DNA from: a virus
Length of the DNA stretch: 58,481 nt
Strand: one strand, 5' to 3'
Virus record (IMG/VR): IMGVR_UViG_3300008110_007236
Location: 1-58,481 of that record
Of this stretch, positions 1 through 58,481 are shown one piece after another. A program made the translations under genes and the position numbers. Below the pieces are notes generated by a model. That model was not told the DNA's origin, did not search any database, and saw nothing but the letters and a program-made list of their open reading frames with translations. How positions within the stretch are numbered: position 1 is the first letter of the stretch; each line of letters opens with the position of its first letter.

Positions 1-337
1 TTGTATTTTCTGGTAAAAATTGAACTTTTTCAATTTGAGATTCTGGTGGAATTTTTATACCAACTTTTCCTAAAAACTTTTTAGTTGCAATTTCTTGTCT
101 AATTGATCTGTATGCACCAATAGGTCCTTTAGGATCTTGGCTTATCTGTTCCCATGTTCTAACTTCTAATAGAGGTTCAATTTCTGTTGGTATCTCAATA
201 ATATAAAATTCTATATCTTTGCTATATCCAGCGTGAGCCAAATCAAAAATATCAATTACCTTACCTTTAGACAATCTATCACCACCAAGATGTATCCACG
301 CATCTTCATTTAATTCATATTGTTTTTTTATTTTCAT
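1..337 (-). CDS. Hypothetical protein, partial (runs off left edge)
   Basis: The frame opens with an ATG at 337 and has no stop before the window edge, so only the first 112 residues are visible. The protein begins MKIKKQYELNEDAW and has a conserved-looking stretch around residues 61-78 (TWEQISQDPKGPIGAYRS). No signal peptide or membrane segment is seen. It lies 11 bases downstream of the next minus-strand gene, so the two are probably co-transcribed. I do not recognise the family and assign no function. Confidence 0.6.
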   Translation of the reverse strand, partial: MKIKKQYELNEDAWIHLGGDRLSKGKVIDIFDLAHAGYSKDIEFYIIEIPTEIEPLLEVRTWEQISQDPKGPIGAYRSIRQEIATKKFLGKVGIKIPPESQIEKVQFLPENT

Positions 338-348
338 ATCTCTCAGCA

Positions 349-717
349 CTATATTGCTAGTGCTATTAATCCTATATATGTTAAGTAGTGCATCAACTGA
401 TCTATTCCTAACCAAAACCAAAATGGTTCATCAGATGGTGTTAGGTTTCTGTTCTTGTTGATGTTCATTTTGGCCCAATCAATGTGATAGTGGACCACCC
501 CGTCAATAAATGCCATCAATAACACTGATATAACGTCAGTAAAGACGGCATAAAAAACTAGACCAGTTAAAACAGCATGAACAAGAGAATGATATATACC
601 CCACTTGGCTCCATAATTCCCTTTTTCCATTACCATGTTATTGGTCTGAAAAACAAAATCAGCTAGAAAATGTTTTAATACTAGAAGAGTAAAAAGAGTT
701 AGAATTGTAGATTCCAT
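349..717 (-). CDS. DUF3307-like integral membrane protein
   Basis: 122 residues with hydrophobic segments at about 5-25, 43-70 and 100-120. The pattern of charged residues inside the hydrophobic parts (H16, D20, Q24, H43, H47, D72, H76, H78, D80, then D106-Q-x-x-H110) matches the DUF3307 family as I know it. The function of that family is not established; the His/Asp pattern could bind metal. An AGGGGC ribosome site precedes the ATG at 717. Small membrane proteins of this kind occur in other large phages. Confidence 0.65.
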   Translation of the reverse strand: MESTILTLFTLLVLKHFLADFVFQTNNMVMEKGNYGAKWGIYHSLVHAVLTGLVFYAVFTDVISVLLMAFIDGVVHYHIDWAKMNINKNRNLTPSDEPFWFWLGIDQLMHYLTYIGLIALAI

Positions 718-765
718 AGAAGCCCCTGGGTTATGCCGTAATTTTACAACAATGTCAAGTCAAAG

Positions 766-1161
766 TCAACCTGGAAGCTCACCAGATTTTGCCAATTTAA
801 GCATTAAGCTATAATGCTCGTAGGCTTTTTTGACTGCGGGGTATTTTTCCTTAAGATACTGCTCTTCTTCTTTTTGTTGCATCAAAGTTTCAAACATATT
901 GTAATGACCCTTCTCTGCCATATTATTAAACACCTGCTGTTCAAATTTAGCAATTCTGTCTAATTCACTTTCAGCAATTTCCACTGTGTATAATGGTTCA
1001 GTTTCAAAAGTCATCCTATCAGATAGAAATTTATTGTAATCATTTGAAAAAGCAAACATTTCTATATTTGCTTTACTTAAACGATGAGCACGTTTATTGG
1101 TGTCAATAACTTTAACACCGTGCCTACCAATAAAATCCCTTACTTCTTTACTTGGATTCAT
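766..1161 (-). CDS. Hypothetical protein with C-terminal KAYEHY segment
   Basis: 131 residues from the ATG at 1161. A longer GTG start at 1182 is possible, but the ATG gives a tighter 14-base overlap with the preceding gene. The predicted protein is mostly helical and charged. Its C-terminal half (KKAYEHYSLMLKLA) resembles the C-terminus of the neighbouring gene (QKAYKHYKMLEAL), which suggests a shared short interaction segment. No enzyme motif is visible. Position and overlap imply translational coupling with the upstream gene. Confidence 0.6.
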   Translation of the reverse strand: MNPSKEVRDFIGRHGVKVIDTNKRAHRLSKANIEMFAFSNDYNKFLSDRMTFETEPLYTVEIAESELDRIAKFEQQVFNNMAEKGHYNMFETLMQQKEEEQYLKEKYPAVKKAYEHYSLMLKLAKSGELPG

Positions 1162-1618
1162 CTTCGTCTTTTCTTTCTTCACACAATGCTTCTAACATCT
1201 TATAATGCTTGTATGCTTTTTGTAATGCTTCATATTGTTCTAATTTTTTAGGATCTGGAACAAGTATTGCTAATCTACGTTCTAATGTTTCCATCCACTC
1301 ACTTAAATCTTTGCCTTTAACTTTGATGTTGCCTTTAAATTCAGCATCACCTTCAACGCTAATACCTGGATTGGTTGTTGTAGTAATATATGGAGTTGTG
1401 CTCCAAGTACCGTTAGAAATAGTGTAACTAGAACCTGATGTTGTACTTACTGGTAGTGAATATGTGTTGTAAGTTGAATTATAAGTTGACATGTCAATTG
1501 TACCAATTGAATCCCAACCTGTATTTAATGTTATTGTATCAACACTAGATCCGCCACTAATATGATCACTGCCTAAATCAATTGTTATATCTTTTATATC
1601 AAGATCTTTATCATCCAT
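1148..1618 (-). CDS. Probable virion-associated protein, Ser/Thr-rich with C-terminal helix
   Basis: 156 residues. The first about 85 are rich in Ser, Thr, Gly and Tyr (beta-structure, fibre-like). They are followed by a short VEGDAEFKGNIKVKGKDL segment and a charged helix (LERRLAILVPDPKKLEQYEA). The helix pattern, leucine-rich then a Pro pair then a KAYxHYK segment, recurs in small structural proteins of T4-like phages as I recall, but the exact role is unknown. GAGGTG ribosome site before the ATG at 1618; the start overlaps the end of the glutaredoxin gene by 8 bases. Confidence 0.55.
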   Translation of the reverse strand: MDDKDLDIKDITIDLGSDHISGGSSVDTITLNTGWDSIGTIDMSTYNSTYNTYSLPVSTTSGSSYTISNGTWSTTPYITTTTNPGISVEGDAEFKGNIKVKGKDLSEWMETLERRLAILVPDPKKLEQYEALQKAYKHYKMLEALCEERKDEDESK

Positions 1619-1853
1619 TTAACACCTCATTGTTGGTTAGATACTGTTTTAATTCAGTAAAGCCGCCAATGAGTTTTTCGTCTAAGAAGATTTGTGGAAC
1701 CGAACGTGCTGTTGGAACTGATTCTAGTAAATCTTCCTTGGTGTAGCCATCACCAATTTTCTTTTCTGTGTATTCAATACCTTTTGATTTCAATAACGCC
1801 TTTGCTTGGTCGCAGTAAGGACAGTTATATTTGCTCCAAACGATTGCTTTCAT
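1611..1853 (-). CDS. nrdC: Glutaredoxin
   Basis: 80 residues, the usual length of a small glutaredoxin. The CPYC dithiol active site is at residues 11-14, the cis-proline loop at S51-V52-P53, and the GGF glutathione-binding turn at 63-65. Dithiol glutaredoxins of T4-like phages re-reduce class I ribonucleotide reductase. The location two genes downstream of nrdB on the same strand supports that role. Phage homologues are often called NrdC or Grx; the symbol is by analogy. Confidence 0.9.
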   Translation of the reverse strand: MKAIVWSKYNCPYCDQAKALLKSKGIEYTEKKIGDGYTKEDLLESVPTARSVPQIFLDEKLIGGFTELKQYLTNNEVLNG

Positions 1854-1855
1854 TT

Positions 1856-2041
1856 TTATACCTTTATCTCTCTCGGTGTACCCACTACAGCACCTTTGCC
1901 ATACTGAGCTTGCAATAATTTTTTAGCCATAGCTGAAGTGGTAGATTGTGTGATAGTTTTTATTTGTAACACACTACCGTTATCCTGTTTGACTCTTATT
2001 ATTGCTTCAAACGATTTGATAATATCAGAGGCTCGTACCAT
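1856..2041 (-). CDS. Small hypothetical protein in nrd cluster
   Basis: 61 residues, basic, beginning MVRASDIIKSFEAIIRVKQ. It sits between glutaredoxin and nrdB, with 2 bases to the former and 12 to the latter, so it is almost certainly part of the same transcript. The pattern of a short helix, a beta hairpin (ALQIKT-type) and a helix with AMAKKLLQAQYG looks like a small alpha/beta fold. No family recognised. Confidence 0.6.
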   Translation of the reverse strand: MVRASDIIKSFEAIIRVKQDNGSVLQIKTITQSTTSAMAKKLLQAQYGKGAVVGTPREIKV

Positions 2042-2053
2042 TTGTTTTCCTTA

Positions 2054-3154
2054 TTATAACGCAGGCAATGCGTTATAGTCAATGCCTTCACTCATAACAC
2101 CAATTACATAATTGGTACTTTCACTTTCCTGTAAGGCAGTTTGTTTCTTGCTAGTGTCACTATGTTTGTTAAACCAAGGAATAGGAGTACTCTTTGGTGA
2201 TGTATTCCAGTATTTAATGCCAATCTGTTTTAAAGCATCAGATGCTGTATAATCAACAAAGTCTTTTAAGATGTTAGCATTAAGACCAATCACAGGGCCC
2301 TTTTGGAAAAGGTAATCTGCCCAGGCTTTTTCTTCACGAATAACATCTCTATAAATCTGCAAAACTTGCTCTTGACATTCTTGTGCAATTTTGGAAAAAC
2401 GCGGATCTTCTTTAACAACTTGATTAATCAAATAAGCAGTCCAACCTTTGTGTAATAGTTCGTCTTGCAGAATCAAGCTAATGATGTTTCCGTTACCAAT
2501 AAAAATCTTATTCTCTACCATAGCAAGACTAGTAGCAAATGAAACCATAAAGCGGAATGCTTCTAATGCGTAACTCGCATGTAAAGCGAGCCAAATGGCC
2601 TTGATATGAACCTCTTCAGGTACCACTTCGCCAAGCTCTTTCCTGCTGTTGATGATATGCAACTCATCGTAATAACGTCCAATACTTGATGCCATATCGA
2701 CAATTTCTTTAGTGTCATGGATTGTGTTGAATACTTCTTTGGGTACATTATATATGTTCCTAATGATGTGACTGTAACTACGACTATGAATGTTAGTTTC
2801 AAAAAATGTCCAGTTATAAACCAATGCTTCTAATTCTGGGAGAGAGACTACAGGGGCAAATACTTGGCTTGGTCCTCGACCTTGCAAACTATCTAGTGCT
2901 GTTTGACGCAAAAGGTTTGAAGTGAAGATATGCTTAACTGCTTCACTAGCATCTTTAAAATCGTTAGCATCTTTACTCAATGTAATTTCTTCCGGGACCC
3001 AAAAGAACCCACGTGCTGTTGTTTCAAAGTCTGCAATCTTTTTATACTTTACTTCTTCAAAACGCTGAATAGTAACTGGACCTGCTGGGTCTAGAAACAT
3101 CTTGCGGTTTAGGTAGTCTGTCTTTGTGTTTAAGTTATATTGTTGTTTACTCAT
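2054..3154 (-). CDS. nrdB: Ribonucleoside-diphosphate reductase small subunit
   Basis: 366 residues, typical length for class I R2. Diiron ligands by comparison with E. coli R2: D88, E119, H123, E198, E232 and H235, with the radical tyrosine at Y127 (HSRSYSHIIRNI). The C-terminal tail (IDYNALPAL) is the peptide that docks into the large subunit. Odd feature: one extra residue (N121) lies between E119 and H123 compared with E-T-I-H in E. coli, while the D88-E119, H123-Y127 and E198-E232-H235 spacings are unchanged. It overlaps the upstream small gene by 4 bases. It partners NrdA at 4.5-6.8 kb. Confidence 0.95.
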   Translation of the reverse strand: MSKQQYNLNTKTDYLNRKMFLDPAGPVTIQRFEEVKYKKIADFETTARGFFWVPEEITLSKDANDFKDASEAVKHIFTSNLLRQTALDSLQGRGPSQVFAPVVSLPELEALVYNWTFFETNIHSRSYSHIIRNIYNVPKEVFNTIHDTKEIVDMASSIGRYYDELHIINSRKELGEVVPEEVHIKAIWLALHASYALEAFRFMVSFATSLAMVENKIFIGNGNIISLILQDELLHKGWTAYLINQVVKEDPRFSKIAQECQEQVLQIYRDVIREEKAWADYLFQKGPVIGLNANILKDFVDYTASDALKQIGIKYWNTSPKSTPIPWFNKHSDTSKKQTALQESESTNYVIGVMSEGIDYNALPAL

Positions 3155-3396
3155 TGTTTATCCTGTTTTGTTAGTGTTGGATCATTCCAAATATTTCTAT
3201 TATATACAACTGACTCTTTTAAAAGTCTCCAAGTTTTTTCTTGCGGTGTTTCAGTCCATTCAAAAAATAAACTATTCATTGGCGGTCTACCAGTTGACTC
3301 GTCATATAAATTACGATGAAGGATATATGACTTTAGCCATATTGTTTTCCCACTGGTCATTTTAGTAGGTAACCAAGCAAACTTAATATTTTCCAC
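3151..3396 (-). CDS. Small hypothetical protein upstream of nrdB
   Basis: 81 residues beginning MENIKFAWLPTKMTSGKTIWLKSY. It is rich in Trp and Tyr and ends in a charged tail (NDPTLTKQDKQ). Its stop overlaps the nrdB start by 4 bases (ATGA), a classic coupling arrangement, and its own start overlaps the aldolase-like gene by 14 bases. Proteins of this size with several Trp residues occur in T4-like nrd regions, but I cannot name a family or role. Confidence 0.6.
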   Translation of the reverse strand: MENIKFAWLPTKMTSGKTIWLKSYILHRNLYDESTGRPPMNSLFFEWTETPQEKTWRLLKESVVYNRNIWNDPTLTKQDKQ

Positions 3397-4006
3397 TAGC
3401 TAATACTATTTTACAAATATGCTCTAATCTTTCAATATGCTCGTAAGCACGCCATGGACTAGTATCAATTGCTACAACACCGTGACCTTTAATTCCTACG
3501 ATATCATAGTCAATGTTGCCGTAGTGGTCTAACTTTAGATTTTCGTGGCAACGATCTGCAAGCTCTTGACTGATAGGGGGAACATCGCCTACATTTGGCG
3601 CAACCTTAGTATAACGACTTAGTTCTGGAAAACTATCAACAATGGTGCTCAAGTCAATGCCGGCGTGCATGGCAGCAACACAATATGTAGGATGCACATG
3701 TACAACAACCCTAACATCATTGCTGTGCTGACCCATGTTTTTTTGTAGGCCAAAGTGTAAAGGAATCTCGCCACTTGGTTTTAATGCACTACTGATTTCA
3801 GTATAAGGTTCGTCACGCCACATCAAACTACTAACAATCTTAATCTTCTTAAATTGATCAGGTTGTAGTGTTTGTTTACGTACACCGCTAGGTGTAATAT
3901 AAAAGTGATCACGGTCGTGATGGCGGATACTGACATTACCATCACGACTAGTAATCCAGTTACGCTTGTAAGCGTCTACCATAATATCACATATCGTCTC
4001 TAGCAT
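3383..4006 (-). CDS. Class II aldolase/adducin-family protein
   Basis: 207 residues covering one Aldolase_II domain. Zinc ligands are visible: the HVH pair at H103/H105 and H175 in the GHG turn, with the general acid/base E80 (SGEIPLH). N-terminal DGNVSIR (22-28) and ITPSGVRK (37-44) are the usual phosphate-loop regions. Members include fuculose-1-phosphate aldolase, ribulose-phosphate 4-epimerase and methylthioribulose-phosphate dehydratase; the substrate cannot be told from sequence. Its position inside the nrd cluster is unusual. Confidence 0.8.
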   Translation of the reverse strand: MLETICDIMVDAYKRNWITSRDGNVSIRHHDRDHFYITPSGVRKQTLQPDQFKKIKIVSSLMWRDEPYTEISSALKPSGEIPLHFGLQKNMGQHSNDVRVVVHVHPTYCVAAMHAGIDLSTIVDSFPELSRYTKVAPNVGDVPPISQELADRCHENLKLDHYGNIDYDIVGIKGHGVVAIDTSPWRAYEHIERLEHICKIVLASGKY

Positions 4007-4538
4007 TTATATGATCCCAATTAATTATTTTCCATTGATTTTCTAAATATTTCTTTTTATCTGCTTGGTAATCCAATGCCCAGGCATGTTCCCACCAGTC
4101 TATTAATAATACAATATCTTTTTTGATTTCATGATTTTTAATAGTTTTTATTTTGCCACTTTTACTAAGATAGACCCAACCACTGCCTTGTATACTCATT
4201 GCTTCTTTTAAAAATTCATCTTTAAAATCATTAAAAGATTTAAAATGTTTGTTAATAAATTCTTCTATTTTACCAGTTGGAACATTTTTATTATTTGGTG
4301 ATTGATATTGTTGAAACAATATATTGTGCAAAAATACACCAGCTTCATTAAAAAATGCATCGCCTTCTCTTTTATTATATCTTTCAGCGTAGGTCTTTGC
4401 TAATTTTTCATAATGATAATTTAACGTGTCTTCTGATATACAAGGATTTAGATCTTGTTTTTTATAAGGTAAAGGTTTAATAGATAGTTTATCACTCCTA
4501 CCTTCTGTTATGAATCCTTTTATGAAGTCATAACTCAT
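3987..4538 (-). CDS. sodB: Fe/Mn superoxide dismutase
   Basis: 183 residues. Metal ligands H42 (YHYEKL), H71 (VFLHNILF), D147 and H151 (DWWEHAWALDY) are all present, and the N-domain LPY and C-domain GSGWVYL segments are conserved. The protein carries about 20 extra N-terminal residues before LPY. Those residues have no signal-peptide character, so it is probably cytoplasmic. The usual NHxFYW segment is HNILFQQY here, so it is diverged. It overlaps the aldolase gene by 20 bases and NrdA by 4. Likely role: protection of the reductase radical centre or the infected cell from superoxide (inference). Confidence 0.85.
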   Translation of the reverse strand: MSYDFIKGFITEGRSDKLSIKPLPYKKQDLNPCISEDTLNYHYEKLAKTYAERYNKREGDAFFNEAGVFLHNILFQQYQSPNNKNVPTGKIEEFINKHFKSFNDFKDEFLKEAMSIQGSGWVYLSKSGKIKTIKNHEIKKDIVLLIDWWEHAWALDYQADKKKYLENQWKIINWDHINARDDM

Positions 4539-6124
4539 AGTTTACATGCCTCACAATCTTCGTCTAATTCTTCTTGATGATAGCCGTTAACATAAGTCCC
4601 TAGTGCAGGTGCTACTTCTTCTTGCACTTTACTTCCTGCTTTATTAATTAGACTGTAGTAGAATGTTTTCAATCCCCACATGTGTGCCTGCATTAAATTC
4701 TTAGCAATCAATGTAGTTGGAACTTTTCTATCTGGAAAGTGTGCAGGATTGTAGAATGTATTTGTACTAATACTTTGATCTACATAGGCTGCTAATACTG
4801 ACGCAGTCTTTAGATAACCGTCACAGTCTTTCTGTTCCCACATTAACTGATACTTATTTTTTAATTTTTGATATTCAGGAACAACTTGTGTAAATGAGCC
4901 TGCTTTACTTTCTTTAGTTGAGATCAAGCTCATAGGCATTTCTATTCCATTAGTACTATTAATAACAACACTACTAGACTCAACTGGAGCAATAGCCATA
5001 AGAGTAGCATTTCGTACACCATGTTCTTTCATCTCCTTACGTAAGGTTTCCCAGTCAAGCTCAGGAGTAAAGTCTGCCAGTTCATTAACACCTTTAGAAC
5101 GTGACTCCCATGGGAAAATGCCTTGGCCGTATCGGGTATGTGAGCTATGCTGACAAGCACCTCTTTCTTTGGCCAATTCAACAGTTGCTTCTGTTAGATA
5201 GAACGCTTGATGTTCCATCCAACTCTTAACTTCTTGTAGTGCATCTTTCTCACCGTACTTGTGTCCACGTTTAGCATGCCAATAGGCAAGATTAGTAACA
5301 CCAATACCTAGAGGTTGGATTTCATCATTACTGAGTTTAGATTGTATTGATAAAAAGTCTTGGTAGTCCAATATATTGCAAAGGCTACGCTGAAGAATAC
5401 GGCAAGCGCGACGCATGTCTTCCGGATTACGGAAAGCACCCCAGTTGATTGATCCCAACGTGCATAAAGCGATACGACCAGAATCGTCATCCAAACGTTT
5501 AAAGGGCTTAGTAGGTAGTAAAATTTCACAGCAAAGGTTACTCTGATAAATGGTATGATATTCAGGATCGAAAGGACCTTGATTCATCACGTTGTCAATA
5601 AACACTAGATAGATACGTCCAGTGTCAGTTCTTTCTTTTAGTATACCGCTTTTAAATACTTCCTCAGCACTCATAGTCTTCTTACGAAGGCCGGCTTGCT
5701 TCTCATATTTGACATATAATTCTTCAAATAACTTAGTATCCTTGTAGAAAGCCTCGTACAAATCAGGTACTTCATTAGGATCAAAGAAAGTAATATTTTC
5801 TTGATTTTTAAAACGACGCCAAAAGAACGCTGATAATACAACTCCGTAGTCCATGTGTCTAACGCGAGTTTCTTCAGTTCCTTGATTGTTCTTAAGGACA
5901 ATAAGATCGTCAAACTGATGATGCCAAATAGGATAGAAAACTGTAGCAGATGCGTTTCTAATACCACCTTGACTGCAACTCCTTAAATCACCAAACCATT
6001 TCTTTAAAAATGGAATCATGCCAGTGTGCATGATTTCTCCACCTCTAATAGGACTACCTAGAGGACGTAAACGACCAATTTCTAAACCTATGCCAGCACG
6101 TTTACTAGCATACTTAGCCATCAT
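4535..6124 (-). CDS. nrdA: Ribonucleoside-diphosphate reductase large subunit, C-terminal part (frameshifted gene)
   Basis: 529 residues from an internal ATG. Homology continues upstream in the same frame to 6232 with no start codon. The upstream stretch contains TPTKQFSSCVLI, whose Cys at 6176-6178 is the first active-site cysteine (C225 of E. coli). Within the open frame are KYASKRAGIGLEIGRLR, SNLCCEI (thiyl-radical Cys with Asn and Glu), IALCTLGSINWG (second redox Cys), TFYYSLI (Tyr pair for radical transfer) and the C-terminal CEACK shuttle pair. So the catalytic barrel is intact, but translation from 6124 would lack one essential Cys. See the N-terminal fragment at 6192-6770. Confidence 0.85.
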   Translation of the reverse strand: MMAKYASKRAGIGLEIGRLRPLGSPIRGGEIMHTGMIPFLKKWFGDLRSCSQGGIRNASATVFYPIWHHQFDDLIVLKNNQGTEETRVRHMDYGVVLSAFFWRRFKNQENITFFDPNEVPDLYEAFYKDTKLFEELYVKYEKQAGLRKKTMSAEEVFKSGILKERTDTGRIYLVFIDNVMNQGPFDPEYHTIYQSNLCCEILLPTKPFKRLDDDSGRIALCTLGSINWGAFRNPEDMRRACRILQRSLCNILDYQDFLSIQSKLSNDEIQPLGIGVTNLAYWHAKRGHKYGEKDALQEVKSWMEHQAFYLTEATVELAKERGACQHSSHTRYGQGIFPWESRSKGVNELADFTPELDWETLRKEMKEHGVRNATLMAIAPVESSSVVINSTNGIEMPMSLISTKESKAGSFTQVVPEYQKLKNKYQLMWEQKDCDGYLKTASVLAAYVDQSISTNTFYNPAHFPDRKVPTTLIAKNLMQAHMWGLKTFYYSLINKAGSKVQEEVAPALGTYVNGYHQEELDEDCEACKL

Positions 6125-6191
6125 TTCGCCACTAGCAAAAATGGAGTCAAGATCATCATCACTGCGAATGAGTACACAACTACTGAACTGC

Positions 6192-6770
6192 TTAGTGGGA
6201 GTGCCAAGCCCAGCAAGAACAGGAGTTGCGCGCTACCATGTAACGTATTTGTGGGGTCTCATAAATTTCTTTTGTAGCACGATTACGTACTAGATATTTT
6301 TCAATTAGTTGTTCAATAGCCGCATAAGAATATTCTTCATCCTTATCATGCTCCAACATATCATTCATTTTTTCCCAATCTTCTTCTGTGTACCACTGTA
6401 GAAGTTCTGGAGTATATAAACCAATATCTATATTTTTCTTAACTATTTCGTAGATGTGTGGGACTTGATAATCACCATACACATCTTTACGTAACATACT
6501 TAATCTTTGTTTTCCTGCAACATATTGATAGTTGGTGTGTCCAATGTCTGGGTTGTGTTCAATGTCAATTAAATCAACGATAGCCCTTAATGTGATCTCA
6601 TCTATTTCTTTTGTTGTAATTCCGTTGTAGAAATGCGGCTGTGCTTTGATTTCAATCATTGACTGACTTACATCTGCTATCCCTGCACATACTTTAGCTA
6701 CCTGTGCCTGCCACTTCTCTATCAGTAACGGTTCCTTGCTTCCATTTCTCTTTGTTACTGTGATGGTCAT
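6192..6770 (-). CDS. nrdA: Ribonucleoside-diphosphate reductase large subunit, N-terminal fragment (frameshifted)
   Basis: 192 residues. It begins MTITVTKRNGSKEPLLIEKW, the ATP-cone allosteric domain that opens class I NrdA, and continues through HTNYQYVAGKQRL and ATKEIYETPQIRYMVA (about residue 180). The last ten codons (RNSCSCWAWHSH) are out of frame. True homology resumes in another frame as ATPVLAGLGTPTKQ. About 33 residues expected between YMVA and ATP (helices before C225 in E. coli NrdA) are absent. This is a deletion plus frameshift, not a simple base indel. It could be a real lesion, a relic of an intervening element, or an assembly error. Confidence 0.85.
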   Translation of the reverse strand: MTITVTKRNGSKEPLLIEKWQAQVAKVCAGIADVSQSMIEIKAQPHFYNGITTKEIDEITLRAIVDLIDIEHNPDIGHTNYQYVAGKQRLSMLRKDVYGDYQVPHIYEIVKKNIDIGLYTPELLQWYTEEDWEKMNDMLEHDKDEEYSYAAIEQLIEKYLVRNRATKEIYETPQIRYMVARNSCSCWAWHSH

Positions 6771-6805
6771 TCTATCGCCTCTGTCTTTATTAGATTTTTT
6801 ATTTA

Positions 6806-6827
6806 TGGTAAAGAAATTTCTCTACCA
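6806..6827. other. Inverted repeat upstream of nrdA
   Basis: An 11-base inverted repeat (TGGTAAAGAAA / TTTCTCTACCA) with one G-T pair lies between the stop of the 141-residue gene and the nrdA start. A CATAAATA late-promoter-like octamer (6800-6807, minus strand) overlaps its edge. There is no clear U-run on the minus strand, so it is a weak terminator at best; it may be a leader hairpin or operator. Confidence 0.4.
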
Positions 6828-6835
6828 AGCAATTT

Positions 6836-7261
6836 TTACTTGTAGTCTGGCAATGGTGTTGCCGTTTGTAGCACTAACTCTTCCGGTAATTCTAACTCTT
6901 CTACCACTTCTCCGTATCGGTAGTTAAGTATTTTATTATCGATGCAACATGTATTATATACTGTTTTATTTGATGTGTCTAGATAGGTCCGTATCTCAAT
7001 TTGACTTTCATTAAAACGCTTAGTTAATTTTAGCGTGTGCCCAATCATCAAATTGATGGTTAAATCATTATATTTTCCATCTTTGATGATTTGCCAAGGG
7101 TCGGGCCAAGTATCAACTCGATATGGGTCTAGATGTTTATTTACCAAAGGAGCCATAGACCAAAACTTGATTGTATCTTCAATTGGGCTATGGCTCTCTT
7201 CTAATTTATTTCTAAATTTTTTCCAAATGGTAAATTGTTTTTCGTAACTATTTTGAAACAC
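6836..7261 (-). CDS. Hypothetical protein upstream of nrdA
   Basis: 141 residues from a GTG start at 7261, with an AGGAAA ribosome site just upstream. The sequence has an aromatic N-terminal helix (SYEKQFTIWKKFRNKLEES), then a mixed alpha/beta region with RVDTWPDPWQIIKDGKYND. It ends ELVLQTATPLPDYK. No catalytic motif, membrane segment or signal peptide is apparent. I recall similar proteins only as conserved hypothetical proteins of T4-like phages. It follows the tail spike gene by 10 bases. Confidence 0.55.
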   Translation of the reverse strand: MFQNSYEKQFTIWKKFRNKLEESHSPIEDTIKFWSMAPLVNKHLDPYRVDTWPDPWQIIKDGKYNDLTINLMIGHTLKLTKRFNESQIEIRTYLDTSNKTVYNTCCIDNKILNYRYGEVVEELELPEELVLQTATPLPDYK

Positions 7262-7271
7262 TTATTTCCTA

Positions 7272-9035
7272 TTATACAAACGCTCGATAGCTGTTAACTA
7301 TAGTAACCTTATATGTGATTGATGCTTCACCGCCTGGACCTGTAGGATTAGAATATCTAACAATCAAAGTAGGACGATCCTCAACGCTTTCATCCAATGT
7401 TGTTGGATTTATCTTTACTGATGGAAGGTTACTCACTGTTGCATAAAATTGTACATTACCACCTATACCATTTCCAATTGTTTCTGTTATACCATAATAT
7501 ACAAAGTCATCATCAAGTGTTGGTTTAATTATTCCACTTGCCATGTCTGGGTGTACAGAAATAGTAAGTGTTCCTACTCTATAGAGATCGTTTGACGATT
7601 TTCTTATAACATAGTCTATGATTATTTTTGAAGATGACCAAGCAGGTGTCTTAAGTAAAATTTTTGGAGTTACAACAGGTGTACTATCCAATAATGCCAA
7701 CGATCTTGAAGGATATGAAACATTGTTTATTCCTAAAACATCTGGCAAGTAAGCGACTAATCTACTTGGTGAACTAGTTTTGTTTGAATCAATATCAATT
7801 ATAGAGATATTTCTTTGAAAATAATCACCGTTACTATAACTATTTGAAATTCCAAAATCTATAACTGGAGTAGTTGGCTGACTTTGTTCAGCACTATTAT
7901 TTCCTACATCATAAAATTTATTATTCAAACTTCTATGTCCGCTACTTGAAGAATTATTGAAAACTTTAAAAGCTTCTGCATCAACTTTATCAAAAGTACA
8001 ATTTTCTACAACATAGTCCTGTGGACCAAAATTTTGACCAACAGTGTTAGTACTAGTTTTTGCTAAGGTCAAGCCTCTAAATAAATTAATAAATGAGCAC
8101 TGATTAAAAGTCAATTTATTTGAATCATAATCACAATAGATAGCATGAGCAATTTTTGTAAACTTACAGTCAGTGAAAAGAACATTGTCAGTGGTCACTG
8201 CGCCAAGTCCTCTTATTAGGATAGCACTACTAGAGCCAGCAATAACAGGACTTATTTCTTCTCCGTCACCATTTTCCCATGTGCCAACAAACTTACATTT
8301 GTTAAAATGACTATCTCTTAGACAATCAATAAATGCAATAGGGGTTTGATTGGATATTGCAGGATCACGTTGTAGTGTTACTCCCTCAACATATACATTG
8401 CTAGGAGCATTATCACTATTCATAAATTCAAACTTTTGATATGTACCAGGAGTACTTGATGTAGCCACAGTTTGAAATATTGGTTGAGAAGGAGCTATCT
8501 GATATATGATTGTGTTATCAGGACCATCACCAATTAAATTAAGATTAGATGGCACATAAAGAGCTGAACTAATTTTATAAATGCCTGCTGGAATTCTCAA
8601 TTTAATATGACTTCTAGCTGAAGTTTTATTAATAGAATTTAGATATAACTGATCTATTGCACGTTGTAATGCGGCAGTGTCGTCAGTACCAATGCCGTTA
8701 GAAAAATCGCCTTGAGCACCAAAATCTCTAACACTTGCGATGTCATCTAGTTTTTGTTGTAGACTTCTACTATATGGTGCATTACTATCAACACCTGTTT
8801 GAAGAACACCATCAGAATAGGTATATGCGCCTAGAAGACCAAATATATTACTGCGTTCAGTAAGTATTTCTGTATTACCAACAAATGGAGAGCCTTCGCT
8901 AACGGAACCATTTCCAATATAAAGTTGTTGGGTATCTACAGCCCAACCAAATTCTCCACCACTTAACTGCGGTAAATTAGTTTGATTCTTTCTGCCCCTA
9001 CGGACTTGAATTTTTGATATTTGCACAACGGCCAT
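7272..9035 (-). CDS. Tail spike with pectate-lyase-like beta-helix
   Basis: 587 residues. Residues 1-45 (IQVRRGRKNQTNLPQL then GGEFGWAVDTQQLYIGNG) form a virion-anchor domain that is also found at the N-terminus of the 1412-residue fibre at 53-57 kb. VRDFGAQGD followed by DDTAALQRAID at about 102-130 is the standard entry of the pectate-lyase superfamily beta-helix, followed by repeated beta strands to about 430 and a C-terminal beta domain. Such spikes bind or cut host surface polysaccharide. A GATAAATA late promoter lies 24 bases upstream and an AAAGGAT ribosome site precedes the ATG. Confidence 0.85.
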   Translation of the reverse strand: MAVVQISKIQVRRGRKNQTNLPQLSGGEFGWAVDTQQLYIGNGSVSEGSPFVGNTEILTERSNIFGLLGAYTYSDGVLQTGVDSNAPYSRSLQQKLDDIASVRDFGAQGDFSNGIGTDDTAALQRAIDQLYLNSINKTSARSHIKLRIPAGIYKISSALYVPSNLNLIGDGPDNTIIYQIAPSQPIFQTVATSSTPGTYQKFEFMNSDNAPSNVYVEGVTLQRDPAISNQTPIAFIDCLRDSHFNKCKFVGTWENGDGEEISPVIAGSSSAILIRGLGAVTTDNVLFTDCKFTKIAHAIYCDYDSNKLTFNQCSFINLFRGLTLAKTSTNTVGQNFGPQDYVVENCTFDKVDAEAFKVFNNSSSSGHRSLNNKFYDVGNNSAEQSQPTTPVIDFGISNSYSNGDYFQRNISIIDIDSNKTSSPSRLVAYLPDVLGINNVSYPSRSLALLDSTPVVTPKILLKTPAWSSSKIIIDYVIRKSSNDLYRVGTLTISVHPDMASGIIKPTLDDDFVYYGITETIGNGIGGNVQFYATVSNLPSVKINPTTLDESVEDRPTLIVRYSNPTGPGGEASITYKVTIVNSYRAFV

Positions 9036-9059
9036 AGTAAGATATCCTTTAATTAAAGA

Positions 9060-9067
9060 TATTTATC
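9060..9067 (-). promoter_or_regulatory. T4-like late promoter (GATAAATA) for tail spike gene
   Basis: Minus-strand GATAAATA ends 24 bases before the ATG at 9035. The same 20-25 base spacing recurs for late-type octamers at 10981, 12010, 18041 and 22888. Family knowledge: T4 late promoters have TATAAATA at -13 to -6 and no -35 element. Confidence 0.6.
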
Positions 9068-9070
9068 TGC

Positions 9071-9802
9071 TTAGCCTTGATGATAGTTCTTGTAGTAGTC
9101 CTCAACTTTATTAAGCCAAAGATCTTCATATCTTGCAAAATCTTGGGGCAAAAGATCAAATTGTTGATAGGTTTCTCCGCCTATTTTAACAGGATCATCG
9201 CCTCTACTGCACATGAATACTACACCCCTACGAATGTTAGTTCCATATACTTCGTTGTGTGCCAATATATATGCTGTTAATTGTAAAAAATAATCTTCTA
9301 CCCATTCGCGCTTTTTGGGTTTATTAGTTTGCTTATGATCCATTACAGCTGGTTCACCATCGTAAACACCAACTAAGTCTGTAGTTCCAGAATACAACCC
9401 TGGAAAATAAAGACTTTGTTCCATAGCCCAAACTTCATTTACTTTGCTCAAACCATTGTTAATGATTTGATCCGCCATGGCATTTGCTTTAACATGTACT
9501 GGATTATTGCCGGGCATACGTTCAACACCAGCTAAAAATCTTTCAATGTTAGAGTGCATGGCAGTACCAACACCACTAGCTTCTTTAGTTATTTGTTTTG
9601 CATTTTCTTCACCAACACGTTTACGCCATTCATTCAAATGCGTCATATCCTTGGTAGCTCCAAGAATTGTTGTTACGCTTGGTGTAGTATCTCCGTCTGG
9701 AGTTTGATATACTCTTTTTCCATTTAAATTAATTTGAACACAATTTTTATACTGTATTCTTTCAATAAAAGGTGGAGGCTGTATTATTGTTATATTATCC
9801 AT
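9071..9802 (-). CDS. PD-(D/E)XK nuclease-family protein
   Basis: 243 residues. The core nuclease residues are in order: H83 (GTAMHSNIE), E129, D142 (YSGTTDLVGVYDG), the D155-H-K157 pair in the second strand, and Q174 in DYFLQLTAY. This is the RecB/Cas4-like exonuclease pattern, with DHK replacing the more usual EXK. The N-terminal part contains TPSVTTILG, common in phage members. Probable role: DNA end processing or recombination. It lies among structural genes, so a packaging- or recombination-linked role is possible. Confidence 0.8.
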   Translation of the reverse strand: MDNITIIQPPPFIERIQYKNCVQINLNGKRVYQTPDGDTTPSVTTILGATKDMTHLNEWRKRVGEENAKQITKEASGVGTAMHSNIERFLAGVERMPGNNPVHVKANAMADQIINNGLSKVNEVWAMEQSLYFPGLYSGTTDLVGVYDGEPAVMDHKQTNKPKKREWVEDYFLQLTAYILAHNEVYGTNIRRGVVFMCSRGDDPVKIGGETYQQFDLLPQDFARYEDLWLNKVEDYYKNYHQG

Positions 9803-9825
9803 ATAACCATTATAAATGATTTAGG

Positions 9826-10203
9826 TTAATTTGTCAAGCCAGCTTGAGCGGCTGAGCTTGCGGCTTGTTGTGTTGTTTTGGATATACCTTGATCAGTCTT
9901 TTCAAGGTCTGGTTGGTCTGGTAAAGTTTCTTTTGGAGGTTCTTTACTGGTGTTTAGAGTAACACTACTACCATCATAATTTCTAATTAGCTGCCTTAGA
10001 GCTGGACTTTTTTCAACTGCCTGATCAATGATGTTACGATTCACAGAACCGTAACTACCAGATCTTTGTAATAATTGACTTAGTGCTTCATAACTGATTT
10101 TTGCTACACTATCTTCTTTGTCGTACTTGTTTAAAGATAGTTGTAGCAAATTTTCTAAATCACCAATGAAGTCTTCGCCTTGATCAAATTCACGTAATAG
10201 CAT
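9826..10203 (-). CDS. Hypothetical protein, possible head-internal protein
   Basis: 125 residues beginning MLLREFDQGEDF, which loosely resembles the capsid-targeting-like N-termini seen elsewhere in the window (weak case). A helical N-terminal half (GDLENLLQLSLNKY, SYEALSQLLQRSGSYGS) is followed by a disordered Pro/Thr/Gln-rich tail ending AASSAAQAGLTN. The start shares one base with the stop of the preceding gene, so the two are tightly coupled. No enzyme motif. Confidence 0.5.
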   Translation of the reverse strand: MLLREFDQGEDFIGDLENLLQLSLNKYDKEDSVAKISYEALSQLLQRSGSYGSVNRNIIDQAVEKSPALRQLIRNYDGSSVTLNTSKEPPKETLPDQPDLEKTDQGISKTTQQAASSAAQAGLTN

Positions 10204-10955
10204 TAGCGAGACAATTTAAACATTAAACTATTGCCTTCTGTGATAGATGGCATACGGAACTGACGGCTTTCACGCTTTTCACGGCCAGCAACTTCATCAC
10301 CACCTGCGGCTGCATCACTTGCTCCAAATTCATCAGCACCAACGTCTGCTTCTAAATCATTTGCAAATTCGTCACCTGTAGGTTCTGCCATATCTGCGGC
10401 AGGCTCTGCACCAATTGTTTCTGGATTACCTTCACCAGTTAAAACATTAACACCTGCTTCAACGGCTGAACGTGTAGTTTGTAAATGATCCATTGCGGCC
10501 TGTAGTGCAGGAGTAACAATAGCGCCAAACTCCTCAGCGGCTTGATCACCTAATGTATCTTTAATATCATCAGCAAGTGCAACCATTGTTTTAGTCATCA
10601 TAGAACCAACATCTTCTAACATGTTCTTGATTTTGTTCTGCATGTCAATTGCGGCTTGCACCACACCTGCTTGCTTTGGATCAACTGCTTCAGCAATAGC
10701 AGATGCACGTTCTTCTAAATGTTGATTGATAACATCTAAAATCATTCGATCACGATTGTAGTTTTCGTTTTCAACGTTTTCGTTGAAACGTCCTGTACTT
10801 TCCTGCTGACTTAGTTTAGTACGAATCTTGTTACGGAAATCCTCTAACTGCTCAGTAGTGTATTTGTCCAAATTGATCTTGGATCCATATCTTTTAGTGA
10901 AGCTTTCGCTTAAAAACTTAGCTGTCACTGGCTTGTTAAAATCTGTAGTTTTCAT
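10203..10955 (-). CDS. Probable prohead core or internal head protein
   Basis: 250 residues. The N-terminus (SESFTKRYGSKINLDKYTTEQLEDFRNKI) precedes long helical stretches with no Cys. A very acidic Ala/Gly/Glu/Asp-rich region (about 175-225) and a short basic end (REKRESRQFRMPS) follow. Alternating helices and acidic low-complexity sequence is typical of T4-like scaffold or core proteins; the assignment rests on composition and context only. An AATAAATA late promoter lies 25 bases upstream of the ATG. Confidence 0.5.
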   Translation of the reverse strand: MKTTDFNKPVTAKFLSESFTKRYGSKINLDKYTTEQLEDFRNKIRTKLSQQESTGRFNENVENENYNRDRMILDVINQHLEERASAIAEAVDPKQAGVVQAAIDMQNKIKNMLEDVGSMMTKTMVALADDIKDTLGDQAAEEFGAIVTPALQAAMDHLQTTRSAVEAGVNVLTGEGNPETIGAEPAADMAEPTGDEFANDLEADVGADEFGASDAAAGGDEVAGREKRESRQFRMPSITEGNSLMFKLSR

Positions 10956-10973
10956 AGGGGTGTCCTAAATTTA

Positions 10974-11468
10974 TTATGAGTATTTATTAGATTTCTCAAT
11001 GCTTCTTAGGGAGTTGAGTAACCTTGAATACGAAATGTTCAAAGAATCCATGTGGTTTTTATGTTTAAGTCTAGATTCTGTTAGTCTTATGTGATAGTGC
11101 TGTATACCAAACAAGTCTTTCTTTTTCAAAGAACTAGTAAAACGCTGTTCAAACAATGTTTTATCAAAGTCTGCAACGCCTGCATATCTGTCATCAGATA
11201 GCCATTCGTTCTTAACAGTTCTTCCAGAAGCCAGTGCATTAGCTATAAGCACGGCTGTTTGCAAATAATACAAATTAGAGTATACTTTTTCCTCAAACTT
11301 ATTATACACTGTATAACCAGTATTTTCAAGTACAATTTCGTAATTCTCTAATTTAATTCCACGATCAGTTTTCATTGGAACAATGATTCCTTGAGAACGT
11401 AGGTTTTCTTTAACTTTATTTTTTAAAGTTTGAAGTTTTTGTATTAGAGCACGTTCTTCTTTAATCAT
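10974..11468 (-). CDS. Hypothetical structural-region protein
   Basis: 164 residues, basic. It starts with a coiled-coil-like helix (EERALIQKLQTLKNKVKENL), has a central beta part (YEIVLENTGYTVYNKFEEKVY) and ends in a helical segment (SYSRLLNSLRSIEKSNKYS). It overlaps the upstream gene by 4 bases. No recognised domain. Its position next to scaffold-like and capsid-targeting-like genes suggests a virion or assembly protein. Confidence 0.5.
   Translation of the reverse strand: MIKEERALIQKLQTLKNKVKENLRSQGIIVPMKTDRGIKLENYEIVLENTGYTVYNKFEEKVYSNLYYLQTAVLIANALASGRTVKNEWLSDDRYAGVADFDKTLFEQRFTSSLKKKDLFGIQHYHIRLTESRLKHKNHMDSLNISYSRLLNSLRSIEKSNKYS
10981..10988 (-). promoter_or_regulatory. T4-like late promoter (AATAAATA)
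   Basis: Minus-strand AATAAATA, 25 bases before the ATG at 10955; it overlaps the 3' end of the preceding gene. Spacing matches the other late-type octamers in the window. Confidence 0.55.
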
Positions 11469-11752
11469 TGCTGTTTCTTTGCTTGTTCGTATTGTTGTAC
11501 TGCTAGAGCTGCCTGAGCTTGTTGCTCTTCAGCATCATCCATTGCAACGGCTGTTTGTGCTGCCTGCTGACTTGCCCCTGCTACGGCCTGTGCTATTTGA
11601 GGAAGAGCCATAGCAATGGCTGTTCCTGGATCTGGTGGCGGAGCAACTCCTGGAACCAACGGCAAAGCCTTTTTAATCTTAGTTCCAATAGGCCTGTCCG
11701 CTAAACGATTAGCATGTACTAGTTTTTCTGATATTATTTCGTGCCAACGCAT
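11465..11752 (-). CDS. Small Ala/Gln-rich protein with capsid-targeting-like N-terminus
   Basis: 95 residues beginning MRWHEIISEKL, which fits the MRxxEFIxE pattern shared by several proteins here, with I-S-E matching the T4 gp21 cleavage rule (I/L-x-E). A Pro-rich hinge (LVPGVAPPPDPG) leads into a long Ala/Gln helix (AQAVAGASQQAAQTAV then EEQQAQAALAVQQYEQ). It is probably an internal head protein, by inference from the N-terminus. Overlaps the next gene by 4 bases. Confidence 0.55.
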   Translation of the reverse strand: MRWHEIISEKLVHANRLADRPIGTKIKKALPLVPGVAPPPDPGTAIAMALPQIAQAVAGASQQAAQTAVAMDDAEEQQAQAALAVQQYEQAKKQQ

Positions 11753-11754
11753 AT

Positions 11755-11985
11755 TTAAAACTTCATTAAAATTACGATAATAGTACTTATGACACCAGCA
11801 ACAACTGTACCTGCTGTGCCAATCATAACTTTAGTCATGCTATGCTGGCTATCCTGTATAGTTTGAGCTAAACTGCTTACCTTGGTTTCGATACTACTTA
11901 GACGCTTTTCTAGCGAATCGTATCGAGATGCACATAATTCTACATGCAACTCTAAATTATCCTTCTCCAGCTCTTTTGTAGACAT
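11755..11985 (-). CDS. Small coiled-coil protein with C-terminal membrane anchor
   Basis: 76 residues. Residues 1-50 form a charged coiled coil (YDSLEKRLSSIETKVSSLAQ) and residues 52-75 are one hydrophobic span (VMIGTAGTVVAGVISTIIVILM) ending KF. The layout resembles XhlA-type, holin-associated proteins, so a lysis role is possible, but topology alone does not prove it. An AATAAATA late promoter lies 24 bases upstream. Confidence 0.55.
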   Translation of the reverse strand: MSTKELEKDNLELHVELCASRYDSLEKRLSSIETKVSSLAQTIQDSQHSMTKVMIGTAGTVVAGVISTIIVILMKF

Positions 11986-12009
11986 CGACGCTCTCCAAAT
12001 TATTAGTAT

Positions 12010-12017
12010 TATTTATT
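12010..12017 (-). promoter_or_regulatory. T4-like late promoter (AATAAATA)
   Basis: Minus-strand AATAAATA ending 24 bases before the ATG at 11985 of the coiled-coil membrane protein; it overlaps the stop of the upstream gene. Confidence 0.55.
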
Positions 12018-12378
12018 TGACAATGCTCACAAAAGTATTGGGGTGATTGCCTTTTGTTGTAATAATTGCCTGTTTTTGCTGTTTTACTTCATCTAAACCA
12101 GTCAAAATAGGCACTTGATGCAGGTCTTCTTTGAGTAATCCCAAAGGATCAACATCTGTAGCATACACAGCATCTCTATCTGTTTCCACCACCATGGTCC
12201 AACGATCTTTATCAAATTTTGGGGGATCTACTATTGTAAAGTTTGATCTCAGTCCTAAGACTTGATGAAACGTCATGTAATTTTTAAATTGATTAAACTG
12301 TTTTTCTGTACCGTGCTCTTGACGTTTTACACCTGTATCAGTTATGTCAATTGTCGTGCTAATCTGAATTCTTTCCAT
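12013..12378 (-). CDS. Hypothetical protein (structural region)
   Basis: 121 residues, mixed alpha/beta, beginning MERIQISTTIDITDTGVKR. The middle has TIVDPPKFDKDRWTMVVETD. No Cys pairs, membrane spans or enzyme signatures. A GTTAAATA element is placed exactly 5 bases before the ATG, the arrangement I interpret as a leaderless late transcript. The gene follows the terminator of the 107-residue gene, so it is a separate transcription unit. Confidence 0.55.
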   Translation of the reverse strand: MERIQISTTIDITDTGVKRQEHGTEKQFNQFKNYMTFHQVLGLRSNFTIVDPPKFDKDRWTMVVETDRDAVYATDVDPLGLLKEDLHQVPILTGLDEVKQQKQAIITTKGNHPNTFVSIVK

Positions 12379-12383
12379 GTGTA

Positions 12384-12391
12384 TATTTAAC
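12384..12391 (-). promoter_or_regulatory. Late-promoter-like GTTAAATA with 5-base spacing to ATG
   Basis: Minus-strand GTTAAATA, then TACAC, then the ATG at 12378. With T4 geometry (octamer at -13 to -6) the A of the ATG would be +1. Confidence 0.45.
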
Positions 12392-12394
12392 GGC

Positions 12395-12429
12395 CAAAAA
12401 GAAAGGGCCCTTATAAAAAGAGCCCTTCT
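12395..12429 (-). terminator. Rho-independent terminator
   Basis: Minus-strand stem AAGGGC / GCCCTT with a 13-base loop, followed by TCTTTTT. It lies directly downstream of the 107-residue gene at 12447-12770. Confidence 0.8.
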
Positions 12430-12446
12430 ATTAGCTTACGTTAAAA

Positions 12447-12770
12447 TTAAGCTGGGTTCTGATCAAAATCAGCTACTAGTGCCATTGTTGTATTAGCTTG
12501 ACCGCGATATGTAGCACCTGGTGTTAATACACCAGTACCTTGTACAGCGACATAAACTGTGTCAGTTACACCAGCTTCAAAAGCTGTGATACCTGCTACT
12601 GTCACTGCGTCATCTACTCCTTTTGTGCCACCTGCTGTTAACAATTGAATCATTTCGTTCAATTCAGCTTGTGTCATATCTGTGTTTGCTAAACTAATGA
12701 TGCGAGTACGTGGGCCTAGACCGTTACCTGCTTTAACTGCGTAATTAACTGCTGTAATTCCTGCTGACAT
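12447..12770 (-). CDS. Probable abundant small virion protein (monocistronic late gene)
   Basis: 107 residues from the ATG at 12770 (MSAGITAVNYAVKAGNG). A longer frame to 12803 exists, but the AAGGAG ribosome site fixes the shorter start. The protein is rich in Gly, Thr, Val and Ala with a beta-sandwich-like second half (TDTVYVAVQGTG). It has a perfect TATAAATA promoter with a hairpin leader upstream and a strong terminator downstream, so it is transcribed alone. That layout suits a highly expressed virion protein such as a head decoration protein, which is an inference. Confidence 0.6.
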   Translation of the reverse strand: MSAGITAVNYAVKAGNGLGPRTRIISLANTDMTQAELNEMIQLLTAGGTKGVDDAVTVAGITAFEAGVTDTVYVAVQGTGVLTPGATYRGQANTTMALVADFDQNPA

Positions 12771-12798
12771 AATTTTTCTCCTTAATCGTATGTCACAT

Positions 12799-12813
12799 AC
12801 CACGCTCCGTGGT
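12799..12813 (-). other. Leader hairpin
   Basis: ACCACG-CTC-CGTGGT perfect 6-base stem in the 5' leader between the TATAAATA promoter and the ribosome site of the 107-residue gene. It may stabilise the transcript, as 5' stem-loops do in other phages. Confidence 0.5.
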
Positions 12814-12823
12814 TTGTTACTAT

Positions 12824-12831
12824 TATTTATA
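12824..12831 (-). promoter_or_regulatory. Perfect T4 late promoter TATAAATA
   Basis: Exact consensus octamer on the minus strand, 53 bases before the ATG at 12770. Confidence 0.7.
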
Positions 12832-12861
12832 AAGCTAAGGAAAAATCAGGGGAAATAGGGA

Positions 12862-13161
12862 TTATTTGGGATCTTTTGCATTGCCCTCAATAATTTTGAG
12901 AGTTCTAGCGGTTTCTTTACTGTCGCGAATTTTACGTATACCACGTGTGAACTTGCTGGGGTCAGCACTGCGTATACTATTAATAAAACGCTTTTCTAAT
13001 TCAAATGCAGTTTCAGGATCAAACTGCTCTTTAATTAGAGATATTAAATTTACTGCTGAGTCAATTATATGGTTTGCACGACTCTCAATGACACTTTCTG
13101 TATGTTTCTTAGCGGCAAACTCATTTAATTCTTCTAGCAGACTCTTCGTCGAACGTTTCAT
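12862..13161 (-). CDS. Small basic helical protein, possible head-internal protein
   Basis: 99 residues beginning MKRSTKSLLEELNEF. A possible gp21-type cleavage site (L-L-E) lies at residues 8-10, so it may belong to the capsid-targeting group, although it lacks the EFI core. The rest is helical and strongly charged (KEQFDPETAFELEKRFINSI, KFTRGIRKIRDSKE). No known domain. It is the last minus-strand gene before the plus-strand block at 13.3 kb. Confidence 0.5.
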   Translation of the reverse strand: MKRSTKSLLEELNEFAAKKHTESVIESRANHIIDSAVNLISLIKEQFDPETAFELEKRFINSIRSADPSKFTRGIRKIRDSKETARTLKIIEGNAKDPK

Positions 13162-13261
13162 TAATTATTTCCCTTTAAAATATTTAACCGTTTTTGTAGT
13201 ATAGCAGTTTTTTTGTAAGAAATCTAGCCAGTACCTTATTGTGCGATGCCACATGTACTTT

Positions 13262-13288
13262 ACTAAATACTCAGTAGAAACACTGAGT
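13262..13288 (+). promoter_or_regulatory. Putative late promoter (ACTAAATA) followed by hairpin
   Basis: ACTAAATA at 13262-13269 overlaps the start of a perfect 7-base inverted repeat (ACTCAGT / ACTGAGT, 13269-13288, loop AGAAAC). It lies in the 160-base gap before the plus-strand micro-genes. A hairpin right after the promoter would form at the very 5' end of the transcript. Confidence 0.4.
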
Positions 13289-13322
13289 TACTACACACAT
13301 TATATACACACGGAGAATAATA

Positions 13323-13502
13323 ATGAAAACAGTATCACAAAAGATGCTAGTCATCTTAGAACGTTTGGCAGAAATGTTTCCAGACAGCTCATATCAATCA
13401 CGCTTGGATTATTATCTAAGTACTAAAGGCATTACCGATGCCGCACAACTCGAAAAATACATCAACGAGTTTAACTATTCTCACAAGGAACAATATCTAT
13501 GA
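13323..13502 (+). CDS. Micro-protein (59 residues), hypothetical
   Basis: 59 residues beginning MKTVSQKMLVILERLAEMFP and ending NEFNYSHKEQYL. A CGGAGAA ribosome site precedes the ATG by a normal distance, and the stop overlaps the start of the next micro-gene (ATGA), so both are translated together. The protein is helical and charged (FPDSSYQSRLDYYLSTKG). No family recognised; it is too short for most gene finders. Confidence 0.65.
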   Translation: MKTVSQKMLVILERLAEMFPDSSYQSRLDYYLSTKGITDAAQLEKYINEFNYSHKEQYL

Positions 13503-13618
13503 AAATGATCATTAATTATATTTGGTCCGTAATGGATTCATTTGGTCGAGCTCGTGCCGCTAGTTACTTTGCTCGTATTGGCGATTACGAATCAGCTAGA
13601 CGTGTAATGGCCGAATAA
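13499..13618 (+). CDS. Micro-protein (39 residues), YjiS/DUF1127-like RA(R/A)xLA motif
   Basis: 39 residues: a hydrophobic/aromatic N-terminus (MKMIINYIWSVMDSFGRARA) followed by SYFARIGDYESARRVMAE. The alternating Arg/Ala/aromatic pattern ending in GDYxxARRxxAE resembles short DUF1127/DUF3563-type host proteins (arginine-rich, often RNA- or phosphate-related). The match is from memory of the pattern only. Start by ATGA overlap with the upstream micro-gene. Confidence 0.55.
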   Translation: MKMIINYIWSVMDSFGRARAASYFARIGDYESARRVMAE

Positions 13619-13625
13619 GTTTTAA

Positions 13626-13633
13626 AGTAAATA
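13626..13633 (+). promoter_or_regulatory. Late-promoter-like AGTAAATA just before ATG
   Basis: AGTAAATA, then AGCC, then the ATG at 13638 of the hydrolase; 4-base spacing. No ribosome site is visible between, which fits a leaderless transcript or read-through from the micro-genes. Confidence 0.4.
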
Positions 13634-13637
13634 AGCC

Positions 13638-14213
13638 ATGCAGTTGGTTTATATACATGGTGCTAATGCTACCAGTGAAAGTTTTAATTACATCAAAAGT
13701 AAGTTGGGCTCTGGCATCAATATAGATTATGACAGTCGAAATGGATTTGAAAATAATCTAAATGATATGATTAAACAGCTATCTGGTGTCAAGGACATAG
13801 CATTTGTAGCACACAGTTTGGGCGGTATCTATAGTTTACACATTGCCAATACTTTGCCAAAACAAGTATTGGGTGCAGTAACATTAAGCACTCCTTACGG
13901 TGGGGCTGAAGTAGCTGATTATGCTCAATACTTTTTACCGTTTAGTAGATTGATGCGTGATATTGGTCCCAGCAGTTGGGCTATGAAACAGGCTAATAAA
14001 ATTAAAATACAACATCCATGGACTAATATTGTTACCGTAAAGGGGCAGAGTCCATTTATGTTGGCGCATAACGACGGTGTTGTAACCATTGCCAGTCAAA
14101 AATATCATGAAGATATGGAATTAGTAGAAGTAGGGTATAATCACTACGAAGTAGTTCTTAGTGATGAAGTGGTAGAGATTATTAAGGAACGAGTAAAAAA
14201 GTTCAAGAAATAA
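13638..14213 (+). CDS. Alpha/beta hydrolase (lipase/esterase-like)
   Basis: 191 residues. Triad visible: nucleophile S60 in AHSLGG (58-63), D146 in AHNDGVVT and H169 in YNHYEV. The oxyanion region is YIHGAN near the N-terminus. There is no signal peptide, so it acts inside the cell or is released at lysis. Related single-domain hydrolases include lipases, acyl-hydrolases and PGAP1-like proteins. Substrate unknown; membrane lipid or polyester turnover are candidates. A phasin-like gene follows (inference). Confidence 0.8.
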   Translation: MQLVYIHGANATSESFNYIKSKLGSGINIDYDSRNGFENNLNDMIKQLSGVKDIAFVAHSLGGIYSLHIANTLPKQVLGAVTLSTPYGGAEVADYAQYFLPFSRLMRDIGPSSWAMKQANKIKIQHPWTNIVTVKGQSPFMLAHNDGVVTIASQKYHEDMELVEVGYNHYEVVLSDEVVEIIKERVKKFKK

Positions 14214-14214
14214 G

Positions 14215-14243
14215 TTGCTTTTAAGTAACTAGGCATATATAAT
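14215..14243 (+). promoter_or_regulatory. Sigma70-like promoter
   Basis: TTGCTT (14215-14220), 17-base spacer, TATAAT (14238-14243), 23 bases before the ATG at 14267. This is host-type promoter geometry, unlike the TAAATA elements elsewhere, so the two following genes may be expressed early. Confidence 0.55.
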
Positions 14244-14266
14244 AGTACACATACACGGGAGACACT

Positions 14267-14473
14267 ATGTTTATCACACCAGAACAAGTAATCAAAACAA
14301 TTCAAGACGCCAAGCGCACCGCTGTCAACACAGTTGTGTTTAACGACACTGTCAAACAAAGCCTACATGCTTATATTGACGCACAAGAACAATACGCCAA
14401 AGAAATAACAAAATTATCTTTTGACATTACTACTGCGATGTTGAAAGTTCCGTTTGCATTTGCAAACAAATAA
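14267..14473 (+). CDS. Small phasin-like helical protein
   Basis: 68 residues, helical, beginning MFITPEQVIKTIQDAKRTAV, with central VVFNDTVKQSLHAYIDAQEQYAK. The amphipathic pattern (one helix with AQExYAK) resembles short phasin-like proteins that coat polyhydroxyalkanoate granules, but that is only a pattern match. A CGGGAGA ribosome site precedes the ATG. Controlled by the sigma70-like promoter just upstream. Confidence 0.5.
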   Translation: MFITPEQVIKTIQDAKRTAVNTVVFNDTVKQSLHAYIDAQEQYAKEITKLSFDITTAMLKVPFAFANK

Positions 14474-14507
14474 GCAGTAAAGACATACACACATAAAGGA
14501 GAAAAAT

Positions 14508-14774
14508 ATGTCAGATTTTACACCAAAACTACCAGAAGTTAAATTTAACAAGAACGGTTATGAAATCCGTACAGACATCCTAAAGATGGCTAAGGATCTA
14601 ATCAGCGATGACTTCCATGTCAAATTTTCAGGTTGGGAAATGACTGCGAAACGTGACGAGAAGACTGGTCAGATTGTAACCACAGTTGGCATGCCAGAGC
14701 ATCCAGGCCTTGAAAAAGTTCTTGAGACTGCTGAAAAAATGTACGCATTTGTTAACAGCGGCGCAAAGAAATAA
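14508..14774 (+). CDS. Small conserved phage protein, function unknown
   Basis: 88 residues beginning MSDFTPKLPEVKFNKNGYEI. The NGYEIRTDILKMAKDLIS then FSGWEMTAKRD pattern is one I associate with small proteins of T4-like aquatic phages, without known function. AAAGGAGAAAA ribosome site of near-ideal strength; the gene ends at a bidirectional terminator. High expression is therefore likely. Confidence 0.6.
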   Translation: MSDFTPKLPEVKFNKNGYEIRTDILKMAKDLISDDFHVKFSGWEMTAKRDEKTGQIVTTVGMPEHPGLEKVLETAEKMYAFVNSGAKK

Positions 14775-14821
14775 TTAAAAACTAGCATAGCTATCAAGTA
14801 GGTTGATACTATAAAAACACA

Positions 14822-14846
14822 AAAGCCACCCTAGGGTGGCTTTTTG
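14822..14846. terminator. Bidirectional rho-independent terminator
   Basis: Perfect palindromic stem AGCCACCCTAGGGTGGCT flanked by A-run on the left and T-run on the right. It sits between the convergent genes ending at 14774 (plus) and 14864 (minus) and serves both. Confidence 0.9.
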
Positions 14847-14863
14847 TTTGAATACTAAATTAA

Positions 14864-15580
14864 TTATTGGTTGTCAAGTGTAACTGTAGTATTCAATACG
14901 GCTGATCCAAATGTCCACTTAGCAGTTGCGCCACTAGCGAACTGTGCGCCAGCAGAACTGGTACCACCCCAAACGTTTGCGGCTGGAACCAATGTACACT
15001 TACGATTACTAATCTTTGTAACAAAATATGTACCGCCTGCGCTGTCAGTTGCTCTAATGCTCATTTGTCCATCAGCTAGATTTTCAGTAGCAACAAGTTT
15101 TAAAATTGCTGTGCCATCTGCTGTCTGTACTTTGAAACGACGTGAGCCTACTTGCTTAATAACATCTCCAGCTGTGTTATCACTACCGCCAGGAATTTGT
15201 GCTTCACACATCAACCCATTTTGACGAGCAGTACCACTAGATGTTAAAGTAGCAACAGGGGTAGCACTTCCAGATCCTCCTGCAACACTACCGTTGAAAG
15301 TAATAGTTGGAGCACTTGTGTAACCAGAACCTGCTGATACAACTTCCACTGTATAAGCAGTTGCGCCAGTAACTATAACTCTTAGTACTGGTTTAGCTCC
15401 GCCTGCAACGTTAGGAGCACCAATTTGTGCCGCTGGAATTGGATATGTACCGTTTACTAGATCAGCCAATGTGCCAGCTGGAGCTGTTACGCTGGCGATG
15501 CTTTCTCCGCCTACGTTTGCTGTGCCAAAATCTTGATAGTTAGTATTGGCAAAATATTTTTTGTTTAATGGACGTCCCAT
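14864..15580 (-). CDS. Probable virion structural protein
   Basis: 238 residues, beginning MGRPLNKKYFANTNYQDFG, a start I associate with T4-like virion proteins of aquatic phages. It is Gly/Ala/Thr/Ser-rich and predicted all-beta. It has an AGSGYTSAPTITF motif at about residues 83-95 that recurs in phage and bacterial surface beta domains. AAGGAGAAAA ribosome site before the ATG. A GGTAAATA element is 78 bases upstream and the leader contains two short hairpins. It ends at the strong bidirectional terminator. Likely abundant; its exact place in the virion is unknown. Confidence 0.65.
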   Translation of the reverse strand: MGRPLNKKYFANTNYQDFGTANVGGESIASVTAPAGTLADLVNGTYPIPAAQIGAPNVAGGAKPVLRVIVTGATAYTVEVVSAGSGYTSAPTITFNGSVAGGSGSATPVATLTSSGTARQNGLMCEAQIPGGSDNTAGDVIKQVGSRRFKVQTADGTAILKLVATENLADGQMSIRATDSAGGTYFVTKISNRKCTLVPAANVWGGTSSAGAQFASGATAKWTFGSAVLNTTVTLDNQ

Positions 15581-15614
15581 TTGTTTTCTCCTTATGTTGA
15601 CGTTCTAGGTCATA

Positions 15615-15666
15615 CGCTGTGGGTACAGCATAAACTTGCCCTATGCAAGCTGACTGTATATTTACC
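15615..15666 (-). promoter_or_regulatory. Leader with two hairpins and GGTAAATA promoter
   Basis: GGTAAATA (minus, 15659-15666), then stem-loops CTTGC-ATAGG-GCAAG (15634-15648) and GCTGT-ACCC-ACAGC (15615-15628) in the 5' leader of the structural gene at 14864-15580. No T-run follows either, so they look like leader structures, not terminators. Confidence 0.45.
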
Positions 15667-16363
15667 TAACTTTGGCTAATTTTAAAAAGGATAATATGCG
15701 TATATAAATCCAACCTATATCTAGCTCAAACCAACGTTGTTTGAACTTGGCATTGGCACCATCTGCGTGATGATTATTATGTAGTTCTTCTCCGCCAATC
15801 CAAATAGCCCAAGGTATTAAATTGCGACTAGTATCTTTAGTATCAGTGTTACGATACCCAACCCAGTGTGCTAGACCGTTAATAACGCCTGCGGCCCAAA
15901 ATGGAATCCATAACATCTGAATACCCCAAATGACTAGTCCCCACCCACCAAAAAGAACAAGGTTTATAACCAAAAGTATCATTATGCCTAAACGACTATG
16001 TGGGGTATATATGGCTTTTTCAATCCAATCATTTGGGGTTCCAACTCCTAGCTTTTCCACCATCTCTACATCTTTACTGGCTTTGTGATACAATCCTGCG
16101 CCACCAAATAATACACGCCAAATACCGTATACTTGTGGACTATGTGGATCTAATTCAGTATCACTGGCTTGATGATGTTTTCGGTGAATAGCAACCCATT
16201 GCTTAGTAACCATACCTGTTGTTAGCCATAACCAAAAACGCATGAAATGGTTAACTGCTGGATGGAATGTTACTGCTTTGTGTGTTTGTCCTCTATGCAA
16301 ATATAGGGTAACACACGCTATAGTGATTTGTACCATCACCAAGGTATAGATAATTTCTAACAT
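15662..16363 (-). CDS. Membrane fatty-acid desaturase (acyl-CoA/acyl-lipid delta-9 type)
   Basis: 233 residues. Three histidine boxes in order: HRGQTH (23-28), HRKHH (60-64) and HNNHH (195-199), plus H166 in GLAHWVGY, as in stearoyl-CoA-type desaturases. Hydrophobic spans at about 1-22, 40-55, 125-145 and 147-165 place it in the membrane. The diiron centre removes two hydrogens from an acyl chain, raising membrane fluidity. Shorter than eukaryotic SCD but normal for the bacterial type. An AGTAAATA element lies exactly 5 bases before the ATG, inside a perfect inverted repeat. Confidence 0.85.
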   Translation of the reverse strand: MLEIIYTLVMVQITIACVTLYLHRGQTHKAVTFHPAVNHFMRFWLWLTTGMVTKQWVAIHRKHHQASDTELDPHSPQVYGIWRVLFGGAGLYHKASKDVEMVEKLGVGTPNDWIEKAIYTPHSRLGIMILLVINLVLFGGWGLVIWGIQMLWIPFWAAGVINGLAHWVGYRNTDTKDTSRNLIPWAIWIGGEELHNNHHADGANAKFKQRWFELDIGWIYIRILSFLKLAKVR

Positions 16364-16379
16364 AGAAGTATTTACTTCT
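16364..16379 (-). promoter_or_regulatory. Late-promoter-like AGTAAATA embedded in an inverted repeat
   Basis: AGAAGTA-TT-TACTTCT is a perfect 7+7 palindrome containing AGTAAATA (16369-16376, minus), 5 bases before the desaturase ATG. The symmetry could be an operator or chance. Confidence 0.45.
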
Positions 16380-17016
16380 GAGTTAGCTGATTAACAAATT
16401 CTAATAAGAGCTCGTGATGACGTTTTTCGTGCCAATGCTTGGGCATCCAGGAATGATAATCATACCAAAACTTCTCACTTTCTGGATGGCATCCTATTAA
16501 ACCTATACGATTTTGTATAATTGCCATGGGATCACCGTTAGCATAGGTAGCAATAGTTTCAAATTTATTGTTATTACCAACTAAGGCGCAACCATCATAA
16601 AAAAACATCCTTTCAGGATGCCCGTTCCATACAACATCTATTGCTTTAGCATGTGGACGACGTGTATCTGTATTTGGTCTAGTAATGTATTGTACAGCAT
16701 CCACTTCATCTAAAATATCAAAGTAATAACTACCAGCCCAGTAAGCACCCATACAAATTCCAAGATAGTATCCGCCCCTACCAACAAAATTTAATATCTT
16801 TTGTTTGTTGGCTTTTAAAAGTCTATGCCAAGTTTCGCTATCGCCTTCACCTCCAGGAAAAGCTACTATATCTACATCATCAAAAAATACGTCCTCAACT
16901 TCTCTGAATCCAAAGATTTTAAAGTTGTAGTGTTGACCCAACGCCTGTATTATACCATTGCCACATTGTACTGAGCATTTGGGGTCATGCAAAAATAATG
17001 CGATTGTAGGTTTCAT
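16372..17016 (-). CDS. BPL_N / class I glutamine-amidotransferase-like protein
   Basis: 214 residues. Nucleophile elbow G-I-C88-M-G (YYLGICMGAYWAG) and a later GCHPESE with H177 and E179 supply a GATase1-type triad. AFPGGEGDS (52-60) is the glycine-rich turn found in the N-terminal domain family of biotin-protein ligases (BPL_N). The function of stand-alone BPL_N proteins is not settled; amidase or glyoxalase-like chemistry is possible. It is followed closely by the desaturase, so they may share a transcript. Confidence 0.7.
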   Translation of the reverse strand: MKPTIALFLHDPKCSVQCGNGIIQALGQHYNFKIFGFREVEDVFFDDVDIVAFPGGEGDSETWHRLLKANKQKILNFVGRGGYYLGICMGAYWAGSYYFDILDEVDAVQYITRPNTDTRRPHAKAIDVVWNGHPERMFFYDGCALVGNNNKFETIATYANGDPMAIIQNRIGLIGCHPESEKFWYDYHSWMPKHWHEKRHHELLLEFVNQLTQK

Positions 17017-17033
17017 TTTAATTAAAAATGCTC

Positions 17034-17111
17034 ACTTAGAACGCCATTCCGGGGCACGACTCCCATAACGTTCTGCCCAGCAGCCGGGCACACCTATGTA
17101 ACGATAACGTC
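17034..17111 (-). other. GC-rich unassigned segment with hairpin, possible 19-codon micro-ORF
   Basis: This stretch is richer in G and C than its surroundings. On the minus strand it contains a 7-base stem TGCCCGG-CTG-CTGGGCA. The frame continuing after the ErpA stop stays open for 30 codons (…RYRYIGVPGCWAERYGSR…) with only a GTG as possible start. It could be a micro-gene, a structured RNA or a terminator region. Confidence 0.3.
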
Positions 17112-17124
17112 CTAAGGTAGGTGT

Positions 17125-17451
17125 TTATACGCTAAAACTACTTCCACATCCACAAGTAGTTTGTGCGTTTGGATTCCTTATTACAAATTGACTTCCGTCT
17201 AGGTCATCTTTGTAATCAATTTCAGCGCCTTGAAGATATTGCATACTCATACTGTCAATTAACAATTTATAGTTGTTATTCAACGGAATTTCAAAATCGT
17301 CTTCGTTTTGTTCCTCATCAAACGTAAAACCATAACTAAAACCACTGCAACCCCCGCCTTGTACAAATGTACGTAATGCTAGGTTGGGATTATTTTCTTC
17401 TGCTAGTAAATCTAAAACTTTTGTTTTTGCTGACTCTGTAATGTTAATCAT
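17125..17451 (-). CDS. erpA: Iron-sulfur cluster insertion protein (ErpA/IscA/HesB family)
   Basis: 108 residues, normal length for an A-type carrier. The three conserved cysteines are present: C35 in [10 protein letters not shown] and C100/C102 in the C-terminal TTCGCGSSF. The protein binds Fe-S clusters and delivers them to apo-enzymes. That is relevant here because the window encodes eight radical SAM enzymes that need 4Fe-4S clusters (inference). A-type carriers are known auxiliary genes in cyanophages. The start overlaps the end of a 31-residue micro-gene. Confidence 0.9.
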
Positions 17452-17539
17452 AATATATTCCTGCTAGTCCGCAGCCAAATCTTGCCAAACCTTCAATCAA
17501 ATCTTCAATGAGGACTGTAAGGATTTCGCGGGCGGTCAT
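17444..17539 (-). CDS. Micro-protein (31 residues) coupled to erpA
   Basis: 31 residues: [18 protein letters not shown] then [14 protein letters not shown] textbook GAGGAGG ribosome site lies 6 bases before the ATG at 17539. The stop overlaps the erpA start, implying translational coupling. It has one amphipathic helix and a Gly/Cys tail. The MxxREI start and L-I-E site recall the capsid-targeting-like peptides, but weakly. Too short for standard gene finding. Confidence 0.5.
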
Positions 17540-17582
17540 AACCATCCTCCTCTGGGTAAACTGGATATTCGTTTGGGTTCAT
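17505..17582 (-). CDS. Possible micro-protein (25 residues)
   Basis: 25 residues, [20 protein letters not shown] then PYSPH, starting with a TAATG overlap at the stop of the nuclease gene. Pro/Tyr/Asp-rich and probably unstructured. It overlaps the start of the 31-residue micro-gene in another frame, so one of the two may be spurious; the other has the stronger ribosome site. Confidence 0.35.
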   Translation of the reverse strand: MNPNEYPVYPEEDGYDRPRNPYSPH

Positions 17583-18016
17583 TAATTACACCAACTTTGT
17601 TTTGCTTCACCAAAGTATTCTCGAGCAAAGCCGTTACGTATTAGTTCTGCACGTAGACTTTGACCGTCTAAAATCATATCACCTAGTACACGACCGCCAA
17701 ATTTATCCCATCCATAAAGAACAACTTGACGTTTGAGTGATTTAGCCACAGCATTTTTAGTAAAAGCAGTTGCGGCCTGTCCTCGCTGATCTTCACTGGG
17801 ACACTGTGCTCTATGTCCTTTTTCAGGCGTATCTACCCCGTAGACTCTAACTGCTAATTCTGGTTTAAGTGGGGCGGGAAGAAATGGCGCACTAATTACC
17901 ACAGTGTCTCCGTCATTAACACGTATGATTTGTGCATCGTATATGACCCCTTGTGGGGTTTTTTGTGCCAGTGCCAAAGTTGGCACTAATAATAATATTG
18001 CTAACAATTTTTTCAT
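17582..18016 (-). CDS. Secreted thermonuclease-like nuclease (SNase family)
   Basis: 144 residues. Signal peptide at 1-17 (MKKLLAILLLVPTLALA). SNase-fold catalytic residues align with staphylococcal nuclease: D37 in VNDGDTVVI, R57, D62 and E65 in VRVYGVDTPEKG, and R109 in KFGGRVLGD. It cuts DNA and RNA with Ca2+ in the periplasm or outside. Possible roles are host or competitor DNA scavenging, or degradation of incoming DNA. A TATAAATA late promoter lies 24 bases upstream. Two Cys (72, 143) could form a disulfide. Confidence 0.9.
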   Translation of the reverse strand: MKKLLAILLLVPTLALAQKTPQGVIYDAQIIRVNDGDTVVISAPFLPAPLKPELAVRVYGVDTPEKGHRAQCPSEDQRGQAATAFTKNAVAKSLKRQVVLYGWDKFGGRVLGDMILDGQSLRAELIRNGFAREYFGEAKQSWCN

Positions 18017-18040
18017 AATTGACCCTAAAATTAACTCTTG

Positions 18041-18048
18041 TATTTATA
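18041..18048 (-). promoter_or_regulatory. Perfect T4 late promoter TATAAATA
   Basis: Exact minus-strand octamer, 24 bases before the nuclease ATG at 18016; it overlaps the 3' end of the upstream gene. Confidence 0.7.
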
Positions 18049-18667
18049 TTGTCTTTTCTGTGTATTCTGCTCTTTGCCAATTTAACAAATACTGTGCTTT
18101 CCAGTGATTCTGATCAAATCCTTTTAAATTCTCCCATTGATCTCGTTGTTGCCAAATCCTTTTGGCTGCATCAATCCAATCAGTGTGTCTTACAGTCCAT
18201 TCAAAATCCACCATACGATTTTTGAAATATTCATAATCACAATGATCATACTCTATATGTAGCACTTCATAGACTGTGCCGTCTTCTGCGACAGAATCTA
18301 GCGCAAAATCAAAACCCCATTTGCGTTTTGTTTTTAATAACAAGTCAACTTGTGGAAAATGGGGTTTCAGTTCAAATAATTGCTTGGCAGCATCCTGATC
18401 ATAGTCACACCTGCATAAAAATATACTGTGATCTAAAATTAAGGGAATATTTGAATATTCTAATTCAAACCAAGGTTCCTGCCAACAGTGATGATTTAAT
18501 ATAGGATAGTTGATGGGATAGTCCATAGCTGAATAAAACTTTTGTTCAGCTAAATTTAATTCAAATCCGTCCTTGTCATAATATTGAAAATCTAATGGTT
18601 CTAATATTTCAACACTCTTTGTACAACTTGGATTTGACATCAGTGATACATCAAATCTACGAAACAT
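18044..18667 (-). CDS. Hypothetical acidic/aromatic protein
   Basis: 207 residues, rich in Asp, Tyr and Trp, with several HHCW, CRCDYDQD and HIEYDHCDYEYF stretches whose His/Cys/Asp residues could bind metal. A RKWGFDFALDSV segment and VLHIEYDH suggest a strand-rich core. No family recognised; similar-looking proteins in aquatic T4-like phages are annotated hypothetical. The gene follows the pterin-dehydratase-like gene by about 20 bases. Confidence 0.55.
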   Translation of the reverse strand: MFRRFDVSLMSNPSCTKSVEILEPLDFQYYDKDGFELNLAEQKFYSAMDYPINYPILNHHCWQEPWFELEYSNIPLILDHSIFLCRCDYDQDAAKQLFELKPHFPQVDLLLKTKRKWGFDFALDSVAEDGTVYEVLHIEYDHCDYEYFKNRMVDFEWTVRHTDWIDAAKRIWQQRDQWENLKGFDQNHWKAQYLLNWQRAEYTEKTI

Positions 18668-18688
18668 TATGGCGTCTAACTTTCTATT

Positions 18689-19072
18689 TTAATCAAAGTT
18701 TCCTAACATGCGTTTTTGTTCAATGTCATTTTTTCTAGCGTAATCATCAATGGCCAATGCTAATTGAAAATCTAATATGGTCAAACCTTCGACATCAAAT
18801 GTAGTTGTTTCTACAGTGACCTCAGCAACATCTTGTGTGACTTTGGCAAAATGATCTAATTTTTCAGATAGGTCATTAATATGTTCAATGAACTCTTCAG
18901 CTTGTCTATGATCCTGTGCCACATATTGAGCTTTAAGTATGCGATGATCTAACATTTCCCAATCAGGTAAAAATTTAGACTTTAAATCGTTCAATGATTC
19001 CTTATTAGGGATGAACTCTTCTAGACTATTAGATCTAAATTTACCTTCTATAATATCAATCCATTGTCTCAT
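18689..19072 (-). CDS. Pterin-4a-carbinolamine-dehydratase-like protein with capsid-targeting-like N-terminus
   Basis: 127 residues. Residues about 30-120 follow the PCD/DCoH pattern: LPDWEML, then AEEFIEHINDLSEKLDHFAKV in place of the helix with HHP, then VTVETTTFDVEGLTILDFQLALAID. The catalytic HHP triplet is reduced to DHF, so activity is doubtful. The N-terminus MRQWIDIIEGKF fits the MRxxEFIxE group with an I-I-E site, so the protein may be packaged in the head. It overlaps its upstream neighbour by 4 bases. Confidence 0.5.
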   Translation of the reverse strand: MRQWIDIIEGKFRSNSLEEFIPNKESLNDLKSKFLPDWEMLDHRILKAQYVAQDHRQAEEFIEHINDLSEKLDHFAKVTQDVAEVTVETTTFDVEGLTILDFQLALAIDDYARKNDIEQKRMLGNFD

Positions 19073-19491
19073 TGTGTTCTGTCCTTGTTGTCTATGGCCC
19101 CACCTGTAACCCAGGCTGTACAGCTACGATCACCAGCACATTTAAAATGTAAAAAGTTACAGTAGCCTAGATCAGCTTTATGTATCGTTGCCATAGCGTC
19201 TGTTTCTTTACTGTCACCTTTGATTCCATCTTCAATACACTGCCACATCTTATCACTGACATCAAAAGCCGCACAGTTGCCACACTTCATTGTACGAGCA
19301 GTTTTTTCTGTAATACCCCAACGTTTGGCAGCATCCTTCCAATATGACTCTGATTCGTCTGGATTAGCAGGCCCATAGTAATATTCGTCTATGGCTTTCT
19401 GACGATTCTTTAAGTTGACATCTAGATCATGTGTAGCAATAGGACAGCCTTTGTTGGCCGCTTCTAAAATAGTTATATATTTTCTCATCAT
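19069..19491 (-). CDS. Cys-rich conserved phage protein with capsid-targeting-like N-terminus
   Basis: 140 residues. N-terminus MMRKYITILEAAN ends in an I-L-E site like a T4 capsid-targeting peptide. Cysteines fall in a regular pattern: MKCGNCAAFD, MWQCIEDG, GYCNFLHFKC and DRSCTAW, seven in about 70 residues, consistent with metal binding or Fe-S. I associate the CGNCAAF…GYC…CAGxRxC pattern with aquatic T4-like phages, function unknown. Overlaps neighbours on both sides by 4 bases. Confidence 0.55.
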   Translation of the reverse strand: MMRKYITILEAANKGCPIATHDLDVNLKNRQKAIDEYYYGPANPDESESYWKDAAKRWGITEKTARTMKCGNCAAFDVSDKMWQCIEDGIKGDSKETDAMATIHKADLGYCNFLHFKCAGDRSCTAWVTGGAIDNKDRTQ

Positions 19492-20801
19492 AGTTCATCC
19501 CATCCTATAGCCCAGCATTGTTGAGTTGAGTTAGTAGTTGTAGTTACAGCAATAAGAAACTCGTAATTTACACCTGTGAATGTGTTACGTTCTAACTGAA
19601 ACTTAAAAGGAAATCCAGCCAGTGATGGTGCTATACTAGCCTGATTAGTGGCTATAACATACCCTTCATCAATCAGCCTACCGTTAGTATAACTAGTGGG
19701 TGTTAGGTTGTATTCTACTGAAGATGTTGTGCCAGTGTCTTGCCATTCGCCGCCAGTGGTGATAGCCTGCTGTATAATAAAATATTGATAATTGGCTCCA
19801 GTTAATGGAGCAAAACTAAAATTAGTAGGCACTACTATAGCGTTATTTCTTCCTGCTTTGAGTCTTATACTGATCATAGGGACAGCAGTGTTGACCTGTG
19901 CTTGGTTAGTAGTTCTTGGTGCGGTTATGTTATGGCCAATAACTCTGGGGCGACCTATGAGTTCATAGCCGCCTTCTGATATCACAGATTGGCAGATAAA
20001 TTTTAGTGTGTCGCTGACGCCTGTAGCACTGGTATTTTCTATCTCATAGCGAATGGGCAGTCGTGCTGTACCCATATAGGTTGTAGTTATGCCAGCGTTG
20101 TTAGCATGATCCCATCTATGGCAGGGTATAAACTGTCCGTTTATTACAAAGCCCATAGTCACTGATCCTACACCTAACCATTCTAAGTTGATATAAAGTA
20201 TCTGTGATGTGGCTAGATCTAATACAATCTTATCTGCATCTGTGCCGTCTAATTTACTGATGTTCCAATCTTCTTTGGCAATGCGTGTGGTTTGTAAACT
20301 ACCGCTAGAACTACTTCTTCGTACAAAGTAAACATTTGTGCCATCTTGTTCTAGATAGAAACCATTTTCAGTATCAAAGTATCCCACACGCTGTCTCAGT
20401 CCTGCGCGGGACTGTGCCATACAGAATGTTTCTAATACTAATAAACTCTTACCTGGTTGGTAAGCAAACGCTCTTGTACTTTCTCTATAGACCTTGCTTC
20501 CATTAGAACCATCCACAGTCATTGCTAACGCACTCGAGTCAGAGTTGTGTTGTGTAGTTCCGCCACTGGCTGTAAAATTAACAAAACCGTCGACGTTGTC
20601 ATAGTACTTGCTGGAGTTGTCAAATAAGGTAAACGGTTCGCTGGTACGAAAGCGACCAAATGCATCAGTGGCTGTAGGACCTAAAGTGGTTCTAAGTATT
20701 GGTCTGCCTAAAACATCATACTGCATAGCATGATGCAAGTCGCTTAGGTTAGGTTCCCAAGGATGTACATAATTGGTACTATTAGGATGTAATATTGGCA
20801 T
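19488..20801 (-). CDS. Large beta-rich virion structural protein
   Basis: 437 residues, Gly/Thr/Ser/Asn-rich, no Cys cluster and no signal peptide. The segment TDAFGRFRTSEPFTLFD at about 45-61 is one I associate with aquatic phage structural proteins. Beta-strand regions follow (residues 90-300) and the protein ends NSTQQCWAIGWDEL. Likely a head fibre, baseplate-associated or neck protein; the precise location is not deducible. Same operon as the two small genes at 20.8-21.3 kb. Confidence 0.6.
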   Translation of the reverse strand: MPILHPNSTNYVHPWEPNLSDLHHAMQYDVLGRPILRTTLGPTATDAFGRFRTSEPFTLFDNSSKYYDNVDGFVNFTASGGTTQHNSDSSALAMTVDGSNGSKVYRESTRAFAYQPGKSLLVLETFCMAQSRAGLRQRVGYFDTENGFYLEQDGTNVYFVRRSSSSGSLQTTRIAKEDWNISKLDGTDADKIVLDLATSQILYINLEWLGVGSVTMGFVINGQFIPCHRWDHANNAGITTTYMGTARLPIRYEIENTSATGVSDTLKFICQSVISEGGYELIGRPRVIGHNITAPRTTNQAQVNTAVPMISIRLKAGRNNAIVVPTNFSFAPLTGANYQYFIIQQAITTGGEWQDTGTTSSVEYNLTPTSYTNGRLIDEGYVIATNQASIAPSLAGFPFKFQLERNTFTGVNYEFLIAVTTTTNSTQQCWAIGWDEL

Positions 20802-20802
20802 A

Positions 20803-21015
20803 TTAAGGAGTTGTGTTCCAAGGACGACCTGGTTGTAAACCGCCTACGTTAGGATTATCAACTACAGCGTTATCATCGTATTGTGTTGGCAACTCCGTTA
20901 TATCATAAGTTGCTCTAGGGTTTCCATCTGCGGCTCTATCTATTGCCGCTTGATCCAATTTAGCTTTTTGTCGCAACTCTCTAGTTGCTAATTGTGCAAT
21001 TCCATTAGCTGACAT
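20803..21015 (-). CDS. Small hypothetical protein
   Basis: 70 residues from the ATG at 21015 (MSANGIAQLATRELRQKAKL). The frame is open further to 21090, but the AGGA ribosome site and the small overlap with the preceding gene favour the shorter start. A basic helix is followed by an extended Pro/Asn/Asp tail (ELPTQYDDNAVVDNPNVGGL) ending PWNTTP. Lies between two structural-type genes. No family recognised. Confidence 0.5.
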   Translation of the reverse strand: MSANGIAQLATRELRQKAKLDQAAIDRAADGNPRATYDITELPTQYDDNAVVDNPNVGGLQPGRPWNTTP

Positions 21016-21307
21016 GTTGTGTTCCTGGATACATTGAAATACTATCTGTCCTAATATCTGCAGGATGCTTTGGGGCATTAGTTCCGCCACCTGCTTTAAT
21101 AGTAACAGTTTCTATACTGGCAATAGCATCTGCTGGACTGTTATCGTAGGTGCCTGATTTAGCATCTACTAGATCAGAAATCTGATCAAATCTACGTGTT
21201 TCGTCATCATAGAACTCTTCAGCTGAAGGATTCTCTTTGCCAATTTCTTGTGTTTCGACTTGATCTATCAAATCTAAAACACCCCTAATAATTTCTGTTG
21301 CTCGCAT
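21005..21307 (-). CDS. Hypothetical protein, MRATEIIR N-terminus
   Basis: 100 residues from the ATG at 21307. A frame to 21382 exists, but the GGGGTAAG ribosome site fits this start, and the longer frame would run into the divergent gene. N-terminus MRATEIIRGVLDLIDQVE resembles the capsid-targeting-like group, although the cleavage Glu is Gly. The rest is acidic and extended (RFDQISDLVDAKSGTYDNSP, then AGGGTNAPKHPADIR). Probably a head or head-assembly protein, by inference. Confidence 0.5.
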   Translation of the reverse strand: MRATEIIRGVLDLIDQVETQEIGKENPSAEEFYDDETRRFDQISDLVDAKSGTYDNSPADAIASIETVTIKAGGGTNAPKHPADIRTDSISMYPGTQHVS

Positions 21308-21334
21308 ATTCTTACCCCTAGACATCGTATTTAG

Positions 21335-21342
21335 CGTAAATA
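21335..21342 (+). promoter_or_regulatory. Late-promoter-like CGTAAATA
   Basis: CGTAAATA, then 8 bases, then the ATG at 21351. It lies in the 43-base gap between divergent genes. Confidence 0.35.
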
Positions 21343-21350
21343 TTAACACT

Positions 21351-21899
21351 ATGAAACCAGTGTTGATGATACACGAAATCAAAGAAGAATTCTTTGATTT
21401 ACCCTTAGAAAACTACATTCTAACATTTGATGACGGGCTTTACAGCCAGTATCACTACTACCCACGCTTCAAAGAAATACCCACTGAAAAGATATATTTC
21501 ATCAGTTCAGGAATAATTTGTAATGGATCACAAAGTACAGAATTCCCTGCTTGTCACATCGCCCACGATAAAGCATTTCAAGGAAACTTTGAAGATTACA
21601 TGACTTTAGATCAAATTAAAGAATTAATGAAGGATCCATTAGTTAGTATTGGTGGGCATAGTCATGTACATAAAAATCTAAAAGAACTAACAAAAGTAAC
21701 GCATAGAGCCATGCACGTTATGAACGACACTAAACTCATGATGAATTGGTTCAAAGAAAATTTAAACTTTACTCCAACTAAATTTTGTTTCCCTTACAAT
21801 GATGACAACGATGGTTTTTACGTGCCTGTTTTAAAGTCAGTGGGCTTTACAGAATTTTACGGCAAAGAACGATTGGCTATTGAAAACGTTGCCAATTAA
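21351..21899 (+). CDS. Polysaccharide deacetylase (NodB family)
   Basis: 182 residues. NodB motif 1 is LTFDDG with D27/D28; motif 2 is GGHSHVH with metal ligands H103 and H107; FCFPYN about residue 142 is the third loop. Members remove N- or O-acetyl groups from peptidoglycan, chitin oligomers or surface polysaccharide. No signal peptide, so it likely acts on cytoplasmic sugar intermediates or after lysis. The ending overlaps the DUF2061 gene on the other strand by 23 bases. Confidence 0.85.
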   Translation: MKPVLMIHEIKEEFFDLPLENYILTFDDGLYSQYHYYPRFKEIPTEKIYFISSGIICNGSQSTEFPACHIAHDKAFQGNFEDYMTLDQIKELMKDPLVSIGGHSHVHKNLKELTKVTHRAMHVMNDTKLMMNWFKENLNFTPTKFCFPYNDDNDGFYVPVLKSVGFTEFYGKERLAIENVAN

Positions 21900-22083
21900 T
21901 CTTATTCCAAAGTCTTTCATGTAGATAATACAAAATAGTATTTGCTATCAGTTGTATTACTGCGATAGTACCTGCTATAGTTAAGTCACTGGATATAAGC
22001 CAGCTGATTAAAAAAGTAGAACCACTTCCAGTTAATCGCCAGCTTATTGTTTTAACTATACTACGACGTGGACTTTCATTCAA
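21877..22083 (-). CDS. DUF2061-family small membrane protein
   Basis: 68 residues from a TTG start at 22083, chosen because an AAGGAGA ribosome site sits 6 bases before it. The open frame extends to 22113, but that start lies deep inside the upstream gene. The pattern SPRRSIVKTISWRLTGSGST, two hydrophobic spans, then YYLHERLWNKINW matches DUF2061. Function unknown; some members are linked to sulfate or nucleotide-sulfur clusters, which would fit the adjacent APS-kinase-like gene, though this is from memory. Confidence 0.75.
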   Translation of the reverse strand: MNESPRRSIVKTISWRLTGSGSTFLISWLISSDLTIAGTIAVIQLIANTILYYLHERLWNKINWQRFQ

Positions 22084-22867
22084 GTCCCATCTCCTTACGA
22101 ATCTTTGTAGCACTTATGTTAGTGATACTTTCATCAAATGTTTCTTGTTCTATTTTATACCCAACGTCTCTACCATACGTGATGTTAGTAATATTAGGAA
22201 CTAACATAACTTGAAACTGTCCTTGATAAATTGGTTCAAGGTCACGTTTAATATTACGCACAACTTGGAAAAAGTCAAACGGATTGCTTCCTTGCCATCC
22301 TTGGCAATCCCTCACCATGATACACACTTGACCAGTCTTAGCGATAGCACGTTCAAATAAGGCGCGATGTCCTTTATGCCATGGTTGCCAACGTCCTAAC
22401 ATTTGTACAGTTTCTTTCTTGTTGTCCCAACGTGGACGTCTACGATTGTCAATTATGTGTTCAGCAATAAAGTCTACCCATTTTTCTGCCCACTGCTCTG
22501 TAATACGAAAATCATAAATCTCAGGTTCTACGAACATCTTGTTAGTGTCTTCGTAACGTCCTTCATCTATAGTGTCTACCCATATAGTCCAGTCAGCTTT
22601 AAAGTTATTACGCATTTCGACCAATGGAGCAACAAAGTCTACAATACAATAATCTGTGTTACTTGTGTCGGCCAATTCACGCATGCGGTGACTTTGTCTA
22701 ATACGACCTTCACGACTAAAATCCCAATCGTCAAAATGTCTACGAACTTCATCAGCGTTAAGCCATCCCACAGTTTTTTCGTATCCTTCTAAACGTTTTT
22801 TCAAACGTTCTGCTAGATATGTTTTTCCAGCTCCTGGCAATCCCATAATTAAAATTCTTTGTGTCAT
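22076..22867 (-). CDS. Adenylylsulfate-kinase / nucleotidyltransferase fusion
   Basis: 263 residues, two domains. N-terminal kinase: Walker A GLPGAGKT (9-16), LNADEVRRHFDDWDFS and a GRIRQSHRM segment as in APS kinase (CysC). C-terminal nucleotidyltransferase (about 155-263): GRWQPWHKGH with the HxGH motif, SNPFDFFQVVRNI and ISATKIRK, closest to NMN-adenylyltransferase NadM. If the kinase makes PAPS it would feed the sulfotransferase encoded just across the divergent promoter. The C-domain substrate is uncertain. An AATAAATA promoter lies 20 bases upstream. Confidence 0.75.
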   Translation of the reverse strand: MTQRILIMGLPGAGKTYLAERLKKRLEGYEKTVGWLNADEVRRHFDDWDFSREGRIRQSHRMRELADTSNTDYCIVDFVAPLVEMRNNFKADWTIWVDTIDEGRYEDTNKMFVEPEIYDFRITEQWAEKWVDFIAEHIIDNRRRPRWDNKKETVQMLGRWQPWHKGHRALFERAIAKTGQVCIMVRDCQGWQGSNPFDFFQVVRNIKRDLEPIYQGQFQVMLVPNITNITYGRDVGYKIEQETFDESITNISATKIRKEMGLE

Positions 22868-22887
22868 AATAGATGCATCCTTTGATT

Positions 22888-22918
22888 TATTTATTGGTGA
22901 TAACTGCGTACATAAATA
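22888..22918. promoter_or_regulatory. Divergent late-type promoters
   Basis: Minus-strand AATAAATA (22888-22895), 20 bases before the APS-kinase-like ATG, and plus-strand CATAAATA (22911-22918), 5 bases before the radical SAM ATG at 22924. Together they open two divergent units within 56 bases. Confidence 0.5.
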
Positions 22919-22923
22919 TTTCC

Positions 22924-24444
22924 ATGAATCATTGTTTAATTTTTGGTGTTACCAACGGCGGAATTTTTAGAGCTACTGGTGCTCATAGAATCGCTAATCA
23001 TCTTAGACTTCAGGGTTGGGACTGTGAAGTTGTAGATTTTATTGAATATTGGTCGTTTGATCAAATAAAAGAACTATTATTATCTAGGGTTAATGAGAAT
23101 ACAAAGTTCTTTGGTTTCTCTATTACATTTAATCTAACAAAAAATGAACAATTATTGTTAAATTTGGTTAATTGGGCAAAGGAAAAATGGCCTAATCTGA
23201 AATTTATTTCAGGCGGTCATAGCGTTCCTTTTTTCCCTGCACCATTTGATTATCACATAATGAGTTATGCTGAATTTGCACTAGATGAATTATTAAAATG
23301 GTTATTTTCAAATGGTGTAACTCCGGTATTTGATCCATTGCTTAAGAAAGGCAACATGGAGGTTATTAATGCTACAGTACACCTTCCTTCTCATCCATTT
23401 CCTGAAGCAGTTATAAAATATGAGCCAAGAGATTTTATGACTCCTACAGATCATGGAGTTATAGAATTCAGCAGGGGTTGTATTTTCCAATGTAAATTTT
23501 GTAACTTTCCTGTCTTAGGCGTTAGAGGAGATTATACCAGATCAGCAGAAAGTGTCTATGAACAAATGATGTTTAATTATGACAATTATGGCGTACAAGA
23601 TTACGGAGTAAGCGACGAGACATTCAATGACCGTACTGAGAAAATTGCAAAATTTGCAGATGTAGTTGAAAAACTACCTTGGAAACCATATTTTAGTGCA
23701 TTTATTCGTGCTGACTTGTTGATATCAAGACCTAGAGATAGAGAAGAACTTTTAAGACTTGGGTTACACGCACACCTGTATGGTATAGAGTCGTTTAACG
23801 CACAATCTTTAAAATACATTGGAAAAGGTATGGCTCCAGATAGGCTTAAAGAAGGTCTTATCGATGTAAGAAACTATTTTAAAAAACATATTGGACATAG
23901 ATTTCGAGCATCAATTAATTTGATAGCTGGGTTACCTCATGAAACACTTGAAACTATGGAAGAAACTTGTCAGTGGATACACAAAAATTGGTTAGATCAA
24001 ACTGTTACTTGCCAGCCTTTACGAATTAATAAAGACGACGAGCCGCGACCATCGATCGTTGATGAATCATATGATACATTAGGGTATATTGAAATGACAC
24101 CTGAAGAGCAATATGCGGCAATCAATTCTAGAGACGGAGAAGCATGGGTTCATTTAGAATATGGTCATTTTGAACTTCTTGAAAGAAATCGCATATGGAA
24201 AAATGAACATATGAATTGGTATCAAGCTGTGTCATATTCTGCTAAAATTAATGGGGGTGGAAAGAAATTTGGAAACATTGAAAAAGTTTATCCATTACAC
24301 ATGCCTCTAGTTTATTCAGATAAGTTTGGTAATATATTGACCACAGATGAAAAATTAAAACTATATGGAAAGAAAACTAGGGAAGCTGAAGAAGGCGCAA
24401 GGGTATACATACAAAATTATATATCTAAAAAATTAAGTCTTTAA
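22924..24444 (+). CDS. B12-binding-type radical SAM protein
   Basis: 506 residues from the ATG at 22924 (MNHCLIFGVTNGG). The frame is open to 22873, but that would start inside the promoter region. Residues 1-120 form a Rossmann-like B12-binding-type domain (FGVTNGGIFRATGAHRIANHL, HSVPFFPAP) without the usual DxHxxG, so cobalamin binding is uncertain. The radical SAM core has C186, C190, C193 (CIFQCKFC). C-terminal 200 residues are family-specific. Likely a methyl-transfer or ring-forming reaction on a sugar, lipid or natural product. Confidence 0.8.
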   Translation: MNHCLIFGVTNGGIFRATGAHRIANHLRLQGWDCEVVDFIEYWSFDQIKELLLSRVNENTKFFGFSITFNLTKNEQLLLNLVNWAKEKWPNLKFISGGHSVPFFPAPFDYHIMSYAEFALDELLKWLFSNGVTPVFDPLLKKGNMEVINATVHLPSHPFPEAVIKYEPRDFMTPTDHGVIEFSRGCIFQCKFCNFPVLGVRGDYTRSAESVYEQMMFNYDNYGVQDYGVSDETFNDRTEKIAKFADVVEKLPWKPYFSAFIRADLLISRPRDREELLRLGLHAHLYGIESFNAQSLKYIGKGMAPDRLKEGLIDVRNYFKKHIGHRFRASINLIAGLPHETLETMEETCQWIHKNWLDQTVTCQPLRINKDDEPRPSIVDESYDTLGYIEMTPEEQYAAINSRDGEAWVHLEYGHFELLERNRIWKNEHMNWYQAVSYSAKINGGGKKFGNIEKVYPLHMPLVYSDKFGNILTTDEKLKLYGKKTREAEEGARVYIQNYISKKLSL

Positions 24445-24445
24445 T

Positions 24446-25129
24446 ATGTCTATACATTTTCCCTACGTTCCAGCAACTTATCGTAATATACCTAAAACGG
24501 GAACTACCAGCTTTAAATGGTGGTCTAGAGACAATATAAAAAATTGTGAAATATTAGAAGACCCTTCTAGGATTTATAATATGCAACATTTGTCTTTAGA
24601 AGAGATTCAACAAAAGTGGCCAAACTACGGAACAACTTTTACATTTGTACGAAATCCATTTGATAGAATGGTCAGTATATTTCATCACGTAGGCCAAGAT
24701 GCCGAGGCACGAATTAAACAGCGTCCACTAGGCGGTACAAAAGAACAGTACGGAGTCAAACAAGAAGAACTAGACTCTATACCAATTGAAATTGATATTA
24801 AAGTTTTACAAGTTTATAGGAAGGGATTTGATCACTGGGTACATTCAGACTTTGTACCAAATTACAATGATTCTCTAAATTCTTTGCTACATCAAAAAGA
24901 AAGTCAGATGTATTGGCTTAATAATGTAGTGCCTGATATTGTTATTAAAATTGAAGAAGTTAATCAAAAGTTTAATCTATTACAAGACTTACTTGAATGC
25001 CATGTTCCTTTCATACATATAAACAAAAGTGAACACAAGCCTTACAAAGAGTATTATAACGAGTCAACTAAAAAGATAGTAAGAGATCTATTTAAAGATG
25101 ACCTTGACGCTTTCAACTACGATTTTTAA
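24446..25129 (+). CDS. Sulfotransferase
   Basis: 227 residues. The PAPS 5'-phosphosulfate loop is PKTGTTS (16-22) and the 3'-phosphate site is FVRNPFDRMVS with R69 and S77. The C-terminus (IVRDLFKDDLDAFNYDF) has the normal family ending. It transfers sulfate from PAPS to a sugar, lipid or small molecule. It starts 1 base after the radical SAM stop, so the two are co-translated. The APS-kinase-like gene on the other strand could supply PAPS. Confidence 0.85.
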   Translation: MSIHFPYVPATYRNIPKTGTTSFKWWSRDNIKNCEILEDPSRIYNMQHLSLEEIQQKWPNYGTTFTFVRNPFDRMVSIFHHVGQDAEARIKQRPLGGTKEQYGVKQEELDSIPIEIDIKVLQVYRKGFDHWVHSDFVPNYNDSLNSLLHQKESQMYWLNNVVPDIVIKIEEVNQKFNLLQDLLECHVPFIHINKSEHKPYKEYYNESTKKIVRDLFKDDLDAFNYDF

Positions 25130-25770
25130 CGTCTAGAAAAAACAAGTTGGAAAGCTTCTGCATAGTTAACACCAATTTGTGTTCCCCTAAACTTTGCTCT
25201 AGTTTCCATTGATTCAATACTACGTGCATCAGGGTATTGATAAGTTTCAGTTTGATACAAGTCCAATGCTTGCTTCTTTATATTAATAAAATCCCCAACA
25301 TCAACAAAGATGTTTGGTTCAAATGTAGGTTGTACTTTATAGAAAGACCAATCTGAGCTGGCTGGTATTTCACAGAAGTACAATTCTTTAATAGTGGATT
25401 GTGGTTTGGGTCTACAAGCAACCATTGTTGCTTCTGCTACTACCCTGTGATCTTGATGTATGTCTGAAATACTGTGTGTATATACTACATCAGGTTTCAT
25501 TTGGGCAATGATACTTTCAAGTTTATGAATAGTGGGTTGAGCAGTTAAAGCCAAATCAGGAACATTGTGGATTGTCCCTGTCGCACCAAATAGTTTACAG
25601 GCTTCATAAAACGATTTAACTCGTTGACTTGATACATTTTCATTGCCTGGACGTGCTCCATTGCACAATGAAAAGACATGCACATCATTGTCTAAAGAAA
25701 GTTTAGCAATAGTCCCACCTGGACCAAAACTCTCATCGTCGGGGTGTGCAAAAATAAACATTATTTTCAT
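25126..25770 (-). CDS. PIG-L/LmbE-family deacetylase
   Basis: 214 residues. Zinc motif AHPDDE at 8-13 and HSISDIHQDH near 95-104 are both present, with GPGGTIAKL between. The family removes acetyl from N-acetylglucosamine-containing glycolipids, mycothiol or bacillithiol precursors. Here it sits downstream of two epimerases, so a nucleotide-sugar or glycan substrate is likely. It overlaps the end of the convergent sulfotransferase gene by 4 bases and the next gene by 4. Confidence 0.85.
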   Translation of the reverse strand: MKIMFIFAHPDDESFGPGGTIAKLSLDNDVHVFSLCNGARPGNENVSSQRVKSFYEACKLFGATGTIHNVPDLALTAQPTIHKLESIIAQMKPDVVYTHSISDIHQDHRVVAEATMVACRPKPQSTIKELYFCEIPASSDWSFYKVQPTFEPNIFVDVGDFINIKKQALDLYQTETYQYPDARSIESMETRAKFRGTQIGVNYAEAFQLVFSRR

Positions 25771-26690
25771 AACATATCCTTGATAATATCATCAAGATTA
25801 TTAATAGGAAGATATTTAATATGCTGTTTAATTTTTGATAAATCTGGTATGCGAACGTTAATATCACCGTGATTAGATGAGAAAGCTTCTTCATAAGGAA
25901 CACGAGTAATTTTACTTGATGAGTTACTCAGTGCTATGACACGCTCTGCTAGATCATTGATTGTTATAGGACTATCATTACCAATATTAAACAACTCGCC
26001 ATTAATAGTTGATACTTTGACCAGTGCGTCTACTGCATCATTAACGTGACAGAAACAACGTATTTGTTGGCCGCTTCCGTATACAACAAGGTCTTTTCCT
26101 TCCTTTGCGGCTTGCACAAATCTTGGCAGTACCATTCCGTAATCACCAAGTTGGCCAGGCCCAACTACATTAAAAAATCTAACTATTGTAAATGGACATC
26201 CGCTTGCTCTAAGCATGAACTCCATCATTAACTTACTGGTAGCATAACCCCAACGAAGTTTACTACTTGGGCCTATGCTGGCATTTGCTTCTTCGTAAAA
26301 TGGTCCGTCACCATATACTTCACTGGTGCTTGAAAAAACTACATGTTTTTTTGCACGTTGAAATAATGGCAACAATTTGTTGTTCAAAGCAACATTGTTA
26401 AACAGTGTTTCACTAGGATGTTTATCTATATATTCAACACCAACGCTTCCTGCAAGATGGAATATCCTATGATTTTTACTGAATAATTTTAAAAGTTCAT
26501 TGTCTTCCATTGTGGTAATGTCAGCTTCAATAAAATCAAATAAATTTTTATATTCAGAAAAATCATCTACATTAATTTTAGAAGTTTTTAAATTATCAAT
26601 AATGGTTACACGTTCTTGTCTTGTTTTAAGAAGTCTGTGTGCTAGGTGCTGGCCTATGAAGCCCGCGCCTCCCAGTAGTAAATTGTTCAT
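25767..26690 (-). CDS. NAD-dependent nucleotide-sugar epimerase/dehydratase
   Basis: 307 residues from the ATG at 26690 (MNNLLLGGAGFIG); AGGTGAT is the likely ribosome site. The extended SDR fold is clear: GGAGFIG cofactor loop, HLAGSVGV, SSTSEVYG with the catalytic Ser/Thr, YATSK with Tyr and Lys, and RFFNVVGPGQ. Related enzymes include UDP-glucose 4-epimerase and UDP-glucuronate decarboxylase; the substrate is not decided by sequence. The start overlaps the end of the upstream epimerase by 65 bases, which is unusually long. Confidence 0.85.
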   Translation of the reverse strand: MNNLLLGGAGFIGQHLAHRLLKTRQERVTIIDNLKTSKINVDDFSEYKNLFDFIEADITTMEDNELLKLFSKNHRIFHLAGSVGVEYIDKHPSETLFNNVALNNKLLPLFQRAKKHVVFSSTSEVYGDGPFYEEANASIGPSSKLRWGYATSKLMMEFMLRASGCPFTIVRFFNVVGPGQLGDYGMVLPRFVQAAKEGKDLVVYGSGQQIRCFCHVNDAVDALVKVSTINGELFNIGNDSPITINDLAERVIALSNSSSKITRVPYEEAFSSNHGDINVRIPDLSKIKQHIKYLPINNLDDIIKDML

Positions 26691-27243
26691 AAATATCACC
26701 TAAAGTAATAATTTCCGTGTTAAATTGATCTAATCTAGACATTGCTTCAACCACATCACTGATGTGAGCAATGTAATGCAACTTGTTTGGTTGAGCAGGT
26801 TTGTATGCAGTACCTTTAATACAGCGCATAATAAATGCATCATCGTGCATACCTTCTCCGTATACAGATGGTAATCTATAATTGATGCAGTCAATATCGC
26901 TATGTAAAAGATAAATTTCCATACACCGCTTTGCTACATTATACGCTCCTTGGGCAGTATCTGCAATATCAAATACGCCAAAAGTTGAAGCATTAATAAA
27001 TGTTGCGGAAGGACAAATCATCATGGCTTTACGTGTACTATCTAAAATAGTATCCATAACGCCTATGGTATTATCAGTAATAGTCTTAGTTGTGCTAGGA
27101 CATGCTAAGTGATAAATCCTGTCACAATTTACTTGCTCAAAGTTCTTGGATATTTGAATTACTTCAAAGCCATCTAATTCTAACTGTTTAATAAGGTGCT
27201 TACCAATAAATCCTGTTGATCCCGTGATGGCAACTTTTTGCAT
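26626..27243 (-). CDS. NAD-dependent epimerase-like (short)
   Basis: 205 residues, starting MQKVAITGSTGFIGKHLIKQ with the Rossmann loop TGSTGFIG. Active Tyr and Lys are in YNVAKR, and YRLPSVYGEGM follows. It is shorter than the full extended-SDR family (about 300), lacking most of the substrate-binding C-domain. Its last 20 or so residues (RRGLHRPAPSTQTS) run over the start of the next gene in another frame, so its true end or a frameshift should be considered. Probable sugar-nucleotide enzyme. Confidence 0.75.
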   Translation of the reverse strand: MQKVAITGSTGFIGKHLIKQLELDGFEVIQISKNFEQVNCDRIYHLACPSTTKTITDNTIGVMDTILDSTRKAMMICPSATFINASTFGVFDIADTAQGAYNVAKRCMEIYLLHSDIDCINYRLPSVYGEGMHDDAFIMRCIKGTAYKPAQPNKLHYIAHISDVVEAMSRLDQFNTEIITLGDIYEQFTTGRRGLHRPAPSTQTS

Positions 27244-28046
27244 ATGATCCTTTCTATATCTTTTAAATTCTGTGCGAAATTTTCTGCGTTCTTGTAAATT
27301 TGATCAGCATAGTGCTCTGTTCTACTCTTGTGAACTTCTATTGATACTAATAGTGTTTGTAATTCATTTTCATTAAAAAGCTCTAACTTTGTCTCTTTTT
27401 CTTTATATGTATCTGATAACATAGACATCATCAAAATTACACTAACATTAAAATTTTTATAGTAGAACAAAAATGCTTGGTACCCTGTAAATTTAAAACC
27501 TGTATCTGTTTTTTTAATTCGATTACAGTCAAAACAACGAAAAATATCCCCATACTCAAATAAAATATCATCAGTTGATGGCATCATATAACTTGGGGTG
27601 TAATCAAAAATAATCTTATTATAACTCAGTTGTTCTTCTTTAGTTAACTGTTGTTTAAAAGGAAGTATATGTGCATTGAGTTCCTTAATTTGTTGATCCA
27701 TTAATAAACAATCATCATAAGACAATTTCCCTAAATCAGGATAGTAAGGCATGTTTTCATAAAACCAAAGTTGGTCATCAACTTCAATAATTTTTACAAT
27801 TGATTTCTCAAAAACATCAATTGGATTTTCCTCTAACCACTTGTCTAATTTATCTAATACAATATATCTAGCTTGATTGTTTTCAGTTATAGCACAAAAA
27901 TTTATAAATCTATCTTTTACTTTTATAATGTAATCGTAAAATAATGGATCTTCATAGACGTAATAATATTCAACATCAATTGATGGAATATCAACAGCTT
28001 TTAACAATTTAAAGAACTTTAACTTTTCCAAGGCGCAGTATCCCAA
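27180..28046 (-). CDS. Unknown protein of the biosynthetic island
   Basis: 288 residues, helical and acidic, rich in Tyr, Asp and Leu. N-terminus MGYCALEKLKFFKLLKAVDI; a middle part LSYDDCLLMDQQIKELNAHI; a possible zinc-type pair CFDCNRIKK; and a C-terminal coiled region (HKSRTEHYADQIYKNAENFA). The last 21 residues overlap the next epimerase start by 64 bases. No family recognised and no catalytic motif. It lies between the transketolase C-part and an epimerase. Confidence 0.5.
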   Translation of the reverse strand: MGYCALEKLKFFKLLKAVDIPSIDVEYYYVYEDPLFYDYIIKVKDRFINFCAITENNQARYIVLDKLDKWLEENPIDVFEKSIVKIIEVDDQLWFYENMPYYPDLGKLSYDDCLLMDQQIKELNAHILPFKQQLTKEEQLSYNKIIFDYTPSYMMPSTDDILFEYGDIFRCFDCNRIKKTDTGFKFTGYQAFLFYYKNFNVSVILMMSMLSDTYKEKETKLELFNENELQTLLVSIEVHKSRTEHYADQIYKNAENFAQNLKDIERIICKKLPSRDQQDLLVSTLLNS

Positions 28047-28495
28047 CCCAGTCTAATATAACGAACTCCTTTTTGTTGTAGTCCTTCTTTGACTGTTCTA
28101 ATGAATGTGGATGTATCAATTGGGTCATACAACGGTATCCCCAATGCTTCCATTAGTTTGCTGTCGTCATCCAATAAATGCCCTCTCCCGCAGATACTGT
28201 AACATCCGTTTGCGCCCGCATTAACAAAAAGTATGCTTCCATAATTTTCTGCCCATCCTTTGATGTTAAGTTTAATTTGTTCGTATGCTTTGTATATTAC
28301 AAATCCAGCAACTCCGTATATAATAACACGTTTACCTTGACTGGCAAGACCTGCGGCAATATTGACCATGTTAGGCTCTTGAACACCACAATTAATAATG
28401 TTATAATTGCTGTCAGTCCACTTCCACATGTCGCAATGAAGAAAATATACTTCTCCTGGATAGCGATTTAAAAATTTATGTAAGGTTTCTCTCAT
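28019..28495 (-). CDS. Transketolase C-terminal (pyrimidine-domain) subunit
   Basis: 158 residues. NCGVQEPNMVNIAAGLASQG then RVIIYGVAGFVIYKAYEQIK matches the pyrimidine-binding domain of transketolase/DXS-type enzymes, including the conserved E of the first segment, which activates TPP. It lacks the third transketolase domain. The TPP half is encoded at 29684-30400, with the halogenase gene between. Two-subunit transketolases exist in some bacteria and in antibiotic pathways; this pair looks the same. Overlaps the halogenase by 20 bases. Confidence 0.75.
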   Translation of the reverse strand: MRETLHKFLNRYPGEVYFLHCDMWKWTDSNYNIINCGVQEPNMVNIAAGLASQGKRVIIYGVAGFVIYKAYEQIKLNIKGWAENYGSILFVNAGANGCYSICGRGHLLDDDSKLMEALGIPLYDPIDTSTFIRTVKEGLQQKGVRYIRLGWDTAPWKS

Positions 28496-29753
28496 CTTCT
28501 AACCATTTGTAAAATTCTTTTCCTCGCTGGATATCAATTAACTCTTGTGGATTGACTGCATCCTTGGGTCTAGTAACGTCACTTCTAAATCCTGATAATA
28601 CATAGTCCCAAGCTTCAGCTGGGAAAATATCTATCTCTTTCCAATCCTCTACTGGCGCATTTTTATACAAGTCCCAATACTCGTTTGATCTCTTTGAATA
28701 TTTGTAGTGAGCAATAATAAAATTCATAACACCATCAAACTCATCATTGGTTTGTTGATTATATTCTTGTTCAGTTAAGTTGCCATCAATGTAACTTGTT
28801 ATTCTTTTTAATGCAGAAGTTGTCAAATATAATCCAGTTGATTCAATTGGTTCAATAAATGCTGAGCATAATCCAATTGCTACAACATTATCTTTCATGT
28901 GTACTTTGTTGCGCCCAGTACGCATACGAACAGTACCAATTTTGTTTCTATCAACTATTAAATGAAACTTATGTTGTATGTACTCAATAAACTCGTCCAT
29001 GACATCAAACTTGTCACAATGCACGTAACCAACTGCCAGCTGATCGCCTAGTGGAATATTCCAAATCCATCCGCTATTTGCGGCTTTGAATATCGAATAT
29101 GGTACACATTGATTCTGTTTGTCAGTATAAGGATGTCTAAAAACCAACGCTTTATTATTAGGAACTTTGTCTGATATCTCAACAAAGTTGTCGTCCCAAT
29201 TAGTCAACAGCTTTTTAAATCCTGTTGAGTCAATAACTAAATCAAAGCCTGTGACATCATCAACTGTTGCATCTTTACGTATGATGGTTAAATTTTTAAA
29301 TTGTCCAACAAGTGTGTCCATGTACTTTAATATATCAGATGCTCTAAAGTGTACGGAGATATCTTTATATTCATAAATGTTATCTGGAACTTTATTAATG
29401 GACATCATTCTATCAAGGCTACTGCTATTGTATTTGTCAGTTTGTCCAATACCAAATGGGAAAGTAAACTTTTCACCTTCTTGATTAAAACCGTCAAATA
29501 CAATACCTAACTTCAAAGTACCGTTGCAATGCTTAATGATATCTGCATGACTTATTCCTAAGTCATTTAAAAAATGCGACACATCAGGTATCAGTGCTTC
29601 GCCAACTCCAATTGGACTATTCTCTTCTGGATATGTCCAAACGATCTCCTTATCTGGATATTGTTTGGCTAGATAAAAAGCGGTTAGATATCCTGAAGTT
29701 CCTGCACCAACGATTGCAATTCTTCTAATGTTTCTATTTTCCTGTAGTGCCAT
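28476..29753 (-). CDS. Flavin-dependent halogenase (tryptophan-halogenase family)
   Basis: 425 residues. FAD loop GAGTSG (16-21), catalytic lysine K81 in GTLKLGIVF, the diagnostic WxWxIP (W229-I-W-N-I-P) and the EPIESTG segment at 301-307. Halogenases form HOCl/HOBr near FAD and pass it to the lysine; the WxWxIP motif separates them from monooxygenases. It needs a flavin reductase partner, not seen here. Phage halogenases are known (VirX1 from cyanophage Syn10, an iodinating enzyme, as I recall), so activity is plausible. It overlaps both transketolase genes. Confidence 0.85.
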   Translation of the reverse strand: MALQENRNIRRIAIVGAGTSGYLTAFYLAKQYPDKEIVWTYPEENSPIGVGEALIPDVSHFLNDLGISHADIIKHCNGTLKLGIVFDGFNQEGEKFTFPFGIGQTDKYNSSSLDRMMSINKVPDNIYEYKDISVHFRASDILKYMDTLVGQFKNLTIIRKDATVDDVTGFDLVIDSTGFKKLLTNWDDNFVEISDKVPNNKALVFRHPYTDKQNQCVPYSIFKAANSGWIWNIPLGDQLAVGYVHCDKFDVMDEFIEYIQHKFHLIVDRNKIGTVRMRTGRNKVHMKDNVVAIGLCSAFIEPIESTGLYLTTSALKRITSYIDGNLTEQEYNQQTNDEFDGVMNFIIAHYKYSKRSNEYWDLYKNAPVEDWKEIDIFPAEAWDYVLSGFRSDVTRPKDAVNPQELIDIQRGKEFYKWLEDERNLT

Positions 29754-30400
29754 TTTTTGTTATTCTCTTCCATTTGCTTTACACCCTTACCTTTTACTGT
29801 CTTACAAAAAACAATATTAGGAAGTGCATCAGTTTTGTTTACAAATACTTTTTCTAACTCGTCTCTATTGTGTCCGTCAACTATTTGCGTCCACCAACCA
29901 TAATGTCTACACAAGTTAATAACAGGTTCAATTTTTAATATAGTATCTATATTACCAGTTACTTGTGAATTATTGTAATCAACAGTTACAAATACATTTT
30001 TAATTTGATTGTGTCCAATGAATTGTAATGCTTCTAATGTATTTCCCATTTGCAAACAAGCATCACTTAGATTTACCCAAACTTGTTTACTAGTGGACAT
30101 TGCAATACCAATTGCTACTCCAAGAGCATTGCCCATTGTTTCTTCGCCGTAGTCCACAAACGAAACTTCATCGTGTTTAACTCCAACACTGAGTTGCTCA
30201 ATATTTGTTACATACTGTAAGTCTTGCCAAACAAGATAGTATGCTTGTGCTCCAAAGGGTTTACCAATTACAATGTAATCGTCAATACTAACAATACCTT
30301 TTGAAAATAGTATGTCAACATAGTCAAGCATACTTAATGCACTTGCTATGTGGCTTAGTTTATTTTCAAATGAGTATTCTAGTAAACGTTTTCGATTCAT
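29684..30400 (-). CDS. Transketolase N-terminal (TPP-binding) subunit
   Basis: 238 residues. The TPP-binding half includes DYGEETMGNALGVAIGIA, the Mg-diphosphate motif in degraded form (NLSDACLQMGNTLEALQFIG in place of GDGxxxEG…), VDYNNSQVTG and VKGKGVKQMEENNKKWHYRK. It pairs with 28019-28495. Together they total about 396 residues, shorter than a normal transketolase (about 660), because the third domain is absent. Substrate transfer of a C2 ketol unit is inferred; sugar or small-molecule acceptor unknown. Confidence 0.8.
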   Translation of the reverse strand: MNRKRLLEYSFENKLSHIASALSMLDYVDILFSKGIVSIDDYIVIGKPFGAQAYYLVWQDLQYVTNIEQLSVGVKHDEVSFVDYGEETMGNALGVAIGIAMSTSKQVWVNLSDACLQMGNTLEALQFIGHNQIKNVFVTVDYNNSQVTGNIDTILKIEPVINLCRHYGWWTQIVDGHNRDELEKVFVNKTDALPNIVFCKTVKGKGVKQMEENNKKWHYRKIETLEELQSLVQELQDI

Positions 30401-31425
30401 TTAAACGGCTTCCTTGGCAAATAAAAATCACCGCCGCAGTAATCCCAACGACATTTAGTTCCAGAATTAAACAGTACATTCATTTTGGTAACAGCCAATC
30501 TATCATTCACTAAATTAGTATATGGTGTTTCAGGTATACATTCTCTTAGATAATTGGTCATGTGTATGCCGCAGTTAAAAACATTACCATCACCATTAAT
30601 GGTAATGCTACGTGTTCCAGCGGCACAGTGCCAACCTCTATTATCAACACCTTTTTTAAATAAATCATTAGTGTTGTACATTACACCGTCAATACAATAA
30701 AGTTGTTCAGTCTTATTGTATTTGTTGTAAAATTCAATATGACGTTTTGATGTTTCTTCATTATATGCGTAATGACAAAACCCATAAATCATTTCACTAT
30801 TAATAATCTTATCATAGGTTAAACACTCTTTAACGTAATCATAAAATTCGTCAATATGCTCTTCTGGAATATTTTCTAACATAACATCAAAGTTATGTAT
30901 GGCAACGCCTAACTCTTTAATTCTATTAAAATTTTGTTTGAATGAGGACAGTTTGTTAGTTCGATCTTTTAATTCTAAATAGTGTAGAGATACATTGAAC
31001 TGTTCACATAGTGGTAGCAACTCTTCTAACAGCTCTGTTTTAAATGTTAGATTAGTTTGCATTTCATTATATGCTGTTATACCTGTCTCAGAACTCTTTT
31101 TCTTCACATATTTTAATATATCAATTACTTTGGGATGTCTAGTTGCCTCACCGCCGTGATAGTAAAACATCACACTATTAAATTTGTTCTTTTGAAAAAA
31201 TTCAAAAAGTTTGTCAATACTAGTAATAATGTCTTCGTACTTGTAATGTCGTCCTGAATGCCAATGGCAATAATTACAATGCAAGTCGCAAGCTTCTGTA
31301 ATTCTAAATGTTACATTGTACTCAGCATTGTACCCACCATGGTCATTTACCTGTACTATTTTATATGATTCTATTGGCTTTATCTCGCCAACTTTCATTT
31401 CTTCTTTAGTTGTTATTTTTGTCAT
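30397..31425 (-). CDS. Radical SAM protein, SPASM/twitch-like C-terminus
   Basis: 342 residues. CX3CX2C at C46/C50/C53 (CDLHCNYC), the GGEATRHP segment of the core near 90-97, and a C-terminal Cys group (WHCAAGTRS, FNCGIHM, KCRWDYCGG) that can ligate an auxiliary cluster. Families with this layout modify peptides or small molecules. It overlaps the transketolase N-part by 4 bases and the SDR by 1 base. Substrate unknown. One of eight radical SAM genes in 22.9-45.3 kb. Confidence 0.8.
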   Translation of the reverse strand: MTKITTKEEMKVGEIKPIESYKIVQVNDHGGYNAEYNVTFRITEACDLHCNYCHWHSGRHYKYEDIITSIDKLFEFFQKNKFNSVMFYYHGGEATRHPKVIDILKYVKKKSSETGITAYNEMQTNLTFKTELLEELLPLCEQFNVSLHYLELKDRTNKLSSFKQNFNRIKELGVAIHNFDVMLENIPEEHIDEFYDYVKECLTYDKIINSEMIYGFCHYAYNEETSKRHIEFYNKYNKTEQLYCIDGVMYNTNDLFKKGVDNRGWHCAAGTRSITINGDGNVFNCGIHMTNYLRECIPETPYTNLVNDRLAVTKMNVLFNSGTKCRWDYCGGDFYLPRKPFK

Positions 31426-32012
31426 TATATGACCATCCTAGTACCAGTTACATCTAACTCAATGTAGCTTAAACCTTTTATGGTTGGTACATTTATAATT
31501 TGTTTTGCGGCAATTAATGGATCTACTGCTTGATCAATATGACTTAGGTTACCTGTAAGTTTTGTTCTAACAAACCCAGGATGAACCAATTGCCAATTAA
31601 TGTGTTCAAATTGTTTTGACAGTTCCATCACTCCCATGTTTAATGCCGCCTTGCTCATTCGATAATATATAGAAGCAGTATCAGCTGAGATTACATTGCC
31701 TTTAGTCAATGCACCAAGTATACTTGTTAATACAACAATCTTGTCGTTAACATGCGGAGCAATATACTGTAAAAACTCAATGCTTCGCGTTGCATTAACT
31801 TCCATTGTTTCATCTGCTTCAGTTGATATACCAATACAATAATATACTTTTGAAAACTTGTTTTGGAATACGGGCCAACTACTCTTATCTTTAATATCTA
31901 ACTGTATAAATTTAGAATCAGTCCTTCTACTCGTACCAAGTGCATCAGGCAATAATTCATGTATTGCTTTGCCAATGCCGCTGTCAACACCAATAACAAT
32001 ATCCTTAATCAT
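31425..32012 (-). CDS. Short-chain dehydrogenase/reductase
   Basis: 195 residues. The cofactor loop GVDSGIGKAI, catalytic Y-x3-K (YYRMSKAALNMG) and the LVHPGFVRTKL loop after it mark a classical SDR. It is at the short end of the family. The normal TGxxxGxG loop starts directly at residue 8, so the N-terminus is minimal. It oxidises or reduces a hydroxyl/keto group using NAD(P). Part of the same co-directional block as the radical SAM and oxygenase genes. Confidence 0.8.
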   Translation of the reverse strand: MIKDIVIGVDSGIGKAIHELLPDALGTSRRTDSKFIQLDIKDKSSWPVFQNKFSKVYYCIGISTEADETMEVNATRSIEFLQYIAPHVNDKIVVLTSILGALTKGNVISADTASIYYRMSKAALNMGVMELSKQFEHINWQLVHPGFVRTKLTGNLSHIDQAVDPLIAAKQIINVPTIKGLSYIELDVTGTRMVI

Positions 32013-32643
32013 TTTTCTTCTGCAATTTCATAAGTACATCCATACCTCGATAGCTTACATCAAAAGCCAATGACAAACGAGGGACTTCTGTTTTATTTGG
32101 ACGAACACCATGTTTGAGCCAACTAGGGAATAGTATCAATTCTCCTGTTCGTGTTGATATCTCTTGGCAATTTTGTGATAACTTATGTTCATCGTCTTGT
32201 GGCAAAGTAGATGCTAATGCTTCGTTAGGATCTTGAAAGTATATGTTTCCTTGCTCATCGGATTCTTTATACACATAAAAACAACCTGATATAAAATAAG
32301 GGCTATGGTTGTGCATAATTGCATGACCACCATTATTATATTTGTTTGCCCAAGAGTAGTGTATGCCAGGACTTTGTACCAATCCCAATTCTTTCCAATA
32401 TACTTCAATGTGTTGATTAATAAAATCCCAAACGTCAGATAATATTTTTTCTTTGTGCAAGAACAACATTCCATTGGTACTTGTGCTTATTTCCTTACCT
32501 GTGCCTGAAAGCTCTGCGTAGGTAGCCGTATCTTTATCAAACTGATGAAAGAATGGTTCAAGCCTGCGCATAAAATCCACATGATCATAATCAGGCATTG
32601 TTGCTCTATATATTCGTGTAGGAAATAAATTCACTATGGACAT
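32005..32643 (-). CDS. 2OG-Fe(II) oxygenase (phage type)
   Basis: 212 residues. The double-stranded beta-helix pattern is visible: MHNHSPYFISGCFYVY with the first iron ligands, GNIYFQDP, GELILFPSWLKHGVRPN with the distal His, and RLSLAFDV with the 2-oxoglutarate Arg. This is the common phage family of putative prolyl-hydroxylase-like enzymes. Reaction: hydroxylation or similar oxidation using 2-oxoglutarate and O2. Substrate unknown. Overlaps the SDR by 8 bases. Confidence 0.8.
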   Translation of the reverse strand: MSIVNLFPTRIYRATMPDYDHVDFMRRLEPFFHQFDKDTATYAELSGTGKEISTSTNGMLFLHKEKILSDVWDFINQHIEVYWKELGLVQSPGIHYSWANKYNNGGHAIMHNHSPYFISGCFYVYKESDEQGNIYFQDPNEALASTLPQDDEHKLSQNCQEISTRTGELILFPSWLKHGVRPNKTEVPRLSLAFDVSYRGMDVLMKLQKKND

Positions 32644-32649
32644 GATACA

Positions 32650-33606
32650 TTATAACACATTTGGGTTATAAAACACAAGAAATTGTGGAACAAACCAAAC
32701 TTGCTTGGCAAACTTATGGAACATCCAGAATCCCTCAAATGTGCCTTCTGGATAATCTGATGGAACAAACAGTATCCTAGATTTCAATGTTTGTAGAGTT
32801 GGCCTTAATTTATTAAAAGTTCCTCGAATATGTATTTCATCTAGTTTGGAGATTTTACCACTATAGAACTTATCCTTAGAATCTGTTTCAGCTTCGTTGA
32901 ACTCTGCACCCTTGTACACATGATACAAATCGTCTTGTTTGCCTAACCATATGCCAACCTCAACCAATTGGTCAAACAACTCTCTAACCTGTTCTACTGT
33001 AGTAAACTTATAGTCGTCATTATAAACAAAATTTTGATGGTAATCTAATAAGTTATTAGCATTATCAAACTCCATATCAGACTGCGCTTTTAACTTATCA
33101 AACTCGCCATCACGTTGCTTTTCAACCCAATCATTCCAAATAAAGAACATAAAGCCGTCAGACTTATGTCCGTTATAAATGCTCCATTTCATTCTATGAA
33201 ATATAGTTTTACAAAAACAATTTAATTGATAGGTAAACTCTACTACATCAATGTATCCATTGCCATCCTTGTGTAGCATTGTTTCCATAACAATACCATC
33301 ATAAAAAGGAATATTCCATTCCTGTAAATGTTTAAAACTTTCTCTGTCGTAAGGATTATCAGTTACAGGCGGATTGCCAAAGTCTTGACGTTTGCCTTCT
33401 TCAGCTAATGTTCTGTCAATTACTTTGTTTACTTCTGCTATCTTCTTAGGGTTAGCAACATATACTCTAGGTCTTATTTGATACCCTGGATACTTTGCAG
33501 ATAGTGTTTCAGACCTATTGCTTCTTCTTTCAACTAAGAAATCAATAATGCTTCCAAACTCTCCGCCTCTTAGATATTCATCACTATCTACATCATATAC
33601 TTTCAT
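32650..33606 (-). CDS. Unknown protein of the biosynthetic island
   Basis: 318 residues, aromatic and charged, beginning MKVYDVDSDEYLRGGEFGSI. It includes a VVEFTYQLNCFCKTIFHRMK segment and many Trp/Phe/Asp residues; the end is FAKQVWFVPQFLVFYNPNVL. No transmembrane span or known motif. It could be a substrate-binding or structural partner of the neighbouring sulfotransferase-like protein, with which it overlaps by 14 bases. I do not recognise the family. Confidence 0.5.
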   Translation of the reverse strand: MKVYDVDSDEYLRGGEFGSIIDFLVERRSNRSETLSAKYPGYQIRPRVYVANPKKIAEVNKVIDRTLAEEGKRQDFGNPPVTDNPYDRESFKHLQEWNIPFYDGIVMETMLHKDGNGYIDVVEFTYQLNCFCKTIFHRMKWSIYNGHKSDGFMFFIWNDWVEKQRDGEFDKLKAQSDMEFDNANNLLDYHQNFVYNDDYKFTTVEQVRELFDQLVEVGIWLGKQDDLYHVYKGAEFNEAETDSKDKFYSGKISKLDEIHIRGTFNKLRPTLQTLKSRILFVPSDYPEGTFEGFWMFHKFAKQVWFVPQFLVFYNPNVL

Positions 33607-34282
33607 TTAATATCTCCTGTAAGGACAAAGGCTGATAGCCTAACTCCTTAAATACATTTCCTGGTAGCCTTGGATCATTGTGGCAGTTAATAAAACTTGT
33701 ATTTAGACTACTAAAAATATTGTTAAATTGATCTACCATTTCTGCTGTAATACTACTGCGTTTAAGGACTACAGATTCATAGCGTGTAATCAAATTATTG
33801 TAGTTGTTATGTACAGTTGGACAATTAAATTTTTGCCCCATAAATTCAAACTTGCCATTTTTGATTATGTCCTCAAACTTTAAAGTCGTTACATAATCTA
33901 ATTTAGACAACGTAATACTATCAATAACTGATGAAGTTGTTACTGGTGTTACATAATCTAATCCAACTGGTAACTCGTCATCTTCAAACAAATCATCAAT
34001 CCCAGTCAAATAAGACACTGTTGGGTGTCTAATTATATTCAATATTTGAACATCATAATCTTTACGTAGTTGATCTAAGAACACGCGACTAAATGTTCCA
34101 CCAATTGCTTGACATTGTTCTAAAGTATCATAGTCTTGTTTATACTCAACTTCCGTTAACATTCCTAAGTCAACTCTAGGCAAAGAAAAGTTATTATAGC
34201 AATGCAAGTAAGACGCAACTGGACTAATTTCTTTTGCAAAGAACTTGTGTTTGATCCCAGGAAGACCACTCACTACAATCAC
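33593..34282 (-). CDS. Sulfotransferase-like protein (paralogue A)
   Basis: 229 residues. The start VVSGLPGIKHKFFAKEI resembles a degraded P-loop. LNIIRHPTVSYL (about 100-111) has the R-x-P-x-x-S type 3'-phosphate site, LKFEDIIKNG is the following strand, and the end is FKELGYQPLSLQEILNESI. The same layout, with matching NIIRHPxV, KFEDI and LGYxPxxLxxI, is found in the gene at 39370. Both look like sulfotransferase-fold proteins with altered PAPS loop, so activity is uncertain. Confidence 0.55.
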   Translation of the reverse strand: MIVVSGLPGIKHKFFAKEISPVASYLHCYNNFSLPRVDLGMLTEVEYKQDYDTLEQCQAIGGTFSRVFLDQLRKDYDVQILNIIRHPTVSYLTGIDDLFEDDELPVGLDYVTPVTTSSVIDSITLSKLDYVTTLKFEDIIKNGKFEFMGQKFNCPTVHNNYNNLITRYESVVLKRSSITAEMVDQFNNIFSSLNTSFINCHNDPRLPGNVFKELGYQPLSLQEILNESI

Positions 34283-35079
34283 TCTAAACTCCTTTGTACA
34301 AATTTCATTAGCTCACCATAATACTCATCGTCTTTCATTTCTCTACCAGTAATTTTAAAACTACGAACTCCCATCTCTTTTAGTCTACGCATTGCTGGTG
34401 GCTCTATATCCATTTCTTCATACTTGCTGTCCTTATCTGGATTAAACTTAGGCAACCAACATTCTTCTACTTCACGACTGTATGGACGTCTTGCTGTGTT
34501 CTCATCAGCAATGGCTTTGAAGTGTTCATCAAAATATTTACAGCCCCAGACGCAGGTGTCGTTCAACATTACTTCCCATTTGGTTTTATCAAGCTCATTG
34601 GATCTAGGATCAAAGATATGTTCAAAACGTGGGACTATCCAGTCGTACTTAGTTTCTAGCTCCTTGTACCAGGAAATGTCTGAATCCTGTAATGGAATGT
34701 TTAGTCTGCCCATTCCAGTTATACTGTATATTAAATCATACTTGGGAAAATTATCACGCACATATTGACGTAGACTGTCATTAACAATAATAAGGGCATT
34801 GCCTTCCCTGTGAAACTTTTCTAGTAATTCATTACCTAATGGATCAGTTAAATCAATATTATGATTACTAAAAGTTAGAGCTATGCTTACACCTTTACTG
34901 TAGTAATAATTGATAAGAGCATCACTATAATAAACATCTCTATTGATTCTTCCGCCGTTCCAATCACATTTGTTAATACCATCGTAGACAACTAACTCGT
35001 TAGTATCAACTAAGTTGTGACTTAGGAACTTAACAAGTGGAATTGATTTACTGAATGCGCCTGCTAATAGATATCTCAT
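34279..35079 (-). CDS. U32-like / UbiV-like protein
   Basis: 266 residues from the ATG at 35079, which overlaps the previous stop as TAATG. A TIM-barrel-like sequence with SIALTFSNHNI, NDTCVWGCKYFDEHF, EECWLPKF and, near the C-terminus, MRRLKEMGVRSFKITGRE. The last motif (LKxxGVxxFKIxGR) is characteristic of the U32 collagenase-like family, whose UbiU/UbiV members carry 4Fe-4S and take part in O2-independent hydroxylation. Three Cys here could serve as cluster ligands. Family placement is moderate; function open. Confidence 0.5.
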   Translation of the reverse strand: MRYLLAGAFSKSIPLVKFLSHNLVDTNELVVYDGINKCDWNGGRINRDVYYSDALINYYYSKGVSIALTFSNHNIDLTDPLGNELLEKFHREGNALIIVNDSLRQYVRDNFPKYDLIYSITGMGRLNIPLQDSDISWYKELETKYDWIVPRFEHIFDPRSNELDKTKWEVMLNDTCVWGCKYFDEHFKAIADENTARRPYSREVEECWLPKFNPDKDSKYEEMDIEPPAMRRLKEMGVRSFKITGREMKDDEYYGELMKFVQRSLE

Positions 35080-35828
35080 TACATTAAAAAGCATTTGTCT
35101 TTAGGACAAATACCATCCGTTTTAATTCTGTAGCAACAATTATATAGTTGCAAGTTTGGTCCATACAAAAAGTATTTGTCTTTGTATAAACAAGTTTTGC
35201 CTTTAGTTGTGAAGTTAGGATTAGCCCACAACTCTGAGCGTGACTCACCTAAACGTTTCTCGTCTTCAAATTGTATTATGTTTTTAAGTTTACTATCGTT
35301 TTTGAGTTGATTGAACTTGTCTAATATTGTATTGCTCACTCCATCACCAAAATCTGTAATGGGAGTCAAATACACTTCTGAAGTTTGTGCAAGCTCTTTA
35401 ACTTTGAAGTAATAGATTAAAGCATTCTCTTGGCTGTACATGATATCGTATCTACGTACATTATGCTGTGACTGCATTACTTCGTACAGTTCTTCAATGG
35501 ACATTTCACTAGGATGTATACTTGCCTGCATTGTGAATGGCTGTTGAATTCCTTTAATTACTTTAACACTATACGGACTTAGATTAGTTTGTATTACGAA
35601 TGGAACGTTCAACTCGTTAAAGCATTGTATAATATATTCAATGTCAGGATGCACAAACGGCTCTCCACCAAATACAAACACTTCCACGTTAGGATATGTT
35701 TCCCCTAACATCTTAACAAAGTTACGTATAGTTTCTCTATCTAAGTTGGGATAGATGCTTTTGTCCAAGTTGGTACAATAAAAACAACCGTAGTTGCATT
35801 TCATTGTAATTTCCCATTCAACTTGCAT
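35079..35828 (-). CDS. Radical SAM protein
   Basis: 249 residues. C11/C15/C18 (CNYGCFYC) and VFGGEPFVHPDIE make the core. Cys near the end (KTCLYKD, LYNCCYR, GICPKDKC) could ligate an auxiliary cluster. Compact, like the SPASM/twitch group that handles peptides or small molecules. It overlaps the next radical SAM gene by 11 bases and is coupled to the U32-like gene by TAATG. Substrate unknown. Confidence 0.8.
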   Translation of the reverse strand: MQVEWEITMKCNYGCFYCTNLDKSIYPNLDRETIRNFVKMLGETYPNVEVFVFGGEPFVHPDIEYIIQCFNELNVPFVIQTNLSPYSVKVIKGIQQPFTMQASIHPSEMSIEELYEVMQSQHNVRRYDIMYSQENALIYYFKVKELAQTSEVYLTPITDFGDGVSNTILDKFNQLKNDSKLKNIIQFEDEKRLGESRSELWANPNFTTKGKTCLYKDKYFLYGPNLQLYNCCYRIKTDGICPKDKCFLM

Positions 35829-36720
35829 TTTTCACCTTTAGTTGTTTTAACAATCCATCACAATTACATGCCTTGTGTGGGCATATCATTGGTACAGTTT
35901 TTGTTATATTCTTAAAGTAGTCTGGGTTATCTATCAAACTTGTACGTTTGCCATCCAAACAAAACTTAATAACTCCTCCGTATACATCTACTTCGTAATT
36001 ATTGTTGTAGCAACTCCAACCTTGAAAATTAGTTAAACCTTGATTGAAGACTTGATAATCATTAAACACATCATCGTCATATACTAAATCTTTTTCAAAA
36101 TCTTCTAAGAATTTGAAGTACTCCCAAAAGTCTTCTCTGTAATGAAACAATGTGTGTACATCCTTTCCGTATATAAAATGTGGGTGTATTTTCAATCCTT
36201 CAATGCCTGCACAAATCTCAAACATCTCTTTGATAAGCGGCCACAATTTCTTGTCGTGATGTAACATTATATTGACTTTACATTTATATCCACGACTCAA
36301 CATTAATTTCATATTAGCAATGAATCTATCCCTGTTGGTACAATCAGCAGGATGATAACTGAACAAAAATGCTATCTTGTCATATTGTGGATGACTAGTA
36401 AAATCTCTCTCAGCATTGGTTACTACGTATACCCATTTGAACTTGTCAATTGCATGTAGTCTGTCCATTATGTAATAGTAATGAGGACTTAGTGTTGGCT
36501 CTCCGCCCAACAATCCTAAATTGAAATTCAAACTGCTACGACTTAAAGAATCAATGACAGCATCAACAACTTCACGCTTGCCCATTTGTCCCCATTTTTC
36601 TGCATACTCATTACGAGCGTAACAGTAAGAACAGTTTAATTGGCATATGGTTAAGACATCCCAATGCACATTAATGTGATCAGGATCTTGATCTATGTGA
36701 TGTTGCTTTGAATACTTCAC
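35818..36720 (-). CDS. Radical SAM protein
   Basis: 300 residues. Core cysteines C26/C30/C33 (CQLNCSYC) and LLGGEPTLSPHYYYIM. C-terminal Cys-rich end (WSCYNNNYE, IKFCLDG, MICPHKACNCDG) resembles a SPASM/twitch auxiliary-cluster region. The start overlaps the glycosyltransferase stop by 4 bases. The adjacent radical SAM at 35079 may act in the same pathway or be a diverged duplicate: both have the short spacing and C-terminal Cys group. Confidence 0.8.
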   Translation of the reverse strand: MKYSKQHHIDQDPDHINVHWDVLTICQLNCSYCYARNEYAEKWGQMGKREVVDAVIDSLSRSSLNFNLGLLGGEPTLSPHYYYIMDRLHAIDKFKWVYVVTNAERDFTSHPQYDKIAFLFSYHPADCTNRDRFIANMKLMLSRGYKCKVNIMLHHDKKLWPLIKEMFEICAGIEGLKIHPHFIYGKDVHTLFHYREDFWEYFKFLEDFEKDLVYDDDVFNDYQVFNQGLTNFQGWSCYNNNYEVDVYGGVIKFCLDGKRTSLIDNPDYFKNITKTVPMICPHKACNCDGLLKQLKVKNAS

Positions 36721-37376
36721 TGATACTCCTTTAAGAAATCCATAGATACAATAACATCTAATTCTTTCTTTGTTCCTTCAAACGAAATATTGTCGCCACC
36801 ATCTATTGTTTGATAAAATAATACTTTGTTTAATGTAAGAACTTGTTTTGAATGTTTGGCTGCAAACATTACTAAATTAATGTCGTTGTGTACATTATTA
36901 TCCATTGGGAATGGAAAATGTTCAATTACTTTACGTTTAAAAATAAACTGTGATAATTGCAAGTGCTCTAAATTAAGATTAGATACAAATTCCTCTGGTG
37001 TAAGTAGCGCATCATTAAACAAGCGCATGAATGTTAGCTTGTCGTCTGTATTATATGTTGGACAGTAGTTACCAGCAATGATATCTGCAACTAAGGGGAC
37101 TTCAAAGTTCTTTACTAGATAGTCATCATCTTCTAAAAAGTATACATACTCGCCTGAAGCTTTTGATAAAAGGAATTGATAGACTTTAGATAGATTATCA
37201 AACTTATTAAAATAATAAGTTATGTTAGGATGGTAGTCTTCTGGAATCACATCATCACTATCATTATTGACTATGATCTCTACGTTGTTATTGTCAAGCA
37301 ATAGACGTGCAGATTTCAAACAGCGTTTGAATAACTCTGGACGTTTATGTGTAGGTATCAATATGCTTAGTTTCAT
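36717..37376 (-). CDS. Glycosyltransferase family 2
   Basis: 219 residues. GT-A features: MKLSILIPTHKRPELFKRCL start, VNNDSDD, and the metal-binding acidic triad at LEDDDY (D83-D85). It transfers a sugar from a nucleotide-sugar, probably to a glycan or modified small molecule. It is compact, lacking membrane spans, so cytosolic. It overlaps both neighbours (radical SAM genes) by 4 bases, so its product or acceptor may be connected to those enzymes. Confidence 0.85.
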   Translation of the reverse strand: MKLSILIPTHKRPELFKRCLKSARLLLDNNNVEIIVNNDSDDVIPEDYHPNITYYFNKFDNLSKVYQFLLSKASGEYVYFLEDDDYLVKNFEVPLVADIIAGNYCPTYNTDDKLTFMRLFNDALLTPEEFVSNLNLEHLQLSQFIFKRKVIEHFPFPMDNNVHNDINLVMFAAKHSKQVLTLNKVLFYQTIDGGDNISFEGTKKELDVIVSMDFLKEYQ

Positions 37377-38440
37377 TTTTTTAAATAAAAGTTTACTTCT
37401 TTAATTTTTTCACCTGGTTCTGGATAAAATTCTTCATCCATTTCCTTTTTAATTCCATCACAAATATAAAAATGTTTACAAGTTACACAACTTAAATCTT
37501 TACGATAAAATCTTTCTCTATGACTGGCGGCTTCTTTATACGCCATTTTAACTTTCTCTTCCTCAGTATATGGTCTGCTTACATCCATTTCTTGATTGTA
37601 GGTTTCGCGATTCCAATCTCTAACATCATATATGTGTTGAAATATATTATACTGATATTGTTCATAACCCTTCATATAGCAGTACGGAGTATATCGAACA
37701 ATTATTTCAATTTCCTTATCTAATTTATCAATACATTTTTTAATACCGTCAGTTAAATCAGATAGACTTAAATTGCTAAAGTCTTCTTCATTGTTCTCAA
37801 GCCAATAATTTAATGTAATAAAATTAACAGCTACTGGCTTAATTGAATTAATTAGGTCTGCATAAACATTTTCAAGTTGATGATAATTTCTAGAATAAAC
37901 TGTACAATTGATTCTAACAATCATTCCCAATTCTTGTGCGTTTTTTATTCCTTGTAATATTTTTTCATATGATCCTGGACGATTAGTAATTGCCTCATGT
38001 GTTTCTTTGGTAGGCCCATGTAAGCTGAACAATATCTCTTTTAATCCATGTTCCTTACTCTTACGTAAGTGATTCATATTGGCAAAAGTTCCGCCATGGC
38101 TTAGACAACTAATACTGGTAAATCTTTCATTACAGTAATCTAAAATTTTAAACCAATCAGGACTCATGGAACTTTCGCCGCCGCTTAAATCAACTTCAGT
38201 AATGCCGTAATCATACAAATAGTCAATCCTCTTTTTGACCACTTCCCATGGAGTTTTTTGATCTAGTATATCCCTATAATAACAAAATTCACAATCATAA
38301 TTACATAACGGACCAGTGTCTAATCTAGACCTATTACATCTAGTAGATTTAAAATCATAATTTAATCCAGACACACTCAACTGTTGTAAGTCGTGTTGTA
38401 CAGGAGATTGTTTTGTAAAAGATATTTTACTTTCTTTCAT
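37373..38440 (-). CDS. Radical SAM protein with C-terminal Cys cluster
   Basis: 355 residues. C46/C50/C53 (CNYDCEFC), EVDLSGGESSMSPDW core, and HGPTKETHEAITNRPGSY in the barrel. C-terminal CVTCKHFYIC (CX2CX5C) may hold an auxiliary cluster. The SGGESSMSP and HGPTxExHExI pattern is seen in the MoaA/PqqE/SPASM group, which acts on peptides or nucleotides. Overlaps the unknown GT-like gene by 4 bases. Confidence 0.8.
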   Translation of the reverse strand: MKESKISFTKQSPVQHDLQQLSVSGLNYDFKSTRCNRSRLDTGPLCNYDCEFCYYRDILDQKTPWEVVKKRIDYLYDYGITEVDLSGGESSMSPDWFKILDYCNERFTSISCLSHGGTFANMNHLRKSKEHGLKEILFSLHGPTKETHEAITNRPGSYEKILQGIKNAQELGMIVRINCTVYSRNYHQLENVYADLINSIKPVAVNFITLNYWLENNEEDFSNLSLSDLTDGIKKCIDKLDKEIEIIVRYTPYCYMKGYEQYQYNIFQHIYDVRDWNRETYNQEMDVSRPYTEEEKVKMAYKEAASHRERFYRKDLSCVTCKHFYICDGIKKEMDEEFYPEPGEKIKEVNFYLKK

Positions 38441-39366
38441 GTTATGAACTCTTTAACATATTTGATAAAATCATCGTTATCTGTCAATAATAATGAATTA
38501 ATGTCTTTTGAAATATCTTCTCGCCTTCTTTCAACGCCACCGCAGACATAATCAATATCATATATCACTTCCTTACCATAAACTGCACACTCAACAATAA
38601 ACCTTGGGCTACAATCTCCTTTATCTGGTGTAGCAGTATATATGTAGGTATCAAAGTTTTCAAATATATTTTTGATTGGCGCTTGAGCAACAATCACATT
38701 GTCGCTTGCTATCGTTTTGTAGATGTGAGGTTCATTAGTAAGTACTAGATATTTGTCAAATTGATATTTAGATAAAACATTTTTCAAATCATTAATTGAT
38801 AATGCTCTACAGTTAGTAGTTAGGTAGAGAAGTGCTGTATTAGTTTTTATTAGTTGTGGATGATGATATTTTGACCAAAGTATCTTTTTGACATAGTCTA
38901 TTACTTTGATATTAATGTTATCATATCTCTCAGGATATAACTTAAAATCCTGCATGACATGAGCATGTTTGATTGTTTTGTGATTATGGAAGCTACTGAA
39001 GTCGTCTTCACTACACCTTAGTAAAAACATATTTTCAGTATAGAAGACACAACTTAAGAATCGCCAACTGCCATCAACAACACAGACATTGTTTGCCATA
39101 ACAATTTTAGGCACAGCACACTCAAACGTGTCTTCTTGTATTTTTACAAATTCGTCTTCTGTGAAACTATATTTGTCTTTGACCGCAGTTAAAAATAAAT
39201 CTTTGCTAGTACGGTCAGTTAACAAAATGCAGGAATTAATTCCATTGATAGAACTTATGTAATAATAGTCGATGAGTTCATACAAGTGGCCACTGACACC
39301 ATGCTGGCATTCAAAAGAAGTGGTGAAGACGAGATCGTACTTCTTTAGATCGACTATTTTGGACAT
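38437..39366 (-). CDS. Putative GT-B-like glycosyltransferase or unknown
   Basis: 309 residues. C-terminal half has ALLYLTTNCRALSIND, DKYLVLTNEPHIYKTI, and FENFDTYIYTATPDKGDCSP then RFIVECAVYGKEVIYDID, which looks like the nucleotide-sugar half of a GT-B glycosyltransferase (D/E-rich loop then EAxxxGKxV). N-terminal half: TTSFECQHGVSGHLYELIDYY. There is no strict motif, so this is a moderate guess. Confidence 0.45.
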   Translation of the reverse strand: MSKIVDLKKYDLVFTTSFECQHGVSGHLYELIDYYYISSINGINSCILLTDRTSKDLFLTAVKDKYSFTEDEFVKIQEDTFECAVPKIVMANNVCVVDGSWRFLSCVFYTENMFLLRCSEDDFSSFHNHKTIKHAHVMQDFKLYPERYDNINIKVIDYVKKILWSKYHHPQLIKTNTALLYLTTNCRALSINDLKNVLSKYQFDKYLVLTNEPHIYKTIASDNVIVAQAPIKNIFENFDTYIYTATPDKGDCSPRFIVECAVYGKEVIYDIDYVCGGVERRREDISKDINSLLLTDNDDFIKYVKEFIT

Positions 39367-39369
39367 CTG

Positions 39370-40371
39370 TCACTCCTTTGGAGCGAAGATTTGTTCAAGA
39401 GTGATTGGGGTGTAACCTAAAGAAACAAGCAAAGAATCTGAAAGATGTGGGAGTGGACGATTGTATTCTTTTTCTAATTCTTCTCTAAATCTAGAATATG
39501 CTGAACATATTCCTTCAACTGCGTCAACATCCACGTAGTCTAAATTTAAATTTTCTTTTTCCCACACAGATATTATTCCGTTGTAATCTGCATATCCTTC
39601 AGGCATCTGAATTTTGTGATTTTCAATCTCAACGTAACCACTCTTTAATATATCTTCAAATTTAATAGATGTTACGTCAGTGAGTTGGTTTAGTGTATAT
39701 GCGTTAACTGCTGACCTAATTGCTCTTATTCGATTTCTCTCTGGAGACATTGTAGGATTTTTTTCATAATACGAAGGTTTATTTTCGTTGAAGTATGTAA
39801 CTACGGAAGGGTGTCTTATGATATTGTACACCTTTACATTTTGCTCACCTATGTCTCTTTTTATTAAATCAATAAATGCTTTTGAAAAAGAACCATTTAC
39901 AACATGTACATTAGATGGTCTATTTCTATAGTAATTTAAAAAGTCTTGATAACCGTGTGCAAAACTATGATACTGTATTGGAGTATCCCATTCATAGGCG
40001 CTAGTATCTATACCAAGATCATATTCTATATCAACAAAAATAGTTTCAAAACTTGAAGGATTATTTGTCATGTCTAAAAATAATCTATCATACAAGTCGT
40101 CAGCTTCTGTAAAAATAGACAACCCGTCCTCGCCGCTAAGAAGTGTTGTTAGTTCTCGATTTTTTGTATCATAAACAACTTCATTTTGTGCATTGAATAT
40201 TTGAAAAGGATGAGCTATATATGACTTACCATCGTCAGATTCTGCAAATTCTGCATCAAACGTAACAGTGTGTCCATTTTTCAAATTAAAGACTGGATTC
40301 ATAGCGCAAAAAACTTTTTTTGCGATATAATTTTTATTAATTGATTCTAGACCACTAATAATGACTAACAT
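39370..40371 (-). CDS. Sulfotransferase-like protein (paralogue B)
   Basis: 333 residues. It starts MLVIISGLESINKNYIAKKV, like paralogue A at 33593. It contains VYNIIRHPSVVTYF, TSIKFEDILKSGYVEI and the C-terminus LVSLGYTPITLEQIFAPKE, each matching paralogue A in order. An insert of about 100 residues lies near the N-terminus (HTVTFDAEFAESDDGKSYIA…). The fold fits sulfotransferases with a diverged P-loop, so donor use is uncertain. The pair flanks the radical SAM/glycosyltransferase set. Confidence 0.55.
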   Translation of the reverse strand: MLVIISGLESINKNYIAKKVFCAMNPVFNLKNGHTVTFDAEFAESDDGKSYIAHPFQIFNAQNEVVYDTKNRELTTLLSGEDGLSIFTEADDLYDRLFLDMTNNPSSFETIFVDIEYDLGIDTSAYEWDTPIQYHSFAHGYQDFLNYYRNRPSNVHVVNGSFSKAFIDLIKRDIGEQNVKVYNIIRHPSVVTYFNENKPSYYEKNPTMSPERNRIRAIRSAVNAYTLNQLTDVTSIKFEDILKSGYVEIENHKIQMPEGYADYNGIISVWEKENLNLDYVDVDAVEGICSAYSRFREELEKEYNRPLPHLSDSLLVSLGYTPITLEQIFAPKE

Positions 40372-40375
40372 CCAA

Positions 40376-40783
40376 TTATTTCCTTAGATAAGACTCAACA
40401 ATCAAATTAACTGCGTCCTCATCATTTTGATTTGGCAGTCTTTTTAATTTGTTTATAATATCAAAATACTGTTCTTTTTTATCTTCTAAAATTTTAATTT
40501 CGTCTTTTAAAGTGATGTATTTTTCTAAATCTGCAATCAATGACTCGTCATTAAGTTCAATGATTTTAATATAACATTCTTCTTTATTATCATCTGTGAT
40601 TGCAATGCCTTTACTTAAAAATTTATTGTTTAACATCATTAAAGACACGAAGTCAATTAATTTAAAAGTTAAAAGGTCATCACCAAAATAACCACGGGCC
40701 TTAGTTTTAACTGCCCATGCCGCTTTTCCTGCATAAGTTGATCTGTCAATACCTTCTATTTCTTTTTTATTACTGTCATCCAT
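40376..40783 (-). CDS. Hypothetical coiled-coil protein
   Basis: 135 residues from the ATG at 40783 (MDDSNKKEIEGIDRSTYAGK), which begins one base after the stop of the S74 fibre gene and has a GAGG ribosome site; an earlier TTG is less likely. It has a helix with LLTFKLIDFVSLMMLNNKFL and a coiled coil (LEKYITLKDEIKILEDKKEQ). It could be an assembly partner of the adjacent Cys-rich fibre protein; it could equally be unrelated. No family recognised. Confidence 0.5.
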   Translation of the reverse strand: MDDSNKKEIEGIDRSTYAGKAAWAVKTKARGYFGDDLLTFKLIDFVSLMMLNNKFLSKGIAITDDNKEECYIKIIELNDESLIADLEKYITLKDEIKILEDKKEQYFDIINKLKRLPNQNDEDAVNLIVESYLRK

Positions 40784-40784
40784 C

Positions 40785-41501
40785 TTAAGCCTCAATCATT
40801 TTTACTGGTAATTTTGAATAGTTTACTTGATAATAACCGTTTGAATCTTTACTTAGTGCATCTTCATATTTGGTGCCTAAAAGTTCTTGAGCCATAACAC
40901 CAATATAAGTCTTAGCAGTGTTCCAAACGTAAGAGAAGGAATAAACATTTAAGCCTTCAACAATGTCAACAAGTTTGATAGATGTCTTTAATCTAATATC
41001 ACTGGTATAATTACATTGGCATGTGCATGAGTAGTTACAATCACATGTACAGTAGTTACAATTACAGGTACAGTAATTACAATTACAGACGCAGACTGAT
41101 CCAGCACTGTTAACTTTGGCCATCATATTATTAACATCATCAGCAAAAATATTAACGTTTGGATCAACTCCAAAGAAGTCTCCTGTAGGTGCAGGAGCCT
41201 GAGCAAACTCTTGGAAGACGTTGTTACTATCATAATAGCCGCGTGGGGTTAAAGGTCTTCCTTGTATTTCTACAGAATTTTTTAAAAAATTTAAATCGGC
41301 AGCTTCAATCAAACCAGTAAATCTAGCTTGAACTACAGGTGCGGCGGTGCTTCCTCGTCTAACACGTTCTAAATTGACTGCGGTTTCAATTTCTCTAAAT
41401 TTGGTAGTTGTAACTTGTACTCCGGCTGCAACTGCTGGCAAAAAATAAATTACAGCATCTGATCCAGGATTGGTACCAAATGTATTAATGACTTTTGGCA
41501 T
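40785..41501 (-). CDS. Cys-rich fibre-like protein with C-terminal S74 (endosialidase chaperone) domain
   Basis: 238 residues. Residues 1-130 are beta-rich (fibre-like). Residues 137-163 carry 12 cysteines in a regular C-x-C-N-Y-C pattern. TSDIRLKTSIKLVDIVEGLNV (166 on) through YIGVMAQELLGTKYEDAL and VNYSKLPVKMIEA is a Peptidase_S74 intramolecular chaperone domain that usually self-cleaves from phage fibres. The Cys block directly before the S74 domain is very unusual. It may bind metal, form cross-links, or be a substrate of the neighbouring radical SAM enzymes. Confidence 0.75.
   Translation of the reverse strand: MPKVINTFGTNPGSDAVIYFLPAVAAGVQVTTTKFREIETAVNLERVRRGSTAAPVVQARFTGLIEAADLNFLKNSVEIQGRPLTPRGYYDSNNVFQEFAQAPAPTGDFFGVDPNVNIFADDVNNMMAKVNSAGSVCVCNCNYCTCNCNYCTCDCNYSCTCQCNYTSDIRLKTSIKLVDIVEGLNVYSFSYVWNTAKTYIGVMAQELLGTKYEDALSKDSNGYYQVNYSKLPVKMIEA
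41013..41093 (-). repeat. Tandem Cys-rich coding repeat (CNCNYC)
   Basis: Codons for residues 137-163 of the S74 protein. The unit of about 7 residues (C-x-C-N-Y-C-T) repeats about four times with DNA similarity (runs of GTAATTACAATTACAG-like sequence). Twelve cysteines in 27 residues. Confidence 0.8.
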
Positions 41502-41514
41502 TACGTTGCTCCTC

Positions 41515-41904
41515 TTATATCTCTTTGTTCAAGAACTCTAAGTTCTGTTTAGCACTATTTTGAGCAACAAACTTTTCATAATCGTCTAAATCAGAAGAGG
41601 CAGTTATAAAATCGAGAGTCTCTTCGTCTGGTGCTTTAGTAAAATTCATGTTTCCGTTTTCTACGGCTTGTTTTTCCAAAATGCTCAAAACTAATTCTTC
41701 CAATGAAAAACCCAAAATGCCTGTAACAATTTGGATTTTTTCGCTTACATCCATATTTTTTGTTTCAGCAACATGTTTGGCTGCTTTGATAATGTTTATT
41801 GACATACCAAAGCCTTCCATGAAGACGTATCCAACATCTTGATTCTCTTTCTCGATTTCCTTAATCAAATCATAAATTTGACCCATTTTTTCTTCAATCG
41901 CCAT
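41515..41904 (-). CDS. Small acidic helical protein next to radical SAM genes
   Basis: 129 residues, acidic and all-helical in appearance: MAIEEKMGQIYDLIKEIEKE, then FGMSINIIKAAKHVAETKNM, then ILGFSLEELVLSILEKQAVE. No cysteine, so it is not itself a Cys-rich peptide substrate. It sits between the fibre gene (13-base gap) and a radical SAM gene (overlap 11 bases). It might be a carrier, chaperone or recognition protein for that enzyme. Family unknown. Confidence 0.5.
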   Translation of the reverse strand: MAIEEKMGQIYDLIKEIEKENQDVGYVFMEGFGMSINIIKAAKHVAETKNMDVSEKIQIVTGILGFSLEELVLSILEKQAVENGNMNFTKAPDEETLDFITASSDLDDYEKFVAQNSAKQNLEFLNKEI

Positions 41905-42784
41905 TTTTTAATTCCTTGTCTTTAAAATCGTGAAAACGCGGCGCATTTTCGTAATTACCATATGTTGTGACGTTGCCTTCATCAGTGAAATACGTTTTTA
42001 ACTGCTTTCGCTCCCCGCATCCGTTGCACATATCGCAAAATAGTTCACAAATAGGGGTTTTTATGCTGTTATTTATCCAATCATCTCTGAGCTGATTTTT
42101 AATCCTATCTAGGGTTTTCACATCGTTTTCGTCAATTTGTTCCCAAACTACAGATGTTATCAATCTAACTGGCTTGAAGGTTTTAATGATTCTTGTCATA
42201 TCTTCATAAAGATGATTGATATTAAGTTTGTGTATGGTATATCTTATTCTAAATTTCACCCTATTTTGATTTAATTTAGATAAAACTTTAATTATGGTTG
42301 TAGTACTATCCATACCATTGTGGAAAATCCTATCGCCATTTCCCACACCGTCAAAGCTCACGTCTATGCTCAACTGTCCGCTCTTATAAAAGAAATTATT
42401 TTTAACCCTGTTAATAAATCTTTGACTTAAAAATCTTAAACCATTTGTGGTTAAATTAAAATGTACATTCTTTTTCTTAAGATATGCGTATGACATAGCG
42501 TAACAGACATTGTCCCATTCTAAAGTGGCCTCTCCACCAAATAGTACTATTAATGTTTGTCTGTCTGGATCCAATTCTCTTTCCAAGATAGCATCAATGC
42601 TTTTTTCAATATCTTCCTTAGTCATGATCTGTGGAGGACGACCTGGCAGATCTTCGTAACAATAGGTGCAGGCTAAATTACACTTATTTGTAAAATATAA
42701 AACATTAACTGCTGAACCTTCAAAAGTAGGTTTCTCTGTTTTATCACCTACATAAAATTCATAAGGAAAGGCCGTATCTGTCAT
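41894..42784 (-). CDS. Radical SAM protein
   Basis: 296 residues. Core C35/C39/C42 (CNLACTYC), VLFGGEATLEWD and LTTNGLRF segments. C-terminal ICELFCDMCNGCGERK gives four Cys close together, enough for an auxiliary 4Fe-4S. Similar to the SPASM-related maturases of sulfatases and peptides. Overlaps the 129-residue and 89-residue small genes by 11 and 4 bases. Confidence 0.85.
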   Translation of the reverse strand: MTDTAFPYEFYVGDKTEKPTFEGSAVNVLYFTNKCNLACTYCYEDLPGRPPQIMTKEDIEKSIDAILERELDPDRQTLIVLFGGEATLEWDNVCYAMSYAYLKKKNVHFNLTTNGLRFLSQRFINRVKNNFFYKSGQLSIDVSFDGVGNGDRIFHNGMDSTTTIIKVLSKLNQNRVKFRIRYTIHKLNINHLYEDMTRIIKTFKPVRLITSVVWEQIDENDVKTLDRIKNQLRDDWINNSIKTPICELFCDMCNGCGERKQLKTYFTDEGNVTTYGNYENAPRFHDFKDKELKNGD

Positions 42785-43050
42785 TGTCTAGCCTTTGCTT
42801 CTTTTACAATGTGAGCAACATTATCTAAGAATTTTACGTAATCAAATTTATATTCAAACAAGTGGCCTGCTTCATTCCTGTAATCAACATAATGATTGTC
42901 TACTTTTGCCTTGCCTTTTTTTGCTTCTTCAATTTGTTGTTGTAAATTATCAATAGTTAAAACAGTATCGCTCTTATGCTCAACTGGCTGCATTTCTACT
43001 TTAACAGGAATGGCAGCTATGCTTTTATAAGTTTTTTTTAATTCTTGCAT
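42781..43050 (-). CDS. Small basic protein between two radical SAM genes
   Basis: 89 residues: MQELKKTYKSIAAIPVKVEM start, a coiled-helix DTVLTIDNLQQQIEEAKKGK, then HYVDYRNEAGHLFEYKFDYV and an end KEAKARQ. No Cys. The position between two radical SAM/SPASM genes with overlaps of 4 and 13 bases is where RiPP precursor or recognition peptides often lie, but no leader/core split is evident. Role unknown. Confidence 0.5.
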   Translation of the reverse strand: MQELKKTYKSIAAIPVKVEMQPVEHKSDTVLTIDNLQQQIEEAKKGKAKVDNHYVDYRNEAGHLFEYKFDYVKFLDNVAHIVKEAKARQ

Positions 43051-44165
43051 TTTTGCACATCCTTTGAATCAGAAGCACCTTCACTGAGCCAATGAACAAT
43101 GAGGTCTTGAAATACTGGCTCATCTCGACATTCATCTACTACACGCATTGCTTGTTCGTAAGTGATGTGGAAAATTTCACAAATACTATCTAAAGGTTTG
43201 TTGTCGTTCATTATTTGACTGTAAGTACAACCTGCATTACATACTTGTTTTAGATCACAAGGTTGGCACTTGTCAAAAGTTTTTGGATTAAACTTGTCTT
43301 GATAATATTTGAAATTATAATTGTCGTCCATGAGCATGATTTTCTTACTAGCAAATCTAGCACATGGATAAAACTCGCCGCTACTCATCAAAACACCACC
43401 GTGTGTTCCTGCAAAACAACCAAATGGTCTTTTACCTTTTACTAGTCCGTATATAGAATCTAATATTGCCAGTCTAAGGAAACCAACACTACATGATACA
43501 CCTTGTTTTAACTTTTCAATATAACAGTCAGTTAGTCTAACTAATTCAGTTTTGAAAAATCTAATATCATCAGCAGTCCAAACATCGTCTCTAACAATAC
43601 TAAAGTCTGGATGTGGGATACCCCAATCTAAAAGAAACTCAAAATTTTCTTTCATGTCTTTGGTATTGCCTGGCCAAATCATAACCTTACATCCATTTGC
43701 TAGATCTTTTATTAGATGTTTTTTGTGCTCGTATAAGTCTAAGATTCCATTAAACAACTCTCCAGTTTCTGGATTAGTGTTTTCAAGTAAGGGAAGTAAT
43801 GGTCTGCTTTCGTTTGAACTCATTCCATCAAAGCTCCAACTTATTCCTATTCCAGATTCTTTGATAAATTTAAACTTATCATCATCTATCATAGTTAAAT
43901 TAGAGATAATGTTTATTCCTTTACATCTAGGATCTTTGGTTAATATTGGAGTTGCATGTTTGATCAATTCCCAATTTAATAAAGGCTCTCCTCCAAAAAA
44001 ACTAACAAAGAAATCCTTTTGTCCAGAACGATCCATTAATTCAAATAGTTTTGGTAAAGATTCATCAAATGTTTCTTTGGTCATCCAAGTAGGACGATTT
44101 GCCACATAACAATAAGGACATCCCAAATTACATTTTTCAGTAACGCTAATTTCTAATACAAACAT
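43038..44165 (-). CDS. Radical SAM/SPASM protein
   Basis: 375 residues. Core C12/C16/C19 (CNLGCPYC), FFGGEPLLNWELIKHA. The SPASM C-terminal domain is clear: FGCFAGTHGGVLMSSGEFYP, then CQPCDLKQVCNAGC (CX2CX5CX3C) and a later Cys in DSICEIFH. This is the layout of anaerobic sulfatase-maturating enzymes and of RiPP maturases (thioether or C-C cross-links). Substrate probably a peptide or protein. Confidence 0.9.
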   Translation of the reverse strand: MFVLEISVTEKCNLGCPYCYVANRPTWMTKETFDESLPKLFELMDRSGQKDFFVSFFGGEPLLNWELIKHATPILTKDPRCKGINIISNLTMIDDDKFKFIKESGIGISWSFDGMSSNESRPLLPLLENTNPETGELFNGILDLYEHKKHLIKDLANGCKVMIWPGNTKDMKENFEFLLDWGIPHPDFSIVRDDVWTADDIRFFKTELVRLTDCYIEKLKQGVSCSVGFLRLAILDSIYGLVKGKRPFGCFAGTHGGVLMSSGEFYPCARFASKKIMLMDDNYNFKYYQDKFNPKTFDKCQPCDLKQVCNAGCTYSQIMNDNKPLDSICEIFHITYEQAMRVVDECRDEPVFQDLIVHWLSEGASDSKDVQKCKN

Positions 44166-44174
44166 ATCGTCTCC

Positions 44175-45281
44175 TTATGCTGTACATTGTTCAGCGTGAA
44201 TCTTAATAACAGGCTTTTTGTATGTGTTCATTGCAGTTCTTAGAGCATGATGAACTACTTCGTTTGTCTTAAAAACTTTACATACTTGCCAATTAGAAGT
44301 ATGATCACTCCACTTTTCTAAATAAGTTTCTTTCTCTGATTTTTCAAACGTGGCTGCATTACACTTCATGCAAAATTGGCTATCGCAACTCATACAATCC
44401 AAAGGTTGATTTTTTAGTGCATCTTTATACATTGCACTTCGTTCTTGTATAAGTTCATCTATGTTAGGTGTTGTATTAATATTACCCATAACATGTGCAT
44501 GTGATTCTTTATACATACAACCATGGCAAGGACTAATATCTCCGTTTAGGTCAACACTAACATATTTGATTCCAGCTGAACATAGCGGTCTACTCTGTTG
44601 GAACCAAGCAAAAACTTCTGGTTTTAGTTTATTGGTGTAAATGTATTTTGCAATTTTTGCCAATCCCTGTTTGAGCACTTCAAGTTTTGGATAAAATTCT
44701 TCTTCAGTTAATTGGCTGTAAAGGTCTGGAGTGGGGAAATATGAACCTGTAAGTTCATATACATCTAGGAATGCTTCATATATCAAGTGAAAGTTTTCAG
44801 CAGTTAAAACAGATTTCATTCTAACATTCAATCCATTTTCTCTAGCAGCCAAGAAATTAGCCTTTACTAGTTCAGAGCTTACGTTTCCTGATTTGTCTAC
44901 TCTAGTTCTATCATTGACGGCCTTACCATCATAAGATATTTGGAACTGTAGTCTTTCACCTAATTCTTTTGTTAGAGCAACTAGTTCTTTCATATACTTT
45001 CTTAAATATACACCATTGGTATAAAAGAAGAAACTATAATTAGAATCATGTTTATATTTTTCTATGACGCCTTTACAAAATTCCCAATTAATAAAAGGTT
45101 CACCGCCCCAAAAATAAATTTCTCTTTTTGGGTCTGAGAGTTTACTCATAAACTCTTCAATGTTGTCTAGGGTTACGGAAGTGTTTTCTTCATATGCTGT
45201 TGATAGGCCGCATTCATAGCCTTCAGAACAGTAAGTACAAGCCAGATTGCACGTACTGGTTACGTTGATGTCAATTATCAT
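44175..45281 (-). CDS. Radical SAM/SPASM protein
   Basis: 368 residues. Core C11/C15/C18 (CNLACTYC) and YFWGGEPFINWEFCKGV. SPASM region: RPLCSAGIKYVSVDLNGD then SPCHGCMYKE and DCMSCDSQFCMKCNA with a last Cys in WQVCKVFK. It has the same general layout as the neighbouring SPASM protein, so the two form a pair. AAGGAAAAAT is the ribosome site before the ATG. Confidence 0.9.
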   Translation of the reverse strand: MIIDINVTSTCNLACTYCSEGYECGLSTAYEENTSVTLDNIEEFMSKLSDPKREIYFWGGEPFINWEFCKGVIEKYKHDSNYSFFFYTNGVYLRKYMKELVALTKELGERLQFQISYDGKAVNDRTRVDKSGNVSSELVKANFLAARENGLNVRMKSVLTAENFHLIYEAFLDVYELTGSYFPTPDLYSQLTEEEFYPKLEVLKQGLAKIAKYIYTNKLKPEVFAWFQQSRPLCSAGIKYVSVDLNGDISPCHGCMYKESHAHVMGNINTTPNIDELIQERSAMYKDALKNQPLDCMSCDSQFCMKCNAATFEKSEKETYLEKWSDHTSNWQVCKVFKTNEVVHHALRTAMNTYKKPVIKIHAEQCTA

Positions 45282-45304
45282 ATTTTTCCTTAGTATTTTT
45301 TAAA

Positions 45305-45322
45305 CGCCCACCGCTGGGCTAA
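45305..45322 (-). terminator. Weak terminator-like hairpin
   Basis: GCCCAGCGGTGGGC-type stem on the minus strand, downstream of the UDP-sugar dehydrogenase stop at 45329 and before the SPASM gene at 45281. The following sequence has few Ts (GTTTAAAA), so termination is partial at best. Confidence 0.35.
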
Positions 45323-45328
45323 TGTTAT

Positions 45329-46069
45329 TTAGCTTCTATATTTTTGGTTTATTTCGAGTACGGATTTAAGCAATTCTACGTCAAATTCTTTAACTAATGC
45401 TTCTGTATCTTTAGGTAAGCAAGGTCCACCAAAACCACGCTCACCATCGGGGCCTGGGACTTGAAAGTGGTGTGTACCCATCCAAGGGTGATTTGCAAGT
45501 ATGGATGTTACATGTGGCCACTTGACTCCTAACTGTTGGGCAACATCATACATCTGATTCATAAAGGTCACTTTGGTAGCATAAAAACTGTTCATGCAAT
45601 ACTTGGCCATTGCCGCAGTTTTGACATCAGTGAAGATTACTTTGTCCATATTGACAATGGACTGTGTTCTATAAATGTCGGCTAACTTGAAACCCTGTCT
45701 GTCATCATTGCAGCCAATTAAAACAAATGGAGGATCAGTGAAATCAGTATTGGCAGTTGCCCTAGATAAAAACTCAGGATTGTAAACTATATTATACGGT
45801 ACCAAGTAATCTGGAAGTATGGTACTCTTGACAACCACTATCCCAATGTATCCTGTAGATTCTATTCTATCTAAAACACTGGTCAAGATGCTATAATTGG
45901 TATCATTGGTTGGGGTGGGCACACAAACAAAAATGGCGTCAGGTGCCTGTTTGCAAATATCTTCTACAGATATATCATTGTACTCTGGGTCTGAGCAGAT
46001 GACTTGTGTTTTGGAGAATCCAAACTCCACAGCCTTCCCCACCATACCATAACCAATAATACCAATCAT
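45329..46069 (-). CDS. UDP-glucose 6-dehydrogenase-like, lacking C-terminal domain
   Basis: 246 residues. NAD domain IIGYGMVGKAVE; central domain VCVPTPTN, VVKSTILPDYL, YNPEFLSRATAN; active Cys C217 in GFGGPCLPKDTEAL. The usual UDP-binding C-terminal domain (about 150 residues) is missing, as full enzymes have 390-450. It would convert a UDP-hexose to UDP-uronate if active; the missing domain normally completes the UDP site, so activity is uncertain. Divergent from ALAS across 78 bases. Confidence 0.8.
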   Translation of the reverse strand: MIGIIGYGMVGKAVEFGFSKTQVICSDPEYNDISVEDICKQAPDAIFVCVPTPTNDTNYSILTSVLDRIESTGYIGIVVVKSTILPDYLVPYNIVYNPEFLSRATANTDFTDPPFVLIGCNDDRQGFKLADIYRTQSIVNMDKVIFTDVKTAAMAKYCMNSFYATKVTFMNQMYDVAQQLGVKWPHVTSILANHPWMGTHHFQVPGPDGERGFGGPCLPKDTEALVKEFDVELLKSVLEINQKYRS

Positions 46070-46132
46070 ATTTTCCCTTTATTATAATAATAAACTCTTA
46101 TTCAAACTCTGTCAATAGACTTTATTTAAACA

Positions 46133-46140
46133 AGTAAATA
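46133..46140 (+). promoter_or_regulatory. Late-promoter-like AGTAAATA
   Basis: AGTAAATA, 7 bases before the ATG at 46148 of 5-aminolevulinate synthase. Confidence 0.4.
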
Positions 46141-46147
46141 ACTGACT

Positions 46148-47338
46148 ATGATTAATAAAGAACCATTTGAAAAACTAATAGCGGATTTAAAAGACAGTGG
46201 CAAATATCGAGTTTTTAACGACATTGTACGTGAAAACGGCAAGTTTCCAAATGCCATTTGGTACGGTCCTTATAACATTAAAAACATCGTAAATTGGTGC
46301 TCAAACGATTACCTAGGCATGGGTCAGCACAAAGTTGTTATTGACGCAATGCACACTGCGTTGGATCAAACAGGGTCTGGTTCTGGAGGTACTCGAAACA
46401 TTGGTGGGACTAGTCACTATCACGTAGCATTAGAACACGAGATTGCCACGTTACATAAAAAACAAAAAGCAGTTCTTTTTTCAAGCGCCTATGTAGCCAA
46501 CGAATGGACTCTAATCGCACTTGCTAAAATTATTCCAAATATTGAATACATCAGCGACGAAAACAATCACAACAGTATGATTGTAGGTATTAGTCATAGT
46601 AAAGCCAAAAAAGTTATTTTCAAACACAACGATATGGATGACTTAGAGCAGAAGCTAAAAATTAGTTTTGCTCAGGGTAACGTGCCTTGTGTTGTTTTTG
46701 AAAGCGTCTATAGTATGGACGGTGATGTTGGTCACATAAAAGATATTTGTAAATTAGCTAAAAAATACAAAGCTATTACCTATATTGATGAAGTACACGC
46801 AGTAGGGCTATATGGACAACGTGGCGCAGGCAAAGTAGAAGAGCTTGGACTAGAGTCAGAGATAGACATTATAAATGGAACATTAGGTAAAGCATTTGGG
46901 GTGCAGGGAGGTTACATTGCCTGCGATAGTATTGTTGCTGACGCAATACGTAGTATAGCCGCAGGCTTTATTTTTACAACAAGTATGAGTCCAGTTACAT
47001 GTGCGGGTGCTTTGGCTGCAATCAAATATTTAAAAGAGCACAATGAAATTAGAGACCGTCATCAAGAAAGAGCACAAAAATTGAAATTAGAATTAGTAAA
47101 AGCAGGACTTCCTCTTATGAGTTGTTCTACTACACACATTGTTCCTGTTCTAGTTGGGGAAGCTAAAAAGTGTAAAGCAATGAGTGATGCATTATTAAAT
47201 GATCACAACATATATGTTCAGCCAATTAATTATCCTACTGTCAACGTTGGCACTGAGAGGTTGCGATTTGCTCCTACTCCGTTTCATGACGACGGGATGA
47301 TTGAGGACTTGGTCAAAGCCCTCAAAACATTATTTTAA
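46148..47338 (+). CDS. hemA: 5-aminolevulinate synthase (ALAS)
   Basis: 396 residues, full length. It condenses glycine with succinyl-CoA to 5-aminolevulinate, the first step of tetrapyrrole synthesis in alphaproteobacteria (Shemin pathway). PLP lysine K248 (TLGKAFG), D214/H217 in IDEVHAVG and H142 (ENNHNSMI) are conserved. The ALAS-specific N-terminus [17 protein letters not shown] separates it from BioF and Kbl. [20 protein letters not shown] is the glycine-rich loop. Phage ALAS genes have been reported from aquatic metagenomes as I recall. Supplies haem/chlorophyll precursor during infection. Confidence 0.92.
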
Positions 47339-47754
47339 ATATAGTTGTTGAACCAACCTATCTTCTTACCTTCAGCGATTCTGCGATCATGTTCCTCAAC
47401 TGAACTAGGGTAACGCCAAGCCCAAATAGCTACAAGGGCCATAAAGATCGCAGTACTAATAACGCCAATTAGTTTTACTCCGCTTGTGTACATTAAGACC
47501 AAACTTAGACTCATCATGGCAAGCATGAAGTATTTCATTTTTTGTGGGAACACTCGCTTCTCTCCCCAGTTAGTTAGGAACGGTCCAAACAGTTTGTGAT
47601 TATACAGCCAGGCGTGCATCTTAGGACTGCCTTTGGCAAAGCAGTAAGCAGAAAATACTACAAACGGACTGTAAGGTATACCAGGAGTAATGACTCCAAT
47701 ATAAGCCATACCTAGACTCAAAAATCCCAATAGTTTCCAAAATAATTTTTTCAT
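47335..47754 (-). CDS. DUF454 (YbaN-like) membrane protein
   Basis: 139 residues. Hydrophobic spans at about 8-30, 75-93 and 96-112. The pattern [20 protein letters not shown] then [20 protein letters not shown] matches the DUF454/YbaN family, whose function is unknown. The last 4 bases overlap the ALAS end on the opposite strand. A CCTAAATA element lies 14 bases upstream. In bacteria, ybaN is found near haem uptake or primosome genes, which may be coincidence. Confidence 0.8.
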
Positions 47755-47821
47755 AATCTTAGTTATTATTTAGGTAATCTTTTACCTTGCTCTTTTGATA
47801 AATTTCTGTTAAAATTATCAA

Positions 47822-47829
47822 GGTAAATA
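47822..47829 (+). promoter_or_regulatory. Late-promoter-like GGTAAATA
   Basis: GGTAAATA, 20 bases before the ATG of the HNH gene at 47850, with GAGG ribosome site between. Confidence 0.5.
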
Positions 47830-47849
47830 CGTTTTTAAATGAGGTTTTA

Positions 47850-48362
47850 ATGTCCGATTGTTTAATCCTAAATGCAGACTGCCAACCAGTTAGTCTACTC
47901 CCTGTGAGTACTATAACTTGGCAAGATGCTATTACCTATCTAGTTTTAGATAAGGCTGTTCCTTTGGAATGGCACGAAGACTGGGTAGTTCGTAGCTCAA
48001 CCTGGGAAACTAAGGTTCCTGCCGTTATGGTATTAAGAGATTACCAAAAGAGTAAAAGTTATGTTCGTTACAGTAAGTTTAACGTATTCCTACGTGACGA
48101 TTATACTTGTCAATACTGCGGAACTGAAGTTAATAAGAAAACAGCGACATTGGATCACGTTTTACCAATCTCTCACGGTGGTAAGAGCGTTTGGGAAAAT
48201 GCCACCTGTGCCTGTTCAAGGTGCAATGCTAACAAAGGTAATGACAAACGAATTAAGCCAAAGCGTAAGCCTTACAAGCCTTCCTATTGGGAACTTGTAG
48301 AAAAGCGTAAGAAGTTGCCTTTCCATATATCACATCCAAGTTGGGAGATGTATTTGGTATGA
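47850..48362 (+). CDS. HNH endonuclease
   Basis: 170 residues. HNH core with zinc ribbon: CQYCG (87-91), LDHVLPISHGG (H103, H109), WENATCACSRCNANKGN. The N-terminal 80 residues (NADCQPVSLLPVSTITWQD, then YLVLDKAVPLEWHEDW) match a common bacterial HNH family that carries this extra domain. It cuts DNA with a metal ion; could act in packaging or host DNA breakdown. Not associated with an intron here. The stop overlaps the next gene start (ATGA). Confidence 0.9.
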   Translation: MSDCLILNADCQPVSLLPVSTITWQDAITYLVLDKAVPLEWHEDWVVRSSTWETKVPAVMVLRDYQKSKSYVRYSKFNVFLRDDYTCQYCGTEVNKKTATLDHVLPISHGGKSVWENATCACSRCNANKGNDKRIKPKRKPYKPSYWELVEKRKKLPFHISHPSWEMYLV

Positions 48363-48646
48363 AGATGAAGTTATTGAATAATAATCCAATATTTGAACGA
48401 CATAAAAAACAAATATTAGATATCATTGACAGTAAGTCTGGAATGGTGGCAGCTAATGGCAAAGGCCTTTATCGGGAAATGCTATTAGCCGCTGAAGATT
48501 TGGATGGACTATTGGACCCTGCAAAAGGCGCAAGGCCTGATCCACACCTAGTTACTATCAAACGTGATGAGTTTCATAAAAGGTGTAGAGATATGGGTGT
48601 TTGGTTGGAAGAACACGCACCCAATTTAAAACTAACTTGGGATTAA
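48359..48646 (+). CDS. Small hypothetical protein downstream of HNH
   Basis: 95 residues from the ATG at 48359 ([19 protein letters not shown]), which overlaps the HNH stop (ATGA). An upstream TTG at 48341 is less likely. Helical and charged: [50 protein letters not shown]. No domain recognised. It ends 4 bases over the convergent IF-1 gene. Confidence 0.55.
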
Positions 48647-48858
48647 AGTCTTCGGCTTACCCGGCCCTTTGTTAAATCATAAGGGCTCATTTCAACTTGG
48701 ACTCGGTCGCCTAGCAACACTTGAATTTTGTGTTGGCGCATTTTACCAGAGGTATATGCGTTGATGACCATTTTGTTTTCTAGTGCAACTTTAAAGGTTG
48801 CATTTGGAAGTAGTTCAACTACTTCGCCTTCAAGGACAATGACGTCTTCTTTTGCCAC
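48643..48858 (-). CDS. infA: Translation initiation factor IF-1
   Basis: 71 residues, the normal IF-1 length (72 in E. coli). S1-type OB fold with [40 protein letters not shown] and [20 protein letters not shown], aligning end-to-end with bacterial IF-1 as I know it. IF-1 binds the 30S A site and helps select the initiator tRNA. Host-like IF-1 is rare in phages. Here it would favour translation of phage messages, particularly leaderless or unusual starts (inference). It lies 2 bases after the small gene that follows ligase. Confidence 0.92.
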
Positions 48859-48860
48859 GT

Positions 48861-49106
48861 TTAATTCTCTTTTCCTTTTAATCCATCCAGGACCAGTTGT
48901 TTTGCTCTTTTATCAAGCATCTCCCTTTCATTGGTCAAAAGAATTGGTGTCATAAGTTTAAGGTATTCCGTCAGTGCCTTTACTCCTTCATCAGTCCAAT
49001 GACAGTAGTTGTGTCCAACACTACTGTAGTAAAAATATTTATTGTTATTCATTAGCTCATAGATACCTCCATATAAGGTATCTTTAATTGCTGTCTTATC
49101 CATCAT
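48861..49106 (-). CDS. Small hypothetical protein between ligase and IF-1
   Basis: 81 residues from the ATG at 49106 ([20 protein letters not shown]). A longer frame to 49340 overlaps the ligase C-terminus and is a shadow, so I reject that extension. AAAGGGC ribosome site before the ATG. It has aromatic middle ([14 protein letters not shown]) and charged C-terminus ([17 protein letters not shown]). No family recognised. Confidence 0.55.
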
Positions 49107-49119
49107 AATTGGTGCCCTT

Positions 49120-50436
49120 TCAAAGTTTCTCGCCAACTTCGAAGCCGCGGAAACGAAGGAATCTAGGGAATCGAAGGCTCCAAGCTTCTCCATCTTGCGC
49201 CTTAGTAGCCGCATCTGCACGGACTTCAACAATCTGTCCCACAAGCGTGTCTTTGCTATCCCATAGCTCACGACGCAACTCATCACTATAACCACTACCC
49301 ACGTTAACTCGGATAAATTTTCCATCATCTTCACCTTCACAAATCAATGCACCCAAATTGTTTTCGTTCTTGGTTCCAACAGAACCTTCTTCAACTGCGA
49401 CCACAGTCAAAGATACTTCAATAAATGGCTTTAGTTTTAACCAAGCCACTGAACGTTTGCACTCGTAGCCTGCTTCTGGATCTTTGAGCATGATACCTTC
49501 GTAGCCTCCAGCAATAGCCTGTGCATTGATTTCTTTGTAACGAACTTGTCCAACCATAGTGTCCAAATCTACTTCCTCATAATCCAAACATTGGATATTA
49601 GGAGTAAAGTCGCCTGTAGATTCTTTCCATTTGTTTAATTGTGCAATGCGATATGTTTGTGGCATGTCCCATCCACCTTTTTGGAAATTCTTCAAAGGCA
49701 AGTAATCAAACAAATGTAGTACAGCGTCATTAGCCTGTACGTTGCTCTTACGATGTACTTGTTTCATAAGGTCTTGAAACGAGCTAGACATAACTTCACC
49801 GTCAAACACAGTTGCTTCTTTCAAATTGCCTGCGTACTTGGCAAACTGATCTGCAATATGTGGGAAGTTAACAAGCTCTTTGCCATTACGGCTGTACATA
49901 TTAACAGTGCCGTTAGGGTAGACAATAGTGATAACACGCACACCATCCAGCTTAACTTCAATAAGCTTCTTGCTTGTTACTTTCTTTTCGTGTTTGGCGC
50001 TGTCGTGCGCCAGCTGACATTCAAACAATGGAATGACAAACTCTTTGTTTTTAAGTTTCTTCGCTACATTGTTAATTGTACTTTCGCCAAAGCCTGCTTT
50101 AAAGTCCTTGGTAAGTATCCGTTTGTACCAGCCGTTCCATTCATCTTGCTTGGCTGTTTTAAGGCAAAGTTCAATTGCGTCACGGGCGTCGTGACCAGTG
50201 AGTTCACGTTTGGCTAGTTTATCTGCTAGGTCTTTGAACACAGCCCATGGAAGACCCTGTCCATCTGGACCACCATGCGTGGGCACTTTCTTAACACCAA
50301 ACGTAATAAAGGGACTTAGACAGAGCAAAGCACCTTCAAAAAATTCTTTATTATCTGCTTGCATCTGTTCTGCAATGATAGCCTCTTTGGCAAGACGGCT
50401 GTTATCTGCTTCTAGAGAGGCAATAATTTTGTGCAT
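49120..50436 (-). CDS. ATP-dependent DNA ligase
   Basis: 438 residues. Motif I KLDG with the nucleotide-binding K162 (IEVKLDGVRV), motif III FDGEVM, motif IV YEGIMLKD, motif V WLKLKP; the OB domain ends with RFPRFLRFRGF. The N-terminal helical region (1-140) is like the T4 gp30 group, not the small viral ligases. Seals nicks in DNA during replication, repair or recombination. No NAD-type motifs. The gene precedes the small gene and IF-1 by 13 bases. Confidence 0.95.
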   Translation of the reverse strand: MHKIIASLEADNSRLAKEAIIAEQMQADNKEFFEGALLCLSPFITFGVKKVPTHGGPDGQGLPWAVFKDLADKLAKRELTGHDARDAIELCLKTAKQDEWNGWYKRILTKDFKAGFGESTINNVAKKLKNKEFVIPLFECQLAHDSAKHEKKVTSKKLIEVKLDGVRVITIVYPNGTVNMYSRNGKELVNFPHIADQFAKYAGNLKEATVFDGEVMSSSFQDLMKQVHRKSNVQANDAVLHLFDYLPLKNFQKGGWDMPQTYRIAQLNKWKESTGDFTPNIQCLDYEEVDLDTMVGQVRYKEINAQAIAGGYEGIMLKDPEAGYECKRSVAWLKLKPFIEVSLTVVAVEEGSVGTKNENNLGALICEGEDDGKFIRVNVGSGYSDELRRELWDSKDTLVGQIVEVRADAATKAQDGEAWSLRFPRFLRFRGFEVGEKL

Positions 50437-50491
50437 TTTGGATTCCCAAATAGTTTCAATACTGTAATTGTATTGGATTTACCTAGGAAAG

Positions 50492-50740
50492 TCAAGTGGG
50501 AGGTACATCAATTTGAAGAACTGTTGCTTCAATGTTCTCTGGATTTACCAATTTGGCTGGCTGTTGTAGTAATGTAGCAAATTTGAGTTGGTGACTGTTG
50601 ACCAATTTGCCTTTGTCGTTGTGCCAATGTAAGAATAACCTACCTTTTGACTCTGGTATTAAGATTTTACCACTTTCAATTTGAATTTCTTCTTTTGGTT
50701 TAATTTTGATTGGCTTGTTAGAAAGTTCTTTGTACCACAT
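50492..50740 (-). CDS. Small hypothetical protein, beta-rich
   Basis: 82 residues starting MWYKELSNKPIKIKPKEEIQ. Beta-rich with GKILIPESKGRLFLHWHNDKGK and IEATVLQIDVPPT; no Cys. A TTTAAATA element is exactly 5 bases before the ATG, fitting the leaderless class. No family recognised. It is the first gene of a likely head-protein cluster but lacks the MRxxEFIxE start. Confidence 0.5.
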   Translation of the reverse strand: MWYKELSNKPIKIKPKEEIQIESGKILIPESKGRLFLHWHNDKGKLVNSHQLKFATLLQQPAKLVNPENIEATVLQIDVPPT

Positions 50741-50745
50741 GCAAT

Positions 50746-50753
50746 TATTTAAA
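50746..50753 (-). promoter_or_regulatory. Late-promoter-like TTTAAATA with 5-base spacing
   Basis: TTTAAATA (minus) then 5 bases then the ATG at 50740. Fits the -13 to -6 geometry with +1 at the ATG. Confidence 0.4.
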
Positions 50754-50783
50754 CTATAATTGAATGATCATTGAAGAAATTGA

Positions 50784-51017
50784 TTATTTGCCTTTACCAT
50801 TGCGATCGCCACCAAGTGGGCCGCCGTATTTGACATGTTTGATTTTCTTACCGTAGACTTGTTTGCCTTTTAACACTTTCTTATCGTGTCTTGGACGTAG
50901 GCCACGGGCAACACATTGACTTTGATCACTGTTACCTAAATGTTTTGGACTTTTACAGACGTGAGTCGCAACAAAGCGTTCTTCTAAATCTTCGTTTGTA
51001 ATTTCATGGAATCTCAT
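50784..51017 (-). CDS. Small basic protein with capsid-targeting-like N-terminus
   Basis: 77 residues, very basic (K/R/H-rich). N-terminus MRFHEITNEDLEER resembles the capsid-targeting group, with T-N-E in place of I-x-E, so cleavage is less sure. It has a HVCKSPKHLGNSDQSQC Cys pair like the next gene (CSNPKGFSQRAHC), and the tail KKIKHVKYGGPLGGDRNGKG is basic. Possible DNA-binding internal head protein. Overlaps its neighbour by 4 bases. Confidence 0.55.
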   Translation of the reverse strand: MRFHEITNEDLEERFVATHVCKSPKHLGNSDQSQCVARGLRPRHDKKVLKGKQVYGKKIKHVKYGGPLGGDRNGKGK

Positions 51018-51769
51018 TTTGCCTTAGCCTTTCCTGCTTTCATATTAGCCATCCAATGCGCCAACTGTCCTTTTCTTCCGCCTTGTTTAGCAACTTTACG
51101 CAATGTATTTACACTGGCTTTAGTAGGAACTCCATGACGTTTGCTGTCGCCTTTGTCTTGAGGATTTCGTCCGTCAGCAAAGTTTTCTGCTACATTAAAC
51201 CTAGGATCAGTTTTTTGTCTTGGCATGCCTTTAGGTTGATTAGGATCAACAGGATCAATGTCAGTTGTTGTTAATCCTGTCTTTTTTAATGCGTTGATAT
51301 ATTTGTGCTCTTCTTCTTCGCTACCAAAACTAAACATAGTGCTAGGAGGACCTTGGCCAAAATCGTGTTTACCAAGACCTTCTAAATCAGATATGTGCAT
51401 GCCTAACTTATACCAATCATAAACATCACTGACGTCTACTTTAACAGATCCTTGTGGCATAGTTGGTTTAGTTTCAGGTCCACGTGGTGTATCATTTGGA
51501 TGATAATCTTCGTTACTGTCCCCAATATTTTCTTCTACACCGCCATCGCCACTGTAGCCTGAGTCATATCCATACCATCCATATGGTCCAGGACCATAAG
51601 CGGCGTACTTAGGTTTACGTTTCTTTTTACGTTCTTCTAATTCAACTTCTTCGTTTTTGTTTCTGCCCTGACAATGAGCACGTTGACTAAACCCTTTGGG
51701 ATTAGAACAATTGATAGAACGTTTGTACTTGTCGCTCCATTCTTCATTTATAAATTCATACGCTCTCAT
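51014..51769 (-). CDS. Internal-head-like protein with MRAYEFINE N-terminus
   Basis: 251 residues. MRAYEFINE followed by a Cys motif (SINCSNPKGFSQRAHCQGR), then a Lys/Arg-rich zone, a Gly/Tyr-rich part (YAAYGPGPYGWYGYDSGYSG), acidic middle and a basic C-terminus (RKVAKQGGRKGQLAHWMANM). The N-terminal peptide and its I-N-E site closely match T4 internal-protein capsid-targeting sequences (MKTYQEFIAE in IPIII). Probably packaged in the head and processed by a gp21-type protease; function after injection unknown. Confidence 0.65.
   Translation of the reverse strand: MRAYEFINEEWSDKYKRSINCSNPKGFSQRAHCQGRNKNEEVELEERKKKRKPKYAAYGPGPYGWYGYDSGYSGDGGVEENIGDSNEDYHPNDTPRGPETKPTMPQGSVKVDVSDVYDWYKLGMHISDLEGLGKHDFGQGPPSTMFSFGSEEEEHKYINALKKTGLTTTDIDPVDPNQPKGMPRQKTDPRFNVAENFADGRNPQDKGDSKRHGVPTKASVNTLRKVAKQGGRKGQLAHWMANMKAGKAKAK
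51741..51769 (-). repeat. Near-identical start-region repeat, copy 1
   Basis: First 29 bases of this gene differ at a single position (apart from the end) from the first 29 bases of the gene at 52291 (ATGAGAGC[G/A]TATGAATTTATAAATGAAG). It is the coding sequence of the shared targeting peptide MRAYEFINE. Confidence 0.8.
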
Positions 51770-52291
51770 TTAGTAACCTTTTCTAAGTCTGTCATATCTC
51801 ATTTGATCTGTTGTACGTTTAGGATCAAACGATGTTTGAAAAGGATCTTCAATTGGTGCTCGCCAACTGTTGGGATCAGCTCGATCTAGGTTAGTTCCGC
51901 CACCGCCTCGAGGAAGTCTAGGCGCAGGTATTGTCTTGACTGCTGACGGTTGTGACGCAGTTGTTCCAATATTTTGACTTCTAAATTCGTTGGGTGTTAA
52001 TTTACGACCAGCTTTTTCATCAGCACTTAACATATCACCAATGCCAAGAAAGTTTCCAGCCCGTTGTTTGGCATTTTGTTGTTGAGACCATTTTTTCAAA
52101 GCCTCTTTATCAACTGGTTCCGTTTCTAATGTACCGCCACTTAATATTTCTTTTCGTATCTGTTCAGGGCTTCGTTCAACTCCGCCTATTACTGGATGTT
52201 GTGGTTTTATTCCAGCGGCACGATTGGCATCAATTTGTTTAAAAATTGTTTCGTAATCCAAAGCTTCATTTATAAATTCATATGCTCTCAT
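51770..52291 (-). CDS. Internal-head-like protein with MRAYEFINE N-terminus
   Basis: 173 residues, starting MRAYEFINEALDYETIF, identical for the first nine residues to its neighbour. The rest is mostly hydrophilic: PQHPVIGGVERSPEQIRKEI, then a Gly/Pro-rich stretch (APRLPRGGGGTNLDRADPNS) and an Arg-rich end (KRTTDQMRYDRLRKGY). No enzyme motif. The stop directly abuts the next gene. Predicted to be carried inside the head. Confidence 0.65.
   Translation of the reverse strand: MRAYEFINEALDYETIFKQIDANRAAGIKPQHPVIGGVERSPEQIRKEILSGGTLETEPVDKEALKKWSQQQNAKQRAGNFLGIGDMLSADEKAGRKLTPNEFRSQNIGTTASQPSAVKTIPAPRLPRGGGGTNLDRADPNSWRAPIEDPFQTSFDPKRTTDQMRYDRLRKGY
52263..52291 (-). repeat. Near-identical start-region repeat, copy 2
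   Basis: See copy 1 at 51741-51769; same DNA for the targeting peptide, indicating duplication or gene conversion of the 5' end. Confidence 0.8.
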
Positions 52292-53055
52292 TCACAGTTC
52301 CAACGACGTAATGCTTTGTTGATTGGGCTGTCTGGATCTCGTTTAGTCTTAGCACTTGCATGAGCTTTCTTCATACCGCTCATACGGGCACAGAAACTCT
52401 TACGACGTTTAGCACTCTTGCTACCCTTCTTTAACTTATTAGGCTTTGTAGTAACCGCTGTCTTTAGTTTACTGCCTGGATTCTCACGACGATATGCCTT
52501 GACAGCTTTACTACTCATTCCATCTGTCTTATCACTCTTATTGACCTTTTGCCAATCTTCTTTTAAAAATAATAATTGACTTGAAGCTGTCTCATATAAG
52601 ACATCATCATCTAATGATTCAAAGTAATTCCAAACTACATCTTCACTTGTGTTATTTTTGTCCGATAATCTTTGAACTAAACTTTCCATAGCTTCAAACA
52701 TTTGTACAACTTCTGGGTCTTCTTCACGCTCTTCTTCTGACTTCATGTAATCCCAAACAGTTACTAACATTGATTTGGCCACTGCAATTTTTTCTTGGCA
52801 CCACTCTGGAAGATTATCTCCTTCATGAATTAGGTCATCAATGCCTTGGACGGCACGTTCTAATGTACTTAAATTATTATCAGCCATTCCTGCTTCATCG
52901 TCATATTCAGGATTAAAATTTTCATTGGCGTTAGGTACACAATTAGGAACTGTTTTACCATTCTTCTTTTTTGTACCTACAGGGTGATAACCTTTCCAAC
53001 AAGGATTATCTTTTTTGTCTTCTAAACCTTCAATTAAAAACTCTGTAATTTTCAT
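52288..53055 (-). CDS. Internal-head-like protein with DUF6321-type basic C-terminus
   Basis: 255 residues. N-terminus MKITEFLIEGLEDK (L-I-E site) of the targeting type, then DNPCWKGYHPVGTKKKNGKT with a Cys pair. A helical middle follows (LSTLERAVQGIDDLIHEGDN). Conserved C-terminal region (about 167-255): TDGMSSKAVKAYRRENPGSK, then KRRKSFCARMSGMKK and DPDSPINKALRRWNC, a motif I associate with many phage proteins (DUF6321). Very basic C-end suggests DNA contact. Likely a packaged protein. Confidence 0.65.
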   Translation of the reverse strand: MKITEFLIEGLEDKKDNPCWKGYHPVGTKKKNGKTVPNCVPNANENFNPEYDDEAGMADNNLSTLERAVQGIDDLIHEGDNLPEWCQEKIAVAKSMLVTVWDYMKSEEEREEDPEVVQMFEAMESLVQRLSDKNNTSEDVVWNYFESLDDDVLYETASSQLLFLKEDWQKVNKSDKTDGMSSKAVKAYRRENPGSKLKTAVTTKPNKLKKGSKSAKRRKSFCARMSGMKKAHASAKTKRDPDSPINKALRRWNCE

Positions 53056-53067
53056 TTGTTATCCTAA

Positions 53068-56000
53068 TTAACCAATATTTAGTGAACGAACGATCTCGTA
53101 CCAGTCTGTTCCGCCGTTAATGGTATAGAATTTGAAGAAGTCTTTCCTACCAATATTACTAGACATTGCACTTCCATTTGGTGCGTTTGCATTTATCCAT
53201 CTAATGGAAGTGTTAGTAACACCAAATGTTGTTGGGGTACTAACTGCACAATGAAATACTACATTGACTTCAAAATAACCGTTATTAGGAACATTAGTAA
53301 ATGCTATGTTATTAATTTGACTACTTCTATTAACTTCATGGAAAGCTCCTTGACTGCAATCAATAGAAACATCAGTTCCAACGATTTGTATTCTACCACC
53401 AACAGTTCCTGGATTAACTGCTAAATTAACTTTGTTAAACTTTGGACTTGCAGTTTGTCTAATATCCTGTGCAGTTGTTAAATGGAAAGTGCTTACGCCA
53501 TCAGCAGTTGGTGTCCAAGTTAAACTTGGTCCAACATAAAAACTTAAATTAAGTTCGCCAGCAGGTAATCCAGCTCTTCCAAATAAAGTTTGACTAGTGG
53601 TGCCGTTAGATCCGCCATTATTATAAACTAAAGGTAGTTGAGCTGTACCCGCTGTTGGCGAAGCAATAGCATTAACTGTTAATAAAGGTCTTACATTCTT
53701 TGCACTTGCATATTTGTTTTCTGAACCTTCACGTAGACTGTCTGTGCTATTGTTATAACTGAACACACCAGTTGATTGATTATATGATATCAAATTACCT
53801 GGACTTGCACCATCATTAGTAGTTGGTAATGATAAACTTACGGTACTTCTAATTCTAGACTCAGTAGCAAACTTATTTGTAGTTCCGTCACTTAAACTAT
53901 CTAAATTAAGATTGAAGGACCAAACACCTGTAGCTGATGTGTAACTAACAAAAGGTGTTCCTAATGTACCAATATTTGTTGTACTAACTGTAAATGAGTT
54001 TCTAGCTAAAGCACTTGAAAAATATTTGTTTGTTGTTCCTTCAGCTATAGCATCAGTTGTTGGTTTAGTAAATGTTAAAGCGCCTGTTACCCTGTCATAA
54101 TTGAATACGTTTGTATCTGTAGAACTTACGGTCAATGCAAATCTAGCTCTAGCATCTGTATAATATAAATTACTTGTACCTTCTGTAATGGTGTTAGTAT
54201 TGGCATTAAATGTAAATGTAGTAATACCAGTTGCTGGATTATATGTTGAAACCAATGCTTGGCTAGCAGCCACTGTACCCAACTGCGTTACTGATACAGC
54301 CAAGGCACTGTTGACTCTACTACCACTGAAGTAATAAGGGCCTGCGGCACCTTCTGGAACGTTTGAAGTATTGGCTGCTAGAGTAAACTGTCCAGTACCA
54401 GTGTTATAGGTTAAAAGACCGCTTTGACTTGTACTAGTTGCTAGTGTGATAGCAGAGCGAGCCAATGTCTCAGTAAAGAATCTATTAGTAACACCTTGAC
54501 TTAAATTGTCACTGGTAGCATTAATTGTAATTTGTCCAGTACCTGCATTATAGCTGGCAAAGTTAGAGTTACCTGTTACGTTTACACTTATCGCATTACG
54601 AGCTAATGTGTTGGTATAAAACTTGTTAACAGGACCTTCTTGTATTTCATCTGTAGTTGGTTTATTAAAAGTAAAGACACCAGTATTAAAGTTATAACTC
54701 AATACGTCCGTGTCATCTGACACTAGACTTATTGCCGCACGAGCTCTAGAATTAGTAAACCATAAGTTACTTGGTGCAGGAGTACTACGTTCAAATATAT
54801 CATCTGTGAATAGTGTGATGATACCTGTTTTAGTATTAACACTTTGTACTAGTGCAACTCCATCAACATATCGTTTATTGACTGCTATTAAATTATTGCT
54901 GGAAGCGTCAACTAGATAATTCAAAATTAAGGCACCACTCATTGTGCCGCCGCCAACAGATAACTTACCACTTAACGCAGTACTAACTGTTTGATAAAAT
55001 AAAGTATCACCATTTATAGCATTTCCCAATGCTTGAATGGTTGTTAAACCTGCAACAGGATTACCTGTGACAGAGGTTCTAACTGCATCAACATAATTCT
55101 TGTTGGCTATTTGTGTTCCTAAACTCTGTGCAGTTAGATCAGGAACACGTGGTGTACCTGTGAGTATTGGGCTTACACTTGGTGCGGCTCCTGTGATATC
55201 GCCCACACCTAAAACAACTGCACCGGCATATCCGTTAACACTGGTAACAGCGCCACTTAGAGTAAAGCGACCTTGTACAGGATCATAGCCTAATCCAGAA
55301 CCACTTGGAACATTGAATTGACTACGGACAAAGTCTCCTAAGAAATTTGAATCTAAACTAAAGGTAAATGTATCTGTTGGGTCTGAATATGCAGATAAAA
55401 TTCCGTTGGTGCTAACTGCTTTAAATGTTAATACTGTTCCAATGCCAATGGTTGCATTGTATCCTGGATTTAATGTTATCAAGTTACCCTGTACCTGCTG
55501 TACAGTTACACGACCTTGTATACCAGTTCCTGTTACATACCATCCAGTTTGTATGTTTGTACTATCAGCAACACTAACCTGTGCGGCACTTGTTCCAACA
55601 CCAGTGGTGTTTAAAATTAAAGTTCCACCAACAACAATGCTAAATCCTGCAGGTGTATAAACAGCAGGGCTAACTGTAAAGCTAGTTGCTCCCACAGTTT
55701 GTACTGTAACGTTCTGTGGGAAGCCAGTACCTGCAACTGTTTGACCACTGGTAATGCCGCTGGTACTAGTAACAAAAATAGTAGAAACACTAGTGCTGTT
55801 ACCAGCGGCTGTGGTAGTGACTGTTGTGCTATTTGGGTTGCCTAATTGGAACATCGTTGCCACAGCATTTTGAGCACGATCATTGGTAAAATATAAATTA
55901 GTACCCTCTGCCAAGTTAGTAGTTGTCTTGGTAGCTAGGGCTGTGTCAAATCTAGTTGAGGTCCAATATACGTTAGTGGTACCCTCATCCAAATCATCTG

Positions 56001-57306
56001 TTGTATGGTTAGCAATACTGGTAACTGTACCATCAATGTCAGCAATGATACGTTGGTTAACTGGATCCCATGCGGCACCATCTGTAATGTCGCCTACGGC
56101 AGTACCAGTGCTTGGGTAGTAGGCCAAGTTGTTGACAATACCTGCTTGTACTGTACCCACACCAGCGGCACCACCTACGGCTGCTTCAATGACCAAGTTC
56201 TTGTTGTCCTCGTCATAGCCAATGGTAATGTTACTACCAGCGGCTATGTTGTAAAACTCTAAGGTACCATCTACTTTGCTACGATATATACCTAAGGATG
56301 TTGGGCCTGGAGGAGCTAGGTTAACTGCGTCAGTGATAGTACCTACTTGGGGTGCGCTGACTACAATCTCACCGTTCTCACCTGTGCTCAGTACAACACC
56401 AGCACCTGCTTTAATTTTATTGAATGTAAAGGTAGCATCGGCATAAGTTTTTAAAACACCCAACCCAGTTTGACCAACATCGTTAGTTGCATTTAAAGAT
56501 ACAGCCAACTGAACTGATTTATCCCCTGTATTTGGCGTAAGAGTAATTCCTACCCCACTTAAAAGATTAAAGGTATCGTTAACAGCATTGGTGACAATAT
56601 TTGTAGTGTTGTTGACTCTAACGGTATTGAAAGCTTGTTTTAATACGGTATCTAAAGTTAACTCTAATCCACTACCTGCCTGAGTTATAGTCATGCCTGA
56701 GCCTGAACGCAGGCTCTTAAATTTATGTTGGAACGTAACTCCGTCAGTGCTAGAATAAACTCCAAATGCTCCTGCGGCATCACTGACGTTGGTGCCAGAG
56801 TAAATGGCACTGTTGATTCTAACACCAGTAGAGTCTGCTTCTAAAGTTACATTATTACCTGCACGTAGGGTTTTAATAACTAGATTACTACCGCTCTTAG
56901 GTGCCACCAATGACAAATCGCCGTTGGTAACACTGGCTGGAACTGCATTACTAATAAAATTGGTTAGGCCTATTTCTGTTGTTACCTCAACCCAAGTACC
57001 ATTCATACTAAAGTAGGTTTTGTTATCTGCCTGACTATAGGCCATCATTCCTGGGTATGTGGTAGCTGATGGAAACTGTCCTTGATTAGTAAAACTGTTT
57101 CTAAAATATATCTTTTTGGTTGTGAGTATATCGGAGGTAACTTCTGAGTTCTTGGCTGCGTTCAACAACGGCCATCCGCCTAGTGTTGCACCATCATGCA
57201 CACGTATGGTATCTATAGTTGTATCTACTGTGATTTCACCTTCGGCACCGGCAAACTGACTGTGGTCGATTGTGGTACCTCTACGAATTCTTACGCTTTT
57301 TGACAT
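53068..57306 (-). CDS. Giant repetitive tail fibre
   Basis: 1412 residues. Same N-terminal anchor type as the tail spike (VRIRRGTTIDHSQFAGAEGE…VHDGATLGGWPLLN). The body has about ten copies of a repeat of the form (S/T)DxLxEGxTNxYxTxxRAxxA, for example TDDLDEGTTNVYWTSTRF, ADAIAEGTTNKYFSSALA-type and DNLSQGVTNRFFTETLAR. Such repeats build long fibres in T4-like aquatic phages. The C-terminal about 250 residues may be the host-binding or trimerisation domain. GGTAAATA lies 38 bases upstream and an AGAGGATTAA ribosome site precedes the ATG. Confidence 0.85.
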   Translation of the reverse strand: MSKSVRIRRGTTIDHSQFAGAEGEITVDTTIDTIRVHDGATLGGWPLLNAAKNSEVTSDILTTKKIYFRNSFTNQGQFPSATTYPGMMAYSQADNKTYFSMNGTWVEVTTEIGLTNFISNAVPASVTNGDLSLVAPKSGSNLVIKTLRAGNNVTLEADSTGVRINSAIYSGTNVSDAAGAFGVYSSTDGVTFQHKFKSLRSGSGMTITQAGSGLELTLDTVLKQAFNTVRVNNTTNIVTNAVNDTFNLLSGVGITLTPNTGDKSVQLAVSLNATNDVGQTGLGVLKTYADATFTFNKIKAGAGVVLSTGENGEIVVSAPQVGTITDAVNLAPPGPTSLGIYRSKVDGTLEFYNIAAGSNITIGYDEDNKNLVIEAAVGGAAGVGTVQAGIVNNLAYYPSTGTAVGDITDGAAWDPVNQRIIADIDGTVTSIANHTTDDLDEGTTNVYWTSTRFDTALATKTTTNLAEGTNLYFTNDRAQNAVATMFQLGNPNSTTVTTTAAGNSTSVSTIFVTSTSGITSGQTVAGTGFPQNVTVQTVGATSFTVSPAVYTPAGFSIVVGGTLILNTTGVGTSAAQVSVADSTNIQTGWYVTGTGIQGRVTVQQVQGNLITLNPGYNATIGIGTVLTFKAVSTNGILSAYSDPTDTFTFSLDSNFLGDFVRSQFNVPSGSGLGYDPVQGRFTLSGAVTSVNGYAGAVVLGVGDITGAAPSVSPILTGTPRVPDLTAQSLGTQIANKNYVDAVRTSVTGNPVAGLTTIQALGNAINGDTLFYQTVSTALSGKLSVGGGTMSGALILNYLVDASSNNLIAVNKRYVDGVALVQSVNTKTGIITLFTDDIFERSTPAPSNLWFTNSRARAAISLVSDDTDVLSYNFNTGVFTFNKPTTDEIQEGPVNKFYTNTLARNAISVNVTGNSNFASYNAGTGQITINATSDNLSQGVTNRFFTETLARSAITLATSTSQSGLLTYNTGTGQFTLAANTSNVPEGAAGPYYFSGSRVNSALAVSVTQLGTVAASQALVSTYNPATGITTFTFNANTNTITEGTSNLYYTDARARFALTVSSTDTNVFNYDRVTGALTFTKPTTDAIAEGTTNKYFSSALARNSFTVSTTNIGTLGTPFVSYTSATGVWSFNLNLDSLSDGTTNKFATESRIRSTVSLSLPTTNDGASPGNLISYNQSTGVFSYNNSTDSLREGSENKYASAKNVRPLLTVNAIASPTAGTAQLPLVYNNGGSNGTTSQTLFGRAGLPAGELNLSFYVGPSLTWTPTADGVSTFHLTTAQDIRQTASPKFNKVNLAVNPGTVGGRIQIVGTDVSIDCSQGAFHEVNRSSQINNIAFTNVPNNGYFEVNVVFHCAVSTPTTFGVTNTSIRWINANAPNGSAMSSNIGRKDFFKFYTINGGTDWYEIVRSLNIG
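53850..56050 (-). repeat. Tandem fibre repeat block (about ten copies)
   Basis: Coding repeats of the fibre protein with pattern D-x-(L/I)-x-(E/D/Q)-G-x-(T/E)-N-x-(Y/F)-(x)-T/S at irregular intervals of about 40-90 residues, spread through the middle of the gene. Boundaries are approximate. Confidence 0.6.
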
Positions 57307-57344
57307 CGATTAATCCTCTAGGAGCCCTATTATGGTTCTAAGTA

Positions 57345-57352
57345 TATTTACC
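57345..57352 (-). promoter_or_regulatory. Late-promoter-like GGTAAATA for the giant fibre
   Basis: Minus-strand GGTAAATA, 38 bases before the fibre ATG at 57306; the same GGTAAATATAC string precedes the structural gene at 15580. Confidence 0.5.
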
Positions 57353-57360
57353 CAAACTGA

Positions 57361-57498
57361 CTACCACTTGCCCAATGGACATTTGCTGGGGAACCAAGCA
57401 CATTTAGCTTTTATCATGCAACCGCACTGGTGGCATCGCCCTCGATAGTTTTCTTTGCACTTTTCACAGATTGCCAAACGTTTTTGTATATAAAACAT
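57361..57498 (-). CDS. Cys-rich micro-protein (45 residues)
   Basis: 45 residues, MFYIQKRLAICEKCKENYRG then RCHQCGCMIKAKCAWFPSKCPLGKW. Cys pattern CX2C…CX2CGC…CPxGKW is a zinc-ribbon-like motif I associate with small phage proteins (DUF6171-like). Probable metal-binding, function unknown. A TTTAAATA element lies 8 bases before the ATG. Below most gene-finder length limits. Confidence 0.7.
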   Translation of the reverse strand: MFYIQKRLAICEKCKENYRGRCHQCGCMIKAKCAWFPSKCPLGKW

Positions 57499-57568
57499 AA
57501 TATGTTTATTTAAAGTATTTTAGAAACTTAATCTATACAAATTAAAAGACTAGCTGTTAAATGATACA

Positions 57569-57576
57569 AATAAATA
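57569..57576 (+). promoter_or_regulatory. Late-promoter-like AATAAATA with 5-base spacing
   Basis: AATAAATA, then TTTCC, then the ATG at 57582. The string ATAAATATTTCCATGA is shared exactly with the start at 22924. Confidence 0.5.
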
Positions 57577-57581
57577 TTTCC

Positions 57582-57629
57582 ATGAGAGCTAGAGAATTTA
57601 TATACGAAGCTAAAAAAAGTTTCAGGTAA
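57582..57629 (+). pseudogene. 5' end of the GH19 gene (targeting peptide), frameshifted
   Basis: ATG at 57582 gives MRAREFIYEAKKSFR then stop. The nine-residue start fits the capsid-targeting group (I-Y-E). Homology to the downstream GH19 protein resumes in the +1 frame after a run of seven A (57612-57618). Removing one A would join MRAREFIYEAKK to VSGKETGGLGG and on into the enzyme. The lesion may be an assembly or sequencing error, or a true slippery site. Confidence 0.6.
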
Positions 57630-57660
57630 AGAAACTGGTGGCCTAGGTGGTCCTGAAAAC

Positions 57661-58422
57661 ATGGATTACAGTGGAACTAGCAATCAAAACATTATCAAAC
57701 TCTTTGGCGAGCCCAACAGTCGTCGTGGTACTAATAAGAGCAACCCCAACAACGTCAACTACATGCCCCCAGACAAACTTAACTGGCTCAAGAGTGACCC
57801 TGAACGCTTTACCCAATTCATTTATTCAGGTCAAAAAGCTCGCATAGTACCTGATGCCAAACAGGGTTACCGTATGGAGTTTGTTACCCCTGAACTAGCT
57901 CAACAGGCACAGGATGCTTGGAACTATAGGGGTAGAGGACATGTACAGATCACTGGACGAGACCAATATGCCAAGATCAGCCAAGAATTATTTGGGGATG
58001 ATAGATTACTAAAAAATCCTGACCTATTAAACGAGCCTGCCACAGGTCTTAGAGCATCAGCAGCCTATGCTCGACTATATGGTAAAGCTGACCAAGACAC
58101 TAGTCAAAACACCAAACAGAGTTTGAATAGAGCTTTGACAGCAGTGGGTGGCAGCGACAAATATGCCGAGGGTGGTCGTATGTACCAGAAACAGGTCAGT
58201 AGGTTAAATCAGTTTGCACAACAGTTGAATAATCCTCAGACACGAGAAAAACATGATCAACACTATGCCAGCATCGACCTTAGTAAAAAGCCACAGGCAG
58301 CAGACACTGGTGTACAGTCAGCGGCTCAAGAACCACCTGGCATGTTAGACCGTGTGGTACAGGGAGTCAAAGGCATAGGCTCCAGCATAGGAAATATGTT
58401 TGGTCCTAGCACAAATAAATAA
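57661..58422 (+). CDS. GH19-like lysozyme/chitinase-fold protein
   Basis: 253 residues from an internal ATG. WNYRGRGHVQITGRDQYAKI is the GH19 signature, with NYMPPDKLNW and LRASAAYARLYGK around it. The probable catalytic Glu is in KETGGLGG, encoded upstream of the ATG in the same frame, so the true protein begins in the frameshifted leader at 57582. It cleaves peptidoglycan or chitin. The tail (MLDRVVQGVKGIGSSIGNMF) is Gly-rich and amphipathic. If the leader is real it would be a packaged muramidase. Confidence 0.8.
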   Translation: MDYSGTSNQNIIKLFGEPNSRRGTNKSNPNNVNYMPPDKLNWLKSDPERFTQFIYSGQKARIVPDAKQGYRMEFVTPELAQQAQDAWNYRGRGHVQITGRDQYAKISQELFGDDRLLKNPDLLNEPATGLRASAAYARLYGKADQDTSQNTKQSLNRALTAVGGSDKYAEGGRMYQKQVSRLNQFAQQLNNPQTREKHDQHYASIDLSKKPQAADTGVQSAAQEPPGMLDRVVQGVKGIGSSIGNMFGPSTNK

Positions 58423-58449
58423 TCTATACGATTTATTTTGGATAATATC

Positions 58450-58481
58450 ATGACTTCTAATCTAATACGCAAATATATAGA
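58450..58481 (+). CDS. Start of a hypothetical protein (partial, runs off right edge)
   Basis: ATG at 58450 gives MTSNLIRKYI and stays open to the edge. AATAAATA (58414-58421) lies 28 bases upstream and overlaps the stop of the GH19 gene. Only ten complete codons are visible. No function can be assigned. Confidence 0.4.
   Translation, partial: MTSNLIRKYI

Follow-up and report, generated by a model that had tools for sequence, protein, structure and literature searches.

In a freshwater T4-like virus, of which we analysed one stretch of 58,481 nucleotides (hereafter the window), many proteins with unrelated bodies open with the same tag of about nine residues, and this common N-terminus is genuine and well beyond what chance would give. 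As proposed in the original prediction, it is probably a capsid-targeting sequence like that of T4, which gp21 would cut and which would serve a broad range of injected proteins, because its end agrees with the (I/L)-x-E sites of head proteins in T4 and kin, the S77 (gp21) protease and gp23 are present in larger kin, and tagged enzymes occur in virion proteomes, although one of the two proteomes showed no association. We infer core binding, cleavage and injection of the tagged proteins as follows: the tag would draw newly made cargo proteins into the prohead's scaffold core, S77 would cut behind the Glu of (I/L)-x-E in the way it cuts the major capsid protein, and the cargo, thus freed inside the head, would be packed alongside the DNA, to be ejected when the next host is infected.

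In the window and in kin, the leader is 9–15 residues long and located at gene starts. From the nine starts listed originally, seven finish in (I/L)-x-E (51769, 52291, 53055, 57582, 11752, 19072, and 19491). Three of them belong to adjacent genes on the minus strand: a 173-aa protein (51773..52291) with the tag MRAYEFINE/A at 52265-52291, for which no Pfam or PHROG family was found; a 251-aa protein with Lys-rich and Gly/Tyr-rich stretches (51017..51769) with MRAYEFINE/E at 51743-51769; and a 255-aa DUF6321 protein (52291..53055; PF19846, 2e-11) with MKITEFLIE/G, the slash following the Glu. Elsewhere on this strand, a 95-aa Ala-rich protein (11468..11752) starts with MRWHEIISE/K, a pterin-4a-carbinolamine dehydratase-like protein (18692..19072) with MRQWIDIIE/G, and a 140-aa Cys-containing protein (19072..19491) with MMRKYITILE/A, the last two ending in I-x-E with a polar P4. 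A hydrophobic P4 was found in 2 of 20 relatives of P0007 and in none of 55 relatives of P0008 (counted on 65 of 80 loci), which counts against a capsid-targeting role.

The tagged GH19 lysozyme announced at 57582 is not intact in the window, where the frame is broken after MRAREFIYE. The tag (MRAREFIYE/A; 57582..57616, plus strand) is separated by a deletion from the GH19/endolysin-like body (57661..58419, plus strand; phrog_181). A near-identical record, G001 (the same as L001), has 125 extra bases at the window junction 57616/57617 and contains one intact 321-aa gene, and it is thus from this record that the link between tag and lysozyme comes; the Pfam GH19 match, obtained for this intact copy, is only E = 0.03. 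MRFHEITNE, at the start of a 77-aa basic Cys protein (50787..51017, minus strand), is degenerate and fails (I/L)-x-E; this protein was retained as tagged solely because its relatives elsewhere carry full tags (MRAFEFISE, MRAFEFITE, and MRAHEFITE). The ninth start, 21307 (MRATEIIRG), was rejected as it contains no Glu, and MKPVLMIHE at 21351 on the plus strand fits the tag rule given below but was judged accidental. Two tagged starts with the (I/L)-x-E end were absent from the original list: 4538, where a Fe/Mn superoxide dismutase (SOD; 3990..4538, minus strand) has the 12-residue leader MSYDFIKGFITE/G, and 58450, a gene start cut by the window end (58450..58481, plus strand), which in G001 reads MTSNLIRKYIDIIAE/A and holds a LysM domain.

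Packaging of a few internal proteins is best known from the textbook example T4. Its IPI, IPII, IPIII, and Alt bear a capsid-targeting sequence that is cut by gp21 (S77), and here, too, unrelated bodies follow a short leader at the N-terminus with (I/L)-x-E at its end; as with Alt, the putative cargo includes an ADP-ribosyltransferase family. Unlike MKTYQEFIAE, with which T4 IPII and IPIII start, the tag is mostly nine residues long (consensus MRAxEFIxE), and the putative cargo is larger and different (SOD, GH19 with a Tat-like segment, GNAT, M48 peptidase, and amidoligase). According to one report, the T4 leader alone directs a foreign protein into heads (PMC9026906). In phage SPN3US, as described in another, a prohead protease removes N-terminal propeptides from inner-head and ejected proteins (PMC5694885), an arrangement similar to that predicted here, except that several SPN3US propeptides exceed 100 residues (20 for gp45) against 9–15 here, and that the protease is gp245 in SPN3US and S77 in our kin records.

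The presence of a gp21-like protease had been suggested as a check. No S77 match was found in the 58-kb window or in its 77-kb twin G001, whereas all 16 tested kin records of at least 180 kb have one. A lone PF03420 search of the window was uninformative since none of 14 control genomes gave a match; in a later control, S77 matched in T4, S-CREM2, S-SZBM1, P-SSM2, PA5oct, and PBECO4, and not in P-SSP7 or five podovirus contigs. Altogether, S77 was detected in 23 of 66 kin records (the searches included 30 of the 79 records of one kin set and 22 pattern-scan records judged long enough), among them G054, whose SOD, nrdA, and nrdB are 83, 87, and 82% like those of the window. A full Gp23 match was obtained in 16 of the 33 kin records searched, 15 of which also have S77; the sixteenth, G011, lacks S77 and starts just upstream of gp22-gp23. 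A 30-residue Gp23 piece without S77 was found in G002, and no Gp23 in G001. The larger kin records show the gp67-68-21-22-23 order, with the S77, gp22, and gp23 succession of T4, and PA5oct has both S77 and gp23. The tag also resembles known or likely cleavage sites: the T4 gp23 propeptide ends in FLTE-65, and LIAE and LLRE are located near the N-terminus of T4 gp22 and gp24, respectively. In kin gp23, L-x-E precedes an AGxT-like segment, and four small tagged proteins continue like this site, e.g., IKE-TASAGATTSGNIAVV compared to LKE-NASAGSTVSGNIATLN.

Four tag rules were run on the published virion proteome of S-CREM2, and the strict and loose ones were then run on that of S-SZBM1. All six strict matches of S-CREM2 are virion proteins (p = 1.4e-4), but two of them (ORF17 and ORF156) are not tag-like and are doubtful; the four clear tags alone give p = 0.003, and the looser rules were much weaker (p = 0.025, 0.015, and 0.047). 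For S-SZBM1, one of four strict matches was among the 30 detected virion proteins (p = 0.45) and one of 11 with the loose rule (p = 0.81), showing no association; stratified over both phages, p = 6e-4. The cytidylyltransferase was tagged in all six cyanophages read (P-SSM2, S-SM2, Syn19, ACG-2014f, S-CREM2, and S-SZBM1), a subset of 526 records with a match, and the T4-GC190 group was detected in S-SM1 virions (PMC3037559). The virion kinase of S-CRM01 is also tagged, starting with MISFDQFLSE. In PA5oct, which has eight strict matches, two of the three picked for reading bear a mass spectrometry note and one does not, nor does a fourth at 184808 in the same stretch. The SOD homologue of PA5oct is annotated “ESI-MS/MS”. 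Counting against the association, EST35_0271 (MKIKEIILE) has no such note, whereas DNA ligase, MazG, and a Clp protease do. The S-CREM2 authors could not rule out carry-over for virion enzymes (PMC10665884).

Detection in virions cannot tell head from tail, and next to the tag cluster of the window lies a repetitive protein of 1412 aa (53068-57306), fibre-like by eye. The tag might thus serve virion assembly at the tail, baseplate, or neck, or as an uncut scaffold anchor, with no cleaved head-targeting. We consider this unlikely, because both the (I/L)-x-E end and the sequence after it, which resembles that of gp23, suggest the prohead protease, and because the tagged bodies named by Pfam are mostly enzymes.

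The two MRAYEFINE copies of the window are identical at 26 of 27 bases, and two neighbouring genes of locus L047 have identical 27-mers. Such cases could be expected if the tag were a remnant of shared ancestry or a copied DNA or RNA element of the start region, such as a translation enhancer, without targeting. However, the flanks of the two window copies are unlike (11/40 identical bases upstream and 17/54 downstream), and codon usage alone gives a p of about 0.03 for their identity. Among 166 tagged genes, 159 distinct 27-mers were counted, so that conservation concerns the peptide rather than its DNA, the amino acids being fixed by the search pattern. The idea that the peptide spreads as a module was not borne out either: between tags of unrelated genes, amino-acid likeness was 0.591 both within and between contigs, a value reached in 1007 of 2000 permutations (window, loci L080–L139, repeated bodies, and related-body pairs excluded). 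Third bases were a little more alike inside a contig than across contigs (0.654 vs. 0.588), which would favour copying, but shared codon usage may be the source. The unlike flanks, the variety of 27-mers, the lack of a within-contig excess in amino-acid likeness, and the virion association in S-CREM2 make a non-targeting element very improbable. The T4 late promoter TATAAATA was not enriched upstream of tagged genes (3/255 vs. 33/1224), which counts against the T4-type reading.

The statistical strength of the tag lies in the kin loci rather than in the window. With the rule ^M[RK].{1,5}[FILVYM][ILVMF].E, 5 of the 81 called genes of the window fit, four being named tags and the fifth 21351(+). 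M[RK] starts fit in 5 of 28 cases and internal M[RK] in none of 29 (p = 0.023, or about 0.05 once the accidental 21351(+) is removed). A DNA pattern for MRAxEFIxE occurred three times in the window and never in 100 shuffles. In the kin loci, the rule was fitted by 85 of 1130 genes, against a single one of the 720 genes of podovirus loci (p = 9e-18). It also fits 85 of 354 M[RK] starts of the kin loci, compared to 28 of 680 internal M[RK] (p = 3.5e-21); 17 DUF6321 genes were excluded from this set because the loci had been chosen by them. The start-versus-internal test was not significant in the single genomes G001, G002, G024, S-CREM2, and S-SZBM1. In the scan and loci, 166 of 173 distinct pattern matches were retained as gene starts, giving at least 166 tagged genes (the other seven had <40 residues or >50 open codons upstream), and the residue following the Glu was unrestricted in them, a point against the capsid-targeting reading. 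The controls with podovirus loci and internal Met, as well as the shuffles, refute a mere chance likeness of short N-termini, to which the 13 of 22 minimal matches without virion evidence under the loosest rule in S-CREM2 might point, and make it hardly credible.

That one tag precedes unrelated bodies, as originally noticed, was upheld by clustering and by the diversity of Pfam families: 340 tagged gene records, duplicates between loci counted, formed 91 star clusters, and the bodies include lysozymes, ADP-ribosyltransferases, acetyltransferases (GNAT), an M48 peptidase, an amidoligase, and SOD. Several proteins resembling ADP-ribosyltransferases by eye gave no Pfam match. Polyvalent proteins enter the cell together with the DNA of a phage or plasmid. 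Among 90 tagged proteins, a set made up of 88 representatives of the 91 clusters plus two Tat-bearing lysozymes, there was one match to ART-PolyVal and one to Kinase-PolyVal, a resemblance by Pfam names only. A twin-arginine-like segment directly follows the tag on the GH19 lysozyme in loci L007, L149, and L043, and on an M48-like peptidase in L004. The best 80 loci gave 61 distinct SOD homologues, all of which keep [ILVM]-x-E. The AlphaFold model of the SOD gives pLDDT <50 for residues 1–12 and >90 for most of the remainder; nevertheless, it has a helix at 3–11, which counts against the capsid-targeting reading.

Titles and abstract beginnings in the open-licence literature pointed to no earlier account of this tag, whether from cyanophages or from environmental phages. 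It is conceivable, and we propose it tentatively, that aquatic T4-like phages have a general head-cargo system, part of it with a second, Tat address, and with SOD shielding at entry. Any gene gaining an N-terminal MRAxEFIxE-type tag would then become head cargo; after injection, the host's own Tat system may carry Tat-like cargo into the periplasm of the newly infected cell, for example for wall opening, a bar to superinfection, or the setting of lysis, and SOD delivered with the genome may protect either the DNA that enters or the host itself. If true, a head-cargo tag would explain the cytidylyltransferases, kinases, and SAM hydrolase seen in cyanophage virion proteomes, and would add short tags with which proteins could be directed into the heads of phages. 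Should the tag hold, at least 166 distinct “hypothetical” proteins of T4-like phages from aquatic habitats would be readable from sequence as injected effectors, and a large hidden enzyme cargo would be legible directly in their genomes.

The original prediction listed nine gene starts bearing a short MRAxEFIxE-like N-terminal leader that ends in (I/L)-x-E (the tag; a slash after the Glu marks the presumed cut), and read it as a T4-type capsid-targeting peptide. Seven of the nine were as described and obeyed (I/L)-x-E, but the start at 51017 is degenerate and that at 21307 lacks the Glu. The tag at 57582, attributed to a lysozyme, is real, but in the window the lysozyme body lies in a different frame, because 125 bases of the near-identical twin record, G001, are missing at 57616/57617; the G001 copy is a single 321-aa frame, tag included. 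Two starts had been overlooked: a superoxide dismutase (SOD) gene at 4538 (tag MSYDFIKGFITE/G) and a LysM gene at 58450, truncated by the window end, which starts with MTSNLIRKYIDIIAE/A in G001.

The MRAxEFIxE DNA pattern matched three times in the window versus 0 in 100 shuffles, and in at least 120 stretches of IMG/VR. Across loci, at least 166 tagged gene starts were accepted from at least 173 distinct bodies, with 159 distinct 27-mers. When gene starts were counted with the rule ^M[RK].{1,5}[FILVYM][ILVMF].E, 85 of 1130 genes matched in loci with related genes (kin), picked by DUF6321 with DUF6321 genes excluded from the count, versus 1 of 720 in loci picked for a podovirus capsid gene (p=9e-18). 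For M[RK] sites in kin, the rule was matched by 85/354 at gene starts versus 28/680 internally (p=3.5e-21); the window alone gave 5/28 versus 0/29 (p=0.023), and one of those five matches is probably accidental. In single genomes, this test was significant for two kin records, G012 (p=0.0019) and G018 (p=0.0028), and for T4 (p=0.0031), and not significant for G001 (p=0.1), the kin records G002 (p=0.37) and G024 (p=0.07), or the phages S-CREM2 (p=0.077) and S-SZBM1 (p=0.18). No gene start of the record G028 matched the rule.

The 340 tagged gene records, between-locus duplicates counted, formed 91 star clusters. A Pfam scan of 90 proteins (88 cluster representatives and two Tat-bearing lysozymes) found DUF6321 in six and GH19 in five, while GNAT acetyltransferases, amidoligase, SOD, ADP-ribosyltransferase, ART-PolyVal, Kinase-PolyVal, M48 peptidase, ParB_N, ASCH, and a few DUFs occurred in one to three each. 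Three tagged GH19 lysozymes carry a twin-arginine-like segment directly after the tag (SRRGFLGG, L007:12879-13520; DRRGFLGA, L149:2992-3609; TRRGFLGA, L043:5753-6379), two of which match the Pfam TAT model weakly, below cut-off; an M48-like peptidase (L004:13055-13726) also has such a segment in this position. Tagged ADP-ribosyltransferase-like proteins, one matched by Pfam (L224:6643-7242, minus strand) and one below its cut-off (L194:5073-5492), parallel T4 Alt. Tandem pairs or triplets of ~117-141-aa proteins, every copy tagged, were observed at L144, L145, L189, L220, L257, and other loci, with starts spaced roughly 365-416 bases.

For S-CREM2 (OR473000), 52 virion proteins are listed in PMC10665884, and all six of the 219 CDS matching the strict rule are on that list (p=1.4e-4). 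ORF17 and ORF156 look like accidental matches; the four clear tags (SAM hydrolase MKDFDSFLEE, kinase MKRFDAFLTE, cytidylyltransferase MKNFSSFLTE, and ORF13 MKDLHSFLTE) alone give p=0.003, and three looser rules p=0.025, 0.015, and 0.047. In the Cas9-like virion protein ORF12 (L300:7704-10313, minus strand), residues 20-26 (ASFMAEA) resemble the tag but fall outside the rule. In S-SZBM1 (OL473597), only one of four strict matches was among the 30 virion proteins listed in PMC9146016 (p=0.45); this one, MRFRQFIIE/A, is the only one among them that the paper classes as an enzyme. Pooling both lists, 7/10 matches versus 75/427 other proteins were virion-listed (stratified p=6e-4). PMC10665884 also names a kinase of S-CRM01 as a virion protein; this kinase starts with MISFDQFLSE. 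Among five further cytidylyltransferases compared, of 526 records with a match, P-SSM2 (MKSFSQFLTE), S-SM2 (MKSFFQFLSE), Syn19 (MKKFSAFLNE), and ACG-2014f (MRSFLTFLTE) carry the leader, and the coliphage PBECO4 homologue does not. PA5oct EST35_0261, among the closest homologues of the window SOD in named phages (41.5%), bears the GenBank note 'ESI-MS/MS'; of three proteins with clean tags examined in PA5oct, two bear it; we take this note to mean virion mass spectrometry.

The site was kept in 61/61 distinct SOD homologues among the best loci listed ([ILVM]-x-E; E12 and G13 in 98%, residue 11 variable), in 15/20 of the pterin dehydratase family, and in 55/55 of the 19491 family, where, however, much of the N-terminus is conserved; all three sets are biased towards kept N-termini, because the eight-residue search seeds included them. 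In the AlphaFold model of the SOD, residues 1-12 are predicted with pLDDT <50 and most of the body with >90, although a helix is still drawn at residues 3-11.

The gp21-type prohead protease (S77) was found in 23/66 kin records searched (4/30, 12/22, and 7/14 by batch) and in 16/16 of those of at least 180 kb. A full match to the major capsid protein, Gp23, was present in 16/33 records searched, 15 of them with S77; the exception, G011, has its start immediately ahead of gp22-gp23. In G002, only a 30-residue piece of Gp23 was matched, and S77 not at all. Gene order around S77 is that of T4, 67-68-21-22-23. T4 gp23 has 521 residues and its mature chain 456, which places the cut after E65, in FLTE/A; T4 IPII and IPIII have FIAE/A at residues 7-11. 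In kin gp23 the corresponding stretch contains L-x-E, as in KYLAE/SATAGATSTGN, and the cut would fall there. In four small tagged proteins (L060 at 8189, L212:7403-7597, L192 at 3554, and one in L203), the sequence after the tag Glu resembles that after the gp23 site.

Its genes and G001 (76.8 kb; aligned pieces >99.9% identical) indicate that the window, a virus record of 58,481 bases, is a fragment of the genome of a large T4-like phage. Relatives of 33 of its 81 called genes occur in G024 (331 kb), of 27 in G002, and of 22 in G012 (338 kb); G012 and G024 have both Gp23 and S77. The closest larger relative among records examined, G054 (364 kb; SOD 83%, nrdA 87%, nrdB 82%), also has S77. At 6230/6231, 95 bases of G001 are missing and nrdA is split into frames ending at 6124 and starting at 6192; neither of the two G001-only stretches (125 and 95 bases) is a multiple of three, and 41004-41287 has no counterpart in G001. 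These length differences may reflect variation between strains or errors of assembly. The stretch 35079-45281 encodes five radical-SAM proteins, one of them with SPASM. Not far from these are a tryptophan halogenase gene (28476-29753) and, at 46148-47338, a gene of the aminotransferase family; such a metabolic island is unusual in a phage.

A leader of this kind on packaged proteins is already known in T4 (PMC3012670, PMC9026906); according to the latter paper, the first ten residues of IPIII suffice for packaging, with residues 4 and 7 important in targeting and residues 8 and 10 in cutting. MRAYEFINE, end-aligned to the T4 leader, retains the F and I before x-E. The tag would bind the scaffold core, S77 would then cut it, and the putative cargo, including the tagged window proteins, would enter the next host along with the DNA. 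Among open-licence papers, mostly as titles and abstracts, none proposing the tag for cyanophages or environmental T4-like phages was found. We rate the mechanism as known, and as new the tag consensus and a much wider cargo, partly doubly addressed.
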